From NCBI GenBank assembly GCA_021843755.1, contig JAKBWB010000071.1, positions 62,001-126,000 of the forward strand: a stretch of 64,000 nucleotides of DNA, written 5' to 3'. A model generated the notes under the pieces. The model did no database searches, was not told where the DNA came from, and saw only the letters and a list, made by a program, of their open reading frames with translations. This DNA is from Pseudomonadota bacterium (GTDB taxonomy: Bacteria; Pseudomonadota; Gammaproteobacteria; Steroidobacterales; Steroidobacteraceae). The position numbers and the translations under genes were made by a program. Of the stretch, positions 1 to 64,000 are shown piece by piece. Numbering within the stretch: the first letter of the stretch is position 1; each line of letters starts with the position of its first letter.

Positions 1-1
1 C

Positions 2-601
2 GAGCGGGAGATCTCGGTGGAATCCTTCCGCGTCATGCTCGAGAACATGACCACGCGCCTCGAGGCCGATGCCGGCCACATCGAGATGACCTTTCCGTTC
101 TTCGTGATGAAGCGGGCGCCGGCGACGGGTGTGGAGAGCCTGATGGACTACCGCGCCAGCCTGATCGGCGAGCGCCACGACGGGATCACGGACATGTGGG
201 TGCGGGTGGTCGTCCCGGTGACGAGCCTCTGCCCGTGCTCCAAGCGCATCTCGGACTACGGAGCGCACAATCAGCGCTCGCACGTGACCATCACCGCGAA
301 GCTGCGCAGCCACATCTGGATCGAGGAGCTGATCGAGATCGCCGAGAAGGAAGCCTCCTGCGAGCTGTACGGCATTCTCAAGCGGCCCGACGAGAAGTAT
401 GTGACCGAGCGGGCCTACGACAATCCGAAGTTCGTCGAGGACATCGTGCGCGACGTCGCCATGCGGCTCAACGCCGACGATCGGATCGCCTCGTACGTCG
501 TGGAGTCGGAGAACTTCGAGTCCATCCACAACCACTCGGCCTACGCGCTGATCGAGCGCAACAAGGACGAGAAACGCCCGGCAAGCCGCGCGCCGCGCTA
601 G
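2..601 (+). CDS. folE2: GTP cyclohydrolase IB (FolE2), 5' end outside window
   Basis: This is the C-terminal ~199 residues of a FolE2-type GTP cyclohydrolase, the zinc-independent alternative to FolE that converts GTP to dihydroneopterin triphosphate for folate synthesis. The reading frame is open to the window edge, so the start and roughly the first quarter of the usual ~260-300 residue protein are missing. The family hallmark TSLCPCSK, with the metal-binding cysteine, is present near base 230. Conserved FolE2 segments such as [10 protein letters not shown] and the His-rich [10 protein letters not shown] near the C terminus also match. It converges on the sensor kinase gene, with only 28 bases between the stop codons. 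Identity is secure; only the missing N terminus is unseen. Confidence 0.95.
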
Positions 602-629
602 GTGGGCCGGCGATCGTGCCGATGCACAT

Positions 630-2024
630 CTAGTCGGCCGGTCCGCCCGCGGCCGGCAGATCGATCACCGCGCGCAGACCCGGCGCATTGTCCTCGAGCT
701 TCAACTCGCCCCGATGCAATCGGGCGATGGCCGAGGCCAGCGCCAACCCCAGCCCGCCGCCCTGGCCCCCGCCGGGCGCGACTCGCGCGAACGGCCGGCC
801 CGCCCGACAGCGCTCCTCGGGCGGCATGCCCGGCCCGTCATCGCTCACGGTCAACCGCGCATGGCCGCGCTGGTGCTGTGCCCCGATCTCGATCCGCCCG
901 CCTGAGGGCACGAATTTCAACGCGTTTTCGACCAGATTGGTGAGCAGCTGCGCCAACAGCTGACGGTTCCCCTCGGCGAACACTCCAGGCTCGGCGTGCC
1001 CGGTCAAGACGAGGCTCCGATCGCCCGCCACCGGCTCGAACAGCTCGACCATCTCCGCAACCAGCGCCGAAAGGTCCACTGGAGCGACCGCCGCCAGCGG
1101 TGCCCCGGACTCCGCCAACGCAATCTGCAGGAGCGTGCCCAGCGTGCGCTGCAGGCGATCGACCTCCTTCAGCGCCGACTCGACCGGCTCGCGGATATCC
1201 GCTTGCAGCTCCTGCCGGCGCAGCACCGCATCCATCCGCGTGCGCAGCCGATGCAACGGCGCGCGCAGATCGTGCGCCACGCTGTCGAAGGTCGCGCGCA
1301 GCGTGCGCGTTTGTTCCTCGAGCCGGTCGAGCACGCGGTTGACCGATACGGCGAGCGCATCGAATTCATCACGCGTGCCGGCGACGGGCAGCCTGCGGCC
1401 CTGCTCGCCGCTCATGATCCGGACGCACGTGTCGGTGACGTCGCCGACACGCCGGCTCAGACGGAAGCTGAAGGCGAACCCGGCAACCGCCGCGACCAGG
1501 ATCGACAGACCCATTCCCCAGAGCGTGGCGGTCCGGAAGGTGTGGGCGTAGCGCTCGGCCTGCGACACGTCGGTCCCGACCAGCAGCCAGTCGCCGTTGG
1601 GCAGGCGGCGCACCGCGGCGCGCACCGGGTGCACCGAGTTCTGTCCCGGCTCGATCGACTCGATGCGAAACTGCGGCCAGCGCGCCCGCGGCACCCCGTC
1701 GAACGGCCAGTTGGTCACGTTGCCCGCGAGGCGCGCGAACGTCGGGCTCGCCAGCATGTACACCGCGCCGATACGACCCCAACTGTCGATGCGCACGTTG
1801 ATCTCGTCCTTGACTCCCGGTACGCCCCGTAACACGTACTGATCCTCCAGGCTGTTCAGCTCGGTGTCGATGATCAGATCGATGTTGCCGCGGATGATGC
1901 TCTGGGTGAGCAGATACGTCGTCGCGAGGGTCACTCCCACGGCGATCGTCACCAGCAGGGTATAGCCCATGGACATGCGAAACGCCGTGGTCTGGAACAG
2001 CGCCCGGCGCGGCAGCCACCTCAC
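630..2024 (-). CDS. Membrane sensor histidine kinase (HAMP, HisKA, HATPase)
   Basis: A 464-residue two-component sensor kinase. TM1 lies at about residues 15-40, a periplasmic segment of ~125 residues follows, and TM2 is at about 167-188. A HAMP region leads to the HisKA helix with the phospho-acceptor His251 in SVAHDLRAPL. The ATPase domain has an N-box (NLVENALKF), a DDGPGMP G1 box and a GGGLGLALA G2 box. I chose the GTG start at 2022-2024: it overlaps the regulator stop as GTGA and follows a GGAGGAG ribosome-binding site. A longer frame exists but would run back into the regulator gene. The signal sensed is not visible. It is almost certainly the partner of the upstream OmpR-type regulator. 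Confidence 0.92.
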   Translation of the reverse strand: MRWLPRRALFQTTAFRMSMGYTLLVTIAVGVTLATTYLLTQSIIRGNIDLIIDTELNSLEDQYVLRGVPGVKDEINVRIDSWGRIGAVYMLASPTFARLAGNVTNWPFDGVPRARWPQFRIESIEPGQNSVHPVRAAVRRLPNGDWLLVGTDVSQAERYAHTFRTATLWGMGLSILVAAVAGFAFSFRLSRRVGDVTDTCVRIMSGEQGRRLPVAGTRDEFDALAVSVNRVLDRLEEQTRTLRATFDSVAHDLRAPLHRLRTRMDAVLRRQELQADIREPVESALKEVDRLQRTLGTLLQIALAESGAPLAAVAPVDLSALVAEMVELFEPVAGDRSLVLTGHAEPGVFAEGNRQLLAQLLTNLVENALKFVPSGGRIEIGAQHQRGHARLTVSDDGPGMPPEERCRAGRPFARVAPGGGQGGGLGLALASAIARLHRGELKLEDNAPGLRAVIDLPAAGGPAD

Positions 2025-2698
2025 GGCTCCTCCTGCAACACGTAACCCGACCCGCGCACCGTGTGGATCAGCGGCTCGCCCGAGCCCCGATCGATCGCCT
2101 GGCGCAGGCGGCTGATGTGCACGTCGATCAGATTGCTCTGCGGATCGAAGTGCAGATCCCACACGCCCTCGAGCAGCATCGTGCGAGTGACCACCTGACC
2201 GGCGCGGCGCATGAGAAACTCGAGCAGCTTCTGCTCGCGCGCCGTCAAGTCGATCTCCCGGCCGCCGCGCGTGACGCGTCGCGCCAGCAGGTCGAACTGC
2301 AAGTCCGCCACCTGCAGCCGCGCGTCCGCGCCGGCGAGCGACCGGCGGCGCAGCAGCGCCTCGATGCGCGCCAGCAGCTCATCGAAGGCAAACGGCTTGG
2401 TGAGGTAATCGTCCCCGCCGGCTTTCAGGCCACGGATGCGATCATCGACCGTGCCGAGCGCGCTCAGCACCAGCACCGGCACGGACAGCCCGGCGCCGCG
2501 CAGCTCCCGGATGATCTCCAGCCCATCGATCTGCGGCAGCATCCGGTCGGTGATGATCAGGTCGAAGGGGCCGGCCAGCGCCCGCTGCAACCCCTCGCGC
2601 CCCCCGGCGGCATGGCCGACCGTGTAGCCGCTCTCGCGCAGTCCCGTGACGAGAAACTTCGCGGCCTCGATGTCGTCCTCGATGAGGAGTATGTGCAC
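2021..2698 (-). CDS. OmpR-family response regulator
   Basis: A 225-residue DNA-binding response regulator. The receiver domain (1-120) has the acidic pair at 8-9, the phospho-acceptor Asp51 (IITDRMLP) and the conserved Lys in YLTKPF. A winged-helix OmpR/PhoB effector domain (about 128-223) ends with the typical HTVRGSGYVL wing. The closest general type is the QseB/CusR/IrlR group, many of whose members respond to metals or envelope stress, but this assignment is only by resemblance. It starts 79 bases after the protein kinase gene, and its stop overlaps the kinase start by four bases. The pair is therefore translationally coupled, and possibly co-transcribed with the Ser/Thr kinase. Confidence 0.93.
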   Translation of the reverse strand: MHILLIEDDIEAAKFLVTGLRESGYTVGHAAGGREGLQRALAGPFDLIITDRMLPQIDGLEIIRELRGAGLSVPVLVLSALGTVDDRIRGLKAGGDDYLTKPFAFDELLARIEALLRRRSLAGADARLQVADLQFDLLARRVTRGGREIDLTAREQKLLEFLMRRAGQVVTRTMLLEGVWDLHFDPQSNLIDVHISRLRQAIDRGSGEPLIHTVRGSGYVLQEEP

Positions 2699-2777
2699 GG
2701 CCGGCTAGACTACAACAGGCCGCCGCGGCCCGCAGCAGCAACCGGCTACGCGGCCCGCGAGGCTCGGCGGTCCGCGC

Positions 2778-4088
2778 CTAGCGCGGCTCCCCTTGCAGGC
2801 GCCCGATCAGACTGCGCAGGAACACCCGGTTGAAGCGCAGCTGACAGGAAACCGAGACCTGCTCGAGCTGCGTGGCGCTCACTTTCAGCACCGTCACCGC
2901 ATCGACCGCCCGTACCGTGGCGGTGCGCTTGGCGCCGGGCACGTAGCTCGTCTCGCCGAAGCAGTCGCCGGTCTCGAGCATGGCGATGAGCTCGCCGCGG
3001 CGCATGACCGCGCAACGGCCGGCGACCAGAATGTAGAAGCGGTCGTCGAGCTCGCCCTCGCGGATGATCTGCTCGCCGGCGGCGTACTGCTGCCAGGCGC
3101 TGGCATGCAGCACCTCGCTGACCTCGGTGTGGGAGAACTCCTGGAAGAACTTGAGCCGTCTCAAGACCCCGAACTGCTCCTGCAGATCGAACCGCACGTT
3201 GCTCTGACGCAGCCGGTGGTGGACCCGGGCGAGCTCGGCGGCCAGCTCGAGCCCGGTGCGCTGGCGTTTGACCGGATCCTTCTGCAGCGCGGTGACGACC
3301 ACCCCCTCGAGCTCCTCGGAGACGTCCTGCCGCACGCGATGAATCGGTGGCGGCGTCGCATAGACGATCTGGTGCAGGAGCTTCTGCAGATTGCCGGCGC
3401 GAAACGGCCGCGTACCGGTGAGCAATTCGTACATCACCGCTCCGAGGGAGTAGATATCGGAGCTTGGCGTGAGATCCAGGCTCTGCACCTGCTCGGGCGA
3501 CATGTACGAAGGGCTGCCGGCGATCCCCTCGATGCGCGAGATGTCGGCATCCGAGACCAGCGCGATGCCGAAATCAATGATGCGCACTTCGCCCTCCTGA
3601 GTCAGCAGGATGTTCGAAGGCTTGATATCGCGGTGGATCACTCCGCGCGTATGCGCGTAATGCAGCGCCTTGGCGCTCTTGAAGATGATCTCGATGACGT
3701 CGTTCAGCGGCAGCAGATTGTCAGGACGACAGTACGTCGTGAGTGTGCGCGCGTGATGCACGTACTCGGAGACGATGTAGCACCGGCCGTTCGCTTCGCC
3801 CGCGTCGAAAATCGGCAGTACGTACGGGTGCTGCAGCATCCCGACCAGATGCGCCTCGGAGAGGAACATTTTGCGCGCCGCGCGCGCTCGCTGATCGTCG
3901 GTGCCGGTATCGACGTTGTAGACCTTGATGGCCACGTCGCGCCCGTAGTAGGCGTCGTGACACAGATAGACGACACCGGTGCTGCCGCGGCCGACCTCCT
4001 TGATCACTTCGTATTTGCCGATCTGCCCGGGGATTGCCCGGTCACGGATATGCGGATGCGCGGCGGGTCCTGTGGCGTGAGCGGGCAT
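2778..4088 (-). CDS. Ser/Thr protein kinase fused to a cyclic-nucleotide-binding domain
   Basis: A 436-residue soluble protein with two domains. Residues 25-290 are a complete Hanks-type kinase: Gly-loop GRGSTG, Lys55 (VAIKVY), catalytic loop HRDIKPSN with Asp154, Mg-binding DFG with Asp172, and an APE-like SPEQ. Residues ~313-430 form a CRP/PKA-type cNMP-binding domain. Its phosphate cassette (FGETSYVPGAKRTATV) keeps the Glu379 and Arg388 that normally hold the cyclic phosphate, so ligand binding is plausible. No transmembrane helix is seen. I used the ATG at 4088; a TTG four codons upstream is possible and neither has a clear ribosome-binding site. It lies just upstream of a two-component pair. 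The inference that cAMP or cGMP gates kinase activity is untested. Confidence 0.9.
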   Translation of the reverse strand: MPAHATGPAAHPHIRDRAIPGQIGKYEVIKEVGRGSTGVVYLCHDAYYGRDVAIKVYNVDTGTDDQRARAARKMFLSEAHLVGMLQHPYVLPIFDAGEANGRCYIVSEYVHHARTLTTYCRPDNLLPLNDVIEIIFKSAKALHYAHTRGVIHRDIKPSNILLTQEGEVRIIDFGIALVSDADISRIEGIAGSPSYMSPEQVQSLDLTPSSDIYSLGAVMYELLTGTRPFRAGNLQKLLHQIVYATPPPIHRVRQDVSEELEGVVVTALQKDPVKRQRTGLELAAELARVHHRLRQSNVRFDLQEQFGVLRRLKFFQEFSHTEVSEVLHASAWQQYAAGEQIIREGELDDRFYILVAGRCAVMRRGELIAMLETGDCFGETSYVPGAKRTATVRAVDAVTVLKVSATQLEQVSVSCQLRFNRVFLRSLIGRLQGEPR

Positions 4089-4150
4089 GGTGAGCGGCAA
4101 CTGGTGAAGCAGCCCGCAGCATAGGATCGGCCGGCGTGCTGCGCTGTGAT

Positions 4151-4171
4151 GCGCCCCATGAATTGGGGCGC
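4151..4171. repeat. Perfect inverted repeat between thiL and the kinase gene
   Basis: GCGCCCC (4151-4157) and GGGGCGC (4165-4171) are perfect complements around a 7-base loop. The element sits in the 116-base gap after the thiL stop and before the kinase start. It could terminate the thiL operon, but no T-run follows on the minus strand, so a plain intrinsic terminator is not supported. It could equally be an operator or a processed leader hairpin of the kinase gene. Confidence 0.4.
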
Positions 4172-4204
4172 CCCGGCGCCTCCCGGCTTGACATAAACAC
4201 CCCG

Positions 4205-5173
4205 CTACGGGGCGGCAAAATGATCGTAGCCGCTCGAGGATGCCTCAAGCACACCGTGCTCGTCCATCACTCGCGCGCCCGGCTGCGCCTGCAGCGTCCC
4301 GATGCGTCTGTAGCCCCATTCGGCGGGTGGCAGCTCGCACGCCAGGCGCTCGAGCGCATGCGGCCGCACCGTGAAACACAGCTCGTAGTCGTCGCCGCCG
4401 CTCAGGGCGAGCTCACGCGCCCGCGGCATCCCGACCGCACCGAGCAGCGGCGCCGACAGCGGCAGCGCGGCGGCCATCAGCTCCACGCCACAGCCGCTGG
4501 CGCGCGCCAGCTTGTGCGCGTCGGCGAGCAACCCGTCGGACACATCGATGCAGCCGCTGGCCAGCTCGCGCAATCGCTCACCGAGCGCCAGGCGCGGCGT
4601 CGGAAACAGGAACCGCCGGCGCAGATACTCGGCCTGCTCGCACGGCGGCAGCCGGCCCTGCTCGAGGGCGAGGCCCGCGGCCGCATCGCCCGGGGTTCCC
4701 GACACGAAGAGCGCATCCCCGGGTGCGCCGCCGCCGCGCTGCAGCGCCCGCCCCGGCGGCAGGTGCCCCAGCACGGTGACCGTCACCGACATCGATCCGC
4801 GCGTGGTGTCGCCGCCCACGAGCGCGACGCCATGGGCCCGCGCGAGCGCATCGAGACCGGCGGCGAACTGCGCCAGCCAGCGCTCGTCGGCCTCGCTGAG
4901 GGTGAGGGCGAGCAGCGCCCATGCCGGGCGTGCGCCCATGGCCGCCAGATCGCTCAGATTGACCGCGAGCGCCCGGTGGCCGATGGATTGCGCGGAACTG
5001 CCCCGCGGGAAATGCACGTCCTCGACCAGAGTATCGACGGCCACCGCCAGCTGCGCACCCGCCGGGCATTGCAGCACCGCCGCATCATCGCCCACACCGA
5101 GGATCACGTCCCCGCGCCTGTGCCCGCAATCGCGGAAGTAACGCTCGATGAGTTCGAATTCGGACAGGGGCAT
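4205..5173 (-). CDS. thiL: Thiamine-monophosphate kinase ThiL
   Basis: A 322-residue ThiL, the enzyme that phosphorylates thiamine monophosphate to the active cofactor thiamine diphosphate with ATP. The N-terminal start MPLSEFELI and the metal/ATP-binding acidic clusters GVGDDAA (Asp29/Asp30) and DTLVEDVHF are family signatures. Further family motifs are VGGDTTRG, ISDGLLADA-like (CIDVSDGLLAD) and the C-terminal SGGDDYEL. Length is normal. It starts at ATG 5173, 21 bases downstream of the nusB stop, so it is the last gene of the rib-nusB-thiL run found in many gammaproteobacteria. Confidence 0.97.
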   Translation of the reverse strand: MPLSEFELIERYFRDCGHRRGDVILGVGDDAAVLQCPAGAQLAVAVDTLVEDVHFPRGSSAQSIGHRALAVNLSDLAAMGARPAWALLALTLSEADERWLAQFAAGLDALARAHGVALVGGDTTRGSMSVTVTVLGHLPPGRALQRGGGAPGDALFVSGTPGDAAAGLALEQGRLPPCEQAEYLRRRFLFPTPRLALGERLRELASGCIDVSDGLLADAHKLARASGCGVELMAAALPLSAPLLGAVGMPRARELALSGGDDYELCFTVRPHALERLACELPPAEWGYRRIGTLQAQPGARVMDEHGVLEASSSGYDHFAAP

Positions 5174-5194
5174 AGGCGGCCCGCAGCTTGCGTC

Positions 5195-5638
5195 TCAGTG
5201 CTCGTCGGGCCGCAGATCGCGTGCAGCGCGGTCGAGCACTGCGTTGACGTACTTGTACCCGTCGGTCGCGCCGAACCGCTTGGTCAGGGCGACCGCTTCG
5301 CTGATCGCCACCGGGTAGGGCACATCGAGCCGATGGCCGAGCTCATAGAATCCGATCAGCAGCGCGGCGTGCTCGACCGGATCGAGCAGCGCCGGACTGC
5401 GGTCGATCAGCGCGGCAAGACGCTCGTCGAGCGCGGCATGCGAGGCGCAGATCGCCTCGAGCAGCTCGCGGAAGTACTCACGGTCGGCCCGTGGCATGTC
5501 CTCCGCCGTGCTGAACTCCTGCACCAGGTCCTGCCACGGACACTCGTTCAGTTGCCAGCGATACAGCGCCTGCAGCGCCAGCTTGCGCGCCACCGAACGT
5601 TGCCGCGGCAACGCGCGCGGGGAAGTCGCGGCGCCCAT
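5195..5638 (-). CDS. nusB: Transcription antitermination factor NusB
   Basis: A 147-residue NusB. With NusE (S10) it binds boxA RNA in rRNA leaders and supports processive antitermination. The all-helical family pattern is clear: ARKLALQALYRWQ near the N terminus, the DPVEHAALLIGFYEL helix, and the C-terminal VALTKRFGATDGYKYVNAVLD segment. The ATG shares one base with the ribH stop codon (TGATG), which indicates translational coupling. A longer upstream frame exists but runs through ribH and is not real. The usual ribH-nusB-thiL order is kept. Confidence 0.97.
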   Translation of the reverse strand: MGAATSPRALPRQRSVARKLALQALYRWQLNECPWQDLVQEFSTAEDMPRADREYFRELLEAICASHAALDERLAALIDRSPALLDPVEHAALLIGFYELGHRLDVPYPVAISEAVALTKRFGATDGYKYVNAVLDRAARDLRPDEH

Positions 5639-6114
5639 CAAGGACCCAGCAGCGCGAACACGCTGGCCATCTCCAGCGCCGCCTCCATCGCCTCGGCACC
5701 CTTGTTGCCTGCGCCGGTGGCGGCCCGCTCGATGGCCTGCTCGACCGTATCGACCGTCAGCACGCCGAAGATCACCGGCACGCCGGTCTGCAACGCGACG
5801 CGCTGCAATCCCCCGGCGCACTCGCCGGCGACATACTCGAAATGCGGAGTACCACCGCGGATGATGCAACCGAGCGCCACGAGTGCATCATAGCGGCCAC
5901 TGGCGGCGAGCCGCCGCGCGGCCACCGGCAGCTCGAAGGCGCCGGGCACCCGCACCACCAGCAAGTCATCCAGCGTACCTCCGTGCGCCACCCAGGCCGC
6001 TTCGGCGCCCTTCAACAGGCTCGCAACGATGAAGTCGTTGAAGCGCGCCGCCACCAGCGCGACCTTGCGGCCCCGGGCGTCGAGCGGTCCTTCCAGCCGG
6101 TTCGGCCCGCTCAA
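5638..6114 (-). CDS. ribH: 6,7-dimethyl-8-ribityllumazine synthase RibH
   Basis: A 158-residue lumazine synthase that condenses 5-amino-6-ribitylaminouracil with 3,4-dihydroxybutanone phosphate, the penultimate riboflavin step. It shows the substrate-stacking aromatic in AARFNDF, the PGAFELP loop, the catalytic His91 in GGTPHFEYV, and the phosphate-binding GNKGAEA motif near the C terminus. The start is a TTG overlapping the stop of the upstream rib gene as TTGA, placed just after a GGGGAGGA ribosome-binding site. No ATG is available nearby. Coupling to both neighbours suggests tightly matched expression in the rib operon. Confidence 0.96.
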
Positions 6115-7277
6115 GCGTCCTCCCCGACGTAGCTGTCGATCTCGAGACCGAAAGCGGCGATCCCGTGGATCTGCTTCGGAGCAGACAGGACGCGCATGCG
6201 CTTGACCCCGAGGTCCTTCAGGATCTGCGCGCCGATGCCAAAGGTCTTGAGCACCTGTCCATCCCGGTGGGCGGCACGCGCCGTCGCGTCCGCTCCGGCA
6301 GGCGGCGTCAATCCGCGCAGCGCATCGAGCAGATCGTTCGGCGCTTCGCGCTCGCGCAGAATCACGATCACCCCGCTGCCCGCCCGGGCAATACGTTCCA
6401 TGGCAGCCCGCAGTGTCCAGGCGAGCGGATCGGCGCGGATACCGAGCAGGTCGCGCAGCGGATCTGCCAGGTGCACGCGAACCAGCGGCCGGGCATCCGT
6501 CGCGATCTCGCCTCTGACCAGCGCCAAGTGCACCTCGTCGCTGATCCGATTCTCATAGGCGTAGAGGCGGAATTCTCCGAACTCGGTCTGGACCGGCTGT
6601 TCCGCAACGCGCTGGACGGATCGCTCGTTGCGCAACCGGTAGCGAATCAAGTCGGCGATGGTGCCGATTTTCAGCCCATGACGTACCGCGAACGCATGCA
6701 AGTCCTGGTGCCGCGCCATTGACCCATCGTCGTTCATCAGCTCGCAGATCACGCCCACCGGCTGCATTCCGGCGAGCCGGCACAGATCGACCGCCGCTTC
6801 CGTGTGCCCCGTGCGCACGAGCACGCCACCCCGGCGCGCGCGCAGGGGGAAAATGTGCCCGGGACGGGTGAAATCCGTGACCCGCGAGTCGGGACGCGCG
6901 AGGGTGCGGATGGTCTGCGCTCGGTCGCTGGAAGACACGCCGGTCGTCGTTCCGGAGACGGCATCCACGGAGACTGTGAAGGCGGTTCGATGCGACTCGC
7001 TGTTGTTCGCGACCATTTGCGGCAGTTCGAGCCGCTCCAGCCATTCCTCTTCCATGGGCACACAGAGAATCCCGCTGGTATGCCGAATCATGAATGCCAC
7101 GCTCTGCGGGGTCGCCCGCTCGGCCGCCATGATCAAATCGCCCTCGTTCTCCCGTTCCTCATCGTCCATGATGATGACCATTCGCCCCGCCCTGAGGTCA
7201 TCGAGGATCTCCTCGACGGTATTGAACGGCCCACCGGCGGAGGGCGTCTTGCCGGCCAGAGGAAGGACTTTGGACAT
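6111..7277 (-). CDS. ribB: 3,4-dihydroxy-2-butanone 4-phosphate synthase with degenerate GTP cyclohydrolase II domain (RibBX type)
   Basis: A 388-residue RibBA-shaped protein. The N-terminal ~205 residues are an intact RibB: acidic loop [10 protein letters not shown] (38-47), a [12 protein letters not shown] segment, [12 protein letters not shown] and GHTEAAVDL. This half makes 3,4-dihydroxybutanone phosphate from ribulose 5-phosphate. The C-terminal half aligns with GTP cyclohydrolase II in outline ([22 protein letters not shown]), but the three zinc cysteines (SEC and RCDC in RibA) are gone. It should therefore not hydrolyse GTP. Such RibBX proteins are known in Proteobacteria, and a separate ribA must exist elsewhere. 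I chose the ATG at 7277; an 18-codon upstream extension has no support. Confidence 0.93.
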
Positions 7278-7358
7278 CGTATGCGTCTGCTGCCTGGATT
7301 CCGGGCAGTATAGCGTGCGGGCCGCCGGCATCGTGCGACCGCCGCGCCAGCCGCGCGG

Positions 7359-7904
7359 CTAACGCGTCAGCGTCGCCAGAAGCGGGAGAACCTGCCGCTG
7401 CAGCCGGCGCCGGGAAAGGGCCGCGAGGCCCCCGACCCATCGCGCCCGTACGATCCCGTGTGCCCCAATGACATAGGTCACGGGAATGGCCTGGGGCTCC
7501 CCGAACCCGTCCTGGCTCGCCGCGCTCGCCAGCGCCGCCGGGAACGTGAACTCGCGCATGAGGCGGCGCACACGGCCGGCACCGGCGGGTGTATCGATGC
7601 TCAGGCCGAGCACGACGAGTCCCCGCCGCTCATAGCGTCGATAAAACGCCTCCAGCAGTGGCATCTCCGCCCGGCAGGGCGAGCACCAGGTCGCCCAGAA
7701 ATTCAGCACAACCACGTGGCCGCGCTCGCGGGCCAGATCGAATTCGCGCCCGTCGAGTTCGCGCACGATCAACGGCGGGGCCGGCTGGCCGATACGCACC
7801 GCCGCATGGGCGCGCGGCCCGAGCAGCGCCGCCGTCAGCACGAGCAGCGCCAACGGCACGATCCGTGTGCGCATGAATGTCCCGGTCGGCTGGCGTCGCG
7901 GCAT
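7359..7904 (-). CDS. TlpA/ResA-type periplasmic thioredoxin
   Basis: A protein of up to 181 residues with an N-terminal signal peptide (hydrophobic stretch about residues 15-34, ending AHA) and a thioredoxin fold of the AhpC-TSA/Redoxin TlpA group. The redox motif is WCSPC with Cys74 and Cys77, set in LNFWATWC. The cis-proline loop is IPVTYVI. It should act as a membrane-anchored or free thiol-disulfide reductant in the periplasm, as in cytochrome c or sulfur chemistry; the substrate is unknown. It begins 9 bases after the ribE stop. An ATG 10 codons in (7874) would give a more typical signal peptide. Its place inside a riboflavin operon has no obvious biochemical logic. Confidence 0.9.
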   Translation of the reverse strand: MPRRQPTGTFMRTRIVPLALLVLTAALLGPRAHAAVRIGQPAPPLIVRELDGREFDLARERGHVVVLNFWATWCSPCRAEMPLLEAFYRRYERRGLVVLGLSIDTPAGAGRVRRLMREFTFPAALASAASQDGFGEPQAIPVTYVIGAHGIVRARWVGGLAALSRRRLQRQVLPLLATLTR

Positions 7905-7913
7905 GGCCCGGTC

Positions 7914-8528
7914 TCAGTCCGAGTCGGACGCACTCGACTGCCGCAGCAACCGCTCGGCGTAACGCGCCATCAAATCAACCTCGACATTGACGAATGCGCC
8001 CGGCCGCAGCGAGCCCAGCGTGGTGACCGCGCGGGTGTGCGGAATGAGGTTGACCCGGAACATGTCGCGATGCACCTCATTGACCGTCAGGCTCACCCCG
8101 TCGACGGCAATCGAGCCCTTGCGGGCGATGTAGCGCAGCAGCACAGCATCGAGCAGCGCCACATCCATGCGGCTCGAGCGGCCGTCCTCCTCCATCGCCA
8201 CGATCCGCCCCATGCCATCGATGTGACCGGTGACCAGATGGCCGCCGAGCGACTCGCCAAGCCGCAGCGCCGACTCGAGATTGACGCGCGCGCCCGGCTG
8301 CATCTCGCCAAGGGTCGTCACCGCCAGCGTCTCGCGCGAGACATCTGCGCCAAAGCCGCGCTGCTCGAACTCCACGACGGTCAGACAGCAGCCCTGCACG
8401 CAGATGCTGTCCCCGGGGCGCATCCCGGCCGGATCGAGCCGATCGAACGCGAACGCCATCCGCAGATCGCCCCGGCGTTGCTCGCGGGAGACCAGTCGTC
8501 CCACATCCTGCACGATTCCGGCAAACAC
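7914..8528 (-). CDS. ribE: Riboflavin synthase alpha chain
   Basis: A 204-residue riboflavin synthase, which dismutates two lumazine molecules into riboflavin and its pyrimidine precursor. Two tandem lumazine-binding barrels are visible (about 1-97 and 98-200), each with its own V-x-L/T-V-n-E-type segment. The N terminus MFAGIVQDVG is the family start, here from GTG rather than ATG. GHLVTGHIDGMG and KGSIAVDGVSLTVNE are signature stretches. It lies 5 bases downstream of ribD, so the two are almost certainly co-translated. Confidence 0.97.
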   Translation of the reverse strand: MFAGIVQDVGRLVSREQRRGDLRMAFAFDRLDPAGMRPGDSICVQGCCLTVVEFEQRGFGADVSRETLAVTTLGEMQPGARVNLESALRLGESLGGHLVTGHIDGMGRIVAMEEDGRSSRMDVALLDAVLLRYIARKGSIAVDGVSLTVNEVHRDMFRVNLIPHTRAVTTLGSLRPGAFVNVEVDLMARYAERLLRQSSASDSD

Positions 8529-8533
8529 GCCTG

Positions 8534-9697
8534 TTACCTCCGATCCATTGCGGGTTCGTGACCCAACTGTTGCCGGTCGGGCCGCAAGCGCAGCCGCAGG
8601 TCCGCCCCGATCGGGCGGGCCTCCATCATGACAAACCCCGGCGCATCCTGCAGCCGGGTCAATTCAGGCAGCTCGGCCAGCGGCCGGGCCTGCGGGCCGA
8701 GCAGTTTCGGCGCCACGTACAGGATGAGTTCATCGACGAGCCACTGCGCCAGCAGCGCCCCGGCCAGCCGCGGACCGGCCTCGACCCACAATTCATTGAC
8801 TTCGCGCGCGCCGAGCAGGTCGAGCGTCTCCGGCAACGATACCCGGCCGCACAGATCGGCCTGCAGCGTAACCACTGTCGCATGCCGTGACAGGCTCGCG
8901 AGCCGCAGCGCATGCGCCGTCTCGAGCCCCGGCGGGGGCGGCACGCCCACCAGCATCACCTCGCCCGGCACCGCAAACAACCGGGCCTCGACGGGCATGC
9001 GCAAGCGGGAATCCAGGACGACGCGCAACAGCGGGGGCCGCGGTCCGTTGCGCGGCTCACTCAACCGCACATCGAGGCGCGGATCGTCCGCCAGTACGGT
9101 ACCGACACCGGTGAGGATCGCCGAACTGCGCGCACGCCAGCGTTGGACGTCTTCGCGCGCCGCCGCTGCCGTTATCCAGCGGCTCTCTCCGTTGGCGAGC
9201 GCCGTGCGGCCATCGAGACTCATGGCGATCTTGACTCGGACCCACGGGCGCCCGGTGCGCATGCGCTTGAAGAATCCCTCGTTCAGCGCCTCGGCCTCGG
9301 GCGCCAACAAACCCGACTCCACCTGCACCCCCCGCTCACGCAGTTGCCGCGCGCCGAGACCATTGACCCTCGGATTGGGATCGGCGACGGCGAATACGAC
9401 GCGTGCCACGCGCGCCTGCAGCAGAGCATCGACGCACGGTGGGGTGCGCCCGTGATGCGCGCACGGCTCCAGGGTCACGTAGGCCGTCGCCCCCGCGGCA
9501 GCTGCGCCCGCGGCGCGCAAGGCCATGACCTCCGCATGCGCCTCACCGGCCCGCGCGTGCCAACCCTCACCCACGATGCGCCCGTCGCGGGCAATCACGC
9601 AACCGACCCTCGGGTTCGGCTGCGCGGTCTCGAGCCCGTGCGCGGCCAGCTCGAGCGCCCGGGCCATCGCCTCACGATCAAAGGCCGAGAACGTCAT
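8534..9697 (-). CDS. ribD: Bifunctional pyrimidine deaminase/reductase RibD
   Basis: A 387-residue RibD that carries out the deamination and reduction steps of riboflavin synthesis. The N-terminal CMP/dCMP-type deaminase (1-145) holds zinc with His54-Ala-Glu56, Cys79 (LEPCAHHG) and Cys88 (RTPPC). The C-terminal reductase domain (about 150-365) has the SLDGRTA and ITAAAAREDVQRWRA segments that bind NADPH and substrate. Length is normal. The ATG at 9697 lies 9 bases after the nrdR stop. Confidence 0.97.
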   Translation of the reverse strand: MTFSAFDREAMARALELAAHGLETAQPNPRVGCVIARDGRIVGEGWHARAGEAHAEVMALRAAGAAAAGATAYVTLEPCAHHGRTPPCVDALLQARVARVVFAVADPNPRVNGLGARQLRERGVQVESGLLAPEAEALNEGFFKRMRTGRPWVRVKIAMSLDGRTALANGESRWITAAAAREDVQRWRARSSAILTGVGTVLADDPRLDVRLSEPRNGPRPPLLRVVLDSRLRMPVEARLFAVPGEVMLVGVPPPPGLETAHALRLASLSRHATVVTLQADLCGRVSLPETLDLLGAREVNELWVEAGPRLAGALLAQWLVDELILYVAPKLLGPQARPLAELPELTRLQDAPGFVMMEARPIGADLRLRLRPDRQQLGHEPAMDRR

Positions 9698-9706
9698 GGC
9701 AGGATC

Positions 9707-10282
9707 TCAGTGCTGTCCCTTGCCGCCCCCGCCCTCGGGCGGCGGCGGTTCCGCGGGCAGCAGCGACAGTTGCTGCCGCTGCGCCGCCGGCGCGGCCCCG
9801 CCTTTGCGCCGCCGCGGAGCATGCGGCACGCGCGCAGCGCGCAACTTGCTGATTTCCTCGTGAAAGGCCTCGATGTCCTCGAAGTGCCGGTACACCGAGG
9901 CGAAGCGCACGTAGGCGACCTCGTCCAACTGGCGTAATTCCTCCATGACCAGCTCGCCGAGCGCGCCGGAACCGATCTCCCGCTCGCCCAGCGTGCGCAC
10001 CCGGTGCGCGATGCGGCTGACGGCGGTGTCGATCGCCTCGCGCGCCACGGGGCGCTTCTCCAGCGCCTTTTCCATCCCCGAGCGCAGCTTCGCCGCATCG
10101 AACGCTTCGCGCCGCCGGTCACTCTTGATGACGCTCGGCATCACCAGCTCGGGAGCCTCGAAGGTCGTGAACCGCTCGCCGCAGGCCAGGCATTCGCGCC
10201 GGCGGCGAATCTGCTCGCCCTCGCCGGCGAGCCGCGAGTCGGTGACCTTGGTTTCGACGTGACCGCAGAACGGACAGTGCAT
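9707..10282 (-). CDS. nrdR: Transcriptional repressor NrdR, with C-terminal extension
   Basis: A 191-residue NrdR, which represses ribonucleotide reductase genes through an ATP/dATP-sensing cone. The N-terminal zinc ribbon has Cys3, Cys6, Cys31 and Cys34 ([15 protein letters not shown]). The ATP-cone follows (about 45-140), with [16 protein letters not shown] and the conserved [14 protein letters not shown]. NrdR proteins are usually about 150 residues; here a Pro/Arg/Gln-rich tail of about 35 residues is added, without recognisable motifs. It lies between glyA and ribD, as in many Proteobacteria. Confidence 0.96.
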
Positions 10283-10312
10283 GGCCTGTGACGTTCCGCG
10301 ATCCGCAGCCGC

Positions 10313-11572
10313 TCAACCCTTGCCGTAGACCGGGAAGCGCGCGCACAGCTGCAGCGCCCGGCCGCGCGCGCGCTCGATCACCGCCGGCTCACCCCCGGCA
10401 TCGAGCACATCGGCGATCCAATCGGCCACCTGCTCGACCTCGGCCTCCGTGAAGCCGCGGGTCGTGGCCGCCGGCGTGCCGATGCGCAAGCCGCTGCTGA
10501 TGGCCGGCGGCCGCGGATCGTTGGGCACCGCGTTCTTGTTGACCGTAATGTTGGCTTTCCCGAGGGCGGCGTCGGCATCCTTGCCCGTGATCTCGCGGCC
10601 GATGAGACTGAGCAGGAACAGGTGATTGTCGGTGCCGCCGGAGACGATGGTGTAGCCCCGGCCGGCCAAGCGGGCCGCCATGGCCCGCGCGTTGGCGAGC
10701 ACCTGCCGCTGATACTGCACGAACTGCGGCTGCAGCGCCTCGAGCAACGCCACCGCCTTGGCCGCGATCACGTGCATCAGCGGTCCGCCCTGGGTGCCGG
10801 GAAAGACCAGGGAGTTGAGCTTCTTGTGAATTTCCTCGTTGGCGCGCGCCAGGATCAGCCCGCCCCGCGGTCCGCGCAGCGTCTTGTGCGTGGTGGTGGT
10901 GACCACGTCGGCGTGCGGCAGCGGATTGGGATACAGCCCGGCGGCGACCAGCCCCGCCACGTGCGCCATATCCACCACCAGGTAGGCGCCGACACTGCGG
11001 GCGATCTCGGCGAAACGCGCCCAGTCGACGACGCGCGAGTATGCCGAGAAGCCGGCGATGATCATCTTCGGGCGATGCTCCCCGGCCAGCCGCGCAACCT
11101 GCTCATAGTCGATTTCGCCCGTATCGGGGCGGATCCCGTATTGCGCCGCGCGAAAGAATTTGCCGGAAAAATTGACGCGCGCGCCATGGGTGAGATGCCC
11201 GCCATGGTCGAGGCTCATGCCGAGGATGGCATCCCCGGGCTGCAGCAGCGCGAAATACGCCGCCGCATTCGCCTGCGAGCCCGAATGCGGCTGCACGTTC
11301 GCGTACGCGGCGCCGAAGAGTTGCTTGGCCCGCTCGATGGCCAGTCGCTCGGCGACATCGACGTACTCGCACCCGCCGTAATAGCGCCGGCCCGGATAGC
11401 CCTCCGCATACTTGTTGGTCAGTACCGACCCCTGCGCCTCGAGCACGCACGGACTGGCGTAGTTCTCCGAGGCGATGAGTTCGATGTGCTCCTCCTGCCG
11501 GCGGCGCTCGCCATCGATGGCGCGGGCCAGCTCCGGATCGAAACGATGGATGTCCTGGGATGTATCGAACAT
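10313..11572 (-). CDS. glyA: Serine hydroxymethyltransferase GlyA
   Basis: A 419-residue PLP enzyme that interconverts serine and glycine and charges tetrahydrofolate with a one-carbon unit. The PLP lysine is Lys230 in [14 protein letters not shown]. Other family blocks are [23 protein letters not shown] and HSGSQAN. I used the ATG at 11572 (MFDTSQ), which matches the usual start; the frame continues upstream for 76 codons but that part is low-complexity and unlike the family. It is the first gene of the minus-strand block, 30 bases before nrdR. Confidence 0.97.
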
Positions 11573-11848
11573 GGGAATCCTCGGGTCATGCGCGCGAGCA
11601 GCAATTGTACCGAAGGGGGCGCCGCGGGGCAGGTTCGCGCGCGGGCCGGCCTTGATCCGGCCGGGCGGCCCCATATAGCCCAACGGGCGTCCACTCGATG
11701 ATAATGGGCAGGTGGCCGCCCGCACCGCCCCCGGGCAGCACGCGCCCGCCTGTTGATGGGCAGCTGGGCGGCACCGCGCTCGAAGCGCGATCCATCGCAT
11801 ATTTCTCCGCGGCTCGGACCGCGGTCACATCGGCTGTTCGACGGGATT

Positions 11849-13522
<1,674 letters not shown>

Positions 13523-13729
13523 GGTCATACGCGCGCCCGTGCCTGAGCCGCGCCTGCAACCGGCGCCACCGCAACACCGGCGGCGCACGCGGGCCGCGCA
13601 CCGCGCCGATCGGGCCGGCCGCGGCCGCCTCGCCAGGCCGCGCGCCGCGCCGGGGAACGCCTCATGTGCGCGCACCGGGCCCGCTCGAGCCCCCGAGGCC
13701 GCCCGCACCGCCCGGCGGCCCAAATGGGT

Positions 13730-13735
13730 TATAAT
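13730..13735 (+). promoter_or_regulatory. Candidate sigma-70 -10 box before the DUF4145 gene
   Basis: A perfect TATAAT stands out in very GC-rich DNA, 48 bases before the ATG at 13784. No good -35 hexamer is seen 16-18 bases upstream, so recognition might rely on an activator. The rest of the 261-base gap after ettA shows nothing else I can name. Confidence 0.45.
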
Positions 13736-13783
13736 GGCTCATCGGCAGCGGCTACCACACAAACAGTTGCCCCAGCGCCCGCC

Positions 13784-14494
13784 ATGCCTCACATCGATAC
13801 TGAAAGCCGGCTGATTCACGACCAGGGCAAGAGCCTGGTGCTCACCTGCCCGCACTGTCAGGTCGTTACGCACGTCACGGCCACCGCCGTGCCGCGCTTT
13901 CAGGAGCTGCAGACCTACCGGCCCGCGCAGATCGGCATGGTTTTCCGCTGCGATGCGTGCCTGGCGCCGATCTTCCTGCGCTTCACGGCCCGCGCCTACG
14001 CCCCGAGCCGGGTGGAGGTCGCGCCGCAGTTTCTGGAAGTGGAGCGGGCGCGCGAGCGGTTCGATTTCACCCATCTGCCGGAGGAGATCGAAATGCTCTT
14101 CAAAGAGGCGCTGGCGTGCTACAGCTGCGGCGCCTACAACGCGTTCGCCTCCATGTGCCGGCGCACGGCGCATGCGCTGTTCGCCGATCGCGGCGAGGCC
14201 GGCAAGCTCAAGCTGTTCGACCTGCTCAACGAGGTCCGGGAGATCGCCGCGCTCGCCCCGGAGACCTTCGCCAAGATCCGCAGCATCCTCTTCGGCGGCG
14301 CCGCGGACCCGCGCCCGGGCACGCCGGTGCTCGAAAGCCACGAGGCCGGCGTATTGCTCGAGGTGATGAAGGATCTGCTCTACCAGACGTACGTGCGCAA
14401 GGGGCGGCTCGAGCAGGCGCTGCTGGTGCGCCGCTTCTTCTTCGAAGAGGCGCACAACCCACCGCGCGTATCCACGGTGCCGAGCGCCGGCTGA
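13784..14494 (+). CDS. DUF4145 domain protein with N-terminal zinc ribbon
   Basis: A 236-residue cytoplasmic protein of unknown function. Two CxxC pairs (Cys22/25 and Cys56/59) form a likely zinc ribbon. A helical DUF4145-type core follows (about 95-220), recognised by LPEEIEMLFKEALACYSCGAYNAF and a following RRTAHALF helix; I quote these only as landmarks. DUF4145 proteins are often linked to nucleic-acid or restriction contexts, but no such genes are nearby. The gene stands alone behind its own TATAAT box and is followed 35 bases later by a tPilZ gene. The ATG at 13784 is preferred because the upstream frame is low-complexity. Confidence 0.8.
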   Translation: MPHIDTESRLIHDQGKSLVLTCPHCQVVTHVTATAVPRFQELQTYRPAQIGMVFRCDACLAPIFLRFTARAYAPSRVEVAPQFLEVERARERFDFTHLPEEIEMLFKEALACYSCGAYNAFASMCRRTAHALFADRGEAGKLKLFDLLNEVREIAALAPETFAKIRSILFGGAADPRPGTPVLESHEAGVLLEVMKDLLYQTYVRKGRLEQALLVRRFFFEEAHNPPRVSTVPSAG

Positions 14495-14529
14495 ACGACC
14501 CGCGCTCGTCGCGCCGGCCGGAGCGGATT

Positions 14530-15096
14530 ATGTTAGATCCAGACGACACCGTCGTCCTGTACGAAGAACTGGCTTTCCAGGACGTCATGCCGGTGCACTG
14601 GGATTGCCTGCCGCCCGAACCGGCGGCCGCCGTCGGCCTCGCCGAGCGCAATCTTCAGGTGATGCAGGCCTGGGACGCGCTGGAGGATCACGCCGTGCTC
14701 GAGAAGGGCGACGAGAATGCGCCCTTGGCGGCCGAGATCCAGCGCCTGGACCGCAAGATGACCCTGCTGCTCGCGCTCGTCGGCCAGCTGTTGGCGTTGA
14801 ACCGGCCGCGGCCGGCGCCGGTGCCGCTGCGCTTCAATGCCCGCGGCGCGCTGTGGCGGCCGCTCGGCGCAGCGCCGCAAGCCGGCGCGCACGGCGTCCT
14901 CGAGATCTATCTGCACGAGTGCATCGCGCAACCGCTGCGCCTCGGCGGGCGCATCACCGCCGTAGCGGCAACTGGCGAGGTCAAGGTCCGCTTCGATCCG
15001 CTCGATGACGCGCTCTGCGCCGTCATCACCAAGATCACCTTCCGCCGCCACCGCCGTCAGATCGCCGGACGACATGCGCCGAGCCGCGTCTCCTGA
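14530..15096 (+). CDS. Atypical PilZ (tPilZ-like) protein, possible c-di-GMP effector
   Basis: A 188-residue protein resembling the tetrameric PilZ family known from Xanthomonas (XC_6012 type). Features are an N-terminal strand region (VVLYEELAFQDVMPVHW), a central helix rich in heptad-like Leu/Ala (about residues 45-95) suited to coiled-coil oligomerisation, and a C-terminal beta region with GVLEIYLHECIAQPLRLGG and VKVRFDPLDDAL. The canonical PilZ RxxxR motif is not obvious, so nucleotide binding is uncertain. GGAG lies ahead of the ATG at 14530. It converges on fliK with 18 bases between stops, next to the flagellar cluster, which fits a role in motility control. Confidence 0.65.
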   Translation: MLDPDDTVVLYEELAFQDVMPVHWDCLPPEPAAAVGLAERNLQVMQAWDALEDHAVLEKGDENAPLAAEIQRLDRKMTLLLALVGQLLALNRPRPAPVPLRFNARGALWRPLGAAPQAGAHGVLEIYLHECIAQPLRLGGRITAVAATGEVKVRFDPLDDALCAVITKITFRRHRRQIAGRHAPSRVS

Positions 15097-15114
15097 ACGC
15101 TGCGCGAGCCGCGC

Positions 15115-16344
15115 TCAGGCGTAGGTGTCGATCAGACCGACACCGGGCAGCGCCGGCGCCGCGCTCCCATCGCCGTGCATGCCGCTCGCCTCGCCACCGG
15201 CCGCCCCGCCCGGGCCGGCCCGCGCCTGACGCGGCGCATCGTGCGAGACGCCCGAGTCGGTCAGGGACAATCCCTGATTGGCGAACAAGTTGCGCAGCTC
15301 CGGCAGCGCGCGCGCGAGCGCCTGGCGGGTCTCGGGCTGGGTCGCGCCGAACCAGACGCTCGCCTGTCCATGTTGCACGGAGATGCTCACCTGCAACGGC
15401 CCGAGATTCCGCGGCGACAGTTGCAGCGAAGCGGATTGAACACCCTGTTGGGTCATCCAGGTCAGCCGCGCCGCGAGCTGCTCGGTCCACGCACCGGATC
15501 CCACCGGCGCCGCGAGCGCCGGGCCGCCGGCCGAGGTGGACGGATTGCTGGCCGAGGCTTGGGTGCTCGCCACAAGCTGCGCGGCGGTCAGCGGTCCCGC
15601 GCCGCCGGGCTGGCCGACGCTCGCGGCGGCGGGGTGTCCGGCAGCCGCCGCGCCCGGCATCGACTCCGCCAGAACCGTGTGTACCGCCGCCGTAGCGGCC
15701 GCCGTCACCGCGCCCGTGGACTGCCCGGCTTGCGCCACGACCACCGGGCCAGCCGGCTTGCCCCCCGGGTTCGGCGCACTCGCCCGCGCCGCGACCGGCG
15801 GTGGCGTCGGACCCGCCCGATCCATCAGGGCCATGGCCACCGCGACCGGATCGGTCTTCTCGCCATGGCCGGCTTCCCGGGCGAGCGCCTTGGCCGACTT
15901 TCCCGCCGTGGGGCTCGCGCGGCCGGCCGCCGGCCGCTCGGGCGTCGACAGCGACAACGCCAACGTGTGCGAAAAGTCGGCACCCGGCGGCGCGGACTCC
16001 CCGGGCTGCGCGCTCTTGCCGGCCGCGTCCCGGCCCATCGTGCCCGTGCGGGCCGCATTCGCGCCGCCACCGGCGGTCGGGCCGCGCGGGGTTTCCCCGG
16101 GTCGCGCGGGCGCCCCGGAAGGCCGCCGCCCCTTGGCCGCCGTGGCACCGGAGGCCTCGGCGCCGGCGGGCGGCGTCGTGCGGCTCGAGCCGGCCTCGCG
16201 GTTGACCGGTCCGCTCCCGGGGCCGCCGGCGCCGCCCGTGGGCGATTCGCCCGCGACCGCGCCCCCGAGCGCTGCGGAGGGCGCCGGCGAGACACCCGGC
16301 ACGGATGAGGACACACTCACGCTTCGGAAAGGTTCAGTTGACAC
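15115..16344 (-). CDS. fliK: Flagellar hook-length control protein FliK
   Basis: A 409-residue FliK, the secreted ruler that switches the export gate from hook to filament substrates. Residues 1-270 are long, disordered and rich in Ala, Gly, Pro and Ser, as usual. The conserved C-terminal hook-control domain follows (about 285-380), with LQLSPRNLGPLQVSISVQHG and RQALARALPELRNLFANQGL as landmarks. The start is a GTG at 16344 that overlaps the end of fliJ by 11 bases and follows GGGAG. It is the last gene of the fliEFGHIJK arm. Confidence 0.9.
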   Translation of the reverse strand: MSTEPFRSVSVSSSVPGVSPAPSAALGGAVAGESPTGGAGGPGSGPVNREAGSSRTTPPAGAEASGATAAKGRRPSGAPARPGETPRGPTAGGGANAARTGTMGRDAAGKSAQPGESAPPGADFSHTLALSLSTPERPAAGRASPTAGKSAKALAREAGHGEKTDPVAVAMALMDRAGPTPPPVAARASAPNPGGKPAGPVVVAQAGQSTGAVTAAATAAVHTVLAESMPGAAAAGHPAAASVGQPGGAGPLTAAQLVASTQASASNPSTSAGGPALAAPVGSGAWTEQLAARLTWMTQQGVQSASLQLSPRNLGPLQVSISVQHGQASVWFGATQPETRQALARALPELRNLFANQGLSLTDSGVSHDAPRQARAGPGGAAGGEASGMHGDGSAAPALPGVGLIDTYA

Positions 16345-16789
16345 GAATGGATCTCCCGCGGCGCCACTGCTGTTGTGAACGTTCGTCCGTCTCGCGCTGC
16401 TCGCGCCGCTCCTCGGCGCCGCGCTCCTCGGCACGCCAATGCTCGGCCAGGGTGTCGATCTGAGCGGCGCGCCGGGCGGCGCCGCGCCAACTTTCCAGCT
16501 CGCTGGTACGCAGCAGCTCCGCCTGACCGAGCAGCTGACTCTGATGCTGCAGCGCCTCATCGAGCCGGCTCAAGAAAACCCGGTACTCGCGCGCCCCGGC
16601 GCCGTCGAGACCGGCCTGCGCCCGGCGCTGGAAGTCCTGCAGGTACGTGGCGCGATACGTCTCGAGCTCATGGAGACGGGCGCGGGTCTCGCGCACGCGC
16701 TGCTCGCACAGCGCGAGCGCCTGGGCCTTGCGCCGCTCGAGATCGCCGACCACGCGTTGAACCAGCGCGATACGTTGGGTTTTTTTCAT
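16334..16789 (-). CDS. fliJ: Flagellar export chaperone FliJ
   Basis: A 151-residue, almost wholly helical, charged protein with coiled-coil character ([23 protein letters not shown] as a landmark). This fits FliJ, the stalk-like factor that links the FliI ATPase ring to the FlhA gate. Sequence conservation of FliJ is low, so position between fliI and fliK carries much of the evidence. It overlaps fliI by four bases (ATGA). Confidence 0.88.
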
Positions 16790-18147
16790 GGCTTGCCTTC
16801 CGCGAGCAGACCGTCGAGCGCGGCGAGGCTCGATGCGAGATCGACGCGCTCGCGCATGTCCTGCTGGAGAAACTGCTGCACGCCCGGCCAGAGCCGGATC
16901 GCCTGATCGACCCGCGGGTCGCTGCCGCGCTGGTACGCCCCGATCGCCACCAGATCGCGGTGCTGCTGATAGGTCGAGAGAATCTGGCGGAACTGGCGCG
17001 CCGCGGCAAAATGTCCCGGCAAGACGATCTCGTTCATGGCGCGGCTGACGGACGCCTCGATGTCGATGGCCGGATAATGGCCGCTTTCGGCGATCCGCCG
17101 GGACAACACGATATGCCCGTCGAGAATGGCGCGGGCCGCATCGGCGATCGGATCGTTCTGGTCGTCACCCTCGGCGAGCACGGTGTAGAAGGCGGTGATC
17201 GAGCCTGCCCCCTCGGCGCCGTTGCCGGCGCGCTCCACCAATTGCGGCAACCGCGCGAACACCGAGGGCGGATAGCCCTTGGTGGCGGGCGCCTCGCCGA
17301 TCGCCAGCGCGATCTCGCGCTGCGCCTGCGCGAAGCGGGTCAGGGAATCCATGAGCAACAGCACACTCGCGCCCCGATCGCGGAAATACTCGGCGATCGC
17401 CGTGGCGAGCCAGGCCCCGCGCAGTCGCATCAGCGGCGGGGCGTCGGCGGGCGCCGCCACCACCACCGCCCGCGTGCGATCCTCGGGACCGAGGATACGC
17501 TCGACGAATTCCTTGACCTCACGGCCGCGCTCGCCGATCAGACCGACCACGATGACCTGCGCGCTGGTGAAGCGCGCCATCATGCCGAGCAGCACGCTCT
17601 TGCCGACGCCGCTGCCGGCGAACAATCCGACACGTTGCCCGCGGCCGATCGTCAGCACGGCGTTGATTGCCCGGATACCGACATCGAGCGGCTCGCTGAT
17701 CGGCTGGCGCGAGAGTGGATTGATCGGGCGCCCGGCCAGGCGGACGGTCTCGGCGCAGGCAATCGGCCCGAGTCCATCGAGCGGCTGGCCGGCGCCATCG
17801 ACGATGCGTCCGAGCAGCTCCGGCCCGACGTGCGCCGTGCCGGCGCGCTGCCGCGGAATGACTCGTGCATTCGGACCGAGTCCGTGCGCGTCTCCGGCCG
17901 GCATCAAATACAGACGATCACCCGAGAAACCGACCACTTCGGACTCGATGCGCGCACCGTCCCCGGTGACCACGTCACAGTAGTCCCCGACCGCGGCCTG
18001 GCAACCTGCCGCCTCTAGCGTCAGGCCCACCATGCGGGTGAGCGCGCCCTCGAGCGGCGGCGGCGCCGTGCGCTCGACCGCCAAGCGGCTGCGGCGCAGA
18101 CCGGCGCGCCAGAGCGCCGCGCGGTTGGCTTGCAGCGGTTCGTTCAC
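16786..18147 (-). CDS. fliI: Flagellum-specific export ATPase FliI
   Basis: A 453-residue F1-beta-like ATPase that powers type III export. Walker A is [11 protein letters not shown] at about 174-184, preceded by the family stretch [20 protein letters not shown]. Walker B and the [13 protein letters not shown] and GGYPPS-like ([12 protein letters not shown]) segments are present. The GTG start at 18147 overlaps the fliH stop as GTGA. The upstream frame extension lies inside fliH and is rejected. Confidence 0.97.
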
Positions 18148-18788
18148 GGTGAATTGCGCGCATCGGCGCGCAGATCGCCGAGCGCACCGGCGGTTATGGC
18201 CGCGACCCGGCTTTCGAACAACGCATCGACGCGCGAGAACTCGCTCTGCACGAGGCAGCCTCCACGCGCGAGCGTCGCATCCTCCACGATCGCCCAATGA
18301 CGCTCGCCCGCGGCCGGTTCGAGATGCTCGCGCACCGCCGCCGCATCCTCCGGGTGCAGCAAGACGCGCACTTCGCGCGCGGCGGCCGGCAGCTGTGTGA
18401 GCGATTCGCGCACGATGGCGATGACTTGGGCCGGCTCATGATGCAGCTCGCGCCGCGCCAGCTGCTTGCCCACCGCCAGCGCCAGGCGAACCAGTTCGGC
18501 CTCGACCTCCGCGTCGATCTGGGCGAGAGGACCGGCAAGCGCGCCGAGCACCGCGTCGAGCCGCCGCGCACGCTCCTCGAGCGCCGCGAGGCGCGCCTGG
18601 ACGGCGCTCTCCCCGCGGGCGAGACCGGCCTCATAGCCGCGCGTCTCGGCCTGTTGCAACGCCTTGTGCAGCTCGCTCATCTGAGGGCGCGGCGCCCCCC
18701 CGAGGCCAACCACCGGCCCGCTCACCTGGGGCAGCTGCCAGCGCTCGATGCGCGCGGCGCCGGCACGCTGGGCGGACGACTCAGACAT
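18144..18788 (-). CDS. fliH: Flagellar assembly protein FliH
   Basis: A 214-residue FliH, the stator-like regulator that holds FliI inactive and delivers it to the C-ring. An N-terminal disordered part leads to [24 protein letters not shown], the Gly/Ala-rich helix typical of FliH, quoted as a landmark. The C-terminal V-ATPase-E-like domain contains [18 protein letters not shown]. It overlaps fliG by eight bases and fliI by four. Confidence 0.93.
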
Positions 18789-19797
18789 ACTGCTCGCCCT
18801 TGCCGCCGATCGCGATTGCGCCGCTCTCGGCGAGCTTGCGGGCCACTTTCAGGATTTCCTTCTGCGCCGCTTCGACTTCCGAGAGACGCACCGGCCCCTT
18901 GGCCTCCAAGTCGTCCTTGAGCATCTCGGCGGCGCGCTGCGACATGTTCTTGAAAATCTTCTCCTTCAGCGCCTCGTCCGTGCCCTTCAGCGCCAACAGC
19001 AGCTGATCGCTGGCGATCTGCCGCAGCAATTCCTGCATGCTCCGGTCGTCGAGGTCGATCAGGTTGTCGAACACGAAAACCAGCTCCTCGATGCGGGCCG
19101 CGAGCGCCTCATCGCTCTTGGCAACCTGCTCCATCAGCAAGCTCTCCTGGCTGGGCTCGAGGAAATTGATGATGTTGGCCACGGCTTTGGCGCCGCCGAG
19201 CACCGAAGTCTTGCCGGTGGACTTGCCGGCGAACTGCTTCTCGATGATGTCGTCGAGCTCCGAGAGCGCGTTCGGCTGTACCCCGTCGAGCAACGCGATG
19301 CGCGTGACCACTTCCGGGCGGACCGCCTCCGGCAGCAGGGTCAGCACTTCGGCCGCCTGGTCCGCTTCGAGATAGGCGAGCACGATGGCGATGATCTGCG
19401 GATGCTCCTGGCGGACCAGTTCGGCCACCGCCCGCGAATCCATCCACTTCAGCGCCTCCAGGCCCTTGCTGCTGCGGCCGATGTTGATCCGGTCGATGAT
19501 GCTCTCGGCCTTGCCCGCGCCGAGCGCATCGACCAGGACCTTGCGCAGAAACTCATCCGCCCCCACGCCGACCGAAGTCTGCGTCTCGACATTCGAGCTG
19601 AACTCCGCAATCACGCCCTGCACTTCTTCGAGCGAGACATTGCTCAGGTTCGCCATGGCCGCCCCGACGCGCTGCACCTCCTTGGCCCCCATGTGCTTGA
19701 GCACCTGCGCCGCTTCGTGCTCTCCGAGCGTGAGCAGCAGGATCGCGGCCCGCTCGGTGCCACTGCGGCTCGAGCCTCTTGTGCCGCGCTCACTCAT
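18781..19797 (-). CDS. fliG: Flagellar motor switch protein FliG
   Basis: A 338-residue FliG, the rotor protein that receives torque from the stator. The N-terminal FliF-binding domain starts at about residue 10 (AAILLLTLGE), the middle ARM domain holds the EHPQ motif (VRQEHPQIIAIVLAYL), and the C-terminal domain carries the charged torque helix (DDRSMQELLRQI). Length matches the family. It overlaps both fliF and fliH by eight bases. Confidence 0.97.
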   Translation of the reverse strand: MSERGTRGSSRSGTERAAILLLTLGEHEAAQVLKHMGAKEVQRVGAAMANLSNVSLEEVQGVIAEFSSNVETQTSVGVGADEFLRKVLVDALGAGKAESIIDRINIGRSSKGLEALKWMDSRAVAELVRQEHPQIIAIVLAYLEADQAAEVLTLLPEAVRPEVVTRIALLDGVQPNALSELDDIIEKQFAGKSTGKTSVLGGAKAVANIINFLEPSQESLLMEQVAKSDEALAARIEELVFVFDNLIDLDDRSMQELLRQIASDQLLLALKGTDEALKEKIFKNMSQRAAEMLKDDLEAKGPVRLSEVEAAQKEILKVARKLAESGAIAIGGKGEQYV

Positions 19798-21472
19798 CGT
19801 TGCCTACCCAGCCGCGCACCAGCTGCGCGACGCGCTTGGGATCCTGGCCAACCATGGCACGTGCGTTGGCGAGCTGCTGATCGTGCGAGAGCTCCTTGAC
19901 GACCGCATCCTTCTGCGCCTGGGGCGAACCGTCCTGCAGCGCGGGGTGAACGAGCTGCGCGGGCGCGGTGGCGGTCGTGAGCAGCGAGCGCACCAGCGGC
20001 CGCAGCACCGCCAACACCAGCGCGAGCACTCCGATCAGGCCCACGACGACTTTCATCAGCGTGAGGAACAGCGGGCGCTGCCAGAGGGGCGGACGCACGA
20101 ATCGGCCGCCCGAGGCGCTCGGCAGCTCGAGCGGCTCGTTGACGACGCTCACGGTGTCGCCACGGGCCGCATTGAATCCCACCGCATCCTTGACCAGCTG
20201 CGTCACCCGCGCGAGCTCCGCCGCCGAGAGTGGCACCTGAGTGATCTTGCCGCCGGCCGCCTTGACCGGACGATAGCCGACCAGTACCGCCACGGACAGG
20301 CGGCGGATCTGCCCGGGCGGCCGCCGCGAGTAGTCGAGCGTACGATCGATCTCGTAATTTTTCGTCACGTTGCTCGATAGCACGTGACCGCCGACGCCGA
20401 CGCCACCGACCGTCTTCAGCGCCGGTTTCGCTGCGGCCGGGGCCGGCGCACCGCTCTTGCCGCCGGCGGGCTTGGCGGCCGCGCCGGCCGCCGCGGGGGC
20501 TGGCTTGGCCTGCGCCGGGCTCGCGAGCGCCCCCGGCACCGGCGGCTCGTTGGAAAGCGAGCCGGGCACCCCGCCCGGACCCCCTGCCCCGCTGGTCTGC
20601 TCGGAGATCTGCTCGCTGCGCACGATCTGGCTGTGCGGCTTGTAGAGCTCGCGCGCCTGCTCGCGGCTCGCCGTGCTGAGGGCAACCACCACGTCGGCGT
20701 GCACCAGGCCCGGCCCGACCAGCGGTGTCAGCAGCGCCACGATACGTTGCTGATCGTCCGCCTCGATGCGGCGCACCATGTCGTAACTGTGCTGGTCGAG
20801 GGAATAGCGGCTGTCGCCCTGCGGCCCGGACAGCAGCTGTCCGTTCTGATCGACCACGGTCACGTGGGTCGGGGTGAGATTCGGCACGCTCGAGGCAACC
20901 AGGTTCACGATCGCCTGCACTTGCTCCGGGCCGAGCACGCTGCCGGCGCGCAGCTGCACGAATACCGAGGCGCTCGCCGCGGTCTGATTGCTGAGGAACA
21001 CCGACTGGCGCGGCTCGGCCAGATTGACGCGCGCCGCGGCGATCTGTTGCATGCTGGCGATGGTGCGGGCCAGCTCCTGCTCGAGCGCGTGCTGGTAGCG
21101 GACATTCTCGATGAACTGACTCACGCCGAAGCCCGAGCCCTTGTCGAGAGCGGCGAAGCTGTCGCCCTCGGCCACTCCCTGGCCCGCCAGCTTCAGACGC
21201 GCCGCATCGAGCTGCTGGGCAGGCACTTCCACGCCATTGGTCGCCGCGTCGAGCCGGTAGGGAATCTGCGCGGCCTGCAGCGCCTGCACGACCTGTGACT
21301 CCTGCTGCGCCGAGAGATTGGCGTAGAGCAGACTGTAGGTCGGTCCGCGCGACCACAACACGATCCACACGCCCGCGGCGACCGCCGCGGCGATGCCGAC
21401 CAGCAGCAGCAATGGACGCAGATTGAAAGGAATGGCCGGTGTGGCCCGCAACGCAGTGGATTCGGCAGCCAT
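19790..21472 (-). CDS. fliF: Flagellar MS-ring protein FliF
   Basis: A 560-residue FliF that forms the MS ring in the inner membrane. TM1 lies at about residues 18-40 and TM2 at about 450-475. The periplasmic ring-building motifs follow TM1: YSLLYANLSAQQ, GSGFGVSQFIENV and ARVNLAEPRQSVF. A Pro/Ala/Gly-rich insert of about 60 residues sits in the periplasmic part. The cytoplasmic tail binds FliG. It starts nine bases after fliE. Confidence 0.97.
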   Translation of the reverse strand: MAAESTALRATPAIPFNLRPLLLLVGIAAAVAAGVWIVLWSRGPTYSLLYANLSAQQESQVVQALQAAQIPYRLDAATNGVEVPAQQLDAARLKLAGQGVAEGDSFAALDKGSGFGVSQFIENVRYQHALEQELARTIASMQQIAAARVNLAEPRQSVFLSNQTAASASVFVQLRAGSVLGPEQVQAIVNLVASSVPNLTPTHVTVVDQNGQLLSGPQGDSRYSLDQHSYDMVRRIEADDQQRIVALLTPLVGPGLVHADVVVALSTASREQARELYKPHSQIVRSEQISEQTSGAGGPGGVPGSLSNEPPVPGALASPAQAKPAPAAAGAAAKPAGGKSGAPAPAAAKPALKTVGGVGVGGHVLSSNVTKNYEIDRTLDYSRRPPGQIRRLSVAVLVGYRPVKAAGGKITQVPLSAAELARVTQLVKDAVGFNAARGDTVSVVNEPLELPSASGGRFVRPPLWQRPLFLTLMKVVVGLIGVLALVLAVLRPLVRSLLTTATAPAQLVHPALQDGSPQAQKDAVVKELSHDQQLANARAMVGQDPKRVAQLVRGWVGNDE

Positions 21473-21481
21473 GATGAGGAG

Positions 21482-21835
21482 CTACATCTGCATGTTCATG
21501 ATGTCTTGGTAGGCGGTGATCAGGCGGTTGCGTACCTGGGTCAGCGCATCGAACGACACGCTGGCCTTCTCCACCTGCAGCACCACCTGCGGCAGCGACA
21601 CGCCGGGCGCGCCGCGCGAGAACGCGTCGGCGAGCGTACTGGCACGCTGCTCGCTCCGATTGACCGCATCGATGCCCCGCTTCAGGATCGAGGCGAACTC
21701 GCTCGCACCCGAGGGCGCCGTCGCGCCGGGCTGCGGCGGCGCGCCGAGTCCCAGCGGCCGTGGCGCATCCAGGCGCACCTGGGACGAGAGCGCGCGGATT
21801 TGCGCCAGTACCTGATCGATGGCCATCTGACTCAT
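21482..21835 (-). CDS. fliE: Flagellar hook-basal body protein FliE
   Basis: A 117-residue FliE, the adaptor between MS ring and rod. The C-terminal half is typical, with LPQVVLQVEKASVSFDALTQVRN and YQDIMNMQM at the very end; the N terminus begins MSQMAIDQVL. The ATG at 21835 follows AAGGAGAA. The open frame continues upstream through the activator gene but that part is not real. It lies 11 bases downstream of the fleR-like gene, so the activator and the basal-body genes form one transcription unit. Confidence 0.93.
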   Translation of the reverse strand: MSQMAIDQVLAQIRALSSQVRLDAPRPLGLGAPPQPGATAPSGASEFASILKRGIDAVNRSEQRASTLADAFSRGAPGVSLPQVVLQVEKASVSFDALTQVRNRLITAYQDIMNMQM

Positions 21836-21846
21836 GAGGTTCTCCT

Positions 21847-22860
21847 TCAAGCCGCCGGAACTTCGACGCCCGCATCGCGCAGGCGCGCGAGCTTGTAGCG
21901 CAGCGTGCGCGGACTGATGCCGAGTCGCTCGGCAACCTCGCGCCGGTTGCCCTGACCGCTCTTGAGCGCATCGAGGATCAGGTCGCGCTCGGCCTGGATC
22001 AGCGAGCCGGCGAGCGAGCCGATGCCCGCCGCGGCCGACTGCGGCGCGAACGGCGCCTCGTTGGCGAGTTCGAATTGAATGTGCTCCGGACCGATCACCG
22101 GACCGTTGAGCAGGATCAGCGCCCGTTGCAACAGGTTGTCGAGCTCGCGCACGTTGCCGGGCCACGAATAGGTGAGCAGCCGGTGGGCCGCCTCGGCGCT
22201 CAATGCCGGAATCGGCCGTCCCGGGCGACAACGCGCGGTGAGCAGCTGCATGGCGAGCGGCAGCACGTCATCGCGACGCAGGCGCAACGGCAGGATCGCC
22301 AGCGGGAAGACATTCAGCCGGTAATAAAGATCCTCGCGGAAGCGTCCCGCGGCGACCTCCTCACGCAGGCGCCGGTTGGTGGTGGCGATGACGCGCACTT
22401 GCAGACGGATGGTCTCGCGGCCGCCGATGCGCTCGACTTCACGCTCCTGCAGCACGCGCAGGAGCTTCGCCTGCAGGCCGAGCGGCATCTCCGTGATCTC
22501 GTCGAGCAGCAGCGTACCCTCCTGCGCCTGCTCGAATTTTCCCGGGTGCGCGGCGTGCGCGCCGGTGAAGCTGCCGCGCTCGTAACCGAACAGCATCGCC
22601 TCGAGCATCGTCTCGGGAATAGCCGCGCAATTGACCGCGACGAACGGCCCATTGGCGCGCTGCGAGCGGCGGTGAATATAGCGGGCGAGCACCTCCTTGC
22701 CGGTGCCCGAGTCGCCCCAGATGAGCACCGTGCAGTCGGTCGCGGCCACTCGGCGGGCGATACCGAGCAGGCGTTGGGACTCCGCGGCCCGGGCAACGGG
22801 CTCTGGAACGTCGCCGACGCCGCACTGAATGATCGACTGTGGTTCGTGACTCTCTGACAT
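21847..22860 (-). CDS. Sigma-54 activator, FleR/FlrC-like, lacking a receiver domain
   Basis: A 337-residue bacterial enhancer-binding protein. It has an AAA+ domain (about 30-255) with Walker A GDSGTGKE, the sigma-54 contact loop as GSFTGA rather than the usual GAFTGA, Walker B LLLDEI, and a WPGNVREL sensor. A C-terminal Fis-type helix-turn-helix follows ([21 protein letters not shown]). FleR/FlrC normally start with a phospho-receiver domain; here only about 28 residues precede the AAA+ core. Position right before fliE matches fleR. I used the ATG at 22860. Without a receiver and without a neighbouring fleS, control must differ from the Pseudomonas FleSR pair. Confidence 0.85.
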
Positions 22861-22900
22861 CGATTTCCCCAAAACGCAGGGATGCTTGGTCAGAGAGGAA

Positions 22901-22916
22901 TGCAATTGCCGTGCCG
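22901..22916 (-). promoter_or_regulatory. Sigma-54 promoter for the fleR-like/fliE operon
   Basis: On the minus strand CGGCAC-N5-TTGCA matches the -24/-12 consensus TGGCAC-N5-TTGCA except for the first base. It lies 41 bases upstream of the activator start codon, in the 121-base gap after fleQ. This predicts FleQ-dependent transcription of fleR-fliE-to-fliK. Confidence 0.75.
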
Positions 22917-22935
22917 AAGTCGATCGGCAAGCGAA

Positions 22936-22953
22936 GCGTGACACGCGTCACGC
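22936..22953. promoter_or_regulatory. GTGAC palindrome, possible CRP/Clp-type operator
   Basis: GCGTGAC-ACGC-GTCACGC is a perfect 7-base inverted repeat. It also reads as GTGA-N6-TCAC, the core of a CRP/Clp site. It is centred about 44 bases upstream of the -12 box of the sigma-54 promoter. No T-run follows, so it is not a convincing terminator for fleQ. Confidence 0.45.
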
Positions 22954-22981
22954 TCGCGGCAGAACGCCGCGCTGCGGGGCG

Positions 22982-24163
<1,182 letters not shown>

Positions 24164-24265
24164 TTCTTCTACTCGCTTTTTTATCGCGGGGCGCCGGACA
24201 TGATCGTATGCCGTGTTCTTGATCCCCGACACTCGATAGTTTGACTTATTCAGCGCGGCGCGTTC

Positions 24266-24281
24266 TGTGACGCACCTCAGA
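24266..24281. promoter_or_regulatory. CRP/Clp-like half-perfect site near fleQ
   Basis: TGTGA-N6-TCAGA differs from the CRP/Clp consensus TGTGA-N6-TCACA at one base. It is about 100 bases upstream of the fleQ start, a position suited to control of fleQ. Confidence 0.4.
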
Positions 24282-24421
24282 ATTGTCTACAAATGGAGAC
24301 ATGGATGAAAACAACGGCGTACTCGGCCCGCAGAACCGACGGTGCGCTGCTCATCCTCCCCGGCCTGCGGGCCGAAGACTCCTGGGGCTCGGGCGCCGGA
24401 ACTCCGACGCCGGTCAGCCGA

Positions 24422-24437
24422 TGTGACCTGGCTCACA
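24422..24437. promoter_or_regulatory. Perfect CRP/Clp consensus palindrome upstream of fliL
   Basis: TGTGA-CCTGGC-TCACA is an exact match to the CRP-family consensus half-sites. It is centred about 75 bases upstream of the -24 box of the fliL sigma-54 promoter and about 265 bases upstream of fleQ. It could control either arm. Confidence 0.6.
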
Positions 24438-24495
24438 GGGCGGCCCAAATAAAATCTCCTGTCACTTCCTACGGTTACGCGCGCGCGCACGCCCG

Positions 24496-24511
24496 TGGCA
24501 CAGGCATTGCA
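24496..24511 (+). promoter_or_regulatory. Sigma-54 promoter for the fliL-to-fliA operon
   Basis: TGGCAC-AGGCA-TTGCA is a perfect match to the -24/-12 consensus with correct spacing. It lies 47 bases before the fliL ATG. It should drive the fliLMNOPQR-flhBAFG-fliA run under FleQ. Confidence 0.88.
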
Positions 24512-24557
24512 CCCACCGGCCGGCACAGTCGAACAATGGACGGGAGTTACAACATTC

Positions 24558-25055
24558 ATGGCCAACGCAACCACAACCGCCGCGAGCGAACCCGGTGCGG
24601 CGCCTCAGAAGAAACGTGCGCTGCCGCTGTGGCTGATCCTCGCGATCGCCGTAGCGGTGCTCGGCGCCGGCGGCTTCCTGCTGCTGCATGGGCGCGCGGC
24701 CGCCGGCGCGCACGGGGCCCATACGGTGCCCTCCGGTCCACCGCACTACCTCGCGCTGAAACCCTTCGTGGTGAATTTCCAGTCCGGCCAGGCGGTGCGC
24801 TATCTGCAGGTGAGCCTCCAGGTGATGTCGCGCGACCCCGCGACCATCACGCTGCTGAAGCAGAACGACCCGGTGGTGCGCAACGACCTGCTGTTGCTGC
24901 TCAGCAATCAGCGCTACGCAACGCTCGATACCGAGGCCGGCAAGCAGCGGCTGCGCGCCGCCGTGCTCGCCGACGTGCGCAAAGTGGTGGGCGCGGCCGG
25001 CGGCCACCCCAGTCACGTCGAGGCCATCTATTTCACCAGCTTCGTGATGCAGTAA
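24558..25055 (+). CDS. fliL: Flagellar basal body-associated protein FliL
   Basis: A 165-residue single-pass membrane protein that surrounds and stabilises the stator. The TM helix lies at about residues 22-43 (LWLILAIAVAVLGAGGF). The periplasmic stomatin-like domain has YLALKPFVVNF near its start, RYLQVSLQVMSRD, NDLLLLLSNQ and the C-terminal IYFTSFVMQ. I chose the ATG at 24558 (MANATT) because it follows GGGAG at a good distance and lies downstream of the sigma-54 promoter; a longer frame would begin inside the promoter. Confidence 0.93.
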   Translation: MANATTTAASEPGAAPQKKRALPLWLILAIAVAVLGAGGFLLLHGRAAAGAHGAHTVPSGPPHYLALKPFVVNFQSGQAVRYLQVSLQVMSRDPATITLLKQNDPVVRNDLLLLLSNQRYATLDTEAGKQRLRAAVLADVRKVVGAAGGHPSHVEAIYFTSFVMQ

Positions 25056-25077
25056 CCGTCGCGCCGGGCGTGTTCGC

Positions 25078-26082
25078 ATGAGCCACGAAAAGATACTCGA
25101 TCAGGCCGAAATCGACGCTCTGCTGCACGGCGTCGACACCGGCGCGGTCAATACCGACCCGCCGCCGGAGCCCGGGGAAGTCACCGCCTACGACTTCGCC
25201 AATCAGATGCGCATCGTGCGCGGGCGCATGCCCACGCTCGAGATGATCAACGAGCGCTTTGCGCGCCTGTACCGCGTCAGTCTCTACAATCTCCTGCGCC
25301 GCGCCCCGGAGGTCGGGATCGGTCCGGTGCAGATCAAGAAATTCGCCGAGTTCGTCCATACGCTGCACGTACCGACGAGCCTCAATCTGGTACGCCTCAA
25401 TCCGCTGCGCGGCACGGCGCTGATCGTCCTCGATTCGACGCTCGTGTTCGCGATCGTGGACAATTTCTTCGGCGGCAACGGCCGGCACGCCAAGATCGAG
25501 GGGCGCGAATTCACCGCCACCGAGCAGCGCATCATCCAGCTGGCGCTGCGCAGCGTGTTCGCCGATCTGCACGAAGCCTGGTCGCACGTCGCCGCGATCG
25601 AGGCGGAATACCTGCAATCGGAAATCAACCCGCAATTCGCCAACATCGTATCGCCCTCGGAGATCGTCGTGGTGAGCTCGTTTCATATCGAGCTCGACGG
25701 GCACGGCGGGTCTCTCTACATCACGATGCCGTACGCCATGATCGAGCCGCTGCGCGAGATACTGGATTCCGGCGTGACGAGTGACCGGATGGACCGGGAC
25801 GAGCGCTGGATGCAATCGCTGCGCGAGGAGCTCGAGGACGCCGAACTCGCCATCACCACGCTGGTCGGCCGCACGTCGATATCGCTCGCCGAGCTGCTCA
25901 ACCTCAAGCCCGGGGACATCCTGCCCTGCGATTTCTCCGGTCAGGTCACCCTGATCGCCGAGGACATGCCGGTGTTCCGCGGCACGCTCGGCAGCTCGCG
26001 CGGCAATCAGGCCGTGAAGATCGAGGGACGCATCCGCCGCAACCGATTCACCGCCGAACCCCTTTCCGCCAACAGTCCGTGA
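25078..26082 (+). CDS. fliM: Flagellar motor switch protein FliM
   Basis: A 334-residue FliM, the C-ring protein that binds phospho-CheY. The N-terminal CheY-binding peptide is clear (LDQAEIDALLHGV). The middle CheC-like domain follows from about residue 35, with RVSLYNLLRR and the LRSVFADLHEAW region, and a C-terminal SpoA domain (about 250-325) ends it. FliN overlaps the stop, matching the usual fliM-fliN coupling. Confidence 0.97.
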   Translation: MSHEKILDQAEIDALLHGVDTGAVNTDPPPEPGEVTAYDFANQMRIVRGRMPTLEMINERFARLYRVSLYNLLRRAPEVGIGPVQIKKFAEFVHTLHVPTSLNLVRLNPLRGTALIVLDSTLVFAIVDNFFGGNGRHAKIEGREFTATEQRIIQLALRSVFADLHEAWSHVAAIEAEYLQSEINPQFANIVSPSEIVVVSSFHIELDGHGGSLYITMPYAMIEPLREILDSGVTSDRMDRDERWMQSLREELEDAELAITTLVGRTSISLAELLNLKPGDILPCDFSGQVTLIAEDMPVFRGTLGSSRGNQAVKIEGRIRRNRFTAEPLSANSP

Positions 26083-26435
26083 GCGCCGCCATGAACGCCA
26101 ACGTCCAACCACAAGCCGCCGAGCCTGCCGAATTTCACCCCCTCACCGAGGAAGCCACGGGCAAAGGAGGTAGCGAGGTCAACCTCGAGGTCATCCTCGA
26201 CGTACCGGTCACACTGTCGATGGAGGTCGGTCGCACCCGCATCCCGATCCGCAGCTTCCTGCAGCTCAACCAGGGGTCCGTGGTCGAACTCGACCGCACC
26301 GCCGGCGAGCCGCTCGACGTCTACGTCAACGGTACCCTGGTCGCGCATGGCGAGGTCGTGGTCGTCAATGAAAGGTTCGGCATCCGTCTGACCGACGTCA
26401 TCAGTCCGGCCGAGCGGCTGCGCAAGCTCAAATGA
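26079..26435 (+). CDS. fliN: Flagellar motor switch protein FliN
   Basis: A protein of 114-118 residues made of a short variable N terminus and one SpoA domain (about 35-110): VNLEVILDVPVTLSMEVGRT and GEVVVVNERFGIRLTD are landmarks. It completes the lower C-ring with FliM. The GTG at 26079 overlaps the fliM stop (GTGA); an ATG four codons later (26091) is an equal candidate and neither has a strong ribosome-binding site. Confidence 0.96.
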   Translation: MSAAMNANVQPQAAEPAEFHPLTEEATGKGGSEVNLEVILDVPVTLSMEVGRTRIPIRSFLQLNQGSVVELDRTAGEPLDVYVNGTLVAHGEVVVVNERFGIRLTDVISPAERLRKLK

Positions 26436-26815
26436 CCCATCTGTTCGCCGCCCCCACCGCCGCAACGGCTGCGCCGGCAATCGGCGCCGGCGGACTCGCG
26501 TCCGTGACAGTCGCGCTGCTGGTCGTTCTGGTGGTCATCTTCGCGCTTGCCTGGATCGCGCGCCGCCTGCGCACGTTCGGGGCCCGCGCCGCCGGTGCGC
26601 TCGAGATCCTCGCGAGCATGCCGCTCGGCGCCAAGGAGCGCGCCGTGCTCGTCAAGGTCGGCGACGCACAGCTCCTGCTCGGCGTCGCGCCCGGCCAGGT
26701 CAACACCCTGCATGTGCTCGATCATCCGGTGACTCTCGAGAAGCCGAGCGCCGCTGCCGGTGGCCGCACCCGGCCGTCATTCGCCGCGCTGCTGAAGGGG
26801 AGTCTCGGCAAATGA
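26432..26815 (+). CDS. fliO: Flagellar export gate assembly protein FliO
   Basis: A 127-residue FliO with one TM helix at about residues 25-48 (VTVALLVVLVVIFALAWIARR) and a small cytoplasmic domain with LEILASMPLGAKERAVLVKVG and QLLLGVAPGQV. FliO helps assemble the FliP ring. It overlaps both fliN and fliP by four bases. Confidence 0.92.
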   Translation: MTHLFAAPTAATAAPAIGAGGLASVTVALLVVLVVIFALAWIARRLRTFGARAAGALEILASMPLGAKERAVLVKVGDAQLLLGVAPGQVNTLHVLDHPVTLEKPSAAAGGRTRPSFAALLKGSLGK

Positions 26816-27555
26816 GCATCGTGCGCAAGGGCTGGCCGCTGCTGCTGCTGGCGCTGCTGCCGGCCGCCGCGTGCGCCGCGCCCGGCATCCCCGCCTTCAG
26901 CGTTCAGACCCACGGCGGCACCCAGACATACACGTTGACGATGCAGGTCTTGGCGCTGATGACGGCGCTGACGCTCCTGCCGGCGATCCTGCTGATGATG
27001 ACCTCGTTCACACGCATCGTGATCGTGCTCGGGATCCTGCGCCAGGCGCTCGGCGCCGGCCAGACTCCGCCCAACCAGGTGCTGCTCGGGCTCGCGCTGT
27101 TTCTCACCCTGTTCGTGATGTCACCGGTGATTCGCCGGATCGACCACGTCGCATACCGGCCGTACGCGGCCGGCACCCTCACCGCGAGCGCGGCGCTCGC
27201 TCGAGCCGAGGTGCCGGTCAAGGAGTTCATGCTGCACCAGACGCGCGAGAGCGACATCGCCGTATTCACGCACATCGCCGGCAGCAAGGGCTATGCCGCC
27301 CCGCTCGATGTGCCGCTGTCGGTGCTCGTTCCCGCATTCATCACCAGCGAGCTGAAGACCGCCTTTCTGATCGGTTTTCTCCTGTTCATACCGTTCGTCA
27401 TCATCGACCTGGTCGTGGCCAGCGTGTTGATGTCGTTGGGCATGATGATGGTTTCGCCGGTGATGATCTCCCTGCCCTTCAAGCTGATGCTGTTCGTGCT
27501 GGTAAACGGCTGGACACTGGTCATGGGCTCGCTCGCCGCGAGCTTCTATCATTAG
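26812..27555 (+). CDS. fliP: Flagellar export gate protein FliP
   Basis: A 247-residue FliP, a core subunit of the FliPQR export pore. It has a cleavable signal peptide (about 1-22), then four hydrophobic segments. Landmarks are LLMMTSFTRIVIVLGILRQAL, QTPPNQVLLGLALFLT, and SELKTAFLIGFLLFIPF. Length and order are normal. Confidence 0.98.
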   Translation: MSIVRKGWPLLLLALLPAAACAAPGIPAFSVQTHGGTQTYTLTMQVLALMTALTLLPAILLMMTSFTRIVIVLGILRQALGAGQTPPNQVLLGLALFLTLFVMSPVIRRIDHVAYRPYAAGTLTASAALARAEVPVKEFMLHQTRESDIAVFTHIAGSKGYAAPLDVPLSVLVPAFITSELKTAFLIGFLLFIPFVIIDLVVASVLMSLGMMMVSPVMISLPFKLMLFVLVNGWTLVMGSLAASFYH

Positions 27556-27568
27556 AGGAGCGGCACGC

Positions 27569-27838
27569 GTGGATTCCGCAACTGTCATGTCCCTGGGCAC
27601 CGGCGCACTCGAGGTGACCCTGGCGCTGTCCGCGCCGCTGCTGCTGGCGGCCTTGATCACGGGCGTCGTGGTCGGGGCCTTTCAGGCCGCCACCCAGATC
27701 AACGAAATGACCCTGTCGTTCATTCCGAAGCTGCTGGTGATGGCGCTGGTGATGGCGCTCGCCGGCCCGTGGATGCTGCATACCCTGGTCGACTATACCC
27801 GCGAGCTCATCTTGAGCATTCCACAGCTGGTCAACTGA
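27569..27838 (+). CDS. fliQ: Flagellar export gate protein FliQ
   Basis: An 89-residue, two-helix FliQ. Landmarks are LLAALITGVVVGAFQAATQINEMTLSFIPK, of which only the QAATQINEMTL core matters for recognition. The start is a GTG at 27569 placed after GAGGAG; an ATG seven codons later is less likely. FliQ joins FliP and FliR in the export pore. Confidence 0.97.
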   Translation: MDSATVMSLGTGALEVTLALSAPLLLAALITGVVVGAFQAATQINEMTLSFIPKLLVMALVMALAGPWMLHTLVDYTRELILSIPQLVN

Positions 27839-27852
27839 CGGCCGCGAAGCGC

Positions 27853-28629
27853 ATGCCAGTCATCACCGCCGCCACGATCGACCACGCCATTGCCAGCCGC
27901 TTCTGGCCGTTCGTGCGCGTCGGCTCGTGCCTGATGGTCGCGCCGGTGTTCGGCGCGGTGTCGGTGCCGCGGCAGGCGCGCATCGTGCTCGCGGGCGCGA
28001 TCGCCCTGCTGGTCGCGCCGCTGATCGCCGTGCCCGCGAAAATCGCGCTGCTGTCCGCCGCCGGCGCGCTGATCACGATACAGCAGATCATCATCGGTGT
28101 GGCGCTCGGCTTGTGCCTGCAGCTGGTCTTCGAGGCGGTCTCGCTCGGTGGCCAGATCGTCGCCAACAGCATGGGACTGTCGCTGTCGTTCAATCTCGAC
28201 CCGCTGAGCGGCCAGAGCACTCCGGCGCTGGCGCAGCTCTACACGCTGCTCGTGACACTGATCTTCCTGCTGCTCGATGGTCACATTGCGCTGCTGCGCA
28301 TCCTGGTCGAGGGCTTCCGCACGCTGCCGATCGGCACCGCCGGCCTCGGCCCGCGGGGCTTGTGGGCGGTGGTCGAGTTCGGCTCGACCCTGTTCTCCGG
28401 CGCGCTCGCGGTCGCGCTGCCGGCCATCACCGCTCTGATGGTTGCCAATCTTGCCTTCGGGGTGGTCAGCCGCGCCGCGCCCACGCTCAATCTGTTCGCG
28501 ACCGGCCTTCCGGTGGTGCTCGTGTTCGGCCTGCTGGTGATCCTCGTGAGTCTGCCGGTGGTCCAGTCCGGGTTCGTGCGGCTGCTCGGTGCCGCGCTCA
28601 TGTTCATTCAGCATCTCAGCGGGGCCTGA
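27853..28629 (+). CDS. fliR: Flagellar export gate protein FliR
   Basis: A 258-residue FliR with five to six membrane segments. The N-terminal FWPFVRVGSCLMVAPVFGA and the central GGQIVANSMGLSLSFNLDP identify the family. I used the ATG at 27853, 15 bases after fliQ; the frame runs back into fliQ but that is a shadow. Confidence 0.96.
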   Translation: MPVITAATIDHAIASRFWPFVRVGSCLMVAPVFGAVSVPRQARIVLAGAIALLVAPLIAVPAKIALLSAAGALITIQQIIIGVALGLCLQLVFEAVSLGGQIVANSMGLSLSFNLDPLSGQSTPALAQLYTLLVTLIFLLLDGHIALLRILVEGFRTLPIGTAGLGPRGLWAVVEFGSTLFSGALAVALPAITALMVANLAFGVVSRAAPTLNLFATGLPVVLVFGLLVILVSLPVVQSGFVRLLGAALMFIQHLSGA

Positions 28630-28632
28630 GCG

Positions 28633-29757
28633 ATGGCCGAGAACGATCAGGACCGCACCGAACAACCGACCGGCAAGCGCCTCGAGGAGGCGCGCAAGGA
28701 CGGTCAAGTCCCCCGCTCGGCGGATCTGAGCAGCGCCGCGGTACTCCTGATCGCCGGCGCCGGGCTGCGCCTGTTCGGCGCCGGTGTCGGTGGTGGGCTC
28801 ATGGGGTTGATGCGCTCGGGATTATCGCTCCCGGCGGTGGCCGATTCCGGTCCGAAGCGCGCCCTGGCAAGCGCCGGCGAGGAGGTTGTGCATGCGCTGC
28901 TCGCCTGCGCGCCGATACTCGGCCTGACCGTGGTCGCGGCGTTCGCCGCGCCGCTCGCGCTCGGGGGCTGGAACTTCACCGTGCAGTCGCTGGCGCCGGA
29001 CTTCACCCGCCTGGATCCCTTCGCCGGATTCGCCCGGGTGTTTTCCCCGCGCGGCGCGGTGGAGCTCGGCAAGGCGCTCGCGAAATTCCTGGTGGTCGCC
29101 GGCACCGCCTTGCTGGCGTTGCACATCGAGGCCGCACGCATGCTGGCGCTCGGCCGTGAGCCGCTCGTGCCCGCGGTCATCGCCGCGGCGCGCCTGGTCG
29201 CGGATGCGCTGATGATCATGGCGGGCTCGCTCGGGCTGCTCGCGGCGATCGACGTGCCGTGGCAGCTGTGGCGGCACCACCGCCAGCTGCGCATGACACG
29301 CGAGGAGGTGCGTGACGAGGCCAGGGAGTCCGAGGGCTCGCCTGAGACCAAGGGACGCATGCGGCGCGCCCAGCGTGATCTGGTCCGCCGGCGCATGCTG
29401 CACGAGGTCCCCAAAGCCAACGTCATCGTCACGAATCCGACGCACTTCGCCGTCGCGCTGCGCTACGAGGAGAACCGTATGCGCGCCCCGCGAGTCATCG
29501 CCAAGGGAGCCGACCTCATCGCGGCCCGCATCCGCGAGCTCGCCACCGAGCATTCGGTACCGGTGGTGGAAGCGCCGCCGCTGGCGCGTGCCCTGTATTA
29601 CAACGTGGAAATCGGCGGCGAGATTCCCGCGGCGCTCTACGTCGCGGTCGCGCAGGTACTGACCTACATCTACCGGCTCAAGGCGGCCCGCTCGAGCGGC
29701 GCGCTGCCGCCGCAGCCGCCGGTCATCGACCCGGCAATCGAGAAACTCCGACACTGA
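28633..29757 (+). CDS. flhB: Flagellar export switch protein FlhB
   Basis: A 374-residue FlhB. The N terminus has the export-related motif DRTEQPTGKRLEEARKDGQV, and four TM helices fall between about residues 30 and 215. The autocleavage motif NPTH is at residues 268-271 and cleaves between Asn268 and Pro269 to switch substrate specificity with FliK. The C-terminal domain includes APRVIAKGAD and VPVVEAPPLARALY. The gene sits three bases after fliR. Confidence 0.98.
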   Translation: MAENDQDRTEQPTGKRLEEARKDGQVPRSADLSSAAVLLIAGAGLRLFGAGVGGGLMGLMRSGLSLPAVADSGPKRALASAGEEVVHALLACAPILGLTVVAAFAAPLALGGWNFTVQSLAPDFTRLDPFAGFARVFSPRGAVELGKALAKFLVVAGTALLALHIEAARMLALGREPLVPAVIAAARLVADALMIMAGSLGLLAAIDVPWQLWRHHRQLRMTREEVRDEARESEGSPETKGRMRRAQRDLVRRRMLHEVPKANVIVTNPTHFAVALRYEENRMRAPRVIAKGADLIAARIRELATEHSVPVVEAPPLARALYYNVEIGGEIPAALYVAVAQVLTYIYRLKAARSSGALPPQPPVIDPAIEKLRH

Positions 29758-29760
29758 TCC

Positions 29761-31860
29761 ATGAGCACGGCGACGAACACGGCGACCGCCCCGGCAACGT
29801 GGTCTTGGAATCTGCGCGAGCTGCTGCGCGTCGGCATCGGCGTGCCGCTCGGCGTGCTGTGCGTCCTCGCGATGATCATCGTGCCGTTGCCGCCGGTGGC
29901 GCTCGACATCCTGTTCACGTTCAACATCGCGCTGTCGATCGTGATCGTGATGAGTGTCTTCTACGTCTCACGGCCGGTCGAATTCGGCGTGTTTCCCACC
30001 GCACTGCTGCTCGCCACGCTGCTGCGTCTGGCGCTGAACGTCGCCTCCGCCCGCGTGGTGCTGCTGCACGGCTACACCGGGCCCGGCGCCGCGGGCCGCG
30101 TCATCGAATCGTTCGGCGAGTTCGTCGTGGGCGGCAACTTCGCCGTCGGCGTCGTGGTGTTCGTCATCCTGACGATCATCAACTTCATGGTCATCACCAA
30201 GGGCGCCGGCCGTGTCTCCGAGGTGAGCGCCCGCTTCACCCTGGATGCGATGCCCGGCAAACAGATGGCCATCGACGCGGACCTCGCCGCCGGTCTGATC
30301 ACCCAGGACGAGGCGCGCACGCGGCGCACCGAGATCCGCGCCGAAGCGGACTTCTACGGCGCCATGGACGGCGCCAGCAAGTTCGTGCGTGGCGACGCGG
30401 TGGCCGGCATCCTGATTCTGCTGATCAACATCATCGGCGGCCTGGCGATCGGTATCCTCGGCCATGGCATGGCGCTCACCGCCGCGCTGCACACCTACAC
30501 ATTGCTCACCATCGGCGATGGCCTGGTCGCACAGATTCCCTCGCTGCTGCTGTCCACCGCAGTCGCGGTGATCGTCACCCGCATGTCGCGGTCGCAGGAT
30601 GTGGGCGGGGAGCTCGGCAAGCAGCTGTTCGGCAATCCGCGCACGCTCGCGGTGGCCGGCGGCCTGCTCGGCGCGCTCGGGCTGATCCCCGGGATGCCGA
30701 GCGTCGCGTTCCTGCTCATGGCGGGCGTGTGCGGCGGCGGCGCCTACCTCACCCGCAAGCGGATCGCCCGCGCGGCGGCCGCACCGCCGGCCCCGCCGCC
30801 GGCGCCGGCCGGGGAATCGCGCGAGCTGTCCTGGGAGGATGTCAAGCCGGTCGATCCCGTCGGGCTCGAAGTCGGCTATCGCCTGGTCTGTCTGGTGGAC
30901 AGCAAGGGCCAGGGCGCCGATCTGCTGGCGCGGGTGCGCGGCGTGCGCCGCAAGATCTCGCAGGAGCTCGGCTTCCTGCTGCCCGCGGTGCACATCCGCG
31001 ACAATCTCGATCTCGCGCCGAACGTGTATCGCATCAATCTCAGCGGCGTGCCCATCGGCGAGAGCACCGTGTATCCGGACAAGGAGCTCGCCATCAACGC
31101 CGGCAGGGTATTCGGGCCCCTGCAAGGCGTGGCGACGCGCGATCCGGCTTTCGGCATGGAGGCCGTCTGGATCGAGCCGGGCAACCGCGATCACGCCCAG
31201 GCGCTCGGCTACACCGTCGTCGATCCGAGCACGGTGATCGCCACGCACCTCTCGTTCATCCTGCAGTCGCACGCCCACGAGATTCTCGGCCACGAGGAAG
31301 TGCAACAGCTGCTCAATACCCTCGGCAAGAGCGCGCCGAAGCTGGTCGAAGACCTGGTACCGCGTGTCGTGCCGCTGGCCGTTCTGGTACGCGTATTGCA
31401 GGGACTTCTGTCCGAACGCATTCCCATCCGCAACATGCGCACCATCATGGAAACACTCGCCGAGCATGCACCCAAGACCCAGGATCCTGCCGTGCTTCTG
31501 CCGCTGGTGCGCGTCGCGCTCGGCCGGCAGATCGTGCAGGAGATCGCCGGAGTATCCGCGGAACTGCCCGTCATCACCTTCGAGCCGGAGCTGGAGCGGC
31601 TCCTGCAGGGCTCGTTGACCGCCAGCAGCGCCGGCGCCGGACTCGAGCCGGGACTGGCCGAACGGCTGCAACAGCGCGTCGGCGATGCCGCCCAGCGTCA
31701 GGAAGGCGCGGGTGCCGCCCCGGTGCTGCTGGTGCCGCCGCCGCTGCGCGCCGCCATGGCCAAATTCCTCCGGCCCGCACTGCCGGCGCTGCACGTGCTG
31801 GCCTGGAACGAGATACCCGACAACCGCAAGGTCCGCGTCGTTACCGCGGTCGGCAGGTAA
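29761..31860 (+). CDS. flhA: Flagellar export gate protein FlhA
   Basis: A 699-residue FlhA. About eight TM helices lie within residues 25-330, with the FHIPEP-type cytoplasmic loop containing GRVSEVSARFTLDAMPGKQM and ADLAAGLITQDEA. The large cytoplasmic domain that docks substrates and chaperones fills the rest. It begins three bases after flhB and is the largest gene of this arm. Confidence 0.98.
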   Translation: MSTATNTATAPATWSWNLRELLRVGIGVPLGVLCVLAMIIVPLPPVALDILFTFNIALSIVIVMSVFYVSRPVEFGVFPTALLLATLLRLALNVASARVVLLHGYTGPGAAGRVIESFGEFVVGGNFAVGVVVFVILTIINFMVITKGAGRVSEVSARFTLDAMPGKQMAIDADLAAGLITQDEARTRRTEIRAEADFYGAMDGASKFVRGDAVAGILILLINIIGGLAIGILGHGMALTAALHTYTLLTIGDGLVAQIPSLLLSTAVAVIVTRMSRSQDVGGELGKQLFGNPRTLAVAGGLLGALGLIPGMPSVAFLLMAGVCGGGAYLTRKRIARAAAAPPAPPPAPAGESRELSWEDVKPVDPVGLEVGYRLVCLVDSKGQGADLLARVRGVRRKISQELGFLLPAVHIRDNLDLAPNVYRINLSGVPIGESTVYPDKELAINAGRVFGPLQGVATRDPAFGMEAVWIEPGNRDHAQALGYTVVDPSTVIATHLSFILQSHAHEILGHEEVQQLLNTLGKSAPKLVEDLVPRVVPLAVLVRVLQGLLSERIPIRNMRTIMETLAEHAPKTQDPAVLLPLVRVALGRQIVQEIAGVSAELPVITFEPELERLLQGSLTASSAGAGLEPGLAERLQQRVGDAAQRQEGAGAAPVLLVPPPLRAAMAKFLRPALPALHVLAWNEIPDNRKVRVVTAVGR

Positions 31861-31863
31861 CCC

Positions 31864-33033
31864 ATGAAGATCGTACGACATACCGCTCGGGAGATGCGTC
31901 ACGCGCTGCGCGCGATTCGCGAGCAGCTCGGCGAGGATGCCGTAATACTCTCCTCGCGCCGCGGACCGGACGGCGTCGAAGTCACCGCCGCGGTCGATTT
32001 CGACGCCCGGCGGCTCGAGGACATCGCCCTGGCCGAGACCGCGCTGCCGAGCGACAGCGCCGATTCCGGTGTGGACCTGCGCTCGAGTCCGGCAGCTGCG
32101 CCCTCGGCCGAGGCGATGGGCCACGAGCTGAAGACGCTGCGCCGGATTCTCGAGACACAACTTGCGCAGCTCGCGTGGAACGAGCGTTCGCGCCGCAATC
32201 CCGTGCACACCGAGCTGCTGTGCGAGCTGGCGGAGATCGGCGTCGCCCGGGACCTGGCCGATCACCTCATCGGCCAACTCCCGGCCGACACAGACCTGCT
32301 GCAAGGACGCCGGTTCGCCGTTGCGGGCCTGTCGCAATACCTGCAGGTCACCGGCGATTGTTGGCTCGAGAACGGCGGCCGCGTCGCCTTCGTTGGCGCC
32401 ACCGGTGTCGGCAAGACGACCGTGCTCGCGAAGCTCGCGGTGCGCTGGATGCTGCGGCACGGCCCGAAGGACTTGGCGCTCGTCGCCTCCGACACCGTGC
32501 GCATCGGCGCGCAGGAACAGATGCACGCGCTCGGCCAGCTGCTCGGCGTGCCGGTACACGTCCCCGAGCGCTTCGAGTCATTGCCGCAGCTGCTTACACG
32601 CCTGGAGCGCTACCGGCTCGTACTGATCGACACACCCGGAACCAGCGTGCGCGACACCCAGTTCGAGGCCCGCCTTGCCGTCCTCGCCGCGTGCGGGCCG
32701 GCGCTCGGGCCGGCGCTGGTGCTGGCCGCAAGCACACAGGCCGGCGCGCTCGAGCAGACCCTCGAGCGTTTCCGGCCATTGAAGCCCGCCTCTTGCGTGC
32801 TGACCAAGACGGACGAGGCGGCCAGTCTCGGCGGCGCCCTCTCGGCGCTGATCCGCTCGCGATTGCCCGTCTCGTACGTGAGCGACGGCCAGCGGGTACC
32901 CGAGGACTTGCGACCGGCCCGCGCGCTCGAGCTGATCACCCAGGCCGTGCGCCTCGCCAAGACCAGCGGGGCCGCCGCGGACGAAGATCTCCTGAGACGA
33001 CGACTCGGAAAACCTGCCCATGCAAACACCTGA
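31864..33033 (+). CDS. flhF: Flagellar SRP-type GTPase FlhF
   Basis: A 389-residue FlhF that places the flagellum at the cell pole. The N-terminal basic region starts MKIVRHTAREMRHALRAIRE and is followed by a linker. The NG domain has G1 GATGVGKTT at about 177-185, DTVRIGAQEQ, the DTPG G3 motif (LIDTPGTS) and the TKTDEAASLGG segment. It overlaps flhG by 14 bases. Its presence implies polar, numerically controlled flagella. Confidence 0.96.
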   Translation: MKIVRHTAREMRHALRAIREQLGEDAVILSSRRGPDGVEVTAAVDFDARRLEDIALAETALPSDSADSGVDLRSSPAAAPSAEAMGHELKTLRRILETQLAQLAWNERSRRNPVHTELLCELAEIGVARDLADHLIGQLPADTDLLQGRRFAVAGLSQYLQVTGDCWLENGGRVAFVGATGVGKTTVLAKLAVRWMLRHGPKDLALVASDTVRIGAQEQMHALGQLLGVPVHVPERFESLPQLLTRLERYRLVLIDTPGTSVRDTQFEARLAVLAACGPALGPALVLAASTQAGALEQTLERFRPLKPASCVLTKTDEAASLGGALSALIRSRLPVSYVSDGQRVPEDLRPARALELITQAVRLAKTSGAAADEDLLRRRLGKPAHANT

Positions 33034-33898
33034 ACTGAGCTTGATCACCAACGCGAAACTGAAGGCCCTTGCGCAGCCCGTCCAGGTGATCTCGGTCACC
33101 GGCGGCAAGGGCGGCGTGGGCAAGACGAGCGTCGCGGTCAATCTGGCCACCGCGCTCGCCAGGCGCAAGCGCGTGGTGCTCCTCGACGGCGATCTCGGAC
33201 TCGCCAACGCCGATGTGTTCCTCGGACTCTCACCCCGCTACACGCTCGCGCACGTGCTCAGCGGCGAGCGTACGCTCGATGAGGTGCTGGTGCGGGCGCC
33301 ACAGGGCTTTCAGATCGTTCCGGCCGCCTCCGGCGCCGCCGATCTGGCCAACATGGGCGCCGCCGGGCACCTGGGTCTGGTACGCGCCTTCAGCTCCCTT
33401 GCCGAACCGCTCGAGGCGCTGATCGTCGACACCGCCGCCGGAATCGCCCACGGCGTGTTGCAATTCGCCCAGGCCGCGCAGCAGGTGCTGGTGGTCATTT
33501 GCGACGAACCGGCCTCCCTCACCGACGGCTACGCCCTGATCAAGGTGCTCAGCCGCAATCACGGTGTCAAGCGCTTCCGCGTGCTCGCCAACCGGATGCG
33601 CGGCCCGGGCGCGGGCCGGGAGCTGTTCCAGCGCTTCGAGCGGGTCACCACCCGCTTTCTCGAGGTGGTGCTCGAGTATGCCGGAGAGATTCCCGAAGAT
33701 GACTACTTGCAGCGCTCGGTGCGCGAGCAGCGCCCGGTCTGTGACGCATATCCCGCGAGCGGCGCGGCGCGCGCATTCAAGAAACTGGCGGACGCGGCCG
33801 ATACATGGCCAGTACCAACCGGTCCGCGCGGCAACATCGAGTTCTTCGTCGAGCGGCTGGTGCAACGCGGGCCGGCGAAACTGGCGGTGGTGCCATGA
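33020..33898 (+). CDS. flhG: Flagellar number regulator FlhG/FleN
   Basis: A 292-residue MinD/ParA-family ATPase that limits flagellar number and antagonises FleQ. The deviant Walker A is [10 protein letters not shown] at 28-37, and [17 protein letters not shown] and VDTAAGI mark the switch regions. No DQAxxLR FlhF-activating motif is seen at the N terminus. The gene is coupled to flhF and to fliA (ATGA overlap). Confidence 0.95.
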
Positions 33899-34647
33899 GC
33901 GCGGCAAGCGCCTATACCGCGGTGCGCGGCGTGGCCGAGACGCCCGATGCCGCCGATCTGGTGACGCGTCACGCAGAGCTGGTCAAGCGCATCGCCTATC
34001 ATCTGGCCGGCCGCTTGCCGCCCTCGGTGGAGATCGACGACTTGATGCAGGCCGGAATGCTGGGGTTGCTCGAGGCGGCCACGAATTACGCCGCAGGCCG
34101 CGGCGCAAGCTTCGAGACCTATGCCGGTATCCGTATTCGCGGGGCGATGATCGACGCGTTGCGCAAGCTCGACTGGGCGCCGCGCTCGGTCCATCGCAAG
34201 GCGCGCGCCGTGGCCGCCGCGGTCCAGCAGATCGAGCGACGCACGGGCCGGGATGCGCGCGATACGGAAATCGCCGCGCAGCTCGGCGTGGCGCTCGAGG
34301 AGTATCACGCGATCGTGCAGGACGCCGCGAGCTGCCGCCTCTCGGCACTCGACGATACGGCGGTAGCCGTCGAGGGCGAGGCCGACCCGTTCCTCGAGGC
34401 CGCCGACGGGGAATTCAAGCAGGCTCTGGCCGAGGCCATCGACGGCCTCCCGGAGCGCGAACGGCTGGTGATGTCTCTCTACTACGGCGAGGGGCTGAAC
34501 CTGAGGGAAATCGGCGCGGTGCTGCGGGTAACCGAATCGCGCGCCTGTCAGCTGCATGGCCAGGCACTGGTGCGGCTGAAGGCGCGCTTGAGTCAATGGC
34601 GCGAGGGCCCGCCCGGGCCGCACAGTGCGAGGCGAGGCAGGCAGTGA
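33895..34647 (+). CDS. fliA: Flagellar sigma factor FliA (sigma-28)
   Basis: A 250-residue sigma factor for late flagellar and chemotaxis genes. Region 2 begins [32 protein letters not shown] (landmark LMQAGMLGL) and includes [18 protein letters not shown]. Region 3 has [10 protein letters not shown], and region 4 HTH is [19 protein letters not shown] used the ATG at 33895, which overlaps the flhG stop; the 30-codon upstream extension lies in flhG. A matching sigma-28 promoter is found ahead of the HDOD genes in this window. Confidence 0.97.
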
Positions 34648-35030
34648 GCAAAGATCTGAAATTTCTGGTGGTCGATGACTTCTCGACCATGCGGCGGATC
34701 ATCAAGAATCTCTTGAACGATCTCGGCTATCCGAACGTCACCGAGGCCGACGACGGGAAAACGGCTCTGCCGCTGCTGCAGGCCGGGGAATTCGACTGCT
34801 TGATCACCGACTGGAACATGCCGGGCATGCCTGGGCTCGATCTGATCAAGGCCGTGCGCGCCGATACGCGTCTCGCCAAACTGCCGGTGCTGATGCTGAC
34901 GGCGGAAGCCAAGCGCGACCAGATCATCGAGGCGGCTCAGGCCGGCGTGAACGGCTACGTCATCAAGCCGTTCACCGCCGAGACATTGAAGGAAAAGCTC
35001 GACAAGATCCTCGGGGCACCCGGAAAGTGA
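34644..35030 (+). CDS. cheY: Chemotaxis response regulator CheY
   Basis: A 128-residue single-domain receiver. The acidic pair is Asp11/Asp12, the phospho-acceptor Asp56 ([10 protein letters not shown]), the switch Thr86 (LMLTAEA) and Lys108 (VIKPF). The sequence is close to enterobacterial CheY. The start is a GTG overlapping the fliA stop. The frame upstream runs through fliA and is a shadow. Next to cheZ, this is the likely motor-binding CheY. Confidence 0.97.
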
Positions 35031-35037
35031 GCTCGAA

Positions 35038-35799
35038 ATGACAAACTTCTCCGTGTTGCAGCGCGAGTACGGCGCGTGCGTCGAGGCGCTGAGCGAGGCG
35101 TTCGGCAACGCCGACGAGGACGCATTCTTCGCCGCCGTCGATCATATCGTGCACATGCGTGAACCGCGGATGCTCAGCGAGATCCGCAAGCTCACCGGCG
35201 GCCTGCAGAAGGCGCTCGAGCGCTTCAGCATCGAGTCGCGCCTGGCGGACTTCGCCGAGCACGAGATTCCCAGCGCCCGCGCCCGGCTCACCCACGTCAT
35301 CAACATGACGGACGAAGCCGCGCATCGCACCCTCGATCTGGTCGAGCGCTCCGGCCCGCTCGCCGACCGTGTCGCGCGCGAGGCGAACGCGCTTCTGGAG
35401 GCGCTCGGCGCCTATCGCGAGCGGCCGGCGCCCCCCGGTTTCGAAGGCGTGGCACGCTCGATCGAGGCCTTTGTGCCGGTGGTGCGCACGGTCGAGGCGT
35501 TTCTGCCCGCGGCGCGCTGCGACTGCGAGCAGATCCGGCACAATCTCGCCGACGTGCTGCTCGCCCAGGGCTACCAGGATTTGACCGGACAGATCATCCG
35601 CAGCGTCATCAAATTGGTGGAGGAGCTGGAACAGACCCTGGGCAGCCTGACGCAGCTGTCCGGTGACATCGTCGAGCATGCGACCCTCGGCGAGAACGCA
35701 AGCGCCGGACACGGTCCGGTCATACCCGGTGTCACCCGCGGGGAAGTCGCCTCGGCACAGACCGATGTCGATGAGCTGCTGTCGGGCCTCGGCATGTAA
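35038..35799 (+). CDS. cheZ: CheY-P phosphatase CheZ
   Basis: A 253-residue CheZ, longer than the 214 residues of E. coli. The catalytic pair is Asp181 and Gln185 in LAQGYQDLTGQII, which aligns with Asp143/Gln147 of E. coli. The long helical hairpin spans about 80-200. The C-terminal CheY-binding tail DVDELLSGLGM is intact. It lies eight bases after cheY. Confidence 0.97.
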   Translation: MTNFSVLQREYGACVEALSEAFGNADEDAFFAAVDHIVHMREPRMLSEIRKLTGGLQKALERFSIESRLADFAEHEIPSARARLTHVINMTDEAAHRTLDLVERSGPLADRVAREANALLEALGAYRERPAPPGFEGVARSIEAFVPVVRTVEAFLPAARCDCEQIRHNLADVLLAQGYQDLTGQIIRSVIKLVEELEQTLGSLTQLSGDIVEHATLGENASAGHGPVIPGVTRGEVASAQTDVDELLSGLGM

Positions 35800-35808
35800 G
35801 GGGCATCG

Positions 35809-36549
35809 GTGGACATCCTGAGCATCATCGGACTGGTGCTCGCCGTGAATGCCGTGCTCGTCGGCGCACTGCTGCGCGGCGCCGGGGTCATGGCGTTGGT
35901 ATCCCTCGAGGCCCTGGTGGTCGTCGGCGGCGGCACGATCGCCGCCATACTCGTGCAGACCCCGTTGCCGGTGATGCGCCGCGCGCTCGGCATCTTCCCC
36001 TGGGTCATGCGCCCGCCGCCGCGCGACGGCAACCACCTCATTGCCAAGATCGTCGGGTGGAGCAACACGGCGCGCAAGCAGGGCCTGCTCGGACTCGAGC
36101 CACTGATCGAGCGCGAGCCGGACGAGTTCACCCGCAGGGCCCTGCAGATGGTCGTCGACGGCACGGAACCGGAGAACATCAGCAACTCCCTGTACGTCGA
36201 CGTCAACATGCGCGAGCATGCCGACATTGCCGCGGCGAAGGTGTTCGAAAGCGCCGGCACGTATGCGCCCACTCTCGGCATCATCGGCGCGGTGCTCGGC
36301 CTGATGGCCGTGCTGCAGAATCTGACCGATCCGAACCGTCTCGGTCACGGTATCGCGGCGGCATTCACCGCCACCGTGTACGGCATCAGCTTCGCGAACC
36401 TGTTTTTTCTACCGGTGGCGGCCAAACTCAAGGGCATCATCCACCGCCAGACGCAATTCCGCGAGATGGTCATCGACGGCATGCTCGGCATCGCTCAGGG
36501 CGAGAATCCGCGCGCCATCGAGACGAAGCTCCAGGGCTATCTGCACTAG
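35809..36549 (+). CDS. motA: Flagellar stator protein MotA/MotC
   Basis: A 246-residue stator subunit with four TM segments: two near the N terminus and two at about 150-205 (APTLGIIGAVLGLMAVL, FTATVYGISFANLFF). The cytoplasmic loop contains GLLGLEPLIEREPD. It pairs with the following motB gene. The start is a GTG. The arrangement resembles the motC-motD pair of Pseudomonas che clusters rather than a separate motAB locus. Confidence 0.95.
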   Translation: MDILSIIGLVLAVNAVLVGALLRGAGVMALVSLEALVVVGGGTIAAILVQTPLPVMRRALGIFPWVMRPPPRDGNHLIAKIVGWSNTARKQGLLGLEPLIEREPDEFTRRALQMVVDGTEPENISNSLYVDVNMREHADIAAAKVFESAGTYAPTLGIIGAVLGLMAVLQNLTDPNRLGHGIAAAFTATVYGISFANLFFLPVAAKLKGIIHRQTQFREMVIDGMLGIAQGENPRAIETKLQGYLH

Positions 36550-36557
36550 GCGGATCG

Positions 36558-37397
36558 ATGCGCAGAATAAGACGCGAGGAAGAGCATACCAATCACGAGC
36601 GCTGGGCGATTCCCTACGGCGATCTGCTCACCTTGCTGCTCGCGTTCTTCGTCGTGATGTACTCGATCTCTTCGGTCAACGCCGGCAAGTATCGCGTGCT
36701 GTCGAACTCGCTGTATGCCGCGTTCCGCGGTCAGCCGCGTTCCACCGATCCCGTCGCGGTCGGCCGCAGGGCGCGGGGCAACGGCGCCGGCGTGCGCATG
36801 CACATCATCCACGTGCGCCTCTTGGCGCGCCAGCCCGGCGTCCATGTCACGCCCTCGCCGGCGACGCCCGCGCCGCCGCGCCGCTCGCCGGTCACCAGCG
36901 CTCCCAGGCTGGGTCAGGTCGCGGCCGATGTCGCGCATGCGATGCGCAAGCTGATGCACGCGCACGTGGTCGAACTGAACCGCAAGCCGGGTATGCTCGA
37001 GGTCAGATTTCGCAGCGACATCCTCTTCCCGAGCGGCAGCGCCCGACTCTCCGCCGCCGCGAGCGCGGCGATCCGGCGCTTGGCCGCAGTTCTGCGGGGC
37101 TTTCCCAATCCCGTGCGCGTCGAGGGATTCACGGACGATGTACCGATCCGGACCGTGCAGTTCGCCTCGAATTGGGAGCTCTCGGCGGCACGGGCCGGCA
37201 GCGTCGTGCACGTGCTTTCGGTGCACGGCGTTGCGCCGCGCCGGCTTGCGGTGATCGGCTTCGGCGATCAGAAGCCGGTCGCAAGCAATGCCACCGCCGC
37301 CGGCCGCGCCGCGAACCGGCGCGTCGTGGTGGTCATCCTCTCGGCGAGGCTGGGCAAGCACACCGATCCGGCGTGGCTGCCCGGGGCCGGCGCTTGA
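36558..37397 (+). CDS. motB: Flagellar stator protein MotB/MotD
   Basis: A 279-residue stator subunit. One TM helix carries the ion-binding aspartate Asp22 in PYGDLLTLLLAF. A Pro/Arg-rich linker (about 75-120) precedes a C-terminal OmpA-like peptidoglycan-binding domain with VEGFTDDVPI, NWELSAARA and NRRVVV. I used the ATG at 36558; the long frame upstream crosses motA. Ion type cannot be told. Confidence 0.95.
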   Translation: MRRIRREEEHTNHERWAIPYGDLLTLLLAFFVVMYSISSVNAGKYRVLSNSLYAAFRGQPRSTDPVAVGRRARGNGAGVRMHIIHVRLLARQPGVHVTPSPATPAPPRRSPVTSAPRLGQVAADVAHAMRKLMHAHVVELNRKPGMLEVRFRSDILFPSGSARLSAAASAAIRRLAAVLRGFPNPVRVEGFTDDVPIRTVQFASNWELSAARAGSVVHVLSVHGVAPRRLAVIGFGDQKPVASNATAAGRAANRRVVVVILSARLGKHTDPAWLPGAGA

Positions 37398-37425
37398 GCC
37401 GCCCCCGCGCTCGGGCCGCGCGGTC

Positions 37426-37441
37426 TGGCACGGAAGCTGCA
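37426..37441 (+). promoter_or_regulatory. Sigma-54-like promoter before the DUF2802-STAS-cheA-cheW run
   Basis: TGGCAC-GGAAG-CTGCA matches the -24/-12 consensus except for C in place of the first T of TTGC. Spacing is exact. It lies in the 138-base gap after motB and about 95 bases before the DUF2802 start. Confidence 0.65.
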
Positions 37442-37507
37442 CACTCCCGGCAAGCCGACCGATCAGGCGACGGATTTCCGCCGCCGCGGCAACGGCGCGA
37501 CATGTTG

Positions 37508-37523
37508 TGTGACCGACCTCACA
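37508..37523. promoter_or_regulatory. Perfect CRP/Clp consensus palindrome abutting a ribosome-binding site
   Basis: TGTGA-CCGACC-TCACA is an exact consensus match and touches the AGGAG ribosome-binding site of the DUF2802 gene. It lies downstream of the predicted sigma-54 start, so a bound regulator would block transcription. As RNA it could also form a short hairpin next to the ribosome-binding site. Confidence 0.55.
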
Positions 37524-37535
37524 GGAGCTGCGGGC

Positions 37536-37958
37536 ATGGTCCTGGCGAACCTATCGAACATCGAGTTCTTCCTCATCATGGCAAGGGCGGTCTTCCTGGT
37601 GTTCTCATTCGCCCTGGCTGCCGTGACCTTCACCGCGTGGCGCCGTGCCGCGCGGCGCGAGAGCGAGCAGATGCTGGCTCAGAACCGCGAGCTGCTCGAG
37701 CAGCTCGCCCGGATCGGCGCGCGCATGGACTGCACCGAGCAGCAGATACGGCAGCTCGGCGAGCAGCTCGATCATTCCGAGGCGCGCTCCGCCTCGGTCG
37801 CGCGCGCCGCGCCCGGCTACCAGATCGCGATCCGACTGGCGCGCAGCGGCGCCAGCGCCGATGAGCTCGCCGGAGGATGTGGACTGACCCGGGCGGAGGC
37901 CGATCTGGTACGACGGCTGCACGGCCCGGCCCAGGCGGAACTGCGTCAAGCATCCTAG
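37536..37958 (+). CDS. DUF2802 family protein
   Basis: A 140-residue protein with an N-terminal TM helix (about 8-30, ending at FTAWRRAARR), a coiled-coil stretch (about 35-80), and a C-terminal segment ARSGASADELAGGCGLTRAEADLVRRLHG typical of DUF2802. Members of this family recur in the che/fli clusters of polar flagellates but their function is unknown. The ATG at 37536 follows AGGAG; a GTG nine codons upstream lies inside the palindrome and is less likely. Confidence 0.85.
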   Translation: MVLANLSNIEFFLIMARAVFLVFSFALAAVTFTAWRRAARRESEQMLAQNRELLEQLARIGARMDCTEQQIRQLGEQLDHSEARSASVARAAPGYQIAIRLARSGASADELAGGCGLTRAEADLVRRLHGPAQAELRQAS

Positions 37959-38005
37959 CCCTGCCGCTCAAGACCGCCGTCGGTCCGCCGATAGCCTCGC
38001 TGATT

Positions 38006-38377
38006 ATGAAGATCCGCTCCCGATCCAAACCGGCCCGCACGAGCGCGCGCGGCCACCCGGACCGCGTTGGCGCGCGCAGCCGATCCGGGTCCCGGCGTGA
38101 TTTGCTCGTGCTGCAGGACTGTTGCACCGTGGCGCAGGCCGACGGGCTGAAGGCCGCGCTGTGCGCGCTCGCCGCCCATCCCGAGCCGGTGATGCTCGAC
38201 GCCGCGGCCGTCCAGCGCGTCGACACCGCGGCCCTGCAGCTGCTCGCGGCGTTCATTCGCGACCGGCGCCTCGCCGGCCGGGCCGTGCGCTGGCAGGCCC
38301 CCTCGGCGGCGCTGGCGGGGGCCGCGCGGCTGCTCGGCATGGGGCCGATGCTCCAGCTCGACGGAGCCGGGCGATGA
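38006..38377 (+). CDS. STAS domain protein upstream of cheA
   Basis: A 123-residue protein whose C-terminal 90 residues form a STAS domain of the anti-sigma-antagonist type: PVMLDAAAVQRVDTAALQLLAAFI is the landmark, with the Thr/Asp region where SpoIIAA is phosphorylated. The N terminus is Arg-rich. STAS genes just before cheA are common in proteobacterial che clusters; their role is unclear. The ATG at 38006 has no obvious ribosome-binding site. It overlaps cheA by four bases. Confidence 0.82.
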   Translation: MKIRSRSKPARTSARGHPDRVGARSRSGSRRDLLVLQDCCTVAQADGLKAALCALAAHPEPVMLDAAAVQRVDTAALQLLAAFIRDRRLAGRAVRWQAPSAALAGAARLLGMGPMLQLDGAGR

Positions 38378-40428
38378 CCGTGGACCTGACCCAGTTCCAC
38401 GACGCCTTCTTCGAAGAGAGCTTCGAGGCTCTCGATGCCATGGAGGCGGCGCTGCTGAAACTCGACGTCGGCGCGCCCGAACCTGAGCTCATCAATACCA
38501 TCTTCCGCGTCGCCCATTCGATCAAAGGCGGCAGCGCGACTTTCGGCTTCAGCGAGATTGCATCCCTCACCCACAGCCTCGAGACGCTGCTCGATGAGTT
38601 GCGCAGCGGCACGATGCCGGTCAGCCCCGAGGTCTCGGAGCTGCTGTTGAGATCCGTCGATGTGCTGCGCGCGATGCTGCGCGCGGTGCAAGCCAGCCAG
38701 CCGATCGATGCCCAGCGTGTCTCGGACCTGCAGTTCGATCTGGAGGTGGTCATTGCCCGCAGGAACGCGCCGCCGCCCGCCACGGCCGCCACGGACACCG
38801 CCGCGACGGCATGCGCCGCGCAGGACAGCTCGCCGCGCTGGCAGGTCCGCTTCCGTCCCTACCGCGAGATGATCGCGCGCGGCAACGACCCGCTGCGCCT
38901 GTTCCGCGAGCTCGGCGAGCTCGCCGAGGTGCACGTCCAGGTCGACGCGCAGACCCTGCCGCCGCTCGAGGACATTCAGCCGCAGGACTGCCATCTCGCC
39001 TGGACGCTCGAGGTCGCCGGCCGAATCTGCGAGCAGGAGATCCGTCAGGTCTTTGACTGGGCGGAGGGAGACTGCGAACTCTCCATTCAACCGATCTCGG
39101 CCGAGCCCCCCGAGAGCGCCCCGGCGCCCAGCACGGCATCGAACCCGGCACCGCCCGCCTCGAGGCCGGCAGGCGCGCCGCCGGCGGCCGGCGCGGCGGC
39201 CCGCAGCGAGCCGCCGGCAAAGCCGGAATCGACGCTGGCGGTGCTCGGTGACTCCGGCTCGATCCGCGTCAGCGTCGAGAAGATCGACGAGCTGATGAAT
39301 ACCGTCGGGGAGCTGGTGATCACCCAGGCGATGCTGAGCCAGCTCGGCGGGCGATTCGATGGTCCACAGGCCGAGCAGCTGCGCGCCGGACTGGCCCAGC
39401 TCGAGCGTAACATGCGCGAGCTGCAGGAAAGCGTCATGCGCGTGCGCATGTTGCCGATCAGCTTCGTGTTCAGCCGCTTCCCCCGCATGGTTCGCGATCT
39501 GGCGCATCGCCTCGGCAAGCAGATCGAGCTGAAGCTCACGGGCGAGCAGACCGAACTCGACAAGACGGTGTTGGAGAAGATCGGCGACCCGCTCGTGCAT
39601 CTGGTGCGCAACTGCATCGACCACGGCATCGAGCCGCCGGAAAAGCGCCTCGCCGCCGGCAAGAGCGCCGCGGGCACCGTGCACCTCGACGCCAGCCATC
39701 GCGGCGGCAACATCGCCGTGCAGGTCAGCGACGACGGCGGCGGTCTCGACAAGACGCGGATACTCGCCAAGGCGCGCGACCGCGGCCTGGTGGGCCCGAA
39801 CGATGCGCTGTCCGATCCGCAGATCTACGAACTCATCTTCCTGCCCGGATTCTCCACGGTGGAAAAGACCACCGACCTGTCCGGCCGGGGCGTCGGCATG
39901 GACGTGGTGCGGCGCAACGTCAAGGAGCTCGGCGGAAAGATCGAGGTCGAAAGCGAGGCCGGTCGCGGCGCGCGCTTCACCATCACGCTGCCTCTGACGC
40001 TCGCCATCGTCGATGGCCAGTCGGTGGCGGTGGGCACGGAAACCTACATCGTGCCGCTGATCTCCATCGTCGAATCGTTGCAGCTGAAGCATACGCAGGT
40101 CAGCCGCCTGAGCGGCCAGGGCGAGGTGTTCTCCTTCCGCGGCGATTACCTGCCGATCATCCGCATGCACGCCCTGTTCGGCGTCGAGCCGCGCACGCGC
40201 GTGCTGCACGAGGGCCTGGTCGTGGTCGCGGAGGGCGATGGCCGGCGCATCGGATTGTTCGTCGACGATCTGCTCGGGCAGCAACAGGTCGTCATCAAGT
40301 CACTGCAAGCCAATTACGGGCACATCGACGGGGTATCCGGCGCCACCATCCTCGGGGACGGTTCCGTGGCGTTGATCCTCGATGTTCCCGGCCTGATCCG
40401 CATCGCCTCGATGCGCGCGGCAGCCTGA
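38374..40428 (+). CDS. cheA: Chemotaxis histidine kinase CheA
   Basis: A 684-residue CheA. The HPt domain (1-105) has phospho-acceptor His48 (VAHSIKGGSATFGF). A domain at about 150-240 starts WQVRFRPYREMIARGNDPLRLFREL where P2 normally lies. A Pro/Ala linker leads to the dimerisation helices (about 290-345), the ATPase (NCIDHGIEPPEKR, DDGGGLD, GRGVGMDVVR), and a CheW-like P5 domain at the C terminus. It is the central kinase for both MCPs downstream. Confidence 0.97.
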   Translation: MTVDLTQFHDAFFEESFEALDAMEAALLKLDVGAPEPELINTIFRVAHSIKGGSATFGFSEIASLTHSLETLLDELRSGTMPVSPEVSELLLRSVDVLRAMLRAVQASQPIDAQRVSDLQFDLEVVIARRNAPPPATAATDTAATACAAQDSSPRWQVRFRPYREMIARGNDPLRLFRELGELAEVHVQVDAQTLPPLEDIQPQDCHLAWTLEVAGRICEQEIRQVFDWAEGDCELSIQPISAEPPESAPAPSTASNPAPPASRPAGAPPAAGAAARSEPPAKPESTLAVLGDSGSIRVSVEKIDELMNTVGELVITQAMLSQLGGRFDGPQAEQLRAGLAQLERNMRELQESVMRVRMLPISFVFSRFPRMVRDLAHRLGKQIELKLTGEQTELDKTVLEKIGDPLVHLVRNCIDHGIEPPEKRLAAGKSAAGTVHLDASHRGGNIAVQVSDDGGGLDKTRILAKARDRGLVGPNDALSDPQIYELIFLPGFSTVEKTTDLSGRGVGMDVVRRNVKELGGKIEVESEAGRGARFTITLPLTLAIVDGQSVAVGTETYIVPLISIVESLQLKHTQVSRLSGQGEVFSFRGDYLPIIRMHALFGVEPRTRVLHEGLVVVAEGDGRRIGLFVDDLLGQQQVVIKSLQANYGHIDGVSGATILGDGSVALILDVPGLIRIASMRAAA

Positions 40429-40453
40429 GCCGCGCGCGCGGGGAGCCACCACA

Positions 40454-41095
40454 ATGCCCACAAGCATGAGCAGCGATTCCGGGACGGCCGCGAGCGGCGA
40501 GTCACGCCAGATACTGACCTTCGTGCTCGGCGGGCAGACTTACGGTGTCGACATCCTGCGCGTGCAGGAGATTCGCGGCTGGTCCGCGGTCACCAGGATC
40601 CCGCACGCCCCCGCGCACGTGCTCGGAGTGCTCAACCTGCGCGGCTCGATCGTGCCGATCGTCGATCTGCGCATGCGCTTCGCGCTCGAGCGCGCCGAGT
40701 ACACCACGATCACGGTCATCATCGTGATGTCGGTGATCACTCCGACCGGCCGCCGCGACCTCGGCGTGGTGGTCGACGGCGTTTCCGACGTGGTCGACCT
40801 CGACATCGCCGAAATCAGGCCGGCCCCCGAGCTCGGCGCGCGCGGGGCTACCGATTACATCCTCGGACTCGCCTCGATCGCCGAGCGCATGGTCGTACTG
40901 CTCGACATCGACCGCTTGATCGGCCGTGATCTGGCGGGAGTGGCCGGTGCCGTGAGCGAGGCGCACGACGCCGATCACTCGGGCGTGACCGACGCCTCCG
41001 GCGGGCCGCCGGCCGGGATCGGCGTATCGGGCTGCGCGCCCGCGCAATCCGGCGCACCGGTCGATGGCCTCACCGCGGCCGCCGGCGCGGCATGA
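40454..41095 (+). CDS. cheW: Chemotaxis coupling protein CheW
   Basis: A 213-residue CheW. The SH3-like core (about 18-160) shows LTFVLGGQTYGVDILRVQEI, GVLNLRGSIVPIVDLR and DYILGLASI. About 50 residues of low-complexity Gly/Ala tail follow, which most CheW proteins lack. GGGGAG precedes the ATG at 40454. It couples MCPs to CheA. Confidence 0.95.
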   Translation: MPTSMSSDSGTAASGESRQILTFVLGGQTYGVDILRVQEIRGWSAVTRIPHAPAHVLGVLNLRGSIVPIVDLRMRFALERAEYTTITVIIVMSVITPTGRRDLGVVVDGVSDVVDLDIAEIRPAPELGARGATDYILGLASIAERMVVLLDIDRLIGRDLAGVAGAVSEAHDADHSGVTDASGGPPAGIGVSGCAPAQSGAPVDGLTAAAGAA

Positions 41096-41107
41096 ACGGA
41101 GTCCGTC

Positions 41108-41263
41108 ATGCCCGGTGTGAATGATTTGCCCCTGTCCTCGCGCTCGCTGCTCGCATTCGCGGCGCTGCCGCCCGCCGCCGGCGCCGAGCCTCATCTGGCA
41201 CAGCAGATTCAGCTGGCGATGGAGACGACGCGAACGGTGATCGCGGCGGCCGTCGGAGCATGA
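41108..41263 (+). CDS. Small ORF of 51 codons between cheW and mcp
   Basis: ATG at 41108 opens a frame of 51 residues that starts [15 protein letters not shown] and ends IAAAVGA, with stop TGA at 41261. CGGAG lies just upstream. It fills the space between cheW and the first MCP exactly: 12 bases after one and 4 before the other. The N-terminal half has a hydrophobic stretch and the C-terminal half looks helical. No family is recognised. Operon packing is the main evidence that it is translated. Confidence 0.5.
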
Positions 41264-41267
41264 CCTG

Positions 41268-43808
41268 ATGCAGCTTCTCAGCCTCGACAGACTGCGACTC
41301 TGGCAGAAACTCGCCCTGTTAGTGGCGGCGATGAGTCTGCCGGCCACCCTGGTCGGTTTCTTCTATCTGCGCTCCTCGGGACACGCCCTGCGCCAGGCGC
41401 GCGCCGAACTCGCCGGCAGCGCCTATCTGCGTGCCCTCGGCAGCCTGTATGCCGACGTGGCCATTGATGAGCAGCGCGCCTACGAACTCGCCAGCGGCGA
41501 CGCCGCAAGCGCTCCGGCCGTGCGCGAGGCCGCCGAGCGCGCCGACGCGGCGCTCGCACGCCTGGACCGGGTCGATACCCGGCTCGGCGAACGCTTTGGC
41601 GTGCGCCAGGACTTTCGGGCCGCGGCCGCCCACTGGCGCGCGCTGGCCGCCGCCGGCCCGCAGACCTCGCCGGCGCGGGTTGCCGCCGTGCGCCAAAGGC
41701 TGCTCGCCCGTCTCGAGCGCCTCGTTCATGCGGTCGCGACCGGCTCGCGCGTCGCCTCCGACCCGAATCAGGAGACTCGCAGCCTCATCGAGATCCTCTC
41801 CGAGTACGTACCGGCGGCAATCAGCGCCGAGGCCGACCTGCGCCGATACGCGGTCGATGCCGCCGCCAAGGGCTACCTCGGCGGCGGCGACCGCACCGGC
41901 ATCGCGATCGCGCGCGGCAGGCTGCTGGCCGATTTCAGCGCGATCAAGGATGCGCTCGCAGAAGTGCCCGCGCGTGCGCGCGGTCCGTTGACCGGCGCCC
42001 TGCGCGCCGCCACCGCCGCCGCCGACCGGTTCTATCGGAGCGTGGCCGGCCAGATCATCGACGCCAAGAGTCTGAAGGTCCCGACCGCGGCGCTCTACGC
42101 CGACGGAACGGGCGAGCGGCGCGCCCTGACAAGACTGCTCGATGCGAGCGGCGCCGCCGCGGCGCACGCTCTGCGCAGCCATATCGCCGCTCTGCGCACC
42201 GCGCGCGACGTCGACCTCGCGCTCGTGCTGCTCGCCATAGCGCTGATCCACGCCCTCACCTGGACGACGGAGTATTCCCTGACCAGCCCTCTGCGGCGCG
42301 TGGTCGCGGTATTCGAGCGCATCGCCGCCGGCCACTACGACAGCGATATCGACGCGCGCCGCGGCGACGAGTTCGGTCAGGTACTGCAGGCTCTGCAGGC
42401 CATGCAGTCGCAGCTACGCGCGCAGCTCGAGAACGAACGGGTGATCGCCGCGGAGAACTCCCGCATCCGCCAGGCTCTCGATAAGACTTCCACGGGCGTA
42501 CTGCTCGCCGACGCCGAACACAGGATCATCTATCTGAACGAAGCGGCGCAGTCCGGCTTCGCCGGCCACGCCGACGCGTTCCGCGCCGTACTCCCCGGTT
42601 TCGACGCCGCGCTGCTGCGCGGCGCGAGCATGGACTCGCTGGCGAGTTCCCCCGCCGAGGAGCGCCGGGCGCTCGATGCGCTGCGCAGCGAGCGCATCGA
42701 GGAACGCAGCTTCGGCGGACTGGACTTCCGGGTCACCACCAACCCGGTGCTCGACCACAACGGCGAGCGGATCGGAACGGTCATGGAATGGAAGGAACGT
42801 ACTCAGGAGGTGGGCGTCGAGCGGGAGATGCAGGCGGTGCTCACGGCCGTGACCGGTGACGATCTCACGCGCCGCATCCGTCTCGAGGGCAAGAGAGGCT
42901 TCTTCGCCGCGCTCGGCACCGGCGTCAACCGACTGGCCGACAATCTCGCGGAGGTCGTATCGCGGGTGAAGACGGCCGCGCGCGAGATCGCCCTCGGCGC
43001 CGAAGAGATCACCATGGGCAACTCCAACCTTTCGACCCGCACCGAGGAGCAGTCCTCCTCGCTGGAAGAAACGGCCTCGTCCATGGAACAAATGACCACC
43101 ACCGTCAAACAGAACGCCGACAACGCGGCGCAGGCCAACCAGCTCGCCCTCGCCGCCCGCAATCAGGCCGAGCAGGGCGTAACGGTGGTCGACGGGGCCG
43201 TCAAGGCCGTGACGGGCATCGATGAGTCGGCCCGGAAAATCGCCGACATCATCGGGGTGATCGACGCAATCGCTTTTCAGACCAACCTGCTGGCGCTGAA
43301 CGCGGCGGTCGAGGCCGCCCGCGCCGGCGAACAGGGCCGCGGGTTCGCGGTGGTGGCGAGCGAGGTGCGCAATCTCGCCGGGCGATCGGCGAGCGCGGCC
43401 AAGGAGATCAAGAGCCTGATCCAGGACAGCGTCACGAAGGTCGCCGACGGCTCGCGCCTGGTCAGCCAATCCGGCCAGACGCTCGGTGAGATCGTCGCCT
43501 CGGTCAAGACAGTCGCGGACATCGTCGCCGAGATCGCCGCCGCCTCGCGCGAGCAGTCCGCCGGCATCGAGCAGGTCAATCGCGCGGTAATCCAGATGGA
43601 TCAGATCACCCAGCAGAACGCCGCGCTGGTGCAGGAGACGATATCGGCCTCCCGGGTGATGAGCGCTCAAGTCCGCGATCTGAACCAGACCCTGGGACGC
43701 TTCCGCCTCGCCGGCGAGGCGGCCGGGGCGCCGAGCCCGACCGGTGGCTGCGCGACCGTCGCGGGCGACCCGGCATGGCGCGCCGTTGCCGCCGGTGAGG
43801 CGCGCTGA
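41268..43808 (+). CDS. Methyl-accepting chemotaxis protein 1
   Basis: An 846-residue chemoreceptor. TM1 lies at about residues 11-31, a largely helical periplasmic region of about 280 residues follows, and TM2 is at about 314-335. HAMP is followed by a PAS-like segment ([19 protein letters not shown]), then a signalling domain with [18 protein letters not shown] and the hairpin tip [20 protein letters not shown]. The C terminus lacks a WxxF peptide. The ligand cannot be predicted. It is about as long as, and clearly paralogous to, the next gene. Confidence 0.95.
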
Positions 43809-43854
43809 GACCCGCTCGCGCCTCGCACATGAATCAGCATCAGGACCGCGTACC

Positions 43855-46524
43855 ATGCAACTGTTGAACCGTCTGAAACTGTGGCAGAAGCTGCTGTTGC
43901 TGGTGGTGACGATGGCGGTGCCGACCGCGCTGCTCGGTGTTTTCTACCTGCGCTCGGCCAACCTCGAGGTGAGCCAGGCGCGCAACGAGCTGCAGGCGGC
44001 GCGCTACACGCATCGGCTCGGCGCGGTGCTCGCCGAGGTATCCAACCATCGCAGTCAGGTTTTCGCGCTGCTCACCGGCGAGCGCAGCCGCGCCGCGGAC
44101 GTCGCGGCCTCGCAAGCGCGCATGAAGACGCTGATCGCGCGGGTCAGCGCCATCAATTCAATTGCCGGAAACGCCCTCGGCGCCTCCGCCCGCTGGCACG
44201 CGATCGAGCATGAATGGGCGGCCCTCGAGCGCGGCGAAGCGAAGCTCACCGCCGATCAGGCCGTCCGCGAGCACGACGTGCTGATCCGGCACATCGTGCG
44301 GCTCGGGCACCTGGTGGTGGCCCACTCGGCCCTGAACGTCGATCCCTCACCGCAGACCGCGGCGCTGATTCAGGTCGCCACCCGCGACGTACCGGGCGCG
44401 CTGGTCGCCGCCGGCCAGATGCAGTGGTATGCCACCAGCGCGGCCATCAAGGGCTACCTCGGCGGCGGCGATCAGCGCGCGCTGCAGATCTACCATCGGG
44501 AGGCCCTCGGCGATTTCGCGCGGGCGGAGCGTGATCTCAATGGCGCCTCGGGCGCCGCGCGCCGCAGGATCCTGCCGATGCTCAACGCGGCGCTGGCGTC
44601 ATTCAATGCCTCTTTCGCGGTCATCCGGCGGCGGATTCTGCACGCGCACAAGATAACCATCACCTCCGTCGAGCTGTTCGACGACTCGCGGACGCTCTCC
44701 GCGAGCCTCCAGCGCCTGCTCGATGCCAGTTATGCGACGATGGACGCCTCCGTACGGCAGCGACTGAGCGAAGTCACCGCCTCGCGCTCGATCAGCCTCG
44801 GCATCACCCTGCTTGCGCTCGCCTTCGCCCTGGCCCTTGCCTGGATGATTGCCGGCAGGCTCGCGGCGCTGATCGGCAGGGCCATCGTCGTGTTCAAGCG
44901 CATCGCCGCGGGTCGCTACGACAGCCGGATCGACGCCCCAGGCGCGGACGAGCCGAATCAAGTGCTGCGCGCGCTGGATGACATGCAGACCAAGCTGCGC
45001 GCCCAGATCGAGCAGGAGCGGCTCGTCGCCGCGGAAAATGCCCGTATCCGCCAAGCGCTCGACAGCGTCTCCTCGGGCGTCATGGTGACCGACAGCGACT
45101 ACCGCGTCACGTACCTCAACCCGGCCCTGGAGAAGGTGCTGGGCAACGCCGAGGCCGAAATCCGCAAGGATCTGCCGGCATTCAGCCTCGCTGCCGCGCG
45201 CGGCGCGAGCATCGACCAGTTTCACAAGAATCCGGCCCACCAGCGCGAGGTGCTCCAGAAGCTCACGCAGGCGGTTCGCACCACCTTCACCCTCGGCGGC
45301 CATACCTTCGCGGTGACGCTCAATCCGGTGACCGGCGGCCAGGGCGAGCGCATCGGCACGGTCGCCGAATGGTTCGACCGGACCCAGGAAGTGGCCGTGG
45401 AGCAGGAGATGCAGCAGATGCTCTCCGCGGTCGTGTCCGGTCAGCTCGGCAAACGCATCGAGCTGGCGGGCAAGAGCGGCTTCTTTGCGGCCATGAGCGC
45501 GGGCGTCAACCGTCTTGCCGACACGACGGCCGAAATCGTCGCGCGCGTAAAGCAGGTGGCGAACGAGGTGCACCGCGGCGCCGACGAGATTTCCGCCGGA
45601 AACGCCAACTTGTCGCAGCGCACCGAGGAGCAGTCCTCGTCGCTGGAAGAGACCGCCTCATCGATGGAAGAGATGACCACGACCGTCAAGCAGAATGCCG
45701 ACAATGCCGCGCAGGCCAATCAGCAGGCGGTCGCGGCGCGCGACCAGGCCGAGAAGGGCGGTATCGTGGTGAGCCGGGCCGTGGCCGCAATGAGCGACAT
45801 CAACGAGGCCTCGAAGCGGATCGCCGACATCATCGGTGTGATCGACGAGATCGCCTTCCAGACGAATCTGCTGGCGCTGAACGCGGCGGTGGAGGCCGCC
45901 CGCGCCGGCGAGCAGGGCCGTGGCTTCGCGGTCGTCGCCAGCGAGGTGCGCAGCCTGGCCGGCCGCTCGGCCACCGCGGCCAAGGAGATCAAGGCGCTGA
46001 TCCAGGATTCGGTGCGCAAGGTCGAGGATGGCTCGGTCCTGGTCACGCAATCCGGGCGGACGTTCGAGAAGATCGTCGCGGCCGTCAAGAATGTCTCGGA
46101 TATCGTCGCGGAGATCGCCGCCGCGTCCCGTGAGCAATCCGTGGGCATCGAGCAGGTCAACCGCGCGGTGATGCAGATGGACGAGCTTACGCAGCAGAAC
46201 GCGGCGCTGGTCGAGCAGGCCACGGCGGCGTCCCAATCGATGGTCGAGCAGGTTCGCGGGCTGAACGGCATGTTGGCGCGCTTCGACGTCGGCGCGGCCG
46301 ACGCCGCGCTCCCCGCTGCCGCGCGCGCAATGACCTCCGCCCCACCGCCGCGCCCGGAACCGCCGAGCGCGCACCGGGAGCGCCGGCGCTCGGGGCGGCC
46401 GTGGGCCGATCGGGAGCGCATGGACAGCTCGCCGCCGCCGCGGGACGGCGCGGCGAAACTGGCCGCGGCCGGTCACGGCCCAACACCGCCGCTCGAGGCC
46501 GACTCGGAATGGCAGGAGTTCTGA
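43855..46524 (+). CDS. Methyl-accepting chemotaxis protein 2, with CheR-docking pentapeptide
   Basis: An 889-residue paralogue of the preceding receptor with the same plan: TM1 (about 10-30), helical periplasmic domain, TM2 (about 318-340), HAMP, PAS-like segment ([19 protein letters not shown]), and a signalling domain with tip [20 protein letters not shown]. It ends in EWQEF, a WxxF-type pentapeptide that tethers CheR and CheB in other bacteria, at the end of a flexible Pro/Arg-rich tail. I used the ATG at 43855. This is probably the high-abundance-type receptor that assists methylation of others. Confidence 0.95.
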
Positions 46525-46562
46525 CCGATGCAACCCCCTGACTCAGGCTGTGGAGCACGACG

Positions 46563-46925
46563 ATGGCACGGATACTCGCGGTAGACGACTCGGCGGCAAT
46601 GCGGCAGATGGTCGGCATCACCCTGAGCGGCGCCGGGCACCAGGTCCAGCAGGCCGCCGACGGCGTCGAGGCGCTGCGGATCGCCGAGCGGGAGCGGTTC
46701 GATCTCGTCATCACCGATGTCAACATGCCGAAGATGGACGGCATCACCCTGGTGCGCGAGCTGCGCGCGCGCACCAACTACCGCTACACCCCCCTGCTCG
46801 TGCTCACCACGGAGGCGACGCTCGAGCGCAAGCAGCTCGGCAAAGCCGCCGGCGCGACCGGCTGGCTGGTCAAGCCGTTCAATCCGGACCGGCTGCTCGC
46901 CACGGTCACCAAGGTGCTCAGCTGA
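46563..46925 (+). CDS. Second CheY-like single-domain response regulator
   Basis: A 120-residue receiver with acidic pair Asp8/Asp9, phospho-acceptor Asp52 (VITDVNMPKM), Thr at LTTEA and Lys104 (LVKPF). It resembles the PilH/CheY group found next to MCPs and CheA in many clusters. It probably acts as a phosphate sink or adaptation input rather than the motor-binding CheY, because the other copy sits beside cheZ and fliA. This is inference. Confidence 0.92.
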   Translation: MARILAVDDSAAMRQMVGITLSGAGHQVQQAADGVEALRIAERERFDLVITDVNMPKMDGITLVRELRARTNYRYTPLLVLTTEATLERKQLGKAAGATGWLVKPFNPDRLLATVTKVLS

Positions 46926-46968
46926 GCTGCCGCTCCTGCGCTCATTACGCTTGCAACGAGGTCCAGTG

Positions 46969-47304
46969 ATGAAATGCTCCTACAAAGTCCTGCTCGCCGC
47001 GGCGATTGCCGGATGGCTCGCCGCGCCGGCGGCCCTGGCCAACTGCCGATTGCCGTCCGCGCCGAGCAAGATTCCCGACGGTGCGACGGCGAGCGAGCAG
47101 CAGATGATCACGGCGATGCAGACGATCAAGGAGTACAACCGCGACGTTCAGACCTATCTGAAGTGTCTGGACTTCGAGGTACGCCAGAACCGGCTGAGTC
47201 CGAACAATCAGGTCAGCCTGCACAATGCGGCACTGAGCAAACTGGAGGAGATCGCCACCGAATTCAATCATCAGGTCAAGATCTTCAAGTCCAAGCACAG
47301 CTGA
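46969..47304 (+). CDS. Small exported protein of unknown function in the che operon
   Basis: A 111-residue protein with a clear signal peptide (about 1-24, ending AALA). The mature part has two cysteines (NCRLP and YLKCLDFE), with a helix-rich sequence between and after them, suggesting a disulfide-pinned helical hairpin. Similar small exported proteins with a CxLP start and a YLxCL motif occur in gammaproteobacteria, without a known role. It is placed between chemotaxis genes that act in the cytoplasm. I used the ATG at 46969. Confidence 0.7.
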   Translation: MKCSYKVLLAAAIAGWLAAPAALANCRLPSAPSKIPDGATASEQQMITAMQTIKEYNRDVQTYLKCLDFEVRQNRLSPNNQVSLHNAALSKLEEIATEFNHQVKIFKSKHS

Positions 47305-47420
47305 GCCCCGCCGACCGCGCCGTGCGCGCCCCGTGTGCCGCGCCGGCGCGGTACGGACCGCCGGCGCGCCCGGCGGCCCCGCGCGCACCCACGAGCAGAC
47401 CTGAACGACTCGGACCGGAC

Positions 47421-47864
47421 ATGACGATACCGACAGACACGAATCCCCCGGCAAGCGCGGCCGGCGCTGCGCAGCTCGCGCAGGCGGTCGTGGCCGCCGC
47501 CGCGCTCATCGAGCTGGCGATCCAGGATTCGCTCGCGCCGATCGAGGCGCTCGGCCGGGCAATCGCGCGCATCGCGGCGCTCGCCCCGGATCTGGCGCCG
47601 GAGCTTGCCGCCTGCATCGAGAGCCTGCAGTTTCACGATCGCATGACCCAGCAACTGACCCAGGTGCGCGATCTGCTCGCCGGCGCCTGCGGCCGATCGG
47701 CGCCGCCGCAGGAGCAGCGCGATTGGCCGGCTCTGCGTGAACGGCTGCGCATCCACTTCACCACCGACTCTCATCGCATGCCGTTCAACCTGACGATGCC
47801 CACCGGCGCCCGGCACGGGCACGGGCGGCCGCATGCCGAGGAGGGTGGCGTGGAGCTGTTTTGA
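47421..47864 (+). CDS. Small che-cluster protein with a CheZ-like D-x-x-x-Q motif
   Basis: A 147-residue, mostly helical protein. The conserved-looking core SLQFHDRMTQQLTQVRD places Asp73 and Gln77 with the same spacing as the catalytic Asp/Gln of CheZ (QDLTGQ). The C terminus ends EEGGVELF, an acidic-hydrophobic tail like those that bind CheY. It lies after the second cheY and overlaps cheR by four bases. A CheY phosphatase role is a hypothesis; the rest of the sequence does not look like CheZ. Confidence 0.6.
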   Translation: MTIPTDTNPPASAAGAAQLAQAVVAAAALIELAIQDSLAPIEALGRAIARIAALAPDLAPELAACIESLQFHDRMTQQLTQVRDLLAGACGRSAPPQEQRDWPALRERLRIHFTTDSHRMPFNLTMPTGARHGHGRPHAEEGGVELF

Positions 47865-48727
47865 GCCCGAACATCGCCGCACTGCGCGACGCCACCGTCA
47901 ATCGGTTGCGGGAATTCGCGTTTCACGACGAGGATTTCCGGCAGCTGCGCACCCTGGTCAAGTCGCTCACCGGCATCAATCTCGGCGAGCACAAGCGCGA
48001 GCTGGTTTACAGCCGCCTGGCCCGCCGGCTGCGCGCCCTGCAGTTGCGCAGCTTCGCCGACTACCGCGAACTGCTCAGGCGCGACGAGCGCGAGCTCACC
48101 GAGCTGTGCAATGCCATTACCACCAACCTGACGGCGTTCTTCCGCGAGCCGCATCATTTTCAGTACCTGCGCGATGCTTGGCTGACACCGCTCAGCGCCG
48201 CCCGCCCGGCCACGCGACGCCTGCGCATCTGGTCGGCGGCCTGCTCGAGCGGCGAGGAAGCCTACTCGATCGCCATGACGGTGCTCGAGACTCTGCCTGA
48301 TCCGGCGCACTGGGACGTGCGGATCCTCGCCACCGATCTGGATTCCGAGATGCTCGCGCGCGCGCGCCGCGGAATCTACCCGCCGCAGCGCCTGCAGGGT
48401 GTCTCGCCGCGGCGCCTGCAGCGGTTCTTCGTCGAGCACTGCGAGAACGGCGCCGTGAGCCGGCGCATCGCGCCCGAAGTGGCCGCCCTGGTCACATTCA
48501 AGCAGCTCAATCTCATGCGCGCCCTGCCGATGAAAGGACCATTGGATGCCGTCTTCTGCCGCAACGTGGTGATCTACTTCGACAAGGAAACGCAGCGCGA
48601 TCTGTTCGCCCGGATCGCCCGGCTGCAGCGCCCGGGCGACCTGCTCTTCCTCGGACATTCCGAGAGTCTGTTCAAGGTCAGCGAGAGCTATGCGCTCATC
48701 GGCAAGTCAATCTACCGGCGGGTCTGA
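47861..48727 (+). CDS. cheR: Chemotaxis protein methyltransferase CheR
   Basis: A 288-residue CheR that methylates receptor glutamates with S-adenosylmethionine. The N-terminal helical domain leads into the SAM fold with [29 protein letters not shown] and [25 protein letters not shown] and LFLGHSESL complete the motif set. The start is a TTG overlapping the previous stop (TTGA), after GGAG. Confidence 0.96.
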
Positions 48728-49364
48728 GCCCCCGGCGGCGCCCGATCCGCAGCTGGCGGTGCCGGGATTCGAGCACTTCGAGCGCCACTGGGAGCGCGGG
48801 CACGGCTGGACCGTGAAGATCCTGCCGGGCGAGTACTACGTCACGCGCGCCGAGGAAGTCATCAGTACCGTGCTCGGTTCATGCATATCGGCCTGCGTGC
48901 GCGACCCGCAACTCGGAGTCGGCGGCATGAATCACTTCATGCTGCCGCAGGATGCCACCGCCGGCGCCGATGCCTGGCTGGATCCGGCCGTCGGGCTCGC
49001 GACGCGCTACGGCTCGTACGCCATGGAAAGCCTGATCAACGATCTGCTGAAGCTCGGCGCGGTACGCGAGCGGCTGGAGATCAAATTGTTCGGCGGCGGA
49101 CGGGTCCTCCCCGGCATGTCCGACGTCGGGGAGCGGAACATCAGATTCATACGCGACTACATGCGGATCGAGGGATACCCGGTCGCCGCCGAGGATCTCG
49201 GCGGTACACAGCCGCGCAAGGTGCTCTATTTCCCGACCAGCGGGCGGGCACGCCTGCGCAAGCTGCGGCCGGTGGAGAATCGCATCATCAGCCGCCACGA
49301 ACAGCTGTACCTCGAGAGCCTCGGGCGGCACACACCCGGCGGTGACGTGGAGCTGTTCACATGA
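48690..49364 (+). CDS. cheD: Chemoreceptor glutamine deamidase CheD
   Basis: A protein of up to 224 residues. The deamidase core has the nucleophile Cys in [13 protein letters not shown] and the His in GGMNHFMLP, followed by [16 protein letters not shown]. It converts receptor glutamines to glutamates. The ATG at 48690 overlaps cheR by 38 bases; a later GTG near 48760 is possible since the conserved part starts at about residue 40. It overlaps cheB by four bases. Confidence 0.94.
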
Positions 49365-50536
49365 GCGGACCGGGGAGCCTGCAGCCCGCCCGGCGGTCGG
49401 CGCCGGCGGACTACCACGCACGCATTCGCGTTCTGATCGTGGACGACTCGGCGCTGGTGCGCCGGCTGCTCACCGAGATGCTGAGCGCCGCGGCGGACAT
49501 CGAAGTCGTTGGCGCGGCGGCCGACGCCCACGCGGCGCGCGAGAAAATCAAGCAACTCAATCCCGACGTGCTCACGCTCGATGTGGAAATGCCGCGCATG
49601 GACGGCATCACGTTTCTGCGCAATCTCATGCGCCTGCGGCCCATGCCGGTGGTCATGGTCTCCTCGCTGACCGAGCGCGGCGCGGATGTGACGCTCGAGG
49701 CGCTGGCGCTCGGGGCCGTCGATTACCTGCCGAAGCCCAAGCTCGACCTCGCCGCGACTTTCACCGACTACCGCGCCGAGCTCATCGAGAAAATCCGCAC
49801 CGCCGCGAGCGCCAGCGTGCGCGCGCTCGACCCGGGCCGCATGCCTGGCGCGGCCGTACCGGCCCACAGCGTCGGGGCGGTGCCGCCTCGCAACCGAGGG
49901 TTGCCGCAGCTGCGCACCACCCACCGCATCATCGCGATCGGCGCCTCGACCGGCGGGACCGAGGCGATCAAGGCGGTGCTCACGCGCCTGCCACCGGACA
50001 GCCCCGGCGTAGTCATCGCCCAGCATATTCCCAAGGCATTCAGCGGCCCCTTCGCGCGCCGCCTGAATGACCGCTGCTCCGTATCCGTGTGCGAGGCCGA
50101 GGATGGACAGCAGATTCTCGCCGGCCACGTCTACATCGCCCCGGGCAACCGGCATCTGCTGGTCGCGCGCGATGGCACACGCTACCTCTGCCGGCTCGAT
50201 GACGGTGTGCCGGTCAATCGCCACAAGCCCTCGGTCGACGTCCTGTTTCGCTCCGTCGCCGAGAACGTCGGCTGCAATGCGATCGGCGTCCTCCTGACGG
50301 GGATGGGCAAGGATGGCGCCCGGGGCCTGAAGGAGATGCTCGAAGGTGGCAGCCGCACGATCGCCCAGGACGAGGCCAGCAGCGTCGTGTGGGGCATGCC
50401 CGGCGAGGCGGTCGCGCTGGGTGCGGCACAGCATGTCCTGCCGCTCGATCAGATCGCCGCCATGGCCCGCACGCTCGCCGACGCAATGGACCTCACGCGT
50501 GCGCCGCCGCCGGCTCACGGCGCGAGCCCGAGCTGA
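49361..50536 (+). CDS. cheB: Chemotaxis methylesterase CheB
   Basis: A 391-residue CheB. The receiver domain (about 20-140) has Asp28/Asp29 and the phospho-acceptor Asp74 ([10 protein letters not shown]). The esterase domain (about 195-375) contains the catalytic Ser in [13 protein letters not shown], His in IAQHIP and Asp in GMGKDGARG. It removes methyl groups from MCPs. It closes the che operon. Confidence 0.97.
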
Positions 50537-50563
50537 CCGAACGGGGATTTTCCGCCTGCGCCA

Positions 50564-50590
50564 TCAAGTCTGCGCCGCGGCTGCCGATAA
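50564..50590 (+). promoter_or_regulatory. Sigma-28 (FliA) promoter before the HDOD genes
   Basis: TCAAGTCT-N11-GCCGATAA matches the flagellar sigma-28 consensus TAAAGTTT-N11-GCCGATAA, with a perfect -10 and correct spacing. It lies 26 bases before the GTG start of the first HDOD gene. It links these genes to FliA. Confidence 0.85.
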
Positions 50591-50616
50591 GCACAGGGTA
50601 TGAAAAGGCCCCGATC

Positions 50617-51504
50617 GTGAGCATTCCCGCCCAGCAACTGCCCGCCGCCGAGGGCGGCAATGCGGACGGCTTCGCCTTCGTCAAGGCGCTCGCCGCCGAG
50701 CTGTCCAACGGCAAGGTCGACCTGCCGAGCTTCCCGGACATCGCCCTGCGCGTGCGCCAGGTGCTCTCGGACGAGGAGGTCTCGCAGGAGAAAGTGGTAC
50801 GCGTGATCGGCTCGGAGCCGATGCTGGCGGCCCGGCTGCTGCAGATCGCCAACTCCGCGGCCATAAACTACAGCGGCCGCCCGATCACCGAGCTGCGCAC
50901 GGCGATCGCCCGGCTTGGATTCAACATGGTGCGCAGCGCCGCGATCGCCTTCGCGATGTCGCAGCTGAAAAAGAGCGATGCCCTGAAGGGACTCGAGCAA
51001 CCGCTCGACGATCTGTGGCAAACCAGCGCCGCGGTCGCCGCGATGTCGTACGTGGTCGCCAAGCGCTTCAGCCGCGTCAATCCGGACACCGCGATGCTCG
51101 CCGGCCTGCTGCATGGCATCGGCCGTCTCTACATCCTGACGCGCGTCACGCGCTATCCGGGACTGTTGGCCGATCAGGGCGTCTACAGCGGCATCGTGCG
51201 CGAGTGGCACACGCCGATCGCCCAGGCGCTGCTCGAGAACTGGGAGATGGCCGAGGAGATCATCTCGGCCGTCAGCAACTACGAGGATCTCGAACGCAAA
51301 CATCTCGGTCCGCCCGACCTCACCGACGTGCTCACCGTGAGCCATCTGCTGAGCGCTTTCAAGGACCACCCCGACACGCTGGAGCTGAACATGCACGACG
51401 TCACCGCGTGCCGGCGCCTGCAGATCGACACCTCCGGCTACCAGCAGCTGATCGAGGAATCGCAGCACGAGATCGACGCTCTGCGCGACGCCCTCGGCGT
51501 CTGA
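50617..51504 (+). CDS. HDOD domain protein 1
   Basis: A 295-residue protein whose HDOD domain (about 30-225) has LPSFPDIALRVRQVL, GSEPMLAARLLQIANSA and LGFNMVRSAAIAFA as landmarks. The catalytic His-Asp pair of true HD phosphohydrolases is missing (LLHGIGRLY instead of HDIGK), so it should be a non-enzymatic signalling adaptor. The start is a GTG after AAAAGG. HDOD proteins often act in motility or c-di-GMP signalling, which fits the sigma-28 promoter. Confidence 0.92.
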   Translation: MSIPAQQLPAAEGGNADGFAFVKALAAELSNGKVDLPSFPDIALRVRQVLSDEEVSQEKVVRVIGSEPMLAARLLQIANSAAINYSGRPITELRTAIARLGFNMVRSAAIAFAMSQLKKSDALKGLEQPLDDLWQTSAAVAAMSYVVAKRFSRVNPDTAMLAGLLHGIGRLYILTRVTRYPGLLADQGVYSGIVREWHTPIAQALLENWEMAEEIISAVSNYEDLERKHLGPPDLTDVLTVSHLLSAFKDHPDTLELNMHDVTACRRLQIDTSGYQQLIEESQHEIDALRDALGV

Positions 51505-51531
51505 GGCGCACCCCAAGAGCGCTCCCCGCCG

Positions 51532-52431
51532 ATGCAATCGCAATTCGACTCCGACGCCATCATGAGCCGCGGCACGCCCGGGGCGCCGGATCAGGATATC
51601 GCCTTCGGATTCGTGCGGGAGCTCGCCACCGAGCTGTCGGACGGCAAAGTGGAGCTTCCCGGCTTTCCGCGCATCGTCATGCGCGTGCAGCGGGTGCTCA
51701 GCGATCCGGCCGCCGATCTTGACCGTATCCTGCGTGTCATCGGCAGCGAACCGGTGCTGGCAACGCAACTGGTGCGCATGGCCAATTCGGCCGCGCTCAA
51801 CCCCTGCGGTCCGCGGGTCGCCGATCTGCGCGCCGCGGTGGCCCGTGTCGGGCTCGACACCGTGCGCTCCGCGACCATCGCCTTCGCGCTGCGCCAGTTG
51901 CAGGCCGCGCCGGCGCTGCGCGGTCTCGAGGCGCAGCTCGGGGAGTTGTGGCGGCGGGGCGTGAACGTCGCGAGCCTCAGTTTCGTCATCGCCCGGCGAC
52001 TGACCACGGTGATGGCGGACACGGCGCTGCTCGCCGGGCTTCTCCAGGGTGTCGGCAAACTCTACATTCTGACGCGCGCGAGCCGCCACCGATCCCTGTT
52101 TCATGATGCGGCCGAATACGCGGCCATCGAGCGAGCCTGGCACCTGAGCATCGCCGCGGCGCTGCTCGAGAACTGGGGCATGGCCGAGGAGATCGTCCAG
52201 GCCGTGCAGGAGTCGGAGAACTACGAGCGAGATGCGCGCGGCGCGCCGGCGCTCGCCGATGCGCTGCTCGCCGGCACGTTGCTCGCCGACTGTGACGACA
52301 CCGCGGTGCTGTCCGAACGCATCGCCGCAGCCAAGCCCCTGCAACGGTTGCAACTCGATGAGCCGGCCTGCGGGACCCTGCTTGCCGAATCCGCCCAGGA
52401 GATCGCCGCGTTGCGTGCAGCGCTGGGATAG
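51532..52431 (+). CDS. HDOD domain protein 2, tandem paralogue
   Basis: A 299-residue HDOD protein clearly duplicated from the preceding gene: LPGFPRIVMRVQRVL, GSEPVLATQLVRMANSA and LLQGVGKLYILTR line up with its neighbour. It too lacks the metal-binding His-Asp. An 11-residue further ATG exists (51562), but the ATG at 51532 fits spacing. The pair is 27 bases apart and probably co-transcribed from the sigma-28 promoter. Confidence 0.9.
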   Translation: MQSQFDSDAIMSRGTPGAPDQDIAFGFVRELATELSDGKVELPGFPRIVMRVQRVLSDPAADLDRILRVIGSEPVLATQLVRMANSAALNPCGPRVADLRAAVARVGLDTVRSATIAFALRQLQAAPALRGLEAQLGELWRRGVNVASLSFVIARRLTTVMADTALLAGLLQGVGKLYILTRASRHRSLFHDAAEYAAIERAWHLSIAAALLENWGMAEEIVQAVQESENYERDARGAPALADALLAGTLLADCDDTAVLSERIAAAKPLQRLQLDEPACGTLLAESAQEIAALRAALG

Positions 52432-52704
52432 ACGCCGGCGCACCTGCGCACGGCGACGTCGCTCGGCCCGCGGACCGTTCAGGCCGAACCCCCGGGTGCG
52501 GGGCCGACACACTCGGCCACCCGGCCACTCGGATCGCGGTCTTTTCAACTCCGACGATCGTGCCGACCGCGCGCGGGCGGCGCGCGGGAAATTATGCGAA
52601 CTGGTGCACACAAATCGTCCGTTGAATCGGCGCGGGCGGGACACTGTGATCCCCTCGCTAATACATAATCAGGGCGTCACGGTAGGGTGTGAGCGAGTCA
52701 TTTC
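52432..52704. other. 273-base region upstream of the pel operon
   Basis: No gene is seen. The last ~110 bases are noticeably AT-richer than the surroundings and include TACATAAT at 52662-52669, a weak -10 candidate without a good -35. I see no FleQ-type box or sigma-54 site. The pel promoter must lie here. Confidence 0.5.
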
Positions 52705-55455
52705 ATGCGGTTGCGGACACCGGTTTGGGCCATGCTCTGCTCGTTGGCAAGCTTCTGTCTGTCGTCGGCGGCATTGGCGCGCAGCCTGCCGAGCGTGGGC
52801 TTCTATTACGGCGGCGGTGCCGCACCCGCCGCCTTCCGCGATTTCCACTGGGTAGTGGTCGATCCGGGCCGGCGGCGCCTGCCGCGCGATTTCGCTTCCC
52901 GGCAGAAAGTCTTTGCGTACGCCAGCATGGGCGAAACGACGCCGGGCAACCCGCGCTATGCAGGATTGCCCGGCGGCTGCGTCCTCGGCCGCGACACGGT
53001 CTGGGGGGGCAGGATCATCGACCTGGCGCGCCATGAATGCCGGGAGTACCTGCTGCACCGCATCATCGATCCACTCTGGAAGCAAGGCTATCGCGGATTC
53101 TTTCTGGATGCGCTCGATTCCTACCAGAGGCTCGTGCACGGCGCTCGGGCGCGCGCCGCCGAGCAAACCGGCCTCGTGCGGCTCATCAGGTCCATCGAGG
53201 CGGCCCATCCCGGCGCGGCGCTGATTGCCAACCGCGGATTCTCGGTCCTCGCCCGGGTACACCGCGATCTGGTCGGTGTGGTGGCGGAGTCGCTGTTTCA
53301 CGGCTGGAGTCAACGCAGCAAAACGTATCGTCGGGTGCCCGCGCCCGCGCGCCGCGCATTGATCCGCCAGTTGCGCCGGGTACGCGCCTATGGATTGCCC
53401 GCCATCGTGGTCGACTACTTGCCGGCGCGGCTGGATCGGCGCGGCTGGTGGCAGGACGCCCGCAGGATCGCGGGCATGGGATTCGTGCCGTACGTCACCA
53501 ATGGCCACCTCACGGCCGTCGGCGCGGGATTGCGCGAGCCGATGCCGCGGCATGTGCTGATCCTTTACAACAGCGCGCACGCGCAGCAGTACAGTCTGGC
53601 CTTCGCCGACGGCGCCATGCCGCTGGAGTACCTCGGATACATCCCCGTCTTCAGCCGCCTCTCCCGGAGCCTGCCCGCCAGGCCGACAGCGGGCGAGTAC
53701 GCCGGGATCATCGTCTGGGACGACCTCGGTCGCCGCGACGACGCCGGCGGCCTCTCATCCTGGCTGCGGGCGGCTCGAGCCGCGGGTATCCCGCTGCTGC
53801 TGCTGCAGAATTTCCCCGACGATCTGGATCGGGGCGCGTATCGCGCCCTGGGGATGAGCCCGCCGCACTCCCGGAGCGTCGCGGGCGTGACGATCGAGCG
53901 CGCGGCCGCCGCGATGAATTACGAGGCGCGGGTCCGGCCGAACCGGCGGGACTTTCTTCAGGTTGCCGCGCCGAGCGGCAGCCGCCTCTGGCTGCGGCTG
54001 CGCAGCGACTCGGGAGCGGTGGAGGACGCCGCCGCGATCACTCCGTGGGGCGGCTATGTCCTGCCGCCCTATCTGCTCACCGCTCTGCCCGACGGCAAGA
54101 TGCGCTGGCTGGTCGATCCCTTCCGCCTGTACCGGGCGGCGTTGCATCTGCCGCGCATGCCCGTCCCGGACACCACCACGGAAAGCGGGCGACGGCTCTT
54201 CATGGCCCACACCGACGGTGACGGCTTCCTCAGTCGCGCCCAATTCCCGCCGTATCACATCGCCGGTGAGGTCTACATGCACCGGATCGTGGAGCGCTAC
54301 AAGCTGCCCTTCACCGGCTCGGTCATCGTCGGGGACCTGTTGCCCGGGAATCGCGGCTTGTACCCCGCCCTGGCGCCCCTGGGCACCGAAGTCGCGCGGC
54401 GACTGTTCCGTCTGCCCTATGTCGAGATCGGCTCGCACATGTGGTCGCATCCATTCGACTGGCCGGCCATAGAGTCGGGCCGCACTCTGCCCGGCAACAA
54501 CCTGCCGGTGCCCGGCTACACATTCAGTCCCTACATGGAGGCGGTCGGCGCCGCGCGCTGGATCGATGCACATCTGGCGCCCCCCGGCAAGCGGGTGGTC
54601 ATAGACCAGTGGTCGGGAGACTGTGATCCGGATGCCCAGGTGGTGGGTCTGGCCTACCGCGCCGGACTGATGAACATCAACGGCGGCACCGCTTACATCA
54701 GCCGCAGGAATCCCACCCTCACCGCGGTACCGCCCATCGGTATCTTCCGCGGCAAGTGGCTGCAGGTCTTCGCCCCCGACGCCAACGAGGACTACTTCAC
54801 CAACCTGTGGCATGGTCCGTACTGGGGCTACATCAACGTCATCCAGACCTTCGAGATGACCGACAGGCCTCACCGGCTCAAGCCGATCGACATCTACACG
54901 CATTGGTATTCGGGCAGCACGCTCGCGTCTCTGGCGGCCGTCAACAAGGTCTACCGCTGGGTGCTGAAGCGGCCGATCACGCCGATTTACGCCGCCAATT
55001 ACGCTCATATCGTCGAGAATTTCTTCGCCATCCACATCGCCCGGCAGGGCAACGGCTTCTGGATCGGCGGCGCCGATGCCCTGCGCGAGCTGCGCATGCC
55101 CAAGTCGCTGGGCACGCCCGCCATGGCCCGCAGCCAGGGTATCGCCGGTTATGACGACAGCCCCAATGGCAGGCTCTACGTGCACATGGACGGACAGCCT
55201 TCGGTGCGGCTCGCTCTGCGGCATACCCCGACCCGGACACCTTATATTGTCAGCGCCAACGCGCCGATCGCGTCCGTCGCCGCGACGGCCACGGCATTCA
55301 CCGCCCGTGTGCACGGCCATGTGCCGGTTCGGCTTCGCCTCGCCAACATCCGCACGTGCCGTGTCGAGTTCAACGGGCATCCGGCCAGTCCCGGCCCCGC
55401 CGGACAATTTGCGAGCCCGGACCGCGATGTGATCGTCCATGTACGCTGCCCCTGA
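52705..55455 (+). CDS. pelA: Pel exopolysaccharide hydrolase/deacetylase PelA
   Basis: A 916-residue periplasmic two-enzyme protein (948 in Pseudomonas aeruginosa). A signal peptide spans about 1-25. The N-terminal glycoside hydrolase has Asp135 (FLDALD) and Glu195 (VVAESLFHGW). A deacetylase domain follows, with Asp504/Asp506 in HTDGDGF and His578/His582 in SHMWSHPFDW. All of these sit at a constant 22-25 residue offset from the known P. aeruginosa catalytic residues. PelA partly deacetylates and can cut the Pel polymer. ATG 52705 opens the pel operon. Confidence 0.95.
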   Translation: MRLRTPVWAMLCSLASFCLSSAALARSLPSVGFYYGGGAAPAAFRDFHWVVVDPGRRRLPRDFASRQKVFAYASMGETTPGNPRYAGLPGGCVLGRDTVWGGRIIDLARHECREYLLHRIIDPLWKQGYRGFFLDALDSYQRLVHGARARAAEQTGLVRLIRSIEAAHPGAALIANRGFSVLARVHRDLVGVVAESLFHGWSQRSKTYRRVPAPARRALIRQLRRVRAYGLPAIVVDYLPARLDRRGWWQDARRIAGMGFVPYVTNGHLTAVGAGLREPMPRHVLILYNSAHAQQYSLAFADGAMPLEYLGYIPVFSRLSRSLPARPTAGEYAGIIVWDDLGRRDDAGGLSSWLRAARAAGIPLLLLQNFPDDLDRGAYRALGMSPPHSRSVAGVTIERAAAAMNYEARVRPNRRDFLQVAAPSGSRLWLRLRSDSGAVEDAAAITPWGGYVLPPYLLTALPDGKMRWLVDPFRLYRAALHLPRMPVPDTTTESGRRLFMAHTDGDGFLSRAQFPPYHIAGEVYMHRIVERYKLPFTGSVIVGDLLPGNRGLYPALAPLGTEVARRLFRLPYVEIGSHMWSHPFDWPAIESGRTLPGNNLPVPGYTFSPYMEAVGAARWIDAHLAPPGKRVVIDQWSGDCDPDAQVVGLAYRAGLMNINGGTAYISRRNPTLTAVPPIGIFRGKWLQVFAPDANEDYFTNLWHGPYWGYINVIQTFEMTDRPHRLKPIDIYTHWYSGSTLASLAAVNKVYRWVLKRPITPIYAANYAHIVENFFAIHIARQGNGFWIGGADALRELRMPKSLGTPAMARSQGIAGYDDSPNGRLYVHMDGQPSVRLALRHTPTRTPYIVSANAPIASVAATATAFTARVHGHVPVRLRLANIRTCRVEFNGHPASPGPAGQFASPDRDVIVHVRCP

Positions 55456-56284
55456 TCATGCTGACCCCGGGCACGGCCGCCTGCTGCGCCCGGCCGGGCT
55501 GTTGCTGTTCGCCGCGGCGGTGCTGGCCGTCATTCTCGCCGTGGCGTGGCAGTACGGCTGGCATGGCGGTCTCGCCTTCCGGCAATCCGCGGCGCAGGCG
55601 CGGGCCCGTCTGCAAAGCGCCACGTTGCTGCTCGGCAGCGGCCAGTATCGCGCCGCGGAGGCGCAGTTGGCGCCGGTGCTGCGCGATCCGCGCAGCCGCC
55701 TCTATCGCGCCGCCCTGCTCACGCGCTGGCACATCGAGCTGACCGAGGCCTTCGCGCATGCGCCGGGCGCAGCGCCACGCCGGCGGGCGATGCGGCGCCT
55801 GCGGTCGCTGCTCGGCCAACTCGTCGAGGCAGGCCGCTGGCCGGCGGCGCAGTGGCGCCGCCTGGCCCGCGAAGCCTTCGCCATCGGAGCCTATGCGCTC
55901 AGCGCCAAGGCCTGGTTGGCCGCGGCCCGGAGCGACCCGGCGAGCGCCCGCCAGGATCGGGAACGGGCGGCCCGGGCTTGGGCGGCGGACGGCCGCAGTG
56001 CGCAGGGCGGGCGGCTGCTGTTGGCCCTGGCGGCGCGCAGTCACGATCCGGTGCGGCAAAGGACTTTCTTTCTGCAAGGCATGGGCTGGCTCGAAGGGGA
56101 CGGGGGAGCGGTTGCCGCCCTGTCCGCCGGACAGGCGACCCTGGCGCATCTGCCCGGTCTGTGGCGGGATCGGACCATCGTACTGTTCATGGCGCGGCTC
56201 GCCCTGGCAGCCGGCCAACCGCAGCGCGCCTCCCGATGGCTGAGTGCCGCGCTGGAGCATCGGCCCGTGGAGTCACGGCGATGA
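55439..56284 (+). CDS. PelB-like N-terminal part: membrane-anchored helical-repeat protein
   Basis: A 281-residue protein with a TM helix at about residues 18-38 and then helical repeats with TPR character (for example SATLLLGSGQYRAAEAQLAPVL and LAARSHDPVRQRTFF). It overlaps pelA by 17 bases and the next gene by four. PelB of Pseudomonas begins with one membrane helix followed by TPRs, so this is probably the inner-membrane-proximal part of a split PelB. It is not PelE, which is found later in the operon. Sequence similarity alone is too weak to be certain. Confidence 0.6.
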   Translation: MYAAPDHADPGHGRLLRPAGLLLFAAAVLAVILAVAWQYGWHGGLAFRQSAAQARARLQSATLLLGSGQYRAAEAQLAPVLRDPRSRLYRAALLTRWHIELTEAFAHAPGAAPRRRAMRRLRSLLGQLVEAGRWPAAQWRRLAREAFAIGAYALSAKAWLAAARSDPASARQDRERAARAWAADGRSAQGGRLLLALAARSHDPVRQRTFFLQGMGWLEGDGGAVAALSAGQATLAHLPGLWRDRTIVLFMARLALAAGQPQRASRWLSAALEHRPVESRR

Positions 56285-57933
56285 GACCTAAAGGCTGGAC
56301 GCTGTGCGCCGGCGCGCTGCTCTCAGCGGTCGCTCTGGCCCACGGCGCGCGCGTCCCCGCCGATTGGTGGAACGCGGCGGGGAGCCTGGCGCCGCACGAC
56401 GCCGCATGGCGGGCCAGATACCTGCGGCACAAGGAGTATGCCAATCACTTCGCGATCGAACTCGAGAAGCGCCGCAACGGCGGTAAGCGGCTCGGCTATC
56501 TGCAAGACGGCGGCGTCTCCCCCTCCTGGTACCGGGCACCGCGGCCGCTCACACCCTTCCCGGGGCGTTATTCGGCCAGACTCTATGAGCTGGCCTACAC
56601 GGCATTTTTGCAGAGTCACCGACTCTCTGCCGCATACCGCCTCGCCTATACCGCCGTCATCCGGCGACCCAACGACATCATCTGGCGCCACCGGTTGATC
56701 CGGGTGGCCCTGTGGCTCGGCCAGCGGACCGAAGCGCTGCAACAGTGGCGTTGGCTCGCCGAGCACGGTGATCGGCGCGCCTTCGCGAAGACGCTACAGC
56801 TGGCCCTGGACTTGTCCAAACCGCGCCTCGTCGTGCGGCTGCTCGCGCCGCGGGCCAGATCCGGACAGCTCGATCATGCCGACTGGAAGTCGTTGATCTT
56901 CGCCTATGGCGCGCTGGCCGAGCCCGGCAAGTCCCTGGCGGCCATCGACGCGGATCTGAAGCGCTTCGGCCCCAATCGTTATCTGCTCGAGCAAAGCGCC
57001 TACCTCGCCTACCAGTTGGGAGACGTCGCGCGCAGCCTGCGGGCCCTGCGGCGCATCGCCGCGGTCTATCGGCCAACGCCGGGTTTGGCGCTGCAGGAAG
57101 CTCAACTTCTGTCCCTGCAGGGCCACGATCGGCGGGCCTTCGCGGCCATGGAGCGGGTGCGCCGGGACGCCGCCCCGACGAACGTGCCGTTCTGGAGGCT
57201 GTATGCCGCGTTGGCCTGGAACCTGCACGACGATCCGGCGGCCTTTCGCGCGCAAAAGACCTTGTACTTGCTGGGCGTGTCGCGCCAAGAGGATCTGCTG
57301 CGCCTGGTGGCGCTGACCGGCCCGCACGATCCCACCGCGGCGCTCGCCGTGGCTGAAACGGGCTGGCGGCGCTTTCGGGCCCCGACCTTCTACTTCGAGA
57401 GCCTTGCCTACGCCGCACGCGCCGGACAGTGGACCGAGCTCGGCACGCTGCTGCGCGCCGCCGCTGCGCGCGCCCCGCGGGATCGGCGCGGTTATCCGGC
57501 CTATTGGCTGGCCCTGGCGAAATGGGGCAGCGCGCGCGGTGATGCCGCGCTCGCCGGCTATGCCTATGCCGAGGCGATCCGGCTCGAGCCCAAGGACGCG
57601 GCGGTGCAAGCCCGTCTGCTGTGGATGCTGATCGACTCCGATCAGCGGCGGACCCTGCGAGCCTTGCTCAGTGGTCAACGCCTGCGTCCGCCGGCAGCCC
57701 TGCGCGGGGCCGTGCGCGCCGCCCTGGAGCGCCTCGGTCTGGCGCGCCAGGCGCTGCGGCTGACCGGCGCGAACCGGCACTCACGGTCGCCCGACCCGCA
57801 TGCGCTCCTCGCCCGCGCCTGGCTCTGGCAGGACAGCGGCCATCCCGGTCTCGCCTGGTCTCTGCGGCGCATGGCCGCCGCCCAGAGCGTGCGCGCGCTG
57901 GCGGGCTCACACGCGGCGGGAACGCGGCGGTGA
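56281..57933 (+). CDS. PelB-like middle part: exported TPR protein
   Basis: A 550-residue protein with a signal peptide (about 1-22, ALAHG) and, from about residue 95, a series of TPR-like repeats (RLYELAYTAFLQSHRLSAAYRLAYTAVI is the clearest). It matches the periplasmic TPR scaffold of PelB that binds PelA. I used the ATG at 56281, which overlaps the previous stop (ATGA); the longer frame upstream is a shadow of the previous gene. The next gene overlaps by GTGA. Confidence 0.7.
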   Translation: MRPKGWTLCAGALLSAVALAHGARVPADWWNAAGSLAPHDAAWRARYLRHKEYANHFAIELEKRRNGGKRLGYLQDGGVSPSWYRAPRPLTPFPGRYSARLYELAYTAFLQSHRLSAAYRLAYTAVIRRPNDIIWRHRLIRVALWLGQRTEALQQWRWLAEHGDRRAFAKTLQLALDLSKPRLVVRLLAPRARSGQLDHADWKSLIFAYGALAEPGKSLAAIDADLKRFGPNRYLLEQSAYLAYQLGDVARSLRALRRIAAVYRPTPGLALQEAQLLSLQGHDRRAFAAMERVRRDAAPTNVPFWRLYAALAWNLHDDPAAFRAQKTLYLLGVSRQEDLLRLVALTGPHDPTAALAVAETGWRRFRAPTFYFESLAYAARAGQWTELGTLLRAAAARAPRDRRGYPAYWLALAKWGSARGDAALAGYAYAEAIRLEPKDAAVQARLLWMLIDSDQRRTLRALLSGQRLRPPAALRGAVRAALERLGLARQALRLTGANRHSRSPDPHALLARAWLWQDSGHPGLAWSLRRMAAAQSVRALAGSHAAGTRR

Positions 57934-59435
57934 GTCCCGCAACGAGCAATGTACTGTGGCTGCTCGGCCTTGGCGTCATGCTCGTGGCAATGAGCGCGCC
58001 GGCCGCCGCGGCCGCCCCCGCCCGGATCGCGGCCCCGCGGGGCACCTCGACGAGGGCCGCACATGCGGTACGGACCGGATCGGCCGCGCCGCGGTGCACC
58101 TCGCCCGGCGCCGCCGCCAACCGCGCGCTGCTCGACCTGGCGGCCAGCCTGGCCGCCACGCCGAGCGAGGGCAACTTTACGCGCCGGACGTTGTTCGCCG
58201 CCGCGCGCTGCGGCGATGATCTGCCGGCCCTCTCCTGGAGCCTCGCGCAGGATCACTGGCGCTTGGCACAACGGCTGATCAACGGCAATCCCCGCCCGCC
58301 CCCGCGCTGGGTCCGGCTCAGCCTGGCCCTGCATCGGCGCGATCTGACCGAACTCGCCCGCCTGCTCCAGCGCCCCGCCGGTCTCGCCCCGGACGATCGA
58401 GTGCGGGCGCAGATGGATCTCGGCCGCTACCGGCAGGCCCGCCGCGACGCGTTGCGCGCGCTGCGGATCGATCCCTGGGATCGCGCGCTGCGCCGGGAAT
58501 ATCTGCAGGCGGTGCGCCGCAGCGCCAGTTACCTCGACCTGCAGGGGAGTTGGCACAGCTTCGATGGGCTGCAACTCTATGGGTCGCGCCTGCGGGCGCG
58601 GCTGTCGCTCGCTGATCACTGGGGCGTGCTCCTCGACGCCGACACCTTGGCGCGCGCGGCGGCGACCCGCGCCGCGATCGCGGCGGGATCCCCCTGGAGC
58701 AGCCGCGCGCTGGTTGGATTCTTCTGGCAGGATCCGCGGTGGAGGATTCGGGTCCAGGCCGGACAGTACGCGGCCCTACGCAATAATTTCACTGCGCGGG
58801 TCGAGGCGTTGTGGCGCGCAACGAGCGGCGGGGCGCTGTCGGCGGTCGGAGACTATCACGCCCGCAGCTTCGAGAGTCCCGCCCTGGCCCTCGGCGGCAT
58901 GGTCGATCGCGCCGGCCTCGAGTGGACGCAACGGCTCGGCCGGTGGACGGACAGTCTCGGTCTGGGTTGGAGGCGGTATTTGGGGCAGGACGGCATCGCC
59001 GTTGGTCAGGATCATTTCGTCGAGGCCGCCGCGATGTGGGGCCACGCGCTCGGTCCCTGGGAACTGCAGGCTGGACCGTTTGCCGACTACCACGCGCTGA
59101 GGCGGCGGCGGGCGGTGACCGGAGTGCTGGCCGGGCTGCTCCCGCCGGGGGAGCACGGCCCGGATCTGCTGCTGTCCGGCAGCTATGCCGACGCGGGCGT
59201 GCGGCTGCAGTGGGCGGCGTGGCGGCGCGCCCTGGACGCCGCCTGGACTCCTTATCTCACGCTCAGTGTTTACGAGAACACGCGCTACGGTCCGGAATAT
59301 CAGCTTGGCGCGGGGATCAGCACCCCGATTCTCGGGCCGGACCGGCTGCGCATCGGCTTCGCCCAGGGGCAGAGCGATCACGCTCTGGCACTGACGCAAC
59401 GAATCATCAAGATCGGCTACCGATACTACTTCTGA
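57930..59435 (+). CDS. pelB: PelB-like C-terminal part: outer-membrane beta-barrel
   Basis: A 501-residue protein with its own signal peptide (about 1-29, SAPAAAAA), a short TPR-like part (about 80-185), and a C-terminal ~310-residue region of alternating short strands (SYLDLQGSWHSFDGLQLYGSRL, LDAAWTPYLTLSVYENTRYG) that ends in the aromatic YRYYF expected for outer-membrane barrels. This corresponds to the porin through which Pel leaves the cell. The start is a GTG. It is the most PelB-like of the three pieces. Confidence 0.8.
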   Translation: MSPATSNVLWLLGLGVMLVAMSAPAAAAAPARIAAPRGTSTRAAHAVRTGSAAPRCTSPGAAANRALLDLAASLAATPSEGNFTRRTLFAAARCGDDLPALSWSLAQDHWRLAQRLINGNPRPPPRWVRLSLALHRRDLTELARLLQRPAGLAPDDRVRAQMDLGRYRQARRDALRALRIDPWDRALRREYLQAVRRSASYLDLQGSWHSFDGLQLYGSRLRARLSLADHWGVLLDADTLARAAATRAAIAAGSPWSSRALVGFFWQDPRWRIRVQAGQYAALRNNFTARVEALWRATSGGALSAVGDYHARSFESPALALGGMVDRAGLEWTQRLGRWTDSLGLGWRRYLGQDGIAVGQDHFVEAAAMWGHALGPWELQAGPFADYHALRRRRAVTGVLAGLLPPGEHGPDLLLSGSYADAGVRLQWAAWRRALDAAWTPYLTLSVYENTRYGPEYQLGAGISTPILGPDRLRIGFAQGQSDHALALTQRIIKIGYRYYF

Positions 59436-59460
59436 CGGGCTGTTTCCAAGGGGACATGAC

Positions 59461-59994
59461 ATGAATCGCGGCAAATTGCTGGTTCCAACCATCGTGCTGG
59501 TGATGCTGGCGGGCTGTGCCGGCATGAACATCCAGGCGCAACGCCCGCTCAGGCCCGCCGCGGACACGGCGTGGGCCGTCCTGCCGTTCGCCAACAACAC
59601 CGAGACACCGGTCGCCAACGCACGGGCCGCGGCCCTGGCGGCGGGCCTTCTGCAAAGCGACGGCCATCGCGTACTGGGAACTCTGCCGATCAGCAGCCGG
59701 CCGCAGGCTCTGCTCGGCGGCGACTGGCGGCGGGATTACACCCGGGCCCTGGCCGCCGCGCGCGCCGCCGGCGCCCGCTATGCCCTGGGGGGCAGCGTCG
59801 AGCAGTGGAGCTATCGCGCCGGAATCAACGCCGAACCGGAGGTGTCATTGACCCTCTGGGTTGTCGATGTGCCCAGCGGGACCGTCATCTGGAGCGGGGT
59901 CGGCAGCGCCCACGGCGGCAGCCTGGGACGATCCGGCACGGCCGCAGTCGCCCAACACCTCATCCACCGGCTGCTCGCCCGCGCCCTGCAGTGA
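59461..59994 (+). CDS. pelC: Pel outer-membrane lipoprotein PelC
   Basis: A 177-residue lipoprotein with lipobox MLAGC (Cys19). The mature fold begins AWAVLPFANNTETPVA and includes ARYALGGSVEQW and LTLWVVDVPSGTVIW, as in PelC, which forms a dodecameric electronegative ring under the PelB barrel. Length matches (172 in Pseudomonas). It lies 25 bases after the barrel gene. Confidence 0.93.
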   Translation: MNRGKLLVPTIVLVMLAGCAGMNIQAQRPLRPAADTAWAVLPFANNTETPVANARAAALAAGLLQSDGHRVLGTLPISSRPQALLGGDWRRDYTRALAAARAAGARYALGGSVEQWSYRAGINAEPEVSLTLWVVDVPSGTVIWSGVGSAHGGSLGRSGTAAVAQHLIHRLLARALQ

Positions 59995-59998
59995 ACCG

Positions 59999-61285
59999 AT
60001 GCGAGTCCTCACTGCCATTGCGCGTCGCGGGCACGGCTGGCTGGAGGCCCTCCTCCTTCCGGCCCTCGCCGTGCTGCTGACGCGGCTGCTCGATCCCGGC
60101 GACCCGCTGTTGCTGCGCCAGCCGTTTCCCTGGCTGCTCGTCATCCCGTTGCTGATCGCGCTGCGCTACGAGTTCCTGCCCGCCCTGCTCTCGAGCCTGG
60201 TACTGGCGAGCACCTTCCTCTGGCACCCCTATCCCGCATCCGAGGCCCTGACGGTTTGCGCCGGCGTTGTGCTGGTGGCCCTGATCGCCGCAGAGTTCGC
60301 CTCCTACTGGTCGCGCCGCGAGGCGGGCCGGGGCCTGCAGGATCAGATCACGGCCACCCGGCTGCGGCAGCTCGCCGACGATCTGTACGTCACCCGCGTT
60401 TCCCTCGATCGCCTGGAGCAGAGCCTGCTGTACCAACCGGTTTCGGCACGCAGCGCGCTGCAGGAACTGCAGCGCGCGCTGGCCGCCGCCGAAGGCGAGT
60501 TCGGTCAGAGCGTCCTGTCCCGTTTCCTTTACTTCCTCAACCAATTGACCGGCGTGCAGCGTGCCGCCTGGTATCGGTTCGAGCGGGGCGAGACGCAGCC
60601 GCAGCCGCTGGCGGCCCTGGGCGAGGGCTCGGGTTGGCAACCCGATGATCCGGTCCTGCGCGCGGCCCTCGCGGCGGGCGAAAGCCGGTGTCTGGCCGAT
60701 CTCGATCTGAGCCGCGTTGAGCACTACCTCGCCGTCCATGTACACGCCGACAGCGACGCCGAACGGCAGATCCTGTGCATCGAGGACATGTCGTTCTTCG
60801 CAATCAACCGGGAGCAGCTGCAGGTCGTCGAAGTGCTGTTCCAATACCTGTGCGGCTATCGCGCCGCCGTGCTGCGCGCTCGCCCCTTGTGCACGCAGTG
60901 GCCGGACTGTCCGGTCGAGTTTGCAACCGTGCTGTTGCAGCTCGAGCGCATGGCGCGGCTCGTGCCGCAAGCCGGCATGCTCATCCGCCACGAATTCCAA
61001 CCCGGGGACGACGCGGAGCAGATCGTTGCCCGTACTCAAAACCTGCGCCGCGGCATGGACATGCTCTGGGTGCATCGACAGCCCGGCCGGCTCCTCATGA
61101 TCGCCCTGCTCCCCTTTGCCGGCGCGAGCGCCGCAGAGGGCTATCTGAGCCGCATCGAAGGCGAGCAGCGCAAGTATCATGCCGAATCCTGGGCCAGGGC
61201 CTTCCTCGCCCATCACCTGTTCAGGGTCGATGCACGCGATGCCGCCGTGCAGCTGCGCGAGGCTCTCGCGCCGGGGGGTGGGTGA
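59999..61285 (+). CDS. pelD: Pel c-di-GMP receptor PelD
   Basis: A 428-residue inner-membrane protein. Four TM helices lie in residues ~15-100, then a GAF-like domain (about 150-295) and a degenerate GGDEF domain. An RxxD pattern, RGMD, occurs at 351-354, at the relative position of the inhibitory-site Arg367/Asp370 of Pseudomonas PelD; Arg385 could be the second contact. Binding of c-di-GMP is therefore plausible and would switch on polymer synthesis. ATG 59999; stop overlaps pelE (TGATG). Confidence 0.9.
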   Translation: MRVLTAIARRGHGWLEALLLPALAVLLTRLLDPGDPLLLRQPFPWLLVIPLLIALRYEFLPALLSSLVLASTFLWHPYPASEALTVCAGVVLVALIAAEFASYWSRREAGRGLQDQITATRLRQLADDLYVTRVSLDRLEQSLLYQPVSARSALQELQRALAAAEGEFGQSVLSRFLYFLNQLTGVQRAAWYRFERGETQPQPLAALGEGSGWQPDDPVLRAALAAGESRCLADLDLSRVEHYLAVHVHADSDAERQILCIEDMSFFAINREQLQVVEVLFQYLCGYRAAVLRARPLCTQWPDCPVEFATVLLQLERMARLVPQAGMLIRHEFQPGDDAEQIVARTQNLRRGMDMLWVHRQPGRLLMIALLPFAGASAAEGYLSRIEGEQRKYHAESWARAFLAHHLFRVDARDAAVQLREALAPGGG

Positions 61286-62202
61286 TGACGCTCCTCGCAC
61301 TCGTCGTTGCCGATCTTCTCTGCACGCTCCTGGCCGTGCTGTCGGCCTCGCTCCTGACCCCCGTGGCGCCCGGGGCGCGCAGGGTGTTCAGCACGGTACT
61401 GTATCTGGTGATGGCGCTGGCGATGCCGTTCATCGGAGCGATTCTGATCGTCGCATACGCCGCGGCCCTGCGCAGCGTGCACCGCAAGATCGATCGAGCC
61501 GAGGTGGAGCCGATCCATGTGCCGCCCGCGGCGCGGGATTTTCGCCTGCAGCCCTCCGCCGCCGCGCCCGGCGGCATTGCCGGGCGCCTCGCCGGCTCAC
61601 GCGATCCGCGCCAGCGGGTGGCGGCGCTCTCCCAGATCGCCAGTTCCCGATTCTTCGACCAGTATCGTCTGCTGCGCGCGGCGCTGAAAGACGAGGCCGA
61701 AGAGGTGCGGCTGTTGGCCTACGCCGCCCTCGATCAGCGCGAGCATGAAAACACGGAACTGCTCATCGGCCTGCGGCGCCAGATCGATGCGGCCGGGGAT
61801 ACGCGCCGGCTGCATCGCCTGCGCGGCTATCACGCATGGCTGCAATGGAGCATCGATCACTCGGCCGCAAGAGAGATGGCCGCTCCGAGCGCACGGACGC
61901 AGGAACCTGCGCGCGCTCCCGCGCCGAACGACGGCCGGGACGACGCCGGGGATGCAACGTTGCCGTTGCTTGCCGGGCTGCGTCACCTGGAAACCGGCAA
62001 CACCGTCCAGGCCGTGGCGGCACTTCTCGAGGCGCGGCGCCGCGGCGCCGGGGGAGCGATCGTCGCGCCCCATCTGGCGGCGGCTTATTACGCCGAAAAG
62101 GACATTCCCGCGTTGCGCCGGCTGTACGCCGAGCATCCCGAACTGCGCTTGTCGGCCCGCTACGGCCCGTCCCACCGATTCTGGCTGGGCTCCTGCTCAT
62201 GA
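61285..62202 (+). CDS. pelE: Pel inner-membrane protein PelE
   Basis: A 305-residue protein with two TM helices (about 3-25 and 37-60) and a cytoplasmic helical-repeat region with LLAYAALDQREHENTELL and a TPR-like segment near 230-290. This matches PelE, which joins PelD and PelG in the inner-membrane complex. It overlaps pelD by one base and pelF by four. The long frame upstream is a shadow of pelD. Confidence 0.88.
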   Translation: MTLLALVVADLLCTLLAVLSASLLTPVAPGARRVFSTVLYLVMALAMPFIGAILIVAYAAALRSVHRKIDRAEVEPIHVPPAARDFRLQPSAAAPGGIAGRLAGSRDPRQRVAALSQIASSRFFDQYRLLRAALKDEAEEVRLLAYAALDQREHENTELLIGLRRQIDAAGDTRRLHRLRGYHAWLQWSIDHSAAREMAAPSARTQEPARAPAPNDGRDDAGDATLPLLAGLRHLETGNTVQAVAALLEARRRGAGGAIVAPHLAAAYYAEKDIPALRRLYAEHPELRLSARYGPSHRFWLGSCS

Positions 62203-63686
62203 TCAACAAGGGCGCCCGATCCGTCGATGTGCTGCTCCTGCTCGAGGGCACCTTCCCCTACGTCCGGGGCGGGGTCTCCGCCTGGGTCAATCACCTGATT
62301 GAGGGCTGCTCCGACCTGCGCTTCGGTGTCATTTTTCTCGGCAGCGCGCGCCAGGACTATCGCGGCACCCCGTACGCCTTGCCCGCCAATGTCGAGTACT
62401 ACGCGGAGTATTTCCTGTTCGACGCGCCCGCGCGCACCACGGGCGGCCGAGGCGGCGCCGCGCAGCTCGATGCCGTGCGCTCCGGGCATGCGCAGATGCG
62501 CCAATGCATTGCCGGCGCGGACGCGCCCCTCGATCTGAGCCGCTGCAGCGCGAACTTCCACATCACCCACGAGGCGTTTCTGCAGGGCCGCGCGGCCTGG
62601 GACTATCTGCTCGAGTGCTATGCACGCATTCCCGATCAACCGCCGTTCGTCGATTATTTCTGGACCGTTCGCGGCATGCACGCTCCCCTGTGGGTCCTGC
62701 AGGCCGCCGTGGAGCGAGCCCCGCGGGCCCGGGTGCTGCACAGTCCTTCCACCGGCTATGCCGGTTATCTCGCCGCCGTGCTGAGCGATCGTTGGGCCCG
62801 GCCATTGATCATTTCCGAGCACGGAATCTATACCAAGGAAAGACGCCTGGACATGATGCGGGCAAGTTGGATCCACGAGGACGATGAATTCCTGCAGCGG
62901 CCCGGGCGGGTGCATCACCTGCGTCACCTCTGGATCGATTTTTTCGAGCTGCTGGGACGGGTGAGCTATCGGCAGGCCTGGCGGGTGGTCAACCTTTACG
63001 CGGGCATGGCCGCCGCGCAGATCAGTGACGGGGCCGACCCGGACAAGCTGACGACCATTCCCAACGGGGTCGCGGTCGAGCGATTCGTTCCCTGCCGCCG
63101 CTCCTTCCCCGAGCGCCGCAACATCGTCGCGCTGGTCGGTCGCGTGGTACCCATCAAGGACATCAAGACCTTCATCCGCGCCGCCGCACATCTGCGCGCG
63201 GACGGCCCCGCGCCGACCTTCTGGATCGTCGGTCCGACCGAGGAAGACGAGCAGTACCACGAGGAATGCCGCGTGCTGGTCGAGCACCTGGGCCTGGCGG
63301 AGCGGGTGCGATTCCGCGGCTTTCAATCGGTCGCCGAGGTGCTCGCCGAGGTTCGTCTGACCGTCTTGAGTTCCATCAGCGAAGCTCTGCCGCTGTCGGT
63401 CTTGGAGAGCTTCGCCGCCGGCGTCCCGGTGGTGACGACGGACGTCGGCTGCTGCCGCGAATTGCTCTATGGCGCCCCGGGTGCCTGCGATGCGCAGGCC
63501 GCCGGCCGTATCGTGCCGATCGCCGATCCGCACGCCCTGGCCGGCGCCGTCGAGACCCTGCTCGGCGATGAGTCCCTGTGGGCGCGCTGCAGCGGCAACG
63601 CCATCGCAAGGGTGGAGGCGCTCTACCGGGACACGCAGATGCTGGCACATTATCGCCACCTCTACCGGGAGGCGCTCGGGGTCTAA
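62199..63686 (+). CDS. pelF: Pel glycosyltransferase PelF (GT4)
   Basis: A 495-residue cytoplasmic GT-B glycosyltransferase that builds the GalNAc-rich chain from UDP-sugar. N-terminal LLLLEGTFPYVRGGVSAWV is diagnostic of PelF. The C-terminal GT4 domain has VGRVVPIKDIKTFIRAAAHL, and the EX7E motif in SISEALPLSVLESFAAG. I used the ATG at 62199, overlapping pelE (ATGA). Length matches the 507 residues in Pseudomonas. Confidence 0.96.
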   Translation: MINKGARSVDVLLLLEGTFPYVRGGVSAWVNHLIEGCSDLRFGVIFLGSARQDYRGTPYALPANVEYYAEYFLFDAPARTTGGRGGAAQLDAVRSGHAQMRQCIAGADAPLDLSRCSANFHITHEAFLQGRAAWDYLLECYARIPDQPPFVDYFWTVRGMHAPLWVLQAAVERAPRARVLHSPSTGYAGYLAAVLSDRWARPLIISEHGIYTKERRLDMMRASWIHEDDEFLQRPGRVHHLRHLWIDFFELLGRVSYRQAWRVVNLYAGMAAAQISDGADPDKLTTIPNGVAVERFVPCRRSFPERRNIVALVGRVVPIKDIKTFIRAAAHLRADGPAPTFWIVGPTEEDEQYHEECRVLVEHLGLAERVRFRGFQSVAEVLAEVRLTVLSSISEALPLSVLESFAAGVPVVTTDVGCCRELLYGAPGACDAQAAGRIVPIADPHALAGAVETLLGDESLWARCSGNAIARVEALYRDTQMLAHYRHLYREALGV

Positions 63687-63688
63687 TC

Positions 63689-64000
63689 ATGGCGGGCATC
63701 GGTTTCGAACTGCGCCGCATCCTGCGGCGCAAGAGCTATTGGGCCCTGCTCGAGGCCTATACCTATGCCGGAATCGTCTCCTCCGGTCCCTGGCTGCTGT
63801 CGATCTTCGGCATCCTGCTCCTCGGGTTCTTCGCGCTCGGCGCGCGCTTCGCCTCCGCGCCGGTCATCCAGTTTCAGGTGTCGGTCACGTACCTGATCGC
63901 CGTTTCCCTGATACTCACCGGTCCCTTGCAGCTGCTGTTCACGCGTCACATCGCCGACATGCTGTTCGCGCGGCAGGCACGCGCCGTCATTCCCGTCCTG
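63689..64000 (+). CDS. pelG: Pel inner-membrane transporter PelG, 3' end outside window
   Basis: The first 104 codons of PelG. The start MAGIGFELRRILRRKSYWALLEAY is typical, and at least two TM helices follow (about 28-52 and 66-88). PelG is a polysaccharide-transporter family protein of about 450 residues that should move the nascent Pel chain across the inner membrane. The window ends inside it. Confidence 0.93.
   Translation, partial: MAGIGFELRRILRRKSYWALLEAYTYAGIVSSGPWLLSIFGILLLGFFALGARFASAPVIQFQVSVTYLIAVSLILTGPLQLLFTRHIADMLFARQARAVIPVL

Follow-up and report, generated by a model that had tools for sequence, protein, structure and literature searches.

The window, by which we mean the whole stretch of 64,000 nucleotides that was analysed, carries three genes, here called B1, B2 and B3, at the position of pelB in a pel operon. 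In Pseudomonas, PelB is a long single chain that takes Pel, a sugar of the biofilm, across the cell envelope. From the homology of their products to single-chain PelB, it is very probable that the three genes encode a PelB in three parts with a putative role in Pel export; that the parts dock end to end is a putative arrangement that we somewhat favour. The layout goes far beyond chance, given that it is present in 16/16 complete three-gene loci, and it is not peculiar to the genome of the window, being common to the Acidithiobacillus family.

The split locus and its operon

The features of the locus, including those predicted from models or by position, are as follows.

52705..55455, + strand: pelA, placed where a gene for the Pel deacetylase/hydrolase is expected, with a GH114-like hydrolase domain (PF03537, E 5.3e-15)
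55439..56284, + strand: B1, ATG start, 281 aa; N-terminal part of PelB, probable membrane anchor
55490..55552, + strand: B1 aa 18-38, predicted to form a membrane helix (AlphaFold2); AVA at aa 34-36 may be a cleavage motif
56281..56284, + strand: ATGA overlap of the B2 start and the B1 stop, read in the sequence
56281..57933, + strand: B2, ATG start, 550 aa; predicted exported TPR rod, middle of PelB
56350..56520, + strand: N-terminal extension of B2 (aa 24-80, ~57 residues), conserved and confined to the three-gene clade among the fetched loci
57930..57933, + strand: GTGA overlap of the B3 start and the B2 stop, read in the sequence
57930..59435, + strand: B3, GTG start, 501 aa; predicted exported pore part with leader, linker, TPR stub and 16-strand barrel
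57930..58109, + strand: B3 leader followed by a disordered linker (together aa 1-60; helical at 8-20, unstructured beyond; pLDDT <50 for 1-55)
58110..58523, + strand: B3 TPR stub and stalk (helices at aa 61-198, AlphaFold2), by analogy the region of contact with the PelC ring
58530..59429, + strand: B3 16-stranded beta barrel (aa 201-500, 16 strands in the AlphaFold2 model)
59461..59994, + strand: lipoprotein gene in the pelC position (weak LpoB match, E 2.6e-4, below the cut-off; lipobox by eye)
59999..61285, + strand: pelD, c-di-GMP receptor, 428 aa (PF16963 PelD_GGDEF, E 1.4e-26 on a longer frame)
61282..62202, + strand: gene in the pelE position, assigned by position
62199..63686, + strand: pelF, GT4 glycosyltransferase (NF038011, E 1.5e-166)

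The original prediction placed three frames at the pelB position, coupled by start and stop codons overlapping as ATGA (B1/B2) and GTGA (B2/B3). All three frames and both overlaps were found where it had put them, and the survey of pel operons that it proposed recovered the same split in each of the 16 complete three-gene loci, one of which, G623, is that of Acidithiobacillus caldus ATCC 51756, recognized from its plasmid. The B1/B2 overlap is 4 nt in 16/16 of these loci; the B2/B3 overlap is 4 nt in 12/16 and 8 nt in 4/16, the start codons counted being those nearest the upstream stop. The count (n=16) leaves out G574, G620, G632, G616 and G618, which are interrupted by contig ends or, once, by a masked run, as well as G617, which was not fetched, and the fused loci G607 and G312. 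As three frames take the place of a single continuous polypeptide of ~1190 residues in 16/16 complete loci, the locus is classed as a split variant and not as standard PelB.

The surroundings are those of a pelA-pelG operon, with pelA, a pelC-position gene, pelD, a pelE-position gene and pelF in the window, together with the start, but only the start, of a frame in the pelG position. pelA overlaps B1 by 17 nt, and a PelA-like frame was detected by phmmer in 42/52 loci examined, window included. The pelC-position gene lies at the same place in 4/4 relatives; the pelE-position gene gave a tblastn match in 2/4 and no Pfam family above the cut-off. The start of pelD was set by homology with the corresponding gene of G176. 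Mutation of pelD in A. thiooxidans gives an altered, mechanically fragile biofilm (PMC5852609, PMC7825692), a phenotype that would bear on a three-part PelB by analogy, through the genus Acidithiobacillus only.

Homology of the parts to single-chain PelB

Profile-profile alignment against Pseudomonas-type PelB matches B1 to residues 8-284 (E 8.8e-21), B2 to 280-717 (E 1.2e-50) and B3 to 797-1198 (E 6.6e-33). Such alignments show that the three parts cover single-chain PelB one after another, with no section duplicated; B1 gives no significant profile alignment with B2 or B3. Of the comparisons that had been suggested as checks, the profile search places B1 and B2 on PelB, and in the structural one the model of B3 is closest to the solved PelB structure (9h80_M PelBC, E 2.4e-21, TM-score 0.78 by target length). 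Against PDB sequences, the sole match of the B1 profile at E <= 0.01 is PelB (residues 110-240, E 1.3e-6) and the best match of the B2 profile is PelB 9h80 (300-720, E 1.3e-26). The B3 profile has no PDB sequence match at E <= 0.01, and phmmer with the B3 sequence gave chance matches only. A Foldseek search with the AlphaFold2 model of B1 returned general TPR proteins only.

B2 has a long TPR scaffold homologous to that of PelB, recognized by Pfam as TPR_15 (E 7.7e-44; present in 16/16 B2 members). B3 has the C-terminal 16-strand barrel of the PelB type (PF24604, E 5.8e-41; 16/16 B3 members). Pfam finds TPR_19 alone in B1, at a sub-threshold E of 4.1e-4, and NCBIfam gave nothing useful for B1, B2 or B3.

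Leaders, probable anchor and the B2 extension

The three leaders were judged by hydropathy and by motifs of the Ala-X-Ala type. B1 carries a 19-residue hydrophobic stretch, and its helix 18-38 aligns with the helix at the N-terminus of single-chain PelB. Over 16 relatives the best 19-residue hydropathy of B1 is 2.37-2.98, above all 32 values for the B2 and B3 leaders (1.23-2.03), so that B1 resembles a membrane anchor; an Ala/Gly-X-Ala motif at 34-36, at the end of the hydrophobic stretch, in 16/16 relatives means that B1 might instead be cleaved. B1 was originally described as membrane-anchored. Hydropathy and the modelled helix agree with this and the motif leaves room for cleavage; anchoring is likely. 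B2 and B3 were each credited with a signal peptide of their own. Both do start with a signal-peptide-like stretch, shorter than that of B1, with a strict Ala-X-Ala nearby in 13/16 B2 and 12/16 B3 members, so the attribution holds for the leader-like stretches throughout and for the cleavage motif in most members. The linker that follows the B3 leader is long and variable, and no canonical lipobox was seen in B2 by eye.

None of the one- or two-gene loci in the comparison has the extension of B2. A profile of B2 aa 24-90 found 19 frames of the clade at E <= 1.6e-30, the best other frame being at E 2.1, and two fragments of the extension matched no Pfam family. A relationship to PDB 8zvk (whole-sequence E 5.9e-4) was considered and rejected as chance because the match falls into two 29-residue pieces with i-Evalues of 7.5 and 15. 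A match in G442 (E 4.7e-4) sits in a frame of 54 codons that contains a stop.

Distribution and evolution

The three-gene form occurs in 15/16 Acidithiobacillaceae loci with a readable B2/B3 joint. It builds on a two-gene split that occurs in other families of the class: two-gene PelB was found in genus mates of the window genome (G146, G134, G571, G594 and G603) and also in G550, G342, G400 and G424. In two-gene loci the first break is at approximately PelB residue 280, and the frames overlap by 4 nt in the eight loci that were translated; B1 has an N-terminal hydrophobic stretch, and the exported second part, of ~925-965 residues, holds rod and barrel together without the B2 extension. The two-gene group includes G456, although the second PelB gene there is interrupted by a frame break of no evident cause, and the phylum matches of one-gene length (G1003, G822, G812, G942) were judged on frame length alone. 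Scanning genome contigs for six short exact peptides recovered a single relative.

Trees of PelA (40/42 PelA matches, G629 and G980 being too short) and of B2 (46 rows, with G294 and G546 in no group) give one three-gene clade in which two re-fusions, G607 and G312, are nested. The joint of G607 lacks the B2 tail and the B3 leader and runs from TPR to TPR. The operon of the window nests among Acidithiobacillaceae, while its genus mates carry the two-gene form, which indicates that this lineage probably acquired it by horizontal transfer from an Acidithiobacillaceae-like source. The trees fit a history in which the break at ~PelB residue 280 would be common to the two- and three-gene forms, the second break, at ~720-795, may have arisen before the three-gene clade diversified, and two lineages may later have rejoined B2 and B3. 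As the root of the trees was our choice, the first break is a putative fission, with fusion as the alternative.

How the parts may work

Translation coupled by the overlaps would make B1, B2 and B3 together. B1 would be embedded in the inner membrane and extend its repeats into the periplasm, B2 would be exported as a soluble TPR rod holding PelA, and B3 would go to the outer membrane, supplying the pore and a TPR stub inside the PelC ring; placed end to end, the parts would rebuild a periplasmic groove from the PelDEFG synthase to the pore. In P. aeruginosa, PelA binds PelB 332-436, the PelB region matching the TPR stub and stalk of B3 is needed to co-purify PelC, and PelB 762-802 is unresolved by cryo-EM (PMC12141448). 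By position, 332-436 falls within B2, and the breaks leave the probable anchor on one chain, the region that binds PelA on another and the pore that holds PelC on the third; the second break adjoins the stretch 762-802. An engineered PelB 762-1193 with a foreign signal peptide assembles with PelC (PMC12141448), and this fragment is much like B3. The B2 extension may act as a docking or capping domain that replaces the lost covalent joint.

Alternative explanations

The original prediction held a frameshift or decay to be unlikely, which agrees with the low dN/dS values and with the recurrence of the frames in further assemblies, the one of A. caldus ATCC 51756 among them. Metagenome assemblies of high GC can carry indels, and the frame break in the relative G456 might suggest that sequencing or assembly errors broke one pelB into three frames; this has practically no chance of being correct, as the same two joints recur in all 16 complete loci, which come from different genomes, and an indel makes neither an export leader on each downstream piece nor an extra conserved domain in B2. 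Decay, with the pieces as remains of a pseudogene, is nearly as improbable. It would fit the fast evolution of B1 in the closest pair (window and G591, dN/dS 0.68, on a small dS), but the other 26/27 values, from nine pairs for each of B1, B2 and B3, are <=0.39, which shows that the three genes are under purifying selection; moreover, the frames are intact across the family and the later re-fusions are in frame. TPR proteins are common and alike, and the general TPR neighbours of the B1 model would suit a view in which two unrelated TPR proteins, B1 and B2, have come to lie between pelA and a PelB that has been shortened. This is very unlikely, if less so than the preceding two: B1 and B2 align in order to PelB, B1 is not alignable to B2 or B3, PelB is the best PDB sequence match of both, and the two-gene relatives represent an intermediate state.

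A more serious contender, to which we give a distinctly minor share of belief, is a sub-reading of the three-part PelB that differs in geometry: loosely linked modules, with B1 a partner of the synthase at the inner membrane, B2 a free carrier of PelA, and B3 with PelC the pore. The breaks separate known functions (the PelA site in B2, the PelC site in B3), a long variable linker follows the B3 leader, and in alginate export AlgK is a chain apart from the pore (PMC9384988). On the other side, the G607 fusion joins repeat straight to repeat, as if the ends abut, and the gene overlaps suggest similar amounts of the parts. We keep a three-part PelB docked end to end as the somewhat preferred reading. 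The fullest version of it, a self-assembling three-part conduit throughout the family, in which the covalent bridge between the membranes is dispensable and the B2 extension is a new docking domain, is put forward tentatively, its chances being a little short of even.

Implications

In P. aeruginosa, a single PelB chain is proposed to connect the two membranes (PMC12141448). The existence of two- and three-gene forms in nature suggests that the connection can do without a covalent link and that the channel can be assembled from parts. The natural breaks mark where PelB can be cut, namely at ~280 and at ~720-795, beside the unresolved 762-802. They also offer small natural constructs for structural work, B3 with PelC and B2 with PelA, from acidophilic mineral-oxidising bacteria, which could test which joints carry polymer. 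In these bacteria, annotation that names the barrel gene alone pelB can miss over half of the protein.

Comparison with known systems

P. aeruginosa PelB (9h80; PF24604) resembles the split form in its TPR scaffold and 16-strand barrel and probably in its N-terminal membrane helix, in having pelA upstream and pelC downstream, and in that the parts align with it in order. It differs in being one chain of 1193 residues, whereas here there are three, two of them with export leaders, and an additional domain of ~57 residues in B2. Two-gene PelB shares the first break; its rod and barrel are still fused and it has no extension. Among the other folds near the B3 model, those next after PelB are BcsC entries and 4y25, which we take to be PgaA. 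BcsC and PgaA likewise have a TPR scaffold and a 16-strand barrel, but they are single chains from other operons and match B3 less well than PelB does.

AlgK, which is built of Sel1-like repeats and held at the outer membrane by a lipid anchor (PMC9384988), and AlgE parallel the split PelB in placing repeat scaffold and pore on separate proteins. The likeness ends there: B2 is without a canonical lipobox by eye, its TPRs are homologous to those of PelB, and it matches TPR_15, with no Sel1 family among the Pfam matches listed.

It had been supposed that the architecture was undescribed. No text describing a three-part PelB was found among the literature matches listed, and to that extent the claim stands; that pelB can be divided over more than one gene had been printed before, in the legend to Fig. 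5 iii of PMC7112194 ('pelB fission ... in aquatic thermophilic species'), a passage that names no species and gives no number of pieces, ends, leaders or conservation. The locus tags of A. caldus MTH-04 leave space for two genes between pelA and pelB (PMC7237784). The three-part form described here adds to the pelB fission already printed.

The locus and its operon

The original prediction placed three frames in the pelB position, and the window sequence confirmed them on the + strand, each pair joined by a short overlap. They are flanked by pelA on one side and by the pelC-position gene, pelD, the pelE-position gene and pelF on the other; PelD carries PF16963 (Pfam, E 1.4e-26) and PelF a match to NF038011 (E 1.5e-166).

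52705-55455: pelA, upstream of B1, with a 17-nt overlap with it
55439-56284, +: B1, N-terminal part, an open frame read in the window sequence
56281-57933, +: B2, TPR rod, an open frame overlapping B1 as ATGA
57930-59435, +: B3, barrel part, an open frame overlapping B2 as GTGA

Just upstream of pelA, at 50389-52431, are two tandem similar proteins, judged by a sequence motif to be candidate HDOD-domain signalling proteins; the genes preceding this pair resemble a chemotaxis cluster.

Identity of the three parts

In Pfam searches B3 matches the PelB C-terminal barrel family, PF24604 (E 5.8e-41), and B2 matches TPR_15 (E 7.7e-44); B1 has no family above cut-off, its only match being a sub-threshold TPR_19. 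For profile comparison, each part was aligned from 16 loci and compared with 12 single-chain PelBs, numbered as in the PelB of G970, whose residues 9-1200 match 11-1193 of Pseudomonas aeruginosa PelB (PDB 9h80; 1211 bits), so that the numbering agrees with P. aeruginosa within ~10 residues. The three products align with PelB in order: B1 10-280 with 8-284 (E 8.8e-21), B2 96-532 with 280-717 (E 1.2e-50) and B3 123-501 with 797-1198 (E 6.6e-33). In the comparison with eight two-gene PelBs, in which B1 is separate and B2 and B3 are joined, the B3 alignment begins at residue 63, and little is therefore missing between the pieces. B1 does not align significantly with either of the other two parts. 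Amongst PDB sequences (E <= 0.01), PelB is the sole match of the B1 profile (110-240, E 1.3e-6) and the top match of the B2 profile (300-720, E 1.3e-26), followed there by designed TPR proteins and PelB 5wft; the B3 profile has no match at this threshold.

Structures were predicted for B1 and B3. The B3 model (mean pLDDT 81.2) begins with a leader helix, after which a disordered linker runs to about residue 60; nine helices then extend to residue 198 and are followed by sixteen strands. Its top PDB match is 9h80_M, which belongs to the PelBC complex (E 2.4e-21; TM-score normalized by target length, 0.78), ranking above BcsC entries and 4y25 (PgaA). The B1 model (mean pLDDT 84.5; helix 18-38, then a helical-repeat domain) found general TPR proteins only among the 50 Foldseek matches listed.

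Distribution and conservation of the split

PF24604 was found above cut-off in 17 of 369 genomes of a class sample, 10 of 58 of the window's genus, 19 of 29 of G472's family (Acidithiobacillaceae, as judged by its A. caldus member) and 16 of 398 of a phylum sample. The fetched stretches of the class sample comprise eight one-gene forms (one, G546, cut at the N-terminus), six two-gene, two three-gene and one undecided (G294). Those of the window's genus gave four three-gene loci, five two-gene and one undecided (G583), B1 being off the contig both in G583 and in G574, which is counted as three-gene. G472's family yielded 13 complete three-gene loci, two with the B2/B3 break seen and B1 off the contig, one re-fused (G607) and three barrel pieces only. 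Three of the phylum matches were already counted; nine were fetched (seven one-gene, the odd G980 and G824, which is cut), and the remaining four are known by frame length alone (1309-1417 codons). The same split thus recurs in the window's genus and in G472's family.

In G980 (L117, reverse strand 5900-7876) the PelB frame is short, at 658 codons, and spans profile positions 634-1207; it adjoins a short PelA-like frame. No PelB N-terminal part was found on the fetched stretch, and this is possibly a minimal Pel exporter. In the two-gene locus of G456 (L055) the second PelB gene is broken between two frames within the TPR region, either by an assembly slip or by a further split.

The three-part PelB is real, selected and family-wide. 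An artefact or decay, already argued against in the original prediction, is made very unlikely by recurrence of the layout in all 16 complete three-gene loci, including that of Acidithiobacillus caldus ATCC 51756 (G623; first 15 kb of contig 2 100% identical to plasmid NZ_CP005987.1), and by dN/dS, which in nine pairs of relatives is <= 0.39 in 26 of 27 values, silent sites being near saturation in the G472-G623 pair. Only the B1 value for the window-G591 pair is higher (0.68, with dS 0.08). With the start codon of each locus taken as that nearest the upstream stop, B1 and B2 overlap by 4 nt in 16/16 loci, whereas for B2 and B3 the overlap is 4 nt in 12 loci and 8 nt in the other four. The loci with 8 nt (G614, G606, G615 and G621; L100, L103, L105 and L106) have a B3 of 561 aa, ~60 residues longer, mostly in the linker after the leader.

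Evolution of the breaks and origin of the operon

In the PelA tree, built from 40 rows, the 14 one-gene rows stand apart from the 26 that have two or three genes (support 98), and a 17-row clade of the tree (support 100) holds all 15 three-gene rows with the two-gene G607 and G312 nested; the B2 tree (46 rows) has the same pattern, its first split with support 82. The most economical history is a single B2/B3 break with two re-fusions. The in-frame joint of G607 (L113) runs repeat to repeat, without B2 tail and B3 leader; that of G312 (L065) has a long linker where the leader would be. All eight translated two-gene loci have the first break in one and the same position, where the genes overlap by 4 nt, their start codons being set by hand (later in G342 than originally listed). 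The root, too, was chosen by hand, so that fission at the first break and fusion to the one-gene form are both compatible with the tree.

Window PelA nests inside a clade of Acidithiobacillaceae and G312, and constraining it with the two-gene genus mates was rejected (p-AU 5e-36, for a group chosen after the tree was seen). Likewise, window PelF is 60-64% identical to G623, G627, G472 and G312 (52% to G610) and 46-48% to six genus mates; the PelF of G614 is split on two contigs. An ABC protein encoded elsewhere in the window, which we take to be EttA-like, is 97-99% identical to three three-gene genus mates, 88-91% to the joined B2-B3 genus mates G583, G594, G134, G146 and G571 (G603 gave no full-length match) and 61-66% to five Acidithiobacillaceae and G312. 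Since PelA and PelF group with Acidithiobacillaceae and the EttA-like protein with the genus, the whole operon (52705-63686) looks to have been acquired horizontally from an Acidithiobacillaceae-like source. Mis-binning is unlikely: the EttA-like gene lies on the same contig as the pel operon both in G591 and in the window.

Leaders and the B2 extension

Among 16 relatives, the best 19-residue hydropathy of B1 (2.37-2.98) exceeds every value for the B2 and B3 leaders (1.23-2.03), and the stretch fits a membrane anchor. Residues 34-36 of B1 are Ala/Gly-X-Ala in 16/16, so that cleavage there is a possible alternative; the strict motif is absent where the N-terminal helix ends in 12 one-gene PelBs, and P. 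aeruginosa PelB is reported without a cleavage site (PMC12141448). After the hydrophobic stretch and this motif, Gly-Trp is invariant at B1 40-41 (16/16).

Between leader and first TPR, B2 has an extension (residues 24-80) whose conservation is close to that of the TPR core (mean majority 0.71 vs 0.70-0.72). Two fragments of it have no Pfam family. A profile of residues 24-90 finds 19 clade frames, re-fused included (E <= 1.6e-30), and no other frame below E 2 in the fetched loci; in the class sample the extension occurs in G000 and G472 as well as in G312, where B2 and B3 are re-fused, one further match being chance-like. It may be the joint that took over from the covalent link.

Comparison with known systems

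If locus tags run in steps of five, as is conventional, those of A. caldus MTH-04 (pelA, A5904_RS00180; pelB, RS00195; pelC, RS00200; PMC7237784) leave room for two genes between pelA and pelB, matching this locus. A complete pelA-pelG operon is reported for A. caldus (PMC4331095), Pel is important for A. thiooxidans biofilms (PMC5852609, PMC7825692) and pel clusters are mentioned in Acidithiobacillaceae (PMC11021618, PMC6416229). The split had been supposed undescribed; a figure legend in PMC7112194, however, speaks, for aquatic thermophilic species, of pelB fission, and among the papers listed by the literature search, in their main text, nothing beyond that legend was found on a split PelB.

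The three parts would be synthesized in a coupled manner, targeted separately and docked end to end. In alginate export, AlgK is described as a separate scaffold (PMC9384988). According to PMC12141448, P. aeruginosa PelA contacts PelB 332-436, the PelC ring encloses the stalk and the TPRs resolved from 803, and PelC was not co-purified without these; residues 762-802 are unresolved, and PelB 762-1193, when expressed behind a foreign signal peptide, formed an assembly with PelC. By analogy with these contact regions, the natural breaks would leave B1 with the N-terminal helix, B2 with the region that binds PelA and B3 with the one that binds PelC.
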